A DNA stretch of 24,023 bases from IMG/VR virus record IMGVR_UViG_3300048583_000504, positions 1-24,023 of that record. One strand, 5' to 3'. The position numbers and the translations under genes were made by a program. This document shows positions 1 to 24,023 of this stretch, one piece after another. The notes below the pieces were generated by a model. It saw only the letters and a program-made list of their open reading frames with translations, was not told where the DNA came from and did no database searches. The stretch comes from a virus. The first letter of the stretch is position 1; every line of letters begins with the position of its first letter.

Positions 1-3000
1 CCAGGAGCGATGTTGCCGGTAGCTTGGAGAGCGGCGTATGTCCGGTTCAGAGCGCCCAGCAGCCCGTCCACGTTATCGATGTCGTTGATCATCGCCTGCG
101 TGACGGTATCGCCTTCGGCAATATCTTGCAGGGCAAGAATACCGTCCCGCGTGATGCCGCTGTTAGGCTGCCGGCTGATATGAAAGGTCAGTGCTCGCGA
201 GGCTTCAAAGCGCTGGCTCTGGGTCAACCCCGCCATTCCACGCACCGTCACTGCAATACGAAACGCCTGGTTCCAGGTATGAATCGGAGAAGTGGTCTCC
301 GTGAGCTGAGCACGAACCAGATCCAGCCCAGACGAAGCGCCCGCCGGCAGCAAGCGCCGGCGGATGTCGCGGATCTCAGAATCTTCGAGCGGATTGAGAT
401 CGTTGCCGTGGTCGAGCAGCGCTTGCCGATCGGCAGCAGAAAGCTCCGGTACGAGCGCGAGCGCTCGATCGATCTCGTTCTGGGCTTCGGTGATGACAGC
501 TTCGTTGTCCTCGCCCATGATGTCGATGCGACTGCTTTCAAGCCGAGAGATCATTTCGTCGAAGCGATCGCCTACAGCGCGAGTGTTGTAGCCAAAGCTC
601 TGGTCGGCAGCAGCCAACGCAGCACGATCATCGTCGGTGATGTTGTCACCGCGAACCACGCCCCACAGTGCAGAACGTGCATCTACGTTGATTACACCGC
701 CAGTTTGACGCAGGCGAACGGCAATAGAATCCCACAGAGCGTCGCGCTCGTGGGTAGGCAGCGCAGAGTTGCTCAGGACATCGGCATTGCGCCGAGCGAT
801 TGCCCAGATTTTTGCCGCGGAAGCGTTCTCTGGAATCGGCTCAAGCTGCACGCCTTGCGGAGCCGGAGCCGCCGGATCAGAGGGCCCTGGCTCAAGCGTC
901 GTGTCCTGTCCCGTCTGACCGTAGCCGTACTGCGCATCCGCGGCAGCGAGCGCAGCACTTCTCGCGGCACTAACAGGATCTCCTGCTGCGATGTTGAACA
1001 GCGCAAGCCTTGCGTCTGACGAGCCAATCGGGCCGCGCAGCAGCGCAGCATACGAGTCGCCCATTGCTATGATACTTGCGTCCCCTTTCAGACCTGCAGC
1101 GGCAATACGATCCGCATTGCGCCGAGCAGCCGCCCATACCTCTGCGTCAGGGGCTCCCACCGGAGGCATAGGCTCCAGATTCAAATCAGGTGCGGCAGCT
1201 TCGTTGAGCAAACGATCGATTTCATTCTGCACTACAGAGCTGACTTGCGGGTTAAACGGCTGCGTTGACCAGATTTCTTCAAGCAGAGTCTCGCGCACCT
1301 CGGCGCTCAGCAGCTGCAGCCTTTGGATCAGCGCAGCGAGACTTTCAGCGTCGTAGTCAGCAGCCGGAGAGACAAGCTGACCAAGCAGCGACCGCAGCTC
1401 CGCGACCGTACCTTCGACGCTTGTGATTGGAGCGAGCGCAGGCGCAGCCACCGGAGCGGCGGGCGCAGGCGCAGGCGCAGGCGTCGCGGCCGGGGTCTCA
1501 TCGCGAATTTGCTGAGCGACCTCCGGGCTGTAGCTGACCACCTGGTCGTGACCGAACACGTTGCGCAGGGTGCGAGCGTTGTCGCCGGTCTGATCCATGC
1601 GGATGACCAGGCTGTCGTAGCCACTGTCGAGCAGGTACTGGCGCAGCGCCTGGGTTGCCGTGAGCACTTCCTGCTCCGACAAGCCCGAGAGATTCGGATA
1701 CGGCCAGTTCGCGCCTGTCATGGTCAGGTAGCGCCACTGCGCATCGGTCTCGATGACCAGCGGATCTCGCAGGCTCACGGTATGCGTGTTCACTGTGCCG
1801 TAGCCGGCGGCGTTCTCAGGCGTGTCAGCGAAGTAGGTGCCCTCGCCAGCGATCGGAACCTGCACGTCGGTGTAGATCACGTTCGGGTCACCGCCGCTGC
1901 CCCGCGGCAGGGTCAGCGTCACCGGCTGCGAAGTGCGCACTGCGGCAAGCGGGCTCGCAGAAACCACCGGAGCGGCGGGCGCAGGCGCAGGCGCAGGCGC
2001 AGGCGCAGGCGCAGCCACCGGAGCGGCGGGTGCAGGCGCAGCCACCGGAGCGGCGGGCGCAGGCGCAGCCACCGGAGCGGCGGGCGCAGCGACCGGAGCG
2101 GCGGGCGCCGTCTGCGACGCGAACTCCGCCGCGGCTCGCGTCAGGATATTCAGCACATTGTCCGGCGCCATCGTCGTGTTCGGCAGGTAAGCCAAAATGC
2201 GCGAGATCAGGCGCGAGAGCACCTCAAGAATGGTGCTGGTCGGCGCCGCGTTGAGTCGAGCGATCGCACGTTGCGCAGCAGCCGGCACGTTGGGGCCCAG
2301 CGGCGTGCGAGCGGCGAGCGCCAGGAACTCAGGGTTCATCAGCTCCGCCAGCATTTCCGAGCGCACGCCGCGGCCGTAATCGTACAGGCCGTACACCTGC
2401 CTGCCGTTGGCCACCGTCCTCATGCGCTGGTGCAGGAAGCGCATCAACGCCATCAGGTCACGCGATTCGGGCGTGGTCGAGGAAGCAACACGCGACAAGC
2501 CTTTCTCAGTCAGCGAGTGCATGACCTCGTGGTTCACCGTCGTCGCCGTGCCGAAGGCGCCGATCTTGATCGAGTGAGAGGCTGCGTCGTAATAGCCCAG
2601 CGTCCGAGAACCGCTCCTGGTTCCAGTTCCCAGACGTGCGCTGAACCGAAGCGCCGGGAAGGGCGTGCCGCTGGCACGGAACAGCTCCAGCAAGCCCGAC
2701 GCCGCCTGCTGGTTCACCACGCCGGCGGTCGGATCGCCGGCCATGACGCTCAGCACCTGCGGAATCGGTGCCGATGCCTTGACCGCTGGAATCCAGCGAG
2801 CCAGCGGGTTGTTGTGGCTCAAGCGCAGGCCTATGCCCAGCGTGCGCACGAAGTAGCCGCCGGGATCTTGCGTCGGATCGAGCACCGGCGGGCCACCGCG
2901 GTTGACGGTATCGGTGATTCGCTCGGGCGGGGCGTCCCTCAAAATGTCGCCTGCAGCAGACAGCGCCAGGAACGGATTGACCGTCATGCCGCGAGCCTGG

Positions 3001-4793
3001 GCAGCCAGCGAAGCACTGAGCCGCTCAGTAACCGGCGTCGCCGGGCGCTCCGGTGCAGTCGGCACCGGGATGTCGATCGGGTTGAGCTGGTCGATGGTGA
3101 CCGGGCCTTCGGGCACCGACACCGCCGTGAAGTTCTGGCCCTGGATGAAAGCGTCGGCCGTCGCGTTGGGCGTCTGGCCAGGCGCGTAGCCGGCGATGCC
3201 ATCGGCGCCGATCGAAACCTGGGCGCCGCCGATGTCGAGGATCGACGGCCCGGCCGGCGTCGCCGGTGTCGTGCTCGGCGCTTCGGGCGAGCCGGTCAGC
3301 GCGTCGATCGTTGGGAAGCGCGTCACGATCTGGCGTGCGCCGGCCAGGTTGTCGATCGTGACCGGCCCCGACGGCGTTGCCACCGAGAAGGTGCCGTCGG
3401 GGTTGCGGGTGATGCGAGCGTCGCCCGGTTCCTTGCCCAGCTCCGGCTCGCGGCGCCCGAGCGCTCGTCCCGCTACCGTGGTGACGGCCGTACCGCCGGT
3501 GCCGGCCAGGGCGCCGAGCACGAAGTCACCGCCGGCGCCGGCCAGGATGTTGTCCTCGCCCAGCGCGATGTTGCTGGAGATCGGCGCAGCGGCTTCGGTC
3601 ACGCCCTCGATGCCGGCCGTGCCGGCCAGGCCCGCCACGCGCCGCCCCAGGCCCCGCGGCGGCGCAGCGACGCCGGCCGCAGCGGCACCCACACGCTTTT
3701 CCAGGGCGCCGGGGATCGCCGCCAGGGCGGCACCGGCAGCGGTGCCCCAGGCCTGGGCCACCCGCGCCACATCGGAGGCCAGGGCCTGCCGCGCTGCCGC
3801 CTCGTTACCGCCGTTCTCGGCCAGGAGCTGAGCCCACTGCGCGTCCTGTTGCAAGTCGGCCAGGGGCGCGTCCATGATGCTCTGGAACGCCTGCGCCGCA
3901 GCCTCACCGCCAGTGGACACGCCTTCGATAGCCAGGCCTGCACGGGCACCGGCTTTAGCGCCCGTGAGCGCTGCGTTTACGGCCGACGCGCCGCGCCGCA
4001 TCGCGATGTAGCGAGCGCCGCCTGCGATACCGCCGCCGGCGACCAGGCTCGGCACCAGACCGCCGATCAGCTCGCCCACGGTGGCGATGCTGAGATTGCT
4101 GCCGGCGATCTTCGCTTCTCCCAGCAGCTGCCCGACGATGCTCAGCTCCGGGTCGGCCAGCAGCTGCTGGGTCTCGAACGCGATCTGCTTGGCGTTGTCG
4201 ATCTCGACCGCCGAGCGGCCAGCCGCCCGCTCCTGGCCCCGGAACCGGCTGGCCACGGCCACGTCACCGGCGGGATCGACGGCGGAGGCGATGCTGCCGA
4301 TAAAGCCGTCCAGGCCTCCGGCCAGGCCGCTGCCCAGGTCGGTCACCGCCTGGCCCCAGGTGCGGGTCGGCTCGACCGGCGGGGGCTGGGCTGTGCGCAG
4401 CTCCTGGTCGAGCGCGAAGATGTCAGCGTCGGGGTTGGCCTGCTTCGCCGCGGCCAGGTAGTTGTCCGCGAACTCGGCGTAGAGCCGGCTCTGCTCGCTG
4501 TAGGGCAGGGAATCAAAGCCCTGCAGCCCGCTCTTGATCTGCTCCCAGGACGGCATCGCGGCCAGCGCGGCCTGGCCCTGCGCGGTTTCGAGCTGCTTCT
4601 GCGTGGCCGTGCGCTGGGCGCCGACACGCCGGCCGGCCGCGCCGAAGGCGCCGCTCGCGGGCGGGAGCTTCACGGCCGCAGGCAGCGGGGGCGCTGTCTC
4701 GCGCAGCAACCGCAACGCCGGCGAGATCTCGTCGGCAAAATCCTGGATCTTGACGTTGCCCAGCGGCAGGTCGAACAGGTCTTTGCTCGCCAT
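1..4793 (-). CDS. Giant polyvalent ejection protein (>=1597 aa, 3' end beyond window) with HExxH peptidase-like and ADP-ribosyltransferase-like domains
   Basis: ATG 4793 overlaps the transglycosylase stop (TAATG); no Shine-Dalgarno site is evident, so coupling is likely. I translated the frame and found no stop to the left edge. Order: helical N-terminus; Gly/Ala-rich, weakly hydrophobic segments at ~240-300 and ~384-442 (ELIGGLVPSLVAGGGIAGGA; ILAGAGGDFVLGALAGTGG); a mixed region to ~640; an HExxH motif (NHEVMHSL, His755-Glu756-His759) with a later SEMLAEL (Glu813, Glu817) that could supply the third zinc ligand; a Pro/Ala linker (~895-945); an ART-like domain (~960-1095: LPRGSGG with Arg964, GEGTYFADTPENAAGYG, LRDPLVIETDAQW, GYDSLVIRM at 1058); a second Pro/Ala linker (~1101-1118); then helical repeats. 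Metallopeptidase and ART modules joined in one long chain are the hallmark of phage polyvalent proteins that act inside the host after injection. Enzyme activities are inferred only. Confidence 0.85.
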   Translation of the reverse strand, partial: MASKDLFDLPLGNVKIQDFADEISPALRLLRETAPPLPAAVKLPPASGAFGAAGRRVGAQRTATQKQLETAQGQAALAAMPSWEQIKSGLQGFDSLPYSEQSRLYAEFADNYLAAAKQANPDADIFALDQELRTAQPPPVEPTRTWGQAVTDLGSGLAGGLDGFIGSIASAVDPAGDVAVASRFRGQERAAGRSAVEIDNAKQIAFETQQLLADPELSIVGQLLGEAKIAGSNLSIATVGELIGGLVPSLVAGGGIAGGARYIAMRRGASAVNAALTGAKAGARAGLAIEGVSTGGEAAAQAFQSIMDAPLADLQQDAQWAQLLAENGGNEAAARQALASDVARVAQAWGTAAGAALAAIPGALEKRVGAAAAGVAAPPRGLGRRVAGLAGTAGIEGVTEAAAPISSNIALGEDNILAGAGGDFVLGALAGTGGTAVTTVAGRALGRREPELGKEPGDARITRNPDGTFSVATPSGPVTIDNLAGARQIVTRFPTIDALTGSPEAPSTTPATPAGPSILDIGGAQVSIGADGIAGYAPGQTPNATADAFIQGQNFTAVSVPEGPVTIDQLNPIDIPVPTAPERPATPVTERLSASLAAQARGMTVNPFLALSAAGDILRDAPPERITDTVNRGGPPVLDPTQDPGGYFVRTLGIGLRLSHNNPLARWIPAVKASAPIPQVLSVMAGDPTAGVVNQQAASGLLELFRASGTPFPALRFSARLGTGTRSGSRTLGYYDAASHSIKIGAFGTATTVNHEVMHSLTEKGLSRVASSTTPESRDLMALMRFLHQRMRTVANGRQVYGLYDYGRGVRSEMLAELMNPEFLALAARTPLGPNVPAAAQRAIARLNAAPTSTILEVLSRLISRILAYLPNTTMAPDNVLNILTRAAAEFASQTAPAAPVAAPAAPVAAPAPAAPVAAPAPAAPVAAPAPAPAPAPAPAAPVVSASPLAAVRTSQPVTLTLPRGSGGDPNVIYTDVQVPIAGEGTYFADTPENAAGYGTVNTHTVSLRDPLVIETDAQWRYLTMTGANWPYPNLSGLSEQEVLTATQALRQYLLDSGYDSLVIRMDQTGDNARTLRNVFGHDQVVSYSPEVAQQIRDETPAATPAPAPAPAAPVAAPALAPITSVEGTVAELRSLLGQLVSPAADYDAESLAALIQRLQLLSAEVRETLLEEIWSTQPFNPQVSSVVQNEIDRLLNEAAAPDLNLEPMPPVGAPDAEVWAAARRNADRIAAAGLKGDASIIAMGDSYAALLRGPIGSSDARLALFNIAAGDPVSAARSAALAAADAQYGYGQTGQDTTLEPGPSDPAAPAPQGVQLEPIPENASAAKIWAIARRNADVLSNSALPTHERDALWDSIAVRLRQTGGVINVDARSALWGVVRGDNITDDDRAALAAADQSFGYNTRAVGDRFDEMISRLESSRIDIMGEDNEAVITEAQNEIDRALALVPELSAADRQALLDHGNDLNPLEDSEIRDIRRRLLPAGASSGLDLVRAQLTETTSPIHTWNQAFRIAVTVRGMAGLTQSQRFEASRALTFHISRQPNSGITRDGILALQDIAEGDTVTQAMINDIDNVDGLLGALNRTYAALQATGNIAP
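735..1180 (-). repeat. Degenerate coding repeat, period ~333 bp (two copies)
   Basis: Two copies begin with LEPMPP (residue ~1206) and LEPIPE (residue ~1317), then VWAAARRNADRI / IWAIARRNADVL, and end with ALAAADAQYGYG / ALAAADQSFGYN. A DNA match (cgcattgcgccgagc / ggcattgcgccgagc) is visible near 1110 and 783. They encode helical repeats near the visible C-terminal part of the giant protein. A looser third copy may follow toward position 1. Confidence 0.7.
1440..1494 (-). repeat. Pro/Ala-coding repeat block (C-terminal side of the ART-like domain)
   Basis: Contains one copy of the same gcagccaccggagcggcggg unit (from 1444) followed by three gcaggc hexamers, identical to those of the larger block about 500 bp away. 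It codes for a short Pro/Ala linker, and together the two blocks bracket the ART-like domain. Confidence 0.85.
1958..2108 (-). repeat. Pro/Ala-coding repeat block (N-terminal side of the ART-like domain)
   Basis: On the plus strand five gcaggc hexamers run from 1981 to 2010, then a 27-bp unit starting gcagccaccggagcggcggg recurs at 2011, 2038 and 2065, with partial copies at both edges. On the coding strand this reads (Ala-Pro)n and PAAPVAA. It is an extended, probably flexible linker about 50 residues long. Confidence 0.9.
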
Positions 4794-5737
4794 TACAGCA
4801 GCGCCAGGTAGCGATTGATGCTCTTGTCGAGCGCCTCGGGCAGCGGCATGTCGGGCATGAAGTCCTCTCCGAAGAAGTCAGCGACGGCCCGCTCGCGCAT
4901 GTTGCCTACGTCGGTGCGCAGGCCGTCCGCCAGGGCCTGATCATCTTCCTCGGAGGGCTCAGGCAGGTCAATGGGGCCCAGCGCCTCGGGAGCCGCTGCC
5001 GGGCTCAGAGCCGCGATCAGGCTGTTGACCGCTCCTGGCGCGGTGGCCGGCACCGAAGGCGGAGCGATCAGCCCTGCCGCCGTCACCGCAGGGCTGACCC
5101 CTGGCGCGACCGGCGCTGCAGTGACCGCCGGCGACGCAGCAGGCGGCGTCGCCGCGGTCTGCGCCGGCGGGGTCATCGGCGGCAGCTGCTGCAGCCAGGA
5201 AGGCAGCGCCGTCATGTCGCGCAAGCTGGGCGCGGCGGCGGGCGGCGGGCCTCCTGCCAGTACGCCGGTCGTGTTGGCGTTGAGCTGATTCATCACGAAC
5301 TCCATCGAGCGTCTTTTCTGCGGGTAGGTACTCGACGGCAAGCTGGCCCAGGCGCCGCCGCTTCTCGCGATCGCGGTCTGCCAGTCAGCGTTCGCTACGG
5401 CGTCAAGCGCACCGGCGCGGCGCAGCAGCTCGATCGCTACCAGGTCTTGCGAGCGCGGGCTGAAATCCTTGAGGCCGAGCTTGCTCGACACGTCATCCCA
5501 GGTGCTCAGCGTGATCTGGTAGCGGCCAGCGGCGCCGGTCTTGTTTTTCTTGCCGTCGGTCTGGGTGAAGGCGTGCAGCACCCGCGGATGATCGTCCAGC
5601 TTGGCGATCTTGCCGCCGCCGAACGCCGTGCGGTAGCCGTGCGTCTGCGTCGCTTCGGCCGCAGAAATCATGTCGAGATACCGCCGCACGTTCGGGTTGT
5701 TGAGGTACGGCTCCACCCTTTCAAGACGAGAGGCCAT
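4793..5737 (-). CDS. GH104 (lambda R-like) lytic transglycosylase, virion-associated, 314 aa
   Basis: Cleaves the MurNAc-GlcNAc bond of peptidoglycan without water, forming anhydro-muramoyl ends. Residues 1-~160 match phage lambda R protein closely: Glu28 in MISAAEATQTHGY corresponds to the catalytic Glu19 of lambda R, and DHPRVL, TGAAGRYQIT (68-76), LGLKDFSPRSQDLVA (87-101) and WASLP (130-134) are all conserved family blocks. Residues ~165-250 are a Pro/Ala/Thr linker. The C-terminus (250-314) is an acidic helical segment ending in DKSINRYLALL. Lambda R is 158 aa, so the extra half is unusual for a soluble endolysin. Together with its place in the ejection cluster this suggests a virion enzyme that opens the cell wall for DNA entry. 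AAGGAG sits 11 bases upstream, and the start overlaps the previous stop (TGATG). The endolysin alternative is not excluded. Confidence 0.9.
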   Translation of the reverse strand: MASRLERVEPYLNNPNVRRYLDMISAAEATQTHGYRTAFGGGKIAKLDDHPRVLHAFTQTDGKKNKTGAAGRYQITLSTWDDVSSKLGLKDFSPRSQDLVAIELLRRAGALDAVANADWQTAIARSGGAWASLPSSTYPQKRRSMEFVMNQLNANTTGVLAGGPPPAAAPSLRDMTALPSWLQQLPPMTPPAQTAATPPAASPAVTAAPVAPGVSPAVTAAGLIAPPSVPATAPGAVNSLIAALSPAAAPEALGPIDLPEPSEEDDQALADGLRTDVGNMRERAVADFFGEDFMPDMPLPEALDKSINRYLALL

Positions 5738-7287
5738 CAGCGGGGTACTCCTTTTGCCTTCGCCGCGATCAGGTTGTTGCGTGCCGCCAGCAACTCCACG
5801 ATCTCAGCTTCCGAGCCTGGCACCGCGGCGAGCGCCCGCATCCGGCCTTCCAGCCCGTTGATGTAGGCATCGACCATGCGCGGGGACTCGCGGTTGCGAG
5901 CCTCGGCCCTTTCGAGCGTAGCACCGGCGGCGAGCGCCGGCTTCATTGCCTCGGCAGCCCAGGCCGCACCAGCGGCGGGGTTGAACGGCGGCTTGATCGC
6001 CTGCTGCAGCCACGTTGACGGGGCTACTATCGGCTGCCGGGGAACAGCTGCAGCCGCAGGAGCGCCCGCACCGATGGTCTGCACCTGCGCCGCGGCGCTC
6101 GCGCTGGGCAGGGCCTGGTCGCGCACGACCTTGAGCTGCACCAGGGCTTCGGGAACCTGCGTGCGCAGCTCCTGGAGCCGCTTCTGGGTCTGTTCGAGCA
6201 CCAGCGGATCAGCGCCGTTGACCGGCACCAGCCGCGGAGCAATTCCGTAGCGCACATCGATTGCGCTGAGCGGCGCCGGCGTGGCGTTTGCGGCCAGCCA
6301 GTTTTTCAGGTTGGCTTCCTCGGCAGCCAGGGTGTCGTAGGCGGTCTGCAGCGCCGGCAGCTGGCTCTGCAGCTCGGCAATCCGGGCGGCAGGGGTCGCC
6401 GCGGCGCCAGGCGTCGCTGCCGCTGCTGTTGCTGCGGGCGCAGCCACCGGCGGCGCGGGAGCGATCGAAATGATCGGCTCCTGTCCAGGCACCGTCGGCA
6501 GCTGCACGCGCAGCACCGTGGTTGGATCGTTGGGGTTGGGGCCTTGGAAAAACCCGCCCGGCTGGCGGGTAAAGCCGCGGAGAAGAAGATCGTTTTCCTG
6601 CTGCTGCCTGGCTGCAGCAAGTGCAGCGGCGTTGGCGGTGTCGATCTGCTCGCGCTGCGTGTTCTCGACCGACACGCCGGCAGAAATTACCGGCACCGCG
6701 CCTGCACCGCCGGCAGCAATCGCGGCAGCGAACCGATCCTGCGGGACGTTCACGCCGGTGGCCAGGATGGTGACCGTGCCGTCCGGGTTGGCCTTATACA
6801 GCTCTCCCTTCGGATCGTAGGTCGCCAGGATCGAGCCGATGTTTCCGCTGGAAGCCGCGATGCGCTTGTCCGAGATCTGGTTGCCCCAGCCCCAGGCATC
6901 GTACAGACGCCGGGCGGCGGACAGCTCGCCGGCATCGACGTACTGCTGCGCGGTGACCTGCGCGGCGCTGCCCAGGCGGGCCAGCACGCGCTGCTGCACC
7001 TCCGGCGAGAACGCCTGGAAGTTCGGATCTTGCAGCACGACGTTGCGCTGCTCGATCATGTAGTCCAGGTCGCTCTGGCCCGCGTTCGCGGCCTGCTGCA
7101 TATTGCCCAGCAGCGTCGCGGTGTACGCCGTGGCGTCGCGATCGTAGCTCTGGCTCAGCGCCTGCTGCTCGCGCTGCTGGCGCTGGAAGGCGAACTCCTC
7201 CTCGCGCTGAGCGCTAAGGCGCTCGGCCTGGATGTCCTGGCGAGCGGCGCGTCGGCCTCGGTAGATCGATGTGAAGTCTATGGCCAT
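5737..7287 (-). CDS. Probable internal virion/ejection protein, coiled coil with Pro/Ala linkers (516 aa)
   Basis: ATG 7287 lies two bases after the previous stop. The N-terminal ~80 residues are Arg/Glu/Gln-rich coiled coil (QREEEFAFQRQQREQQALSQ). Residues ~80-200 form a compact helical domain with LYDAWGWGNQ. A region near 225-330 mixes strands with Ala/Pro-rich linkers (about 275-300). A second coiled coil (IAELQSQLPALQTAYDTLAAEE) follows, then a third near LVLEQTQKRLQELRTQ, and an Ala-rich helical C-terminus. No enzyme motif is visible. Position immediately before the lytic transglycosylase suggests a structural ejection protein. The stop overlaps the transglycosylase start as TGATG. Confidence 0.7.
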   Translation of the reverse strand: MAIDFTSIYRGRRAARQDIQAERLSAQREEEFAFQRQQREQQALSQSYDRDATAYTATLLGNMQQAANAGQSDLDYMIEQRNVVLQDPNFQAFSPEVQQRVLARLGSAAQVTAQQYVDAGELSAARRLYDAWGWGNQISDKRIAASSGNIGSILATYDPKGELYKANPDGTVTILATGVNVPQDRFAAAIAAGGAGAVPVISAGVSVENTQREQIDTANAAALAAARQQQENDLLLRGFTRQPGGFFQGPNPNDPTTVLRVQLPTVPGQEPIISIAPAPPVAAPAATAAAATPGAAATPAARIAELQSQLPALQTAYDTLAAEEANLKNWLAANATPAPLSAIDVRYGIAPRLVPVNGADPLVLEQTQKRLQELRTQVPEALVQLKVVRDQALPSASAAAQVQTIGAGAPAAAAVPRQPIVAPSTWLQQAIKPPFNPAAGAAWAAEAMKPALAAGATLERAEARNRESPRMVDAYINGLEGRMRALAAVPGSEAEIVELLAARNNLIAAKAKGVPR

Positions 7288-7289
7288 GA

Positions 7290-8351
7290 TTAGATAATCC
7301 CTGAGTCGCCCTCGGTGCGGTCATCAACGTACTTGAGCGGGAACAGATCCATGTCGATGCGCACCGTGCCTGGGCCACCGATCACCGGGAAAACCTTGAC
7401 TCCCGTGCGAGCCAGGTCGTTGTTGCCGACCTTGCCGTTGTTCATTTGCTCGGATTGCATGTTTTGGAACACGTTGGGCTGACTGGTGGACGAAAGACCA
7501 GCCTCATCGCCCTTCATCAGGTTGCTGGCGTCGAGATTCTGGAAGCCATCAACACTGGAGCGAAAGCCGAAGTTCGCGGTCATGCCGGGCAGCGCGGCGC
7601 CGTTCCAGCCCGAGTCAACGGTGCCAGGCATCCGCACTTCGGTGGTGTCAGGGGTGTCGAATCCGCGCCGCTGCTGGCGGGCATTGCGGCGAATCTCGCC
7701 GTAGGCGCCGAAGTCAGCGAACGCAGAATTCAAGCTGCGCGAAATGTCGGCCTCGGCGTTGGCGAAGCCTGCACCGGCGGCGGCGTAGAGCGACATGGCC
7801 TGGGCGATCAGCCCGCGGCCAATGGCCACGGCCTGCATACGCCGGCTCAGGTTGATATCGGTGCGGGCCTGGAACTCAGCGAAGGCGATGTTGCGGCCGA
7901 GCACGCGAGCGTTGGCCATCGCCGTGCCACGAGCCAGCATCAGGTCTTGCAAGCGTTTCTGGTTGGCGCTGGTGCAGTAGCGCCGCGCCGAGCAGCGGAC
8001 GCTGTGCAGCTCCTTCGCGAAAGCAGCCGCCACCGAAGCGACGAGCCGGCCTGCGTAGCGGGCGCCCATCACCTCGACCGGTTCGATCGGGTCGGGGTTG
8101 GAGAACTCCGCCAGGAATTGCTCCTCGCGAGGCCAATACACGGTTTCCAGCTGCTGCTGCTGCTGGCGAGCGATGTCGATCGTGCGCTGCGAAATGTCGC
8201 GCTGGTCGCGGTAGTTCTCGATCAACCGGTTCGCGTTGTCGATCGCGATCGCAGCGGAGGCAACCTGCCGCGCAAGCGCTGCGTTGGCTACCGCGTCGCT
8301 GCGGATTTTTTCGCCGTCGGTATAACCGTCGTCGCTCAGGCAATTAGCCAT
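7290..8351 (-). CDS. Probable internal virion (ejection) protein B, 353 aa, paralog of the preceding gene
   Basis: ATG 8351 has an AGGAG-type site 8 bases upstream. Residues 15-70 form a helical Ala/Gln region with a run of five Gln, followed by VYWPREEQFLAEF (Trp73), a RCSARRYC cysteine pair near 119-126, a helical middle (RRMQAVAIGRGLIAQAMSLYAA), then a Gly/Asn-rich tail ending DMDLFPLKYVDDRTEGDSGII. The layout is the same as the 305-aa neighbour. It is likely an internal core protein. No catalytic motif is visible. Confidence 0.7.
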   Translation of the reverse strand: MANCLSDDGYTDGEKIRSDAVANAALARQVASAAIAIDNANRLIENYRDQRDISQRTIDIARQQQQQLETVYWPREEQFLAEFSNPDPIEPVEVMGARYAGRLVASVAAAFAKELHSVRCSARRYCTSANQKRLQDLMLARGTAMANARVLGRNIAFAEFQARTDINLSRRMQAVAIGRGLIAQAMSLYAAAGAGFANAEADISRSLNSAFADFGAYGEIRRNARQQRRGFDTPDTTEVRMPGTVDSGWNGAALPGMTANFGFRSSVDGFQNLDASNLMKGDEAGLSSTSQPNVFQNMQSEQMNNGKVGNNDLARTGVKVFPVIGGPGTVRIDMDLFPLKYVDDRTEGDSGII

Positions 8352-8372
8352 CAGCTTTCTCCTCGACCGGGA

Positions 8373-9290
8373 TTACAGGAGGTCATAGCGCCCCCTGTCG
8401 ATGAGGTATTGATCTGATTCACCGGCTTTGCCGGGGCGAGCGCGACGCTGCACCGGCGCGACGGGCGGGAGCTGACTCACCGTGCCTGCGGCGGAATCGG
8501 GGATGCCGAAGGTCGTGGCTTCGCTGCGCCGGCTCTGGGCCGTCTGTACGGTCTGTACGGTGCCGCCCATCCGGGCGGTCGTGCCGATGCTGGAGCGTGC
8601 GCCCGCGGCCCACGGCTCGGGCGCAGACAGGCTGCGCTCGGCGTAGTAGCCGTAGGCGTCGAGCACGTTGTTGACGCCTTCCGTGAGCGCGGTGGCGGCG
8701 TACAGCCCCGAGGTCTGGCCGACATCCTGGTAGCTCAGCAGCGACTTGAGCGAGCCGCGGCTCATGCCCAGCGCCGCCAGCTGGCGGGCGTAGCGCCGGT
8801 CGTTGAGGATCTCGCTGCGGGCTTCCGCCTGGCGGTAGCCGTAGGAGGTCATGTCCACTTCGTTGAGCGCGGCGTTGCGCTGCCAGCGGGCGTCGTCGCA
8901 CCGGTCGGGAGCGAAGCACTCGGCGCGGCTGGTGTCGAGCCACACGAGGCGGGCGTCGGCAAGGGTCTGGTTCGCGATCTCGCCCCAGCCGGTGCCCAGG
9001 TCATACACCGGCGTCGTGCGTGCCTCGCCAAAGATGTCGTTGACCAGCTCAGCTTCTTCGGGCCAGAACAGAACGGCGTGCGCATGAACGCGCTCAGCCA
9101 ACTCGACCTGTTGGTTGGCCAGGTTGGTCTGCATGTTGCTGATCGACTGGCTCGAATTGCGCTGCCACAGCGCGATGCCTACCTGGATTGCGATGTCCGC
9201 AGCCGCTTGCGCCGCGATCGCCTTGGCCTGCTTTTCAGCAGCCTGGACGTAGGCGCTATCGGTGACGCAGTTGGTTCCGCATCCGGCCAT
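8373..9290 (-). CDS. Probable internal virion (ejection) protein A, 305 aa
   Basis: Begins one base after the preceding stop (TGACATG). Residues 12-75 are Ala/Gln-rich helix, followed by FWPEEAELVNDIF (Trp76), a CFAPDRC cysteine pair, a long helical segment (YRQAEARSEILNDRRYARQ), and a low-complexity Pro/Arg/Thr tail. The N-terminal and middle parts match the next gene in layout (Ala-rich helix, WPxEE box, C-----C pair, helical middle), so the two look like diverged tandem duplicates. Ala/Gln-rich helical proteins downstream of the tail nozzle gene in podoviruses are usually internal core proteins ejected with DNA; that is the inference here. The initial MAGCGTNC is not a lipoprotein signal because no hydrophobic segment precedes it. 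Confidence 0.7.
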   Translation of the reverse strand: MAGCGTNCVTDSAYVQAAEKQAKAIAAQAAADIAIQVGIALWQRNSSQSISNMQTNLANQQVELAERVHAHAVLFWPEEAELVNDIFGEARTTPVYDLGTGWGEIANQTLADARLVWLDTSRAECFAPDRCDDARWQRNAALNEVDMTSYGYRQAEARSEILNDRRYARQLAALGMSRGSLKSLLSYQDVGQTSGLYAATALTEGVNNVLDAYGYYAERSLSAPEPWAAGARSSIGTTARMGGTVQTVQTAQSRRSEATTFGIPDSAAGTVSQLPPVAPVQRRARPGKAGESDQYLIDRGRYDLL

Positions 9291-9291
9291 G

Positions 9292-9678
9292 TCAGGTCAA
9301 GTTAAACCGAGTGACTTCAAACGTGGATTTTTCCGGCGACTCCGACAGCTGCGCAGTTTCTGCGTACAGCGCCGACGACCCCAGGGCTGAGCAAATTTGC
9401 TTGATGAACTCGAACAAGGTTTCACTGCCATTGAAGAACAGCAGCGTGGCAGCGAAATCGCTCTGCACCCAGCGCCGGCCGACGGAGACCAGGCCCATGC
9501 CGACGATCGCGCCGGCGGCGTCGCGCTCGACCACCACGCGGGTGCCGTTGAGCCAGGACAGCAGGAACGGCTCGGTGTCGAGCTTGCCGCCCAACGCCGC
9601 GGCGGCGGCGATGATCTCGCGGCCCAGCTCGGCCAGGCGGGTCTCATCGGTCGGCGGCTGGACAACGAGAAAAGGCAT
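9292..9678 (-). CDS. Hypothetical protein (128 aa), weakly GNAT-like
   Basis: The start is at ATG 9678, with GGGAG 5 bases upstream, just after the previous stop (TGATATG); an upstream in-frame TTG at 9690 lies before that ribosome-binding site. The order of elements vaguely follows an acyl-CoA N-acyltransferase fold: helix (DETRLAELGREIIAAAAALG), strand with VVVERDAAGAIVGMGLVSVG (like GNAT strands 2-3), a middle segment, then a helix ending IKQICSALGSSALYAE (like the late GNAT helix-strand). The usual acetyl-CoA pyrophosphate loop (Q/R-x-x-G-x-G/A) is not evident, so an enzymatic role is doubtful. It starts the ejection-protein cluster. Confidence 0.65.
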   Translation of the reverse strand: MPFLVVQPPTDETRLAELGREIIAAAAALGGKLDTEPFLLSWLNGTRVVVERDAAGAIVGMGLVSVGRRWVQSDFAATLLFFNGSETLFEFIKQICSALGSSALYAETAQLSESPEKSTFEVTRFNLT

Positions 9679-9679
9679 A

Positions 9680-11311
9680 TCAGCTCCCAAGCTCCTGCAT
9701 AGAGGTGGCCATCGAGAACAAACTCACCGATGCGGTGCCTTCCAGGGTGACACGCCAGCGGGTGCCCAGCAGCCAGTTCGGAAGCCGGAAGGCCCGCGGC
9801 GAGGCAACGTCACGCTGGAACCTTTGGCCGTGGTCGTTGACGATGGTAACACTCTCGCTTCCGTTCAGGTTTCGCAGGTGGGCGGCGCCGAAATTGATCG
9901 GGGTGTCGGTCACCACTTCCGGGGAAACCCAGCGATGCGGCCGCAGCTGGTCGCCCCTGTCCCACTCGACCACGCGGCCGTCCTGCAGGCGCAGGAACAG
10001 GGCGCCGTTGCGGGTCACCTGGGCCTGGCGCACGTCGGTGTCGGAGAGCGTGCTGTGCAGGTCGAGCTGCCAGCCGTTCTCAGGGCCGTCGGGGAGCTTG
10101 AGCACGAACGACCCGCCCTGGCCGAACACGAACAGGCTGCCGCCGTGGGCGATCGGCACGATGGTGTTGGGCGCCAGGCGCTGCCAGTCGTCCGGGGCGT
10201 ACAGCGGGTGCGTGAGCAGGGTCGGGCTGTTCCGGCCCGAGAGCATGACCAGGCCCTCGTGGCCTGGGTACACCGCGCCCTGGGGCGTGGCTGCCATGCG
10301 CCGGTTGCCGCCGCCGGCCATCGGCAGCACGACCGGCAACCGGATCGCCTCGCGACACCCGGCGTTTTTGCAGTCCACCGCGGCGACGATGACGTAAGGG
10401 GCTCCGTCGGTGGCGACGTACAGCAGGCCGTTGTTTTCGACGATGCCCAGGATGTTGTCGTCGAGATCCTGGTAGTAGGGCCACTGGTGGTAGCTGTTGT
10501 TCTCGCTGTAGTAGAGCCGCCGGCCGACGAAACCGACCAGGGAATTGATGCTCTCGATGTGGACGATGCCCTGCAGCGCCGCCGGCGGGGGCGGAGCCTG
10601 ATCTTCTTCCAGGGCGCTGATGAGCAGCTCGTTGAGCACCGTGTCGGTGAACGAGACCGCGCCGATCGGCACCTTGGCGACCAGCATCCAGGTCGTGTCG
10701 AATACGTTGCTGCTCTCTTTGCTGGTCGGCTGGTAGCCGGCGACCGAGCGGTAAATCAGGACGTGCGTGATGCCCCAGGACGGGTCAGGGAGCGGCCAGC
10801 CCGAGAGCAGCACGCTCTGGCCGTCCCGTGCCTGGAACGGCGCCGTGGCCTGGGACAGGGCGCCCCGCTCGCCGGCCGCGTTGACGTACTGGTAGGCGTA
10901 GCTGCGGCTCTCGGTGTCGCGGGGCGCCGTCGTGCCCAGGGCGCCGTACACGGCCGAGAGCGGCGTGTCGCCGCAGGGCACGCCCAGCCGGCGGGTCGTG
11001 GCCTGGCAGGCGGCATCGAACTCCATGACCACCGGGTAATCTTCCCAGCCGGTGATGAACAGCTTGCGGCAGTTGACCGGGCCCTGGGCCACGTCCGCGC
11101 AGCCCTCGAAATCGAGCCAGCAGCAGTCGTATTGGAACACCGTCCCGACCAGGGGCCCGACGGTGCGCTCCAGGCGCGGCTGGCGCCAGGACTCAAGCCG
11201 GCCGTGCCAGAGCTTGCAGTCCCGTGCCTCGCCGGCGTTGTCGGCGCCCAGCAGGTGCCCTGCCAGGCGCGGCGTCGAGCCGCCGAAGCGCTTGGCGATG
11301 TAGGCAGGCAT
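9680..11311 (-). CDS. Tail structural protein, probable nozzle/tubular component (543 aa)
   Basis: ATG 11311 has GAGGAG 7 bases upstream. The protein is almost entirely beta-rich, with recurrent short blade-like segments (LVGFVGRRLYYSENNSYHQW, NNGLLYVATDGAPYVIVAA, GAVYPGHEGLVMLSG, HGGSLFVFGQGGSFVLKL, NGALFLRLQDGRVVEWDRG). These suggest a beta-propeller, as found in podoviral nozzle or stabilisation proteins (P22 gp10-type, T7 gp12-type). The N-terminus has several cysteines, including CCWLDFEGC near residue 63. Gene order (after adaptors, before ejection proteins) fits a tail nozzle. I see no catalytic signature. The exact family is uncertain. Confidence 0.7.
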   Translation of the reverse strand: MPAYIAKRFGGSTPRLAGHLLGADNAGEARDCKLWHGRLESWRQPRLERTVGPLVGTVFQYDCCWLDFEGCADVAQGPVNCRKLFITGWEDYPVVMEFDAACQATTRRLGVPCGDTPLSAVYGALGTTAPRDTESRSYAYQYVNAAGERGALSQATAPFQARDGQSVLLSGWPLPDPSWGITHVLIYRSVAGYQPTSKESSNVFDTTWMLVAKVPIGAVSFTDTVLNELLISALEEDQAPPPPAALQGIVHIESINSLVGFVGRRLYYSENNSYHQWPYYQDLDDNILGIVENNGLLYVATDGAPYVIVAAVDCKNAGCREAIRLPVVLPMAGGGNRRMAATPQGAVYPGHEGLVMLSGRNSPTLLTHPLYAPDDWQRLAPNTIVPIAHGGSLFVFGQGGSFVLKLPDGPENGWQLDLHSTLSDTDVRQAQVTRNGALFLRLQDGRVVEWDRGDQLRPHRWVSPEVVTDTPINFGAAHLRNLNGSESVTIVNDHGQRFQRDVASPRAFRLPNWLLGTRWRVTLEGTASVSLFSMATSMQELGS

Positions 11312-11320
11312 GAGCGCTCC

Positions 11321-12094
11321 TCAGTTCGGGATGACAGGCGGAGAGGGGCTGACACCAGGGGTGCCGCCGGGGTCGGGAAGGCCGTTGCCGTTCAAGTCCA
11401 GGTCGGTGCCAGGGCAGCAAGCCAACACCGCGGTCTGCAGCGAAATGAGCTGCGTCTGCAGCGCCGACATTTGATCGTTGATGGTGTCGAGCTGAGCCTG
11501 GAACGAGTTGGTGAGGTCGGTCACGAAGCCCGACATATCCAGGGTCAGCGTCACGATGCCGGTGGCCGGATCTTCCACTGCGGTGAGCGATACACCGACG
11601 GTGCTCACCGGGTTGGCCTGCACAAGCATGACCGGAGGCCATTGCGCCGGTACGGTCTGCAGCAGGCCGTTGACGAACTCGATGCCGATGGTGTTGATGC
11701 TCAGACCACTGCCAGCGCCGGCGTCCACACCGTCCTCGCCGCGGGGGATGCCGAAATTGAGGATGGCGCTGCTCGGCGTGCCGATGTTCACCACCGTTGG
11801 AACAGCGCCTGCAGGCAGGGAGGTGACCGACCCCACGGCGATCGTCGCGTTCGCGCCAGGCGGGCCAGGCGGGCCGTCCAGGCCGTCGCCGCCGCCTCCG
11901 CTGCCACCGCCACCGGTCGGGCAGCACAGGTCAGGGGTATAGACCTGCAGCGCCCCGGCCTGCACGCCGGTGATGCAGCCGTTCTCGACCACGACGGTCG
12001 CGTTGGCGTAGGTGCCGTCGGGCAACACCACGTCGCACCGCGGGAGCACCGGCGGCGGGGTCTGGGGGCAGTCAGGGCACGGGGCGCAGCTCAT
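11321..12094 (-). CDS. Collagen-like/fibre-motif virion protein (257 aa)
   Basis: The start is taken at ATG 12094 (ATGA overlap with the previous gene, AGGA about 9 bases upstream); the frame is open further upstream only over the neighbour. Residues 1-20 hold a C--C--C cluster with Pro. A small strand-rich domain follows, then a Gly linker and a short collagen-like GLDGPPGPPGAN. Next comes the phage-fibre motif seen as AILNFGIPRGEDG, a beta-rich section, a coiled-coil stretch near residues 190-225 (FQAQLDTINDQMSALQTQL), and a Ca-loop-like tail (DLDLNGNGLPDPGG). This is the architecture of a trimeric fibre or whisker attached near the connector. Its position between adaptor and tail genes supports a virion location; receptor binding is not shown. 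Confidence 0.75.
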   Translation of the reverse strand: MSCAPCPDCPQTPPPVLPRCDVVLPDGTYANATVVVENGCITGVQAGALQVYTPDLCCPTGGGGSGGGGDGLDGPPGPPGANATIAVGSVTSLPAGAVPTVVNIGTPSSAILNFGIPRGEDGVDAGAGSGLSINTIGIEFVNGLLQTVPAQWPPVMLVQANPVSTVGVSLTAVEDPATGIVTLTLDMSGFVTDLTNSFQAQLDTINDQMSALQTQLISLQTAVLACCPGTDLDLNGNGLPDPGGTPGVSPSPPVIPN

Positions 12095-12777
12095 TGGGTC
12101 GCTTCCTCTCGGTTTTCGATGCGATCTTCCTGGCGCTGCACGACGCCCAGGATGTCGAAGAACATGCGGTAGTGGTAGTTCTTGTTGCCGCCGGCAGCGT
12201 TGGCAAACTGATCGCCAGCGAGCATGGTCGCCAGGACGTAGTGCCACGCCGCGACCAGGTGGATGCAATCGGTCTGCATCTGCACGTTCATGTCGGCTTC
12301 GGTGTACGGGCAGGGCGGCGAAACGCACTTCACCTTCACGAAGGCTTCCACGCCGCACGGCACCGGCGGATCGACCGAGAAGCGGCCGTGCATGTTGCGG
12401 TCGATGTTCGCGTTCTCGACGACGTAATCCAGGCCGTCGGGGAGCCGCAGGCAGGTCGCCTTTTTCCAGTTGCGCTTCGCCGTGGTGCGGCGCTCACGCG
12501 CTCCGTTGATCGGGCGGATCAGGTTGCCGTCGGCGTCGGTCTGGTCGAGCACGTCGAGCACTTCACCGCAGCAGCCGCGAGCGTCCTGGTACTTGCCAGC
12601 GACGAGCGGCACGACCTTGTATTCGGTGAACAGGTCTTTGCGGTACTTTGCGACCAGGCACATCGCAGCGTTGTAGGCTGCCACCAAGTCACGCAGCGTG
12701 TAACGCTGGAACTCCCTGCCGGGCTCAGCGTCGTTCAGCGGAAACGCTACGGTCAGCAGCCAGTCTCGGAACGTCAC
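12091..12777 (-). CDS. Probable phage adaptor/head-completion protein (DUF6682-like), 228 aa
   Basis: Starts at GTG 12777 with a G-rich site (GGGG) about 7 bases upstream. The layout resembles phage adaptor proteins of the DUF6682 type: an N-terminal helical region (TLRDLVAAYNAAMCLVAKYR), a strand before G-YQDARG, a segment on a variable loop (LDVLDQTDADGNLIRPI), W/P-rich strands, FSVDPPVPCGVEAFVKVKCV, then a helix (DCIHLVAAWHYVLATMLAGDQ) that would face the tube. It likely forms a ring between portal/adaptor and tail tube. The C-terminal residues overlap the next gene as ATGA. The family call rests on recalled patterns, so confidence in the exact family is moderate. Confidence 0.65.
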   Translation of the reverse strand: MTFRDWLLTVAFPLNDAEPGREFQRYTLRDLVAAYNAAMCLVAKYRKDLFTEYKVVPLVAGKYQDARGCCGEVLDVLDQTDADGNLIRPINGARERRTTAKRNWKKATCLRLPDGLDYVVENANIDRNMHGRFSVDPPVPCGVEAFVKVKCVSPPCPYTEADMNVQMQTDCIHLVAAWHYVLATMLAGDQFANAAGGNKNYHYRMFFDILGVVQRQEDRIENREEATQ

Positions 12778-12780
12778 GGC

Positions 12781-13605
12781 TTACCCCCGGCGGAAAAACT
12801 GATCTTCGCGGGTCTGGCCGCGCCCAACGCTGAAAGTGGTGCCGGCACGCGCTTGCCACGCATTAGGCAGCATCAAGGCCTTGGTTTTGGCCAGGAGCAT
12901 CGCTCGTGCAAACATGTCGTAAGAGGGCAGCGAAGCCATCAACGCACGATCACGGAAGTGAACCGCGGCGGCGTACTGCAGCCGGGCGCCCATCGTGATG
13001 TCGGCGCGGAAGCGATCGTAAAGGAACGAGTCGTGCACGCACGCGCCCTCGGTGGGCGCCGACCAGACGAGCAGCCGCAGCACACCGTTGGACGGCGCGT
13101 TGTCGATCGAGAAGGCGTTGCGGGCCGTGTCCAGGCGCCACTGGCTTCCGCGCCAGGCGCCAGACAGGAGATCGCGCCCGGAGCACACACCGCAGTCGTC
13201 GTCGGTCATGCGCACGCCGATGACCCCGACGATCTGCTCCTCGGGGTAGGGAAAAACCGGGTAGGTCGTGGTGTCGGCTTGCAGCTCGATCACGATCTCA
13301 CGCTGCAGCACACGAGCGCCCTTGCAGAACTCGATCGCCGCCTGGCGAACGTAGTTGGCCGCGATCTCCTCGTCGGGGTCGTCGATACCAACGATGACCT
13401 CGGGGAGCCAGCGCTCCCAATCGTAGGTCGTCAAGGCCTCGGTGATAGGCAGCGGGTGATCGCACGCATCGCCGCAGCCGGCGCCGCCGGTCAAACACGG
13501 AATGGGGCTGGGCAGCCCGCACTCGGAAAAGGGACGGCCACCGTTCGACCAATCGACGATCAGGAAGTTCCGCGGGGAGTACCTGAGCTGGCGAGCGACG
13601 GCCAT
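12781..13605 (-). CDS. Probable head-tail adaptor (connector) protein, 274 aa
   Basis: Likely a connector protein sitting beneath the portal. The central segment (about residues 66-135) has the pattern seen in podoviral adaptors: an acidic helix (DDPDEEIAANYVRQAAIEFC), then strands that read like the I-I---G---Y-VFPYPEEQIVGVIGVR block, then a Trp-bearing strand-loop-strand region (WRLDTARNAFSIDNAPS), and a late Ala-rich helix (ITMGARLQYAAAVHFRDRAL). The N-terminus is cysteine-rich (CGLPSPIPCLTGGAGCGDAC). ATG 13605 has no clear Shine-Dalgarno sequence. The family is inferred from pattern and position and was not aligned. Confidence 0.7.
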   Translation of the reverse strand: MAVARQLRYSPRNFLIVDWSNGGRPFSECGLPSPIPCLTGGAGCGDACDHPLPITEALTTYDWERWLPEVIVGIDDPDEEIAANYVRQAAIEFCKGARVLQREIVIELQADTTTYPVFPYPEEQIVGVIGVRMTDDDCGVCSGRDLLSGAWRGSQWRLDTARNAFSIDNAPSNGVLRLLVWSAPTEGACVHDSFLYDRFRADITMGARLQYAAAVHFRDRALMASLPSYDMFARAMLLAKTKALMLPNAWQARAGTTFSVGRGQTREDQFFRRG

Positions 13606-13610
13606 CGGGG

Positions 13611-13814
13611 TCAGGCCAGGTTGTCAGGCGCTTCGGATTCGATGACGACAGAATCCTGCGCTTGCGTGCGCGACTTCACGCCGGCATCTTTCAGGCTCTT
13701 GGCGTTGAAGATCAGTTCGTTGCCACCCTTGGTGGCGAAGCGATGCACGATGTTGCGTGCGTCGGCCGGGATGTTGATCTTGATGCCGTTGACGCGACTC
13801 TGTACGACGGGCAT
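13611..13814 (-). CDS. Hypothetical small protein (67 aa)
   Basis: The start at ATG 13814 is chosen because CAGGAGAACCCT places GGAG 6 bases upstream; an in-frame TTG at 13835 would put the start inside the terminator hairpin. The product is small, soluble and mixed alpha/beta (VNGIKINIPADARNIVHRFATKG), with no cysteine. It is the first gene after the terminator-like hairpin and lies 5 bases before the adaptor gene. The role is unknown; in this position small head-tail joining or assembly proteins are common. Confidence 0.7.
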   Translation of the reverse strand: MPVVQSRVNGIKINIPADARNIVHRFATKGGNELIFNAKSLKDAGVKSRTQAQDSVVIESEAPDNLA

Positions 13815-13833
13815 AGGGTTCTCCTGGTTGGCC

Positions 13834-13862
13834 AAACACCCCCGGCCTTTCGACCGGGGGTG
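13834..13862 (-). terminator. Intrinsic-terminator-like hairpin between head and tail blocks
   Basis: A perfect 9-bp GC-rich inverted repeat (cacccccgg / ccgggggtg) with an 8-base loop. In the direction of transcription it is followed by TTTGG, a short T run. It lies in the 65-bp gap between the 224-aa gene and the next small gene, the longest non-coding stretch in the window. The weak T-tract suggests partial termination, that is, attenuation of tail genes relative to capsid genes, or 3'-end protection of the capsid mRNA. Confidence 0.75.
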
Positions 13863-13879
13863 CCTGAGTTTACCGCGGC

Positions 13880-14554
13880 TCAGCGCTCGGCGCGATGGAT
13901 CACGTCGTAGCTGGCGCTCACGGTGATGTCGAACGTGCCGTTGATCAGACCGCCAGCCGGCATGGTGGCCACGGTCAGGATCAACTCATCCGCTTCCAGG
14001 ATGAACTCGCCCTGGCCGTCGCGCCCCAGGATGTCGATGAACTCGGCGGAACCGAGCGCACCGAAACCGGAGAACGAAGCCAGCGCACCGTCAGCCGCAG
14101 AGCGGGTGATGGCACAACCCGCGGCCGCGGGCGCCGCCTGCACGACCTTCACATCCGCCACCGGCAGGGCAGTGCCGTTGCGGGTGCTCAGGTTGAAGGT
14201 CAGGCCCGGCTCCTCCGCCGCGACGTGGACACCCACGCCGGTCAGGAAGCCGTAGGTCGGCAGCGCGATCACGGAGATCGAGGCGCCCACACCAATCGCG
14301 TTGATGTGGTCGATGATCTCGCGGGAAACGCCGCCGAAGCCGTTGCCGCTGGGGACGGTGAAGCGATCGGTCGCGCCGGTGGGGTTGCTGTGGGCCAGGC
14401 CGTTGTCGAAGCGGGTGCGCTCGCCCAGACGATCCGGGCTCGGCCCGGCGTCGGGGCCGCAGCAGCCACCGGCGTTCTTCGCGAACACGTCGGGCTTCGG
14501 CAGCGAACCGCGGAACACCTGGAGGTTGTTGACGCTTTTCGGAGTGCGTGCCAT
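13880..14554 (-). CDS. Probable head decoration or minor capsid protein (224 aa)
   Basis: Located just downstream of the capsid gene with a good AGGAG 8 bases before ATG 14554. It begins MAR like the capsid protein but is otherwise unlike it. The N-terminal ~60 residues are Gly/Pro/Asn-rich and include GGCCGPDAGPSPD. The rest looks beta-rich (VSREIIDHINAIGVGASIS, then strands to the C-terminus ending FDITVSASYDVIHRAER). Genes in this position often encode capsid cement or decoration proteins, which is the inference here. The gene ends just before the only strong terminator-like hairpin in the window, so it is probably the last gene of a highly expressed head block. Confidence 0.7.
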   Translation of the reverse strand: MARTPKSVNNLQVFRGSLPKPDVFAKNAGGCCGPDAGPSPDRLGERTRFDNGLAHSNPTGATDRFTVPSGNGFGGVSREIIDHINAIGVGASISVIALPTYGFLTGVGVHVAAEEPGLTFNLSTRNGTALPVADVKVVQAAPAAAGCAITRSAADGALASFSGFGALGSAEFIDILGRDGQGEFILEADELILTVATMPAGGLINGTFDITVSASYDVIHRAER

Positions 14555-14566
14555 GTAAGTTTCTCC

Positions 14567-15544
14567 TCAGACCTTGCTGATGGCGACAGCGACGCCATGC
14601 GGGTTGAAAACGTGGGTGTCCCAGACGAACTCACCGACCAGGTAGTCCTCCCACTTGCCTTCGTACCACTTGTTCGTGATGACATCGAAGGCGTGGAGAA
14701 CCTGCATCGGATCGATCAGGACGACGGGGGCCAGGACGCCGGCGGCGCCGAAATCCTGCGGAACGAGCCAGCGGGTCGCCATGAGGCGGAAACCGTACAT
14801 GTTGCCCATGTAGCCGGTCACCATCGCATTGCGATCGGAGCAGCAGGTGTTGAGTTCCTTGAGGTTCTTCAAGGCCCAACGCTGCAGCGCCAGCGGGATC
14901 AGGATCACCGGATCGGCGGTCTCGCCCAGGCTGGACATTTCACCCTCGCCGCACATCAGGCCGGCTTCCTGCGCCACCTGCATCAGCGACAGGATCATTT
15001 CCTCGAAGCCAGCCACCGAGTTGCCGTCCAGCGCGTCGGCGCCCTGGTTGCCCAGGTTGACGCTGTGGGTCAGCATACCGGCCGTGGTGCCCACGTTGTC
15101 CGGCGAGGCCGAGGCGATGATCTTCGGGATCGAGTACGCATCGACCAGCTTGGTGATGTTGCGGGAGATCTGGCGGCGGAGGTTCGCTTCCCAGCGCTCG
15201 AAGTTCGAGCACATCATCCGCTTGTCCTGGTTCGAGATCTTCCACTCGAACTTTTTGGACTGGCAGATGGTCAGCGAGTCGCTGCCGATGCCAGGCCCGG
15301 ACTGCGTTTCGGGATGCTCGTTGTTGTCGGTTTCCATGCCGAACAGGTCGAGATCCTGCTCCGTGCCGAAGATGACCTTCGAGCCGCAGAACAGTTCCTC
15401 GTCGCTCAGGAAGTTCGACTTGGCGATCTGCGGGGTGACCGAGCAGATCTGGTAGTTGTAAACGATCTTGGCGGCGATGCGCGGCGGGGCCCAGAGCGAG
15501 CCTTCGACGCTTTCGTAACCGACGGCGGCATTGTTGCGTGCCAT
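14567..15544 (-). CDS. Major capsid protein
   Basis: A 325-aa protein expected to build the icosahedral shell. Evidence is its position immediately after scaffold, a strong ribosome-binding site (AAGGAG 8 bases before ATG 15544), and a composition typical of HK97-fold coat proteins. The N-terminal arm is followed by a long helix region (RRQISRNITKLVDAYSIPKI) and a mixed domain ending in beta strands. There is no long N-terminal delta domain, consistent with a separate scaffold. Unusually for a coat protein it contains several cysteines, including a CC pair in LKELNTCCSDRN near residue 236. The HK97 fold is inferred from context, since I cannot align it here. Confidence 0.85.
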   Translation of the reverse strand: MARNNAAVGYESVEGSLWAPPRIAAKIVYNYQICSVTPQIAKSNFLSDEELFCGSKVIFGTEQDLDLFGMETDNNEHPETQSGPGIGSDSLTICQSKKFEWKISNQDKRMMCSNFERWEANLRRQISRNITKLVDAYSIPKIIASASPDNVGTTAGMLTHSVNLGNQGADALDGNSVAGFEEMILSLMQVAQEAGLMCGEGEMSSLGETADPVILIPLALQRWALKNLKELNTCCSDRNAMVTGYMGNMYGFRLMATRWLVPQDFGAAGVLAPVVLIDPMQVLHAFDVITNKWYEGKWEDYLVGEFVWDTHVFNPHGVAVAISKV

Positions 15545-15559
15545 GATGGTGCTCCTTGC

Positions 15560-16489
15560 TTAGTTGAGGGAGTCGAGAATTCGTTTTGCCTCGGCGCGAT
15601 CTTCTGCGCGAGGGGAACGCGCCAAACTTTTCGCCTTGTTGACCAATGCCGTGACTTCGGCAGCGGTCTTTTTGGCGTTTACATCGCGGCGCATGTGCGA
15701 ACCAAGAGCCGTGCGGGTATCCGGCGGCTGTCGATCCGAGTTCCGCTCACGGAACTTGGTAATGCGCTTCGCAACGATCTTGGCATATCGATCGACTTCC
15801 TCGGTGCTGGTAGCTTTGAGCAGCGAGGTGATCACACTGTCAACATCATTGTCATCTTCACGCGACCAGGCAATGAAATCCTGGTCGTAAGCCAGCTGCG
15901 CCAACTGGTGCAGCCCGCGGGTCGGATCGGACATCACCTTGGTACGGTGCTGCACGACCTTCTCCGCTTCGCGTTCGGCCAAAACCTGCATCGTCGCGGT
16001 CTTGACATCGACCTTCGGCGCCGCGGTTTTGGCGACGGCCGTGGCAACCTTGGTCATTGCCGCCAGCACAAGTGGGTCAATATCCTGAATTTCCTCCGGC
16101 GTCAAGATCTGGTCGAGCTGGAGCCCCGGTTTCGAGGCGTCGATCTGCGCCTGGAGCGCGTCGAGCTGGGCCCGGAGCTGGGCCTCGGTGTTGACCCGCG
16201 CCTGGCGCTCACCTTCCCACAGCTGCCGGTATTCTTCCTGGCCCTGCTGCGCCGGCGCAACCCGACCCTGCATCATCGCGAGCTGCCGGCGCAGGTCAGC
16301 GATCTCCTGCTGCTCCGCGGTCATGCGGTTGGGAGCGGGATCATCGTCCTGGTCATCGTCGTCCTGGTCGTCCTCGTCGTCGCGGGCGTTGGGCTGGGTC
16401 TGCTGCATCGGCGTGCCGTCGGGGTTGAGACCGGAGCGACGCAGCTTGTCGGCTTCACGCTGCTGGGCAAGTTCAAGGGCGGTAGGCAT
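15560..16489 (-). CDS. Capsid scaffolding protein
   Basis: This 309-aa protein probably directs prohead assembly and is then removed. It is predominantly helical and highly charged. Residues 37-50 are almost all Asp/Glu/Gln. A coiled-coil-like Gln/Leu/Arg region follows (about 56-120, with EIADLRRQLAMMQ and AQLRAQLDALQAQI). The C-terminal part is basic (RSPRAEDRAEAKRIL), as is usual for scaffolds that bind coat protein through a C-terminal basic helix. It sits directly upstream of the major capsid gene, the usual place for a scaffold. GGAG lies 8 bases before ATG 16489. I see no protease domain, so scaffold removal by exit rather than self-cleavage is plausible. Confidence 0.85.
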   Translation of the reverse strand: MPTALELAQQREADKLRRSGLNPDGTPMQQTQPNARDDEDDQDDDDQDDDPAPNRMTAEQQEIADLRRQLAMMQGRVAPAQQGQEEYRQLWEGERQARVNTEAQLRAQLDALQAQIDASKPGLQLDQILTPEEIQDIDPLVLAAMTKVATAVAKTAAPKVDVKTATMQVLAEREAEKVVQHRTKVMSDPTRGLHQLAQLAYDQDFIAWSREDDNDVDSVITSLLKATSTEEVDRYAKIVAKRITKFRERNSDRQPPDTRTALGSHMRRDVNAKKTAAEVTALVNKAKSLARSPRAEDRAEAKRILDSLN

Positions 16490-16522
16490 GTTTGATTCTC
16501 CGTAAGCAAGGGGAACGACCGG

Positions 16523-16747
16523 TCAGCTCTGAGCGGTCGTGGGAGCCTTGGTAATGTGGGTGATGAATTTCTCGACACCTTCGGCCAGGCCGGACTGACG
16601 AATCAGCACAGCAGGCTCGTTGGTGTGGTACAGCTGACGCAGTGCATCGGTTGCGTAGTCGCTGGCCAACTCTTTCAGCAGCCCGGCAAGGCGCTCATCC
16701 AACGCGAGCGCCTTGCGAACTTCGTACAGCCGCTGATCGCGAGTCAC
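16523..16747 (-). CDS. Hypothetical helical protein (74 aa) before scaffold
   Basis: Starts at GTG 16747, overlapping the previous stop (GTGA), and ends 33 bases before the scaffold gene. The composition is that of a soluble helical protein (DERLAGLLKELASDYATDALRQ), with no Cys, signal peptide or membrane segment. The function is unknown. Position suggests a minor head-assembly factor. The 3' end includes one arm of an imperfect hairpin (16515-16540) that lacks a T-tract. Confidence 0.7.
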   Translation of the reverse strand: MTRDQRLYEVRKALALDERLAGLLKELASDYATDALRQLYHTNEPAVLIRQSGLAEGVEKFITHITKAPTTAQS

Positions 16748-16902
16748 TTCTTACGACCGCACGACGCGCACGGGCGGGTCAGCGGGGCCGGACGATCACC
16801 CGACGGGCGCCGATCCGACGTGCTCGGGATCGAGCGCGGCGAGGGCGTCTTGCTGATGGTCTTGACCACCTTCGGGCCACTGGTGTTGAAATACTTGTTC
16901 AC
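16744..16902 (-). CDS. Small basic protein (52 aa) with C-terminal CxxC
   Basis: A short gene starting at GTG 16902, supported by an excellent AAGGAG 7 bases upstream. The product is rich in Ser, Pro, Arg and Lys, probably disordered, and ends in CASCGRKK, a lone CxxC that could bind metal or form a disulfide. The stop overlaps the next start as GTGA. No function is recognisable. The low complexity makes it a weaker coding call, but the ribosome-binding site and the exact fit between its neighbours favour a real gene. Confidence 0.65.
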   Translation of the reverse strand: MNKYFNTSGPKVVKTISKTPSPRSIPSTSDRRPSGDRPAPLTRPCASCGRKK

Positions 16903-16918
16903 GGTTTCACTCCTTCGG

Positions 16919-19900
16919 TTACGGGCACTCGACGCCCAGGCTGATGAAGATTTCATCGAGGGTGACGGTATCGTCTGCCACCGGTTCACCGACGCGCCGC
17001 ACACTCAGCGTGCCGTTGATGTTTCCGGCGACCGGGCCGGGGCCGTTGACCTCCCAACGGTAGATGCGCGTGGTGCTGGCCAAGAGCCAAACACCGCGAG
17101 CTGCACCAGAGGAAACCACCGGGCCGACTCCGCCGCCATCGAACCGCACCTCATAGTTGGCCGGGTCTTCGCCGGCCGGCATCCAGGTGAAGTTCGAGGA
17201 GCCCAACCCGCCAGGGGTTACCTGCATTTGACCGCTGGGCAGCATCGCAATCTGGTAGCTGCTCTGGCCGGTGGACGGGCTATCGACGATGCAGTCACCG
17301 CCCAGGCTGTTCGGCAGCGAGGGCAAGGCAATCTCGTCGTCGAGCACCGTCACGCAGGCCGGGCCCGAGAGCGAGAGCACCCGCGGGTTGGGCTGGATGG
17401 TGCCGCACAGCTCGCGGTCGCCGTCGGCTCCTGGCGTGTCTGGGTGGTTCACCGGCCAGTAAACCAGGTTCTCCCCGATGCCGAAGGTCACCAGCTCGTT
17501 CGGGAAGTTGTGCAGCGCCTGCTCGGAGCCGCTGTAAACCACCGTCAGGGTCAGCGGCGTACCGGTGACCGGAGCGTCGAGCAGAATCGACCACACGCTT
17601 GTGCCGCCTTCGGTCACCGGGGTGTTGACCTGGATGGTGGCCGAACCAGCGATGGATTCGTCGTCGATGACCGTGGCGCACACCGCCGCGGGGATGGACG
17701 CAAGCCGCACGTTCGGCAGCACCTGCAGGCAGAGCTGGCGATCGCCGTCCACGACGTTGTTGTCCAGGGTGGTCACGCAAAGCTGACCGGAGCTGGAGCC
17801 AATCGGGATGGTCACGCCAGGAGCCGGGTAGCTGTTGGCTGCCTGCTCGGCACCGCTGAGCACACCGATGATGTTCAGCGGAGCGCCGGCCACCGGGGTG
17901 TTGAGCGTCACCGTCCAGCAGAACTGCGAGCCTTCGTTGGCAGCCAGCGGCGTCACGACGACCGACACGACGTTGTGCGTCGAGGGGAAGTCGTTGTTGA
18001 GCACCGTGGCGCAGACCGGGGGCGGCGCGGCCGTGATGCGCGGCGTGAGCTGCACCGCCAGGCACAGGTCGCGGTCGGGGTTGATGACCGAGCTGTCGTT
18101 GGTCTGCACGCACAGCTGCACCGAGCTGAGCCCAGGCACAATCACGCCGGTCGGGGCTGCGTAGCCTTCGTTGACCTGCTCCTGGCCGCTGAGCACGCCC
18201 GTCACGGTGACGGGCGTACCTGTCACAGGTGCATCGAGCGTCACCGTCCAGCAGAAAGTGCTGCCTTCCGGGCCGCTGGTCGGAGCCACGGTGACCGAAG
18301 CCACGGTGTGCACGGAGTCGCCAACCGGAATGTCGTCGTTGAGCACCGTGACGCAGACCGGGGCTGGGGCGCTGATGATACGAGGCGCAGGCTGTACGGC
18401 CAGGCAGAGCTGACGGTCGGGGTCGATGACGGCGTTGGGGTTGGTGGTCACGCACATCTGCCCAGAGCTTGCGCCGACCGGGATGGTCACGCCTGGGAAC
18501 GGATAGTTTTCGTTGGCCTGCTCCTGGCCGCTGAGCACGCCGACCAAGGCCAACGGCGAGTTGACCACCGGCCCGTCGAGAGTGACCGTCCAGCAGAACT
18601 GCGACCCTTCGGCGGCAGCCAAGGGGGTCGCAACCACCGAGAGCACGTTGTGCAGCGAATCCACTGGCGGGGCCACGTCGTTGTCCAGGACGTTGATGCA
18701 GACCGGAGCCGGCGCAGCGGTCACCCGCGGCGACAGGAGCGCGTTGAGGCAGAGCTGCAGGGTCGGCTCGACCACGGCGTCGTCGAGCGTCTGGACGCAC
18801 ACCTGGCCCGACGTAGCGCCATCGGCCAGCACCAGCACCGGCGGGGTGTAGCCGTTGACGACCTGCTCGGAGCCCGACAGGTCGAAGTTGATGGTCAGCG
18901 CACCCTCGGCCACCGGGCCGTCCAGGGTCACCGTCCAGCACGCCTGCTCGCCCTCGGTGATGCTGGCCGCGGTCGGCACGACCGACACGATGGTATGCAC
19001 GGACGGCTGCGGGCCCACCACGTCGTTGTCGATGACGGTCGCGCAGACCGGCGGCAGCTCGTTGATGATGCGCAGGTTGGGCAGCAGCTTGAGGCACAGG
19101 GCGCGGGGGCCTCCGACCAGGGCGTCGTCCTCGGTCAGCACGCAAAGTTGACCGGAGTTTTGTCCAGGCTGGATGAGCGCAATCGGGTGGGGGTAGTTCT
19201 TGGTGTCCTGCTCCGCCCCGGACAGCAGGCCGGCGATGACCAGGGGCTGCCCGACCACAGGCGCGTCGAGCTGCACCGTCCAGCAAAACAGGGTGCCTTC
19301 CGGGCCAGGGTTCGGGGCGACGGTCAGACCGACGATGGAGTGCTGGGAGTTCTCGCAGAACACCGCGGTGGGCACCCAGCGCAGACGACCGCAATTGTTC
19401 ACTTCCTGGATCTGCAGCAGGTCGTTGACGCAGCGGCGCACGCCGGTGTCTTGCCAGACCTGCAGGTAGCCGGCGTTGGCCCAGCGGCGATCGCCGCACT
19501 GGTTGGTCTGCTCGACCTCGACCGTGAGGCCGTCCTCCAGGCAGCGCACGCTCGGCGTGTCCACCCAGAGCTGGGGCGGGCCTGGGGCCCAGCGGCGCTC
19601 GCCGCACTGGTTGGTCTGCTCGACCTCGGTAGCGACGCCGCCGGGCAGGCAGCGCAGGTTGGCGGTGTCCGTCCAGACCTGCCCGCCAGGAACCGATGTC
19701 CAGCGTGTGCGGCCGCACTCGTTGACCTCCTCGATCTCCAGGGTGGTCTGGTCGGCGGCGCAGCGGATGTTGCCGGTCGGGAGCCATTGCTGGTCGTCGT
19801 CGGCGTAGTAGATCGGCGGGCAGCCGCGCAGCACGTCGTCGAGATCCTGGGTGTGGGTCTCGTCCGTCCAGACCGTGACCAGGCCCAGGTCGAGCCCGGT

Positions 19901-20230
19901 GCCGTGGTACACCAGGCGCATCACCGTGCCCTGGGGGAAGTCGAGCACGACCACCGGATTCTGCGGGGTCAGGCGCACCGGGCGCTGGGTCAGGGCCTCG
20001 CACGCCGGGCATTGCAGTTCCTGCACTCCCTCGATCACGCCAGGGCCGGCTTCGCTGACGCGGCAGCCGCAGACGAATGACCGGGCGCCAGGGGCGACCT
20101 TCACGATCTCGAAGGTAATGAAGTCGCCCGGCTCCATGCCGACCGCCATGAAGGTGCGCTGCCGCGTGATCTCGAACGTGGCGGAGTCGAGATTGGCCGA
20201 AAGGGAGTTGAACAGGACGATCCGACTCAT
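16919..20230 (-). CDS. Calx-beta-like repeat virion protein (1103 aa), probable head fibre or decoration protein
   Basis: The start is taken at ATG 20230: it overlaps the previous stop (ATGA) and has GGAG 9 bases upstream. The frame is open further upstream, but only over the previous gene. Domains in order: residues 1-~142 resemble the 132-aa neighbour; ~142-290 hold four ~37-residue Trp/Cys repeats of the form W-DT---RC ... E-E-TNQCG-RRW; ~294-968 hold six ~112-residue Calx-beta-like repeats (EG--CWTV-LD-PV ... SG-EQ---NY--P ... G--SGQLCV-T ... LCL ... PVCATV-DND); ~970-1103 form a Gly-rich C-terminal domain. Calx-beta domains are calcium-binding beta-sandwiches found in adhesion proteins; calcium binding here is inferred from the conserved Glu and the Asp-rich junctions. 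The placement before scaffold and capsid suggests a head-attached appendage. A tail adhesin is the alternative. Confidence 0.85.
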   Translation of the reverse strand: MSRIVLFNSLSANLDSATFEITRQRTFMAVGMEPGDFITFEIVKVAPGARSFVCGCRVSEAGPGVIEGVQELQCPACEALTQRPVRLTPQNPVVVLDFPQGTVMRLVYHGTGLDLGLVTVWTDETHTQDLDDVLRGCPPIYYADDDQQWLPTGNIRCAADQTTLEIEEVNECGRTRWTSVPGGQVWTDTANLRCLPGGVATEVEQTNQCGERRWAPGPPQLWVDTPSVRCLEDGLTVEVEQTNQCGDRRWANAGYLQVWQDTGVRRCVNDLLQIQEVNNCGRLRWVPTAVFCENSQHSIVGLTVAPNPGPEGTLFCWTVQLDAPVVGQPLVIAGLLSGAEQDTKNYPHPIALIQPGQNSGQLCVLTEDDALVGGPRALCLKLLPNLRIINELPPVCATVIDNDVVGPQPSVHTIVSVVPTAASITEGEQACWTVTLDGPVAEGALTINFDLSGSEQVVNGYTPPVLVLADGATSGQVCVQTLDDAVVEPTLQLCLNALLSPRVTAAPAPVCINVLDNDVAPPVDSLHNVLSVVATPLAAAEGSQFCWTVTLDGPVVNSPLALVGVLSGQEQANENYPFPGVTIPVGASSGQMCVTTNPNAVIDPDRQLCLAVQPAPRIISAPAPVCVTVLNDDIPVGDSVHTVASVTVAPTSGPEGSTFCWTVTLDAPVTGTPVTVTGVLSGQEQVNEGYAAPTGVIVPGLSSVQLCVQTNDSSVINPDRDLCLAVQLTPRITAAPPPVCATVLNNDFPSTHNVVSVVVTPLAANEGSQFCWTVTLNTPVAGAPLNIIGVLSGAEQAANSYPAPGVTIPIGSSSGQLCVTTLDNNVVDGDRQLCLQVLPNVRLASIPAAVCATVIDDESIAGSATIQVNTPVTEGGTSVWSILLDAPVTGTPLTLTVVYSGSEQALHNFPNELVTFGIGENLVYWPVNHPDTPGADGDRELCGTIQPNPRVLSLSGPACVTVLDDEIALPSLPNSLGGDCIVDSPSTGQSSYQIAMLPSGQMQVTPGGLGSSNFTWMPAGEDPANYEVRFDGGGVGPVVSSGAARGVWLLASTTRIYRWEVNGPGPVAGNINGTLSVRRVGEPVADDTVTLDEIFISLGVECP
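17325..19350 (-). repeat. Six tandem Calx-beta-like coding repeats, period ~335-347 bp
   Basis: Repeat starts lie near 19349, 19002, 18657, 18318, 17983 and 17642. DNA similarity is visible: a string containing accgtccagca recurs near 17910, 18245, 18580, 18925 and 19277, where it codes for the CWTV strand. Copies 1-5 each have four cysteines; copy 6 (about 17325-17642) keeps only the last two. Such repeats are prone to copy-number change by recombination and to assembly collapse. Confidence 0.8.
19360..19812 (-). repeat. Four short Trp/Cys repeats (~37 aa) in the Calx-beta protein
   Basis: Four in-frame copies encode the pattern W-DT---RC-----EVEQTNQCG-RRW. The two middle copies are the most alike at DNA level: the string coding for EVEQTNQCG recurs near 19495-19525 and 19607-19635. 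Each copy carries two Cys and two Trp, suggesting a small disulfide-stabilised module. I do not recognise the family. Confidence 0.75.
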
Positions 20231-20625
20231 GGCGTGACTCCGCAGGGGCAACCGCGCAAGCGATCGTTGACGTTCTGGGTGGTGGTTTCCTGGAACATGA
20301 CCGACTGCGTGCTCGGGGTGTCGGTGTCGAGCTTGGCTCGCATCGTGACGCCCTGGGGCGCATCGAGCACGACGAACGGGTTGTCGCGGGTCAGCACGAC
20401 GGGGGTGCCGCAGCACAGCAGCTGCACTTCGTCGAGCACCGACGGCAACACGACCTGGCCAGGAGGACAGGTGCAGGGGTCACGCGCCGGCGTGGTCTGC
20501 AGCACCAGCCAGAGCGTCACTTCGTCGAGAGGCTCCAGGCCCAGGGCGACGATCGTGATCTGGTGGCGGATCTCGAAGGTCGGAGAAACACCATCGAGCG
20601 TATCGCGATTGATGATCTGTCTCAC
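20227..20625 (-). CDS. Hypothetical virion protein (132 aa), stand-alone copy of the next gene's N-terminal domain
   Basis: Starts at a GTG that overlaps the previous stop (GTGA) and has GGAG 8 bases upstream. The protein is beta-rich and aligns end to end with the first ~140 residues of the following 1103-aa protein. Both have FEI-R-Q near the N-terminus, a G-EP-D- step, a cysteine pair in the middle, LT--NP-VVLD-PQG--MR, and a C-terminal D-LRGCP. This implies a tandem gene duplication with one copy fused to a repeat array. The function is unknown. The position between portal and scaffold genes and the pairing with a large repeat protein suggest a head-surface or vertex protein or a partner of the larger protein. 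It contains a CC doublet (LLCCG). Confidence 0.8.
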   Translation of the reverse strand: MRQIINRDTLDGVSPTFEIRHQITIVALGLEPLDEVTLWLVLQTTPARDPCTCPPGQVVLPSVLDEVQLLCCGTPVVLTRDNPFVVLDAPQGVTMRAKLDTDTPSTQSVMFQETTTQNVNDRLRGCPCGVTP

Positions 20626-20906
20626 GAGGGGAACTCCGCTACGATGTTGTCCATCAGCCGTTGGTACTTGGTGATGTTCTGGAACGGCAGGTCAAGCCGA
20701 AGCGGCTCGTGCCAGAACACAACCCGCACCCCGTTCACGAAACCACCTTGCTGCACGAAAATGATGCGCGTCTGGCCGTTGGCGCCGGTCAGGCGCAGCT
20801 TGGCCGAGCCGCCGTCGAAGCCTTCCACCACGCCCCAGGCCTTGAAGCCGGTGTGGTACAGCGGGTCGTCGAGCAGGACGTGACGGCCGGCGATCATAAT
20901 GCTCAT
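20622..20906 (-). CDS. Hypothetical protein (94 aa) after portal
   Basis: A small protein of unknown function, translationally coupled to portal through an ATGA overlap. No good Shine-Dalgarno sequence lies upstream of 20906, which fits re-initiation. An internal ATG at codon 4 (20897) is an alternative start. The sequence looks like a compact beta-rich fold with alternating hydrophobic residues (GSAKLRLTGANGQTRIIFVQ) and a C-terminal helix. It has no signal peptide or membrane segment. Its position among head genes suggests a small head or connector component, but nothing in the sequence proves this. Confidence 0.7.
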   Translation of the reverse strand: MSIMIAGRHVLLDDPLYHTGFKAWGVVEGFDGGSAKLRLTGANGQTRIIFVQQGGFVNGVRVVFWHEPLRLDLPFQNITKYQRLMDNIVAEFPS

Positions 20907-22945
20907 ATGGAGGGGCCTGGAATGGAGATCGGGGAGGCGCCGGAGGGCGAGGCGACGTTGGCCTGGGCAGCGGCACCGCTGCGGCCGTCAAGCGCCGGCA
21001 CCTGGGGCCCGCCGGGGGTGGAGCCGGCGGTCGGTTGCCCTGCAGCCACGGCAAGAGCGCGGTCTATGGCGGGGTCTGACATGCCCAGCGCTTCCACGGG
21101 GAAACCGGCCTGTTCCAAGAGGTTGCGCACAGCGTAGCGCACCGCCTGCTCGGGGACAACCTGGGCCGCGGCCGGGCTGAGCAGCAGCGGCAGCACCGCC
21201 TGCTCGCGCTGGATGCGCTCGTCCTCCCGCAGCAGGCCGGTCATGCCGCGCACCAGCACGCCCACGTCCTGCCCCGCGGAGAAGTCTTTTTCCGTGGTCA
21301 TCTTGTGGTTGAACAGGCCTGTGAAGGCCGGCTCGATGAAATACATGTCCTCGTTGAGTGCCGACTGCTTGATCGTGCGCAGCGCGTTGGTCATGCGCTG
21401 GGAATACTCGCCCAGGGACGAGCGGCCGAAGTCCTGGGCGCCGTAGGCGAACGCCGGGATACCGCAGTCCTCGTCGGCCTGGCGCAGGATGGCTCCCACC
21501 TGGGTCATCAGCAGGTGGTACTGCGCCGATACCGTCTGGATCGGGCGCACCGGTTCGGGCATCGAGCCGGAGGTGGCCCAGCGATCCTCGACCTGGTAGC
21601 TGCCGCCGGGGACGATGTTGCGGGCGTCGTTGGGGTTCTCGAACACCGAGGGGTTGGTCAGCAGCGGCGGGCGCGATGACCAGTCGGCGTTGTGCTCGAA
21701 CAGGTGCATCAGGCGATTCACGCGCTGCTCGGAATCCCAGAGCATCGCGCCCATACCCAGGTAGTCGTAGAGGTTGTCACCGATCTTGTTGAACGGAGCG
21801 CCGAAGTAGGAGCGATCGGCGCCGCCGGGCATCCGCAGCAGCCGGCACTTGATGGTGCGGGCGCCGCAGACTTCGATGCGGGCCGAAACGTAGTCCATCG
21901 GGTCGATGCCGTCGATGCCGTACTCGCGCAGCTCGTCGCCAGAGAAGTAGCCCTCGTGGATCAGCAGCGGGATGGTCTCGTCCAGGCCCCACCAGCCGGC
22001 GTCGCGGTCGTGCTGGTCAGCATCGAGCCAGTTGCGCGTGCGGAACGCGAACTCCTCCAGGATCTTCTCGATCTGGGCGCTGAAAAAATGCTCTTGCTTG
22101 GCCATGCTGATCAGCTCGGCCTTGGTGATCGACGTGCGCTCGGTGTTGCCGGTGTTGGTCTGGTAGTCGATCGCGTCGCAGATCGGAAAGAAATCAAACA
22201 CCCGGACATGCCGGAACCAGGGCGAAGTGACCCATTCGAGCCTGGCCTTGCCGCTGCGGCCGTGCACCAGCTTGGGCTTACGCTGCCAGTCCGGGAAGCG
22301 CATGATGCCGATGCCGTGCAGCGCACGGTCGAAGCTGTAGGCGGCGTAGGCCTGGCGGAAACCGCCTTCGACCATCGTGTCGCGCATGGCGGTCTGGGCG
22401 ATGCGAGCTTGTGACGCAGCCAGGCCGACGATCCGCGCCTGCTCTACTTGCTTGAGCGCCATGACCTGCTCGCGCAAGAAGTCATTGATGCGGTCGTTAG
22501 GTTCGCCGTCGGCGGTAAGCAGCAGGCGCGGGTCTGCGATGCCTGCATCCAGCATCCGCTGGCGGAGCTGGGCTCGCACGCCGCGGCGAATTCGGTCGAG
22601 ACTGTCCTTGTCCAGGTCAGGATTCGGAGAAGGGGTCACCGTGAACATCGAGTCGAGATTGTTCACGATCAGGTCATTCGACCAGGCCACCGTGGCGTTG
22701 ACCTTTTGCTGCACGATGCCGAGATACCGGGACGGACAGAAGCCGAAGGCAGCCTGCATTTCGGCCGCGTCCTGGCTGGTGTATTCGCGCCGGTACTGCT
22801 TGTCGGCTCGCTCCATCAAGGTCTCGGCCGTGTGCTTTTGATGCACGACGTACACGCCGCGATATTCTTTCGCACGCCGATAGCGTTCGAGCACTACGCC
22901 GGCCAGGCTGTCTTGCTGCTCTACATTCGTTTCAACGCTGGCCAT
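20903..22945 (-). CDS. Portal (head-tail connector) protein
   Basis: This 680-aa protein should form the dodecameric ring at the unique capsid vertex that docks the terminase and the tail. I chose the ATG at 22945 because it overlaps the terminase stop (TAATG) and has GGAG about 10 bases upstream. An ATG three codons earlier at 22954 would leave almost no spacing to that site. Supporting features are its position directly after terminase, its size (in the range of large podoviral portals), the long Gln/Arg-rich helical N-terminus, and a central segment around DYLGMGAMLWDSEQRVNRLM that resembles the stem/wing region of such portals. The C-terminus is rich in Ala, Pro, Gly and Ser and probably disordered. 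The last codons overlap the next gene as ATGA. Confidence 0.85.
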   Translation of the reverse strand: MASVETNVEQQDSLAGVVLERYRRAKEYRGVYVVHQKHTAETLMERADKQYRREYTSQDAAEMQAAFGFCPSRYLGIVQQKVNATVAWSNDLIVNNLDSMFTVTPSPNPDLDKDSLDRIRRGVRAQLRQRMLDAGIADPRLLLTADGEPNDRINDFLREQVMALKQVEQARIVGLAASQARIAQTAMRDTMVEGGFRQAYAAYSFDRALHGIGIMRFPDWQRKPKLVHGRSGKARLEWVTSPWFRHVRVFDFFPICDAIDYQTNTGNTERTSITKAELISMAKQEHFFSAQIEKILEEFAFRTRNWLDADQHDRDAGWWGLDETIPLLIHEGYFSGDELREYGIDGIDPMDYVSARIEVCGARTIKCRLLRMPGGADRSYFGAPFNKIGDNLYDYLGMGAMLWDSEQRVNRLMHLFEHNADWSSRPPLLTNPSVFENPNDARNIVPGGSYQVEDRWATSGSMPEPVRPIQTVSAQYHLLMTQVGAILRQADEDCGIPAFAYGAQDFGRSSLGEYSQRMTNALRTIKQSALNEDMYFIEPAFTGLFNHKMTTEKDFSAGQDVGVLVRGMTGLLREDERIQREQAVLPLLLSPAAAQVVPEQAVRYAVRNLLEQAGFPVEALGMSDPAIDRALAVAAGQPTAGSTPGGPQVPALDGRSGAAAQANVASPSGASPISIPGPSI

Positions 22946-24023
22946 TAGCCCCATGCTCCGCGGTTGGTGGGTGCGTTCCTGCGCCTCAGTATGTCACCGA
23001 GGCGGGTCTTGTCAAATTGCTGCAGCTCCTCGGTGCCGCGGCCTTGGATCGCCATCGGCTTGCCGGTGGCGTTCCTGCCGGCGACGTACAAGCCGCGGGT
23101 CATCAAGGCGCTGCAGTAGTGCGATGACCAGTCATGCACCGGGTTCTTCGACATCACCCGCTTTTCTTTGTCGTAGGTGAAGTGGTAAGCCTCAAGCGCT
23201 TCGAGGATGAAAGCGCAATCGTCCATCGGGTCGTCCACCGGGTTTTCGTGGACGTTGATTTCCATGTTGTTGATGAGCCTGGCGCCGGCGGCGATGCTAT
23301 CGCTCAGCGCCACGTTGGGCATCCGATCGAAGTTCAGCCCGAGCTTCTTTGCCGTGCTCATGCGCGTGACGCCGTTGAGGCCCCACTCGCGGTGGGCGAT
23401 GTCGTGCGGGCCCAGGTGGCGGTGGTAGAAGTAGCGCTTCGAGGCCAGGATCTCAGCGTAATGCTCGATACCGGTGTCGGAGCTGGAGTACCAGTCGAAC
23501 AGTCGGTGCGCGTTGCCCACGAGCTGCCAGAACAGGATGACGTTGGTATCGCCCACGCCCAAGTCCCAGGAGGTGTCCACCGGATACCGTGGGTCGTAGC
23601 GCAGCGGCAGGGCCCGGCCCTCCTGGCGCAGCCGCTTGATCTCGGCGCCGAACACCGCGCCCATGACAGCGGCGTCCCACTCGCACAGGTACTCCTGGCG
23701 GAACAGCGAATCGCCCAGGGTCGCGCCGTAGAGGTCGATGTAAACCTTGCGCTCCAGCGCGAGCTGCATCGCGCTGAACACGTCGGTGTCCTCGGCAGAA
23801 AGCCGCTGCACGAAAGCGTCGGGCTGGTTGGTGTAGGTCTGGAACAGCTTGTAAAAGTGGTTGCGCCCGCGAGGCGAGCTGATGTGCACCGACCAGCCGT
23901 TGTTCTCCAGCAGGATCGGGCGGAAGAAGCCGAAGGCGTTGGGGTCGGCCAGCGCCGCTTCGGAGAACGTCATGCCCACGGGGGTCGTGCCGACCAGGGC
24001 GTTGTAGTTGTCGCTGCCCAGCG
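22945..24023 (-). CDS. terL: Terminase large subunit, C-terminal part (5' end beyond window)
   Basis: This is the DNA-packaging motor subunit, which cleaves and translocates phage DNA into the prohead. About 358 codons are visible. The reading frame stays open to the right edge of the window, so the N-terminal Walker A/B ATPase lies outside and the in-frame GTG at 23979 is not the true start. The visible part opens near the end of the ATPase domain and contains an RNase H-fold nuclease. The first acidic motif reads DTSWDLGVGDT (about 23545-23577). A middle acidic pair (DDCAF) follows near 23220, and a late HDWSSHYCSAL motif near 23110-23140 matches the usual third nuclease motif. The stop codon overlaps the portal start as TAATG. 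The order terminase-portal-scaffold-capsid downstream supports the call. Family assignment is from motifs only. Confidence 0.9.
   Translation of the reverse strand, partial: LGSDNYNALVGTTPVGMTFSEAALADPNAFGFFRPILLENNGWSVHISSPRGRNHFYKLFQTYTNQPDAFVQRLSAEDTDVFSAMQLALERKVYIDLYGATLGDSLFRQEYLCEWDAAVMGAVFGAEIKRLRQEGRALPLRYDPRYPVDTSWDLGVGDTNVILFWQLVGNAHRLFDWYSSSDTGIEHYAEILASKRYFYHRHLGPHDIAHREWGLNGVTRMSTAKKLGLNFDRMPNVALSDSIAAGARLINNMEINVHENPVDDPMDDCAFILEALEAYHFTYDKEKRVMSKNPVHDWSSHYCSALMTRGLYVAGRNATGKPMAIQGRGTEELQQFDKTRLGDILRRRNAPTNRGAWG

Follow-up and report, generated by a model that had tools for sequence, protein, structure and literature searches.

A giant frame at the end of a late operon

The left end of this phage contig is occupied by one very long reading frame, which raises two questions: is it a gene, and if so, what kind of protein does it encode and what would that protein do during infection? 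The stretch of DNA analysed here (the window) is an entire virus record of 24,023 bases, and the product of the frame, P0001, is therefore truncated at its C-terminal side. The frame (3–4793, minus strand) begins with an ATG at position 4793 and is free of stops up to the left contig end, so that 1,597 codons are present. Among 500 sequences simulated with a first-order Markov model of bases 1–4811, the longest stop-free run was 642 codons; given this maximum and the homologues of P0001 described below, chance does not explain a frame of this length. The ATG lies on the stop codon of the gene directly upstream, forming a TAATG overlap. That gene (4793–5737, minus) encodes a lysozyme or lytic transglycosylase (phrog_17230, E = 1.4e-54; phrog_90, endolysin; also tblastn) and has homologues in three related records, G003, G005 and G007. 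A first-pass annotation had described an uninterrupted minus-strand frame of at least 1,597 codons starting right after a lytic transglycosylase gene, and both statements hold.

Overlapping the giant frame is a plus-strand frame of 1,162 codons (1323–4811), which invites the reading that the long minus-strand frame is a high-GC artefact and the true gene lies on the plus strand. The first-pass annotation had called the opposite-strand reading much longer-looking, but the minus-strand frame is in fact the longer one. Its GC contents at the three codon positions (0.71/0.54/0.77) are highest at the third, a pattern common to five of the six other window frames checked (the exception being 17295–20363) and in line with the neighbouring genes. 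P0001 has a homologue at 31% identity over residues 2–942, and no equally long antisense frame covers the homologous giants: the longest ones listed there measure 840, 211, 237 and 318 aa. The homologues of the minus-strand protein already refute a plus-strand gene; we give that reading practically no chance and do not consider 1323–4811 a gene.

The giant gene is the end of a late operon that starts at the gene for the terminase large subunit (TerL) and runs on a single strand. TerL (22945–24021, minus; phrog_2472, phrog_2) is open at the right end of the window. It is followed by a portal or head–tail adaptor gene (20903–22954, minus; phrog_332, E = 2e-13), 59–85% identical in six related records, by a probable scaffold gene (15560–16489, minus; phrog_4866, E = 6e-4) and by a probable major capsid gene (14567–15544, minus). 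The last assignment draws on position and conservation: the candidate capsid protein is 65–94% identical in five related records and matches nothing in PHROG or Pfam. Further downstream lies a homologue of an internal virion protein (9680–11311, minus; phrog_511, E = 4.6e-76), with matches in 155 phage records. The giant gene shares its strand with the genes for TerL, the portal, the scaffold, the internal virion protein and the lysozyme, which places it among late virion genes.

One further contig, L097, is 100% identical to the window at the protein level from TerL to part of 12781–13605, including the portal and the candidate capsid, and ends short of the giant gene. In the region 16556–20416, between portal and scaffold, a long minus-strand frame (1,022 aa, counted from an ATG) overlaps a long plus-strand frame (1,174 aa). 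Pfam assigned nothing to the former, whose PHROG match is weak (0.017) and whose distribution of GC over the codon positions is unusual; relatives other than L097 match the region only piecewise.

A predicted zincin-like metallopeptidase

A Pfam scan of the whole of P0001 assigned no family, and its domains were located with profiles and structural models. Residues of about 641–926 (2016–2873, minus) form a predicted zincin-like metallopeptidase (MPTase) domain, whose ends are approximate because those of the aligned rows were chosen by hand. P0001 reaches 205 bits against a profile from which the window row was left out, and the domain aligns with those of relatives at 17–38% identity. The HExxH motif, NHEVMHSLTEKG (H755-E756-x-x-H759; 2517–2531, minus), is invariant in all nine rows of alignment A6 (two of them from L133); a threonine and the glutamates E813 and E817 are among the other residues conserved in nine of nine. 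P0001 therefore has the features that mark a polyvalent MPTase, an HExxH helix and a glutamate in the helix that follows (H755, E756, H759, E813 and E817). In the structural model (pLDDT 77, pTM 0.71), a helix and three strands precede the HExxH helix, after which more helices follow; up to the HExxH helix, this is the order in which the polyvalent MPTase has been described (Iyer et al., PMC5512222).

A Foldseek search of the model against the PDB gave no match at E = 0.001 or better. In a VIA comparison with 50 rows, the first 29 carry zinc metallopeptidase titles, at Z scores of 3.7 to 6.7; values below 8, which apply to both the peptidase and the ART model, can reflect a common arrangement. 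Most of these rows are anthrax lethal factor, a match of fold only, followed by PPEP-3 at Z = 4.7. The peptidase core is joined to the next domain by a Pro/Ala-rich linker (residues 885–954; 1932–2141, minus; 30-residue windows with at least 70% Pro plus Ala), which overlaps the end of the peptidase profile. The likeness of the model to PPEP-3, a Pro-Pro endopeptidase, next to such a linker may hint at a connection, which we treat as speculation. When P0001, the ART alignment A8 and the relatives' protein P0008 were searched against PDB sequences, no convincing match emerged; a fatty acid synthase hit of P0001 (E = 4e-4) falls on residues 839–951, mostly an Ala/Pro-rich stretch, and was rejected.

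Taken at the level of sequence and model, the assignment of a peptidase is supported by the profile that leaves out the window, the invariant motif and the zincin-like predicted fold, in agreement with the metallopeptidase-like domain initially proposed.

An ART-like domain with a different residue set

The linker leads into an ART-like domain (residues of about 953–1093; 1515–1937, minus). Pfam ART-PolyVal (PF18760) ranked first for this segment, at E = 0.043 and 0.021, and its 15–16 bits do not reach the gathering cut-off of 31.2. A profile of the relatives' canonical ART-PolyVal domains did not find P0001. A pattern search of viral contigs with the last motif of the domain returned nine stretches: two of them, in L144 and L141, encode a homologous domain in a long frame (phmmer E = 2.5e-15 and 2e-11, respectively, in a two-sequence database), and seven do not. 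The ART segments of L141 and L144 found no Pfam family even at E = 10. The L144 frame (L144:2–7663, minus) is 2,554 aa long and cut by the locus edge; its ART, of the window type, is located close to the start, and the available part is free of HExxH motifs.

The fold of the model points the same way as the homologues. Against BFVD, the best match is a 'Large polyvalent protein associated domain-containing protein' (E = 4.9e-10), and ten models score at E = 0.001 or better, including two PolyVal ADP-ribosyltransferases and one ART-PolyVal-like protein; Foldseek found nothing at that threshold in the PDB. VIA rows for the model are nearly all what we take to be ART-fold chains (MbcT, NatT, the diphtheria-toxin type and PARPs), at Z below 8. 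The top VIA match, chain 9k3a_B (Z = 6.5 over 118 residues, 3.7 Å), comes from the cyanophage A4 pre-ejectosome; it is known by its entry title and aligned over the wide range 467–1600. The model can be said to adopt an ART fold, and the ART-like domain that the first-pass annotation had named is borne out by two sequence homologues and by fold matches, with a Pfam score below the cut-off. Structure prediction by segments had been set as a check on that annotation, and both the peptidase and the ART model came out with the expected fold.

In the three-row alignment A8, R964, Y987 and Q1084 are among the invariant residues. The residue set given for polyvalent ARTs is His, Tyr and Asp (H-Y-D; Iyer et al., PMC5512222). 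The pattern of a His on strand 1, a Tyr on strand 2 and an Asp on strand 5 was not found in P0001, where R964, Y987 and Q1084 stand instead, on strands assigned from a model with a pLDDT of 71 built from three rows. The His varies among the relatives' ARTs as well: it is an Arg in L129 and is missing from one L133 copy. Because the R, Y, Q set is unlike the H-Y-D set, ART activity is uncertain.

The substitution would suit an ART that has degenerated and lost its activity but is retained for binding or for structure, with a peptidase serving assembly only; for N4, the region that contains the peptidase is required for encapsidation (PMC5512222). However, the R, Y and Q positions are invariant in three divergent sequences, and ART-PolyVal domains follow the peptidase in G005 and L133. 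We consider an inactive ART combined with a purely assembly-related peptidase unlikely.

The N-terminal module and the question of a virion polymerase

Upstream of the peptidase, residues of about 3–450 (3444–4787, minus) form an N-terminal module with hydrophobic Gly/Ala-rich segments. A profile of three relatives, built without the window row, matches it at 276 bits, after a composition correction of 37.5 bits. The hydrophobic segments (Kyte–Doolittle of at least 1.3) lie at about residues 229–260 and 424–442 and are similarly placed in the relatives' proteins P0005, P0007 and P0008; from their sequence, they would fit a membrane role. At the other end of the available protein, residues 1243–1402 (588–1067, minus) contain a weak internal repeat (1243–1291 versus 1352–1402; 45% over 51 aa, E = 2e-4). 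All sequence features initially noted, the HExxH, the ART-like block, the hydrophobic segments and the repeat, can thus be placed on P0001, the repeat being weak.

Residues 237–444 also match phrog_2206, 'virion RNA polymerase' (E = 2e-10), the only polymerase signal in the 1,597 aa. N4-like virion RNA polymerases resemble P0001 in having an MPTase, sometimes an ART, and an N-terminal region similar enough to give this match; Roseovarius Plymouth podovirus 1 combines peptidase, ART and N4 RNA polymerase in one protein (Iyer et al., PMC5512222), and a Roseobacter phage virion RNA polymerase is among the weak fold matches of the ART model (E = 0.017). P0001 could therefore be thought of as the N-terminal part of such a polymerase. 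Yet, of three reference giants scanned, that of Achromobacter phage CF418P1 is matched by phrog_2206 at its N-terminus in the same way, although Pfam finds in it only LPD38, LPD3 and a pyrophosphatase; that of Vibrio phage 1.205.O matches a different part of the phrog_2206 family, and that of K249 has no match. In contrast to N4-like polymerases, the G003 giant and the two pieces of the G005 giant contain no polymerase by Pfam, and the about 5–50 residues between the peptidase match and the C-terminal module of the G007 giant leave no room for one there. The polymerase reading was set aside on account of the CF418P1 match, and we regard it as very unlikely.

A recurring frame with a variable slot

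Relatives of the window were sought through its late genes. A TerL scan returned six loci at 61–100% identity, and a TerL alignment added one more (L110, 62%). Searching the seven related records with P0001 located the giant in three, G003, G005 and G007, the only ones longer than 22 kb. Of the 15 minus-strand window frames that were compared, these records contain homologues of 14, 13 and 14, respectively. The complete giants measure 2,661 aa in G003 and 1,938 aa in G007; that of G005 is in two pieces, split by contig ends. Pfam detects LPD38 close to the C-terminal end of the G003 giant (E = 5e-22) and of the G005 giant (E = 1.7e-15), the latter also containing ART-PolyVal (E = 1.8e-14), and the C-terminal part of the G007 giant aligns with that of G003 at 43%.

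Three neighbourhood features were seen in these records. A gene for an SNF2-type helicase (L107:6470–7897) lies tail to tail with the giant of G005, and a ThyX thymidylate synthase gene (L105:1204–2109) lies on the other strand beyond the end of the G003 giant. Where the G005 contigs end inside the giant, there are long Pro/Thr/Ala repeats (L109:17257–19188 and L107:2–6478).

A tblastn search of public phages with the whole of P0001 and its segments gave no match, and scanning viral contigs with single sequences (the giant, the peptidase–ART segment or the internal virion protein) yielded no confirmed relative. An alignment of the internal virion protein found at least 557 relatives; in the best 80 loci, which are at most 29% identical and whose frames are often cut by the 10-kb flank, there was no clear match to P0001 except in L012, where an N-terminal stretch matches at E = 8.6e-5 (Atu_ph08, 0.0035). 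The TerL alignment located four distant loci in genome contigs, and P0005 and P0001 were unmatched in those genomes.

The C-terminal module shared by the G003, G005 and G007 giants (C module, 998 aa) found 11 loci, eight of them new; together with the window, this gives 12 giants. The peptidase subtype of the window occurs in eight of the 12 (the window, L125, L126, L128, L130, L132, L133, twice, and L135) and the N-terminal profile in seven (the window, L125, L126, L127, L128, L129 and, through the other piece, P0007, the phage of L135). Between the end of the peptidase profile and the C module, L125 has about 711 aa, L126 509, L130 962, L132 1,065 and L135 496, lengths that are approximate since the row ends of the peptidase alignment were chosen by hand. 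In G007 (L128) this slot is nearly empty: about 5 residues by profile and by one pairwise match, or 41–50 by other pairwise matches. The L133 giant (L133:4850–12823) is ordered peptidase, ART, peptidase, ART, C module.

For the eight new giants, a portion of the sequence preceding the C module was searched with Pfam. This identified ART-PolyVal in L133 and L129, a Zeta toxin domain and MuF_C in L131, MuF_C together with PBECR RNase-like domains in L134, and ddrB-ParB and LPDs in L129; nothing exceeded the cut-off in L126, L127, L130 and L132. As L127, L129, L131 and L134 lack the peptidase subtype of the window, their contents describe the C-module family and not the same slot. Among the giants that do have this peptidase, those of the window, G005 and L133 carry an ART behind it, and the slots of L125, L126, L130 and L132 contain no Pfam-named domain. 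By these sequence comparisons, an N-terminal module, a peptidase and a C module appear to form a recurring frame with a variable slot after the peptidase. Because the relatives differ there, this slot is probably an exchangeable effector position.

Giant genes in reference phages

We examined 11 hand-picked phages out of the 155 records that match the internal virion protein. An annotated gene for more than 1,900 aa is present in ten of them, downstream on the same strand in eight and on the opposite strand in two (Atu_ph08 and PBC5); Microcystis phage Mwe-JY25 is without a giant gene. A cultivable phage of Pseudomonas fluorescens SBW25, Skulduggery, also has a giant in this place, though a more distant one. 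In five of these giants, Pfam found LPD38 (three), LPD39 (two) and a pyrophosphatase, transglycosylase, methylase or helicase (four). When 12 giant frames of reference phages were searched with the N, peptidase and C profiles, the only matches were those of the C profile in two Vibrio phages; the full peptidase profile matched none, though several have an HExxH of their own.

Among the closest known parallels are the 'DarB-like' giants of Bcep22-like podoviruses, JC1 gp69 and BcepIL02 gp70 (4,515 and 4,667 aa), which like P0001 are encoded after a phrog_511 homologue and near the end of the late operon. The BcepIL02 giant has LPD38 near its C-terminus and matches to a transglycosylase, a methylase and a helicase, and none to our N, peptidase or C profiles. 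In Burkholderia phage JC1, gp69 is virion-associated: 51 of its unique peptides were reported from purified virions (PMC9144972).

Discussion

We conclude that P0001 very probably represents the N-terminal portion of a phage polyvalent protein that is synthesized late. It is probably packaged by a short-tailed (podovirus-type) phage and would be ejected together with the DNA. Polyvalent proteins are a phage class described in 2017 (Iyer et al., PMC5512222) and predicted to be injected into the host. P0001 shares with them a zincin-like MPTase and an ART combined in one very large protein of the late virion region, both domains being recognizable in a single frame by sequence and by model; it differs in an ART that remains below the ART-PolyVal cut-off and in which R, Y and Q replace H-Y-D. 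The relatives G003 and G005 carry LPD38, a domain of polyvalent proteins, and the homologous part of P0001 would lie beyond the contig end. The class proposed in the first-pass annotation is thus upheld by the domain pair, the late-operon position and the LPD38 of the relatives. Published work already covers the class, the pairing of the two domains and the presence of similar proteins in virions; the recurring frame with its variable slot, as read from sequence, is what the present analysis adds. Our literature search, which was not aimed specifically at this family, found no paper on it and no virion or infection data for this phage.

A life cycle can be proposed in steps of different strength. 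Judged from the relatives, the missing C-terminal part of P0001 is very probably an LPD38-type module. By analogy with JC1 gp69, the giant would very probably be found in the virion, and it would probably enter the cell with the DNA. The predicted peptidase, with its conserved motif, is likely to be active. Whether it would cut the giant itself and free the cargo domains, rather than cut a host protein, is close to an even choice, tilting slightly against self-cleavage. Somewhat better placed is the proposal that the predicted ART may modify a host target early in infection. Roles in packaging and ejection, and for peptidase and ART, have been proposed for polyvalent proteins by Iyer et al., who treat the role of the peptidase as an open question (PMC5512222).

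A more specific scheme, which we put forward as speculative and rather improbable in its entirety, is a frame for exchangeable cargo: the N, peptidase and C modules would be constant and the slot swapped, the peptidase would cut at the Pro/Ala linker and so release the cargo in the infected cell, and the window would have as its cargo an ART from a distinct subfamily that works with an Arg-Tyr-Gln set. The family offers a natural comparison, with an almost empty slot in G007, different cargo in others and the peptidase–ART unit present twice in L133. Owing to this natural variation of the slot, self-processing and cargo release would be testable with small constructs.

Follow-up and report, generated by a model that had tools for sequence, protein, structure and literature searches.

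A repeat protein with predicted Calx-beta-fold units and a constant anchor, probably a modular adhesion fibre, encoded between the portal and scaffold genes of a podophage group

The 1103-residue protein described here is probably an adhesion fibre attached to the virion, in which a constant anchor carries an exchangeable ectodomain. Its gene lies in a 24,023-nucleotide stretch of viral DNA (IMG/VR record IMGVR_UViG_3300048583_000504; hereafter the window), and it comprises an N-terminal anchor domain, four Trp/Cys repeats, six units of about 112 residues and a C-terminal domain (Table 1). The best reading of this arrangement is that of a variant among the known phage adhesion fibres, distinguished by a rod of predicted Calx-beta fold and by a separate family of anchor domains.

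Table 1. Features of the repeat-protein gene and its surroundings, in window coordinates
Feature	Position	Strand	Basis or remark
Portal gene	20903-22954	(-)	
94-aa conserved protein	20622..20906	(-)	After portal; constant left border of variable slot (synteny)
132-aa protein	20227..20625	(-)	Bare copy of anchor domain (BLASTP; neighbour of anchor protein in relatives)
Repeat-protein gene, 1103 aa	16919..20230	(-)	Complete ORF, ATG at 20230, stop at 16919; same gene in L002
N-terminal anchor domain, aa 1-139	19814..20230	(-)	Paralogue of 132-aa gene; present in 7/7 relatives
Trp/Cys repeat 1	19679..19786	(-)	HMM search
Trp/Cys repeat 2	19568..19675	(-)	HMM search; DNA-level tandem repeat at 19478-19681
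Trp/Cys repeat 3	19457..19567	(-)	HMM search
Trp/Cys repeat 4	19361..19456	(-)	HMM search; repeats 2-4 close to L005 in DNA
Calx-beta-like unit 1, aa 295-406	19013..19348	(-)	HMM search and alignment
Calx-beta-like unit 2, aa 410-521	18668..19003	(-)	HMM search and alignment; acidic set complete
Calx-beta-like unit 3, aa 525-636	18323..18658	(-)	HMM search and alignment; unit modelled with AlphaFold2
Calx-beta-like unit 4, aa 639-749	17984..18316	(-)	HMM search and alignment
Calx-beta-like unit 5, aa 750-860	17651..17983	(-)	HMM search and alignment
Calx-beta-like unit 6, aa 861-969	17324..17650	(-)	HMM search and alignment; most divergent, one Cys pair missing
C-terminal domain, aa 970-1103	16922..17323	(-)	Common to Calx-bearing relatives (alignment); candidate tip
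Two small genes	16523..16902	(-)	Genes of 52 aa (16744-16902) and 74 aa (16523-16747); slot ends here in all cases of conserved synteny, as its constant right border
Scaffold gene	15560-16489	(-)	phrog_4866, E 0.0006
Major capsid protein (MCP) gene	14567-15544	(-)	Assigned from position only
246-aa collagen-like protein	11321-12061		Second fibre candidate

The repeat-protein gene was also found in a second contig (L002), which matches the window at 99.99% over 11 kb. GC content by codon position in the minus frame (0.66/0.49/0.88) resembles that of the portal and MCP genes, and because of this GC-rich codon structure a 1174-aa plus-strand ORF overlapping the gene was rejected as an artefact. 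The gene order on the minus strand is portal, 94 aa, 132 aa, repeat gene, two small genes, scaffold and MCP. An earlier, sequence-only reading of this DNA had placed the repeat gene between portal and scaffold; it does fall within that interval but adjoins neither gene, with two small genes on each side. The whole protein matched no significant family in Pfam, PHROGs or NCBIfam. A tblastn search of INPHARED returned a single match to it, the host-specificity protein of Xanthomonas phage LucasX (24% identity, E 3e-5). The MCP had no match in the same search and no relative in the bacterial and archaeal genome collection; the nearest annotated relatives of the portal were HMO-2011-type podophages, at 21-25% identity.

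The six tandem units (aa 295-969) share 27-65% pairwise identity, and they align with scores of 129-380, whereas 1000 shuffles reached at most 59-67. The four Trp/Cys repeats, of ~36 aa each, span aa 149-290, and their scores of 64-123 compare with a shuffled maximum of 44. Six tandem repeats of about 112 residues and four Trp/Cys repeats in one gene, as first read from the letters, are thus confirmed by scores far above those of shuffled sequences.

By prediction, the ~112-aa units adopt the Ig-like beta-sandwich fold of Calx-beta domains. This assignment follows from an AlphaFold2 model of unit 3 (pLDDT 96.9) and its matches in the PDB, among the best of which CALX CBD1, NCX1 CBD1 and related Calx-beta domains predominate (TM 0.57-0.69, E ~1e-3; up to 0.69 for CALX CBD1), the top two by E being other proteins with lower TM. 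The Calx-beta likeness proposed at first reading therefore stands for the fold but not for the Pfam family: PF03160 gave nothing at E<=1 with the whole protein and one match at E 0.21 among the 18 aligned units from the window and its relatives, without reaching the gathering cut-off (27 bits). By score, the nearest Pfam family was the LapA adhesin repeat PF20579 (best E 0.0012), with which the window protein scored 13.1 bits, under the cut-off of 27, and the anchored protein of relative L011 scored 27.4.

In the alignment of these 18 units, E18 and E48 are kept in all 18, and columns 78, 79, 83, 113 and 115 are acidic in 13-15. The acidic clusters comprise an EG close to the beginning of the unit, an acid midway, DDxxxE, and DxD at the end, a succession that agrees with the Calx-beta calcium sites of CALX and NCX1. 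The full acidic set is present in one of the six window units (unit 2) and is degenerate in the remaining five. Cysteines at columns 23 and 73 are both present in 10 units and both missing in 8, and those at columns 89 and 108 are both present in 14 and both missing in 4, with no exception in either pair; the chance of such co-occurrence is 2e-5 and 3e-4, respectively, if units are taken as independent, which they are not fully. Since the members of each pair are gained and lost together, disulfides 23-73 and 89-108 are predicted, and two disulfides per unit are likely. The suggestion that the fibre is stiffened by calcium accordingly has partial support: the acidic set is complete in unit 2 and degenerate elsewhere, whereas the co-varying cysteines point to disulfides.

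The Trp/Cys repeats share the residues W, R, C, C, G, R and W, invariant across 16 repeats. Single repeats had no match among solved structures. Scytovirin (PF20888) was considered and rejected: its weak matches (E 0.004 and 0.0007) scored below the cut-off, and single repeats did not match it. At the other end of the protein, three of five C-terminal domain members matched phrog_11610 (E 0.007), a PHROG without assigned function, and a search of the PDB with the domain profile gave nothing beyond chance-level WD40 matches.

The N-terminal domain is a paralogue of the protein encoded by the adjacent 132-aa gene (41% identity, E 2e-16, BLASTP). No annotated homologue of this family was found by tblastn among the 50,697 phage records of INPHARED, and there is therefore no relative with a tested function; the anchor profile likewise had no relative in the bacterial and archaeal genome set. 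Portal, anchor and MCP profile searches identified seven distinct virus contigs besides the virus of L002 (L004, L005, L006/L009, L007, L008, L011 and L027). In every relative searched, the anchor profile matched twice, first in a bare copy and then in a long one, and the arrangement is the same in L005 and L027. This pair recurs in all seven relatives, its copies adjacent or nearly so, with one additional gene separating them in L011. Both the paralogy and the separate C-terminal domain had been overlooked in the first reading.

Wherever the contigs reach far enough, the genes follow a single order: terminase, portal, 94 aa, 132 aa, a variable slot, small genes, scaffold, MCP, 224 aa, 74 aa and tail genes (either the 52-aa or the 74-aa gene of the small pair was missed by tblastn in G003 and G004). 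The slot itself measures about 3.4 kb at its shortest and about 10 kb at its longest. The anchored protein carries four Trp/Cys repeats and six Calx-beta-like units in the window, eight and three in L004, about six and three in L008 (where the contig has a frame break), and four and five in L011. In L009 six Trp/Cys repeats are followed by no Calx-beta-like unit and a different C-terminus; in L007 the anchored protein has five Trp/Cys repeats and no Calx-beta-like unit, and Trp/Cys and Calx-beta-like repeats occur on a separate 564-aa protein. In L027 about six Trp/Cys repeats are joined to a collagen shaft (PF01391, E 1e-14) and a different C-terminus. Variation in repeat number, which had been put forward as a check on the fibre proposal, was thus found, with 6, 3, 3, 5 or 0 Calx-beta-like units and 4-8 Trp/Cys repeats. 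Together with the domain architecture it supports the earlier description of a modular, adhesin- or fibre-like protein with Calx-beta-fold repeats: across related phages, the anchor is constant and the ectodomain is variable.

Further genes of the slot in relatives encode lectin-like domains (Laminin_G_3 and F5/8 type C), a He_PIG Ig domain, beta-propeller-like modules and, by eye, a YadA-head-like repeat protein. Endolysins of differing families (PF11860, PF00959 and a weak GH19) also occur there; the slot of the window holds the repeat gene and no evident lysis gene. In G002, G004 and G005, no other long fibre-like gene was found from scaffold to the end of the structural operon. Other receptor-binding proteins are thereby excluded incompletely: the 246-aa collagen-like protein is a second fibre candidate, and gene calls came from a simple codon-usage screen. 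Since the relatives' structural operon showed no other such gene and only the 246-aa collagen-like protein lies upstream of the tube gene, the sequence data favour the view that proteins binding to surfaces come mainly from the slot.

The pair formed by the window and L005 suggests how the ectodomain may be exchanged. DNA identity between the two is 69-81% over the portal, 94-aa and 132-aa genes and the N-terminal domain; it is 67-72% over the N-terminal domain and Trp/Cys repeat 1 (67% in repeat 1) and jumps to 92-96% in repeats 2-4. The simplest reading is a recombination breakpoint within the Trp/Cys array, although the jump may also reflect an assembly chimera at a contig end.

These results are consistent with a model in which the N-terminal domain arose by duplication shared with the 132-aa protein and most likely attaches to the virion at a site of the kind that this bare copy occupies. 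The Trp/Cys repeats would form a short, disulfide-bonded beta stalk, and the six Calx-beta-fold units a rod of roughly 25 nm (an estimate, at ~4 nm per unit) stabilised in each unit by two disulfides, probably together with some calcium. The C-terminal domain would sit at the distal end and bind a component of the cell envelope or another surface, which would raise the chance of productive adsorption. Because the stalk repeats would offer a foothold for recombination, related viruses could exchange the outer part of the fibre and retain the anchor.

Where such a fibre would be attached is a separate matter. The sequence-only reading had inferred a location on the capsid or portal vertex from the position among head genes, an argument that is weakened here: the portal-scaffold slot of relatives carries fibre- and adhesin-type genes plus endolysins, and position in the head block is therefore by itself uninformative about a capsid site. 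Two forms of the adhesion-fibre reading were considered, one placing the fibre on the head and the other on the tail; the fold hint favours the former, the kinds of module and the lack of a tail fibre elsewhere speak for the latter, and sequence does not decide between them.

A head fibre is a serious possibility, short of probable. The N-terminal domain would then be a capsid decoration domain serving loose, Hoc-like surface attachment, and the 132-aa copy an ordinary decoration protein. An AlphaFold2 model of the anchor with the Trp/Cys repeats (pLDDT 87, pTM 0.48) had as its highest-probability PDB match, among the matches listed, the capsid decoration protein of phage 7-7-1 (9hz8 chain 0; Foldseek probability 0.84, TMt 0.44), a match that is not significant at E 0.16; a Milano chain (8fwg u1) was also among the PDB matches listed. 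At 135 aa the 7-7-1 protein is similar in length to the anchor, the genes lie among head genes, and there are known examples of capsid fibres that contain Ig-like or collagen-like parts (PMC7602432). Comparison of the anchor family with the 7-7-1/Milano decoration family by hhalign found no relation, the latter profile being shallow (4 sequences), and a 224-aa gene behind the MCP, at the usual place of a decoration protein, is a competing candidate. Among viral predicted structures, the anchor model was best matched (E 3e-5, TMt 0.64) by a 150-aa protein from an uncultured podophage; in a further uncultured podophage, ctUS21, a 150-aa and a 485-aa protein both match the model, an arrangement that recalls the bare and long pair. 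The fold resemblance is thus a weak lead towards the capsid, short of proof.

Attachment to the tail, at the portal vertex or tail tube, can be entertained to a similar degree. Here the anchor would bind the portal or adaptor ring, and the protein would be the main receptor-binding fibre, relocated from near the tube gene. The collagen and lectin-fold modules of the slot are typical of tail fibres. Among podophages related through the tube protein (a comparison that used Pseudomonas and Aeromonas phages), Skulduggery has large genes just upstream of the tube gene and phiARM81mr has a 'tail tip fiber protein' after it; here only the 246-aa collagen-like protein lies upstream, and no other large fibre gene was found in the structural operon. 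The collagen-like protein might, however, itself be the tail fibre. The anchor, moreover, showed no similarity to known tail adaptors or fibre anchors in Pfam, PHROGs or PDB structure searches. Shiga-toxin phages also appear among the relatives of the tube protein.

A protein outside the virion, secreted or on the cell surface, such as a decoy or an adhesin that stays on the host, is improbable: bacterial adhesins often contain repeats of Calx-beta type and LapA is the nearest Pfam family by score, but no signal peptide is evident by eye at the N-terminus (MSRIVLFNSLSANLD), the gene lies within the structural operon and the paralogous gene, close to the portal, is small and conserved.

Several known systems resemble the present one in part, and each differs from it in some respect. 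The 112-aa unit resembles CBD1 of CALX and NCX1 in predicted fold and in the order of its acidic clusters; unlike Calx-beta domains of PF03160, it falls outside the Pfam family, has two co-varying cysteine pairs, mostly carries an incomplete acidic set in the window and belongs to a phage protein. Tandem beta-sandwiches of variable copy number are shared with the extenders of LapA and RTX adhesins (PF20579), which in RTX adhesins are stiffened by calcium (PMC7493085); the window protein differs in its score below the family cut-off, in having no type I secretion or retention context and in its place in a phage structural gene block.

An anchor bearing an elongated ectodomain of beta domains or collagen-like sequence is likewise found in Hoc of T4, pb10 of T5, gp17 of N4, gp8.5 of phi29 and the 7-7-1 and Milano proteins; neither a Calx-beta fold nor Trp/Cys arrays occur among the examples compared. 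The proposed role of phage capsid fibres is loose attachment to the host (PMC7602432). In 7-7-1 (PMC12796354) and Milano (PMC10491603), beta-rich decoration proteins, of 135 aa in 7-7-1, form dimers that bridge capsomers; their fold match to the anchor is a weak hint, and no sequence relation to it was found. In Milano, a short linking protein resembles the strand at the N-terminus of a longer protein with an Ig part (PMC10491603), and these short and long proteins recall the bare and long anchor pair. HMO-2011 encodes a 763-aa hypothetical protein between the portal and the protein preceding the MCP, and its annotated tail-fibre genes lie beyond the MCP, unlike the slot described here. As a possible counterpart, HMO-2011 gp49 was set aside, none of the window's repeats being visible in it (by eye only). 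Calx-beta proteins in phage virions were the subject of no paper in a literature search with poor coverage of subscription journals.

A more specific proposal, which we hold tentatively and consider rather doubtful, is that a protein of the capsid surface or portal vertex was duplicated in these podophages and that the second copy became a display platform, exchanging Calx-beta rods, Trp/Cys stalks and collagen between portal and scaffold by recombination in the stalk array to give a head-borne fibre. If this is true, the outer part of a head-borne adhesion fibre would evolve separately from the tail. Taken together, the analysis identifies a hypervariable adhesin slot in a podophage group to which no annotated isolate is close. 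Because the anchor is constant and the arrays are exchangeable, the evolution of host recognition can be traced in sequence data, and the system offers a concrete test of adhesion fibres borne on the head or portal vertex.

A short motif, NGLxxxxPxD, lies at the start of proteins encoded in the variable slot between the portal and scaffold genes, including Ig-like and propeller-like proteins among others (contigs of related viruses, L011 7533-8267 and L009 10961-12724). This motif resembles the 74-aa protein encoded behind the major capsid protein gene (window 13611-13835), a likeness backed weakly by an HMM search among six proteins (E 0.001-0.003). The 74-aa protein and the motif-bearing slot proteins may constitute a second bare/long anchor pair. 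The 224-aa gene behind the major capsid protein gene is duplicated in a relative (G002 contig, 19059-20517).

A frame change between Calx-beta-like units 2 and 3 splits the array in the related contig L008 (9890-9905), reflecting either a sequencing error or a real frameshift. In L007, another related contig, a repeat protein is encoded upstream of the terminase; in that virus, adhesin-type genes also occur outside the slot. The collagen-like gene, flanked by two tail genes and retained in relatives, is a candidate for a second, short fibre.

Features encoded outside the slot in the window and related contigs
Protein	Location	Strand	Sequence features
Collagen-like, 246 aa	window 11321-12061	-	GPPGPPG; NFGIPRG motif
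Very large last structural protein	window 3-4793	-	long repeats rich in Ala and Pro (APAAPVAAP; VAAPETPAPTAP)
Very large last structural protein, relative	L015 29-6478		long Ala/Pro-rich repeats
Protein encoded upstream of terminase	L007 5635-6819		Big_9/cadherin-like + DUF285 repeats

The Ala/Pro-rich repeats of the large last structural protein vary from relative to relative. Both ends of the related contig G003 (59,189 bases) match parts of this gene, which suggests that this contig represents the full genome, about 59 kb, in circularly permuted form.
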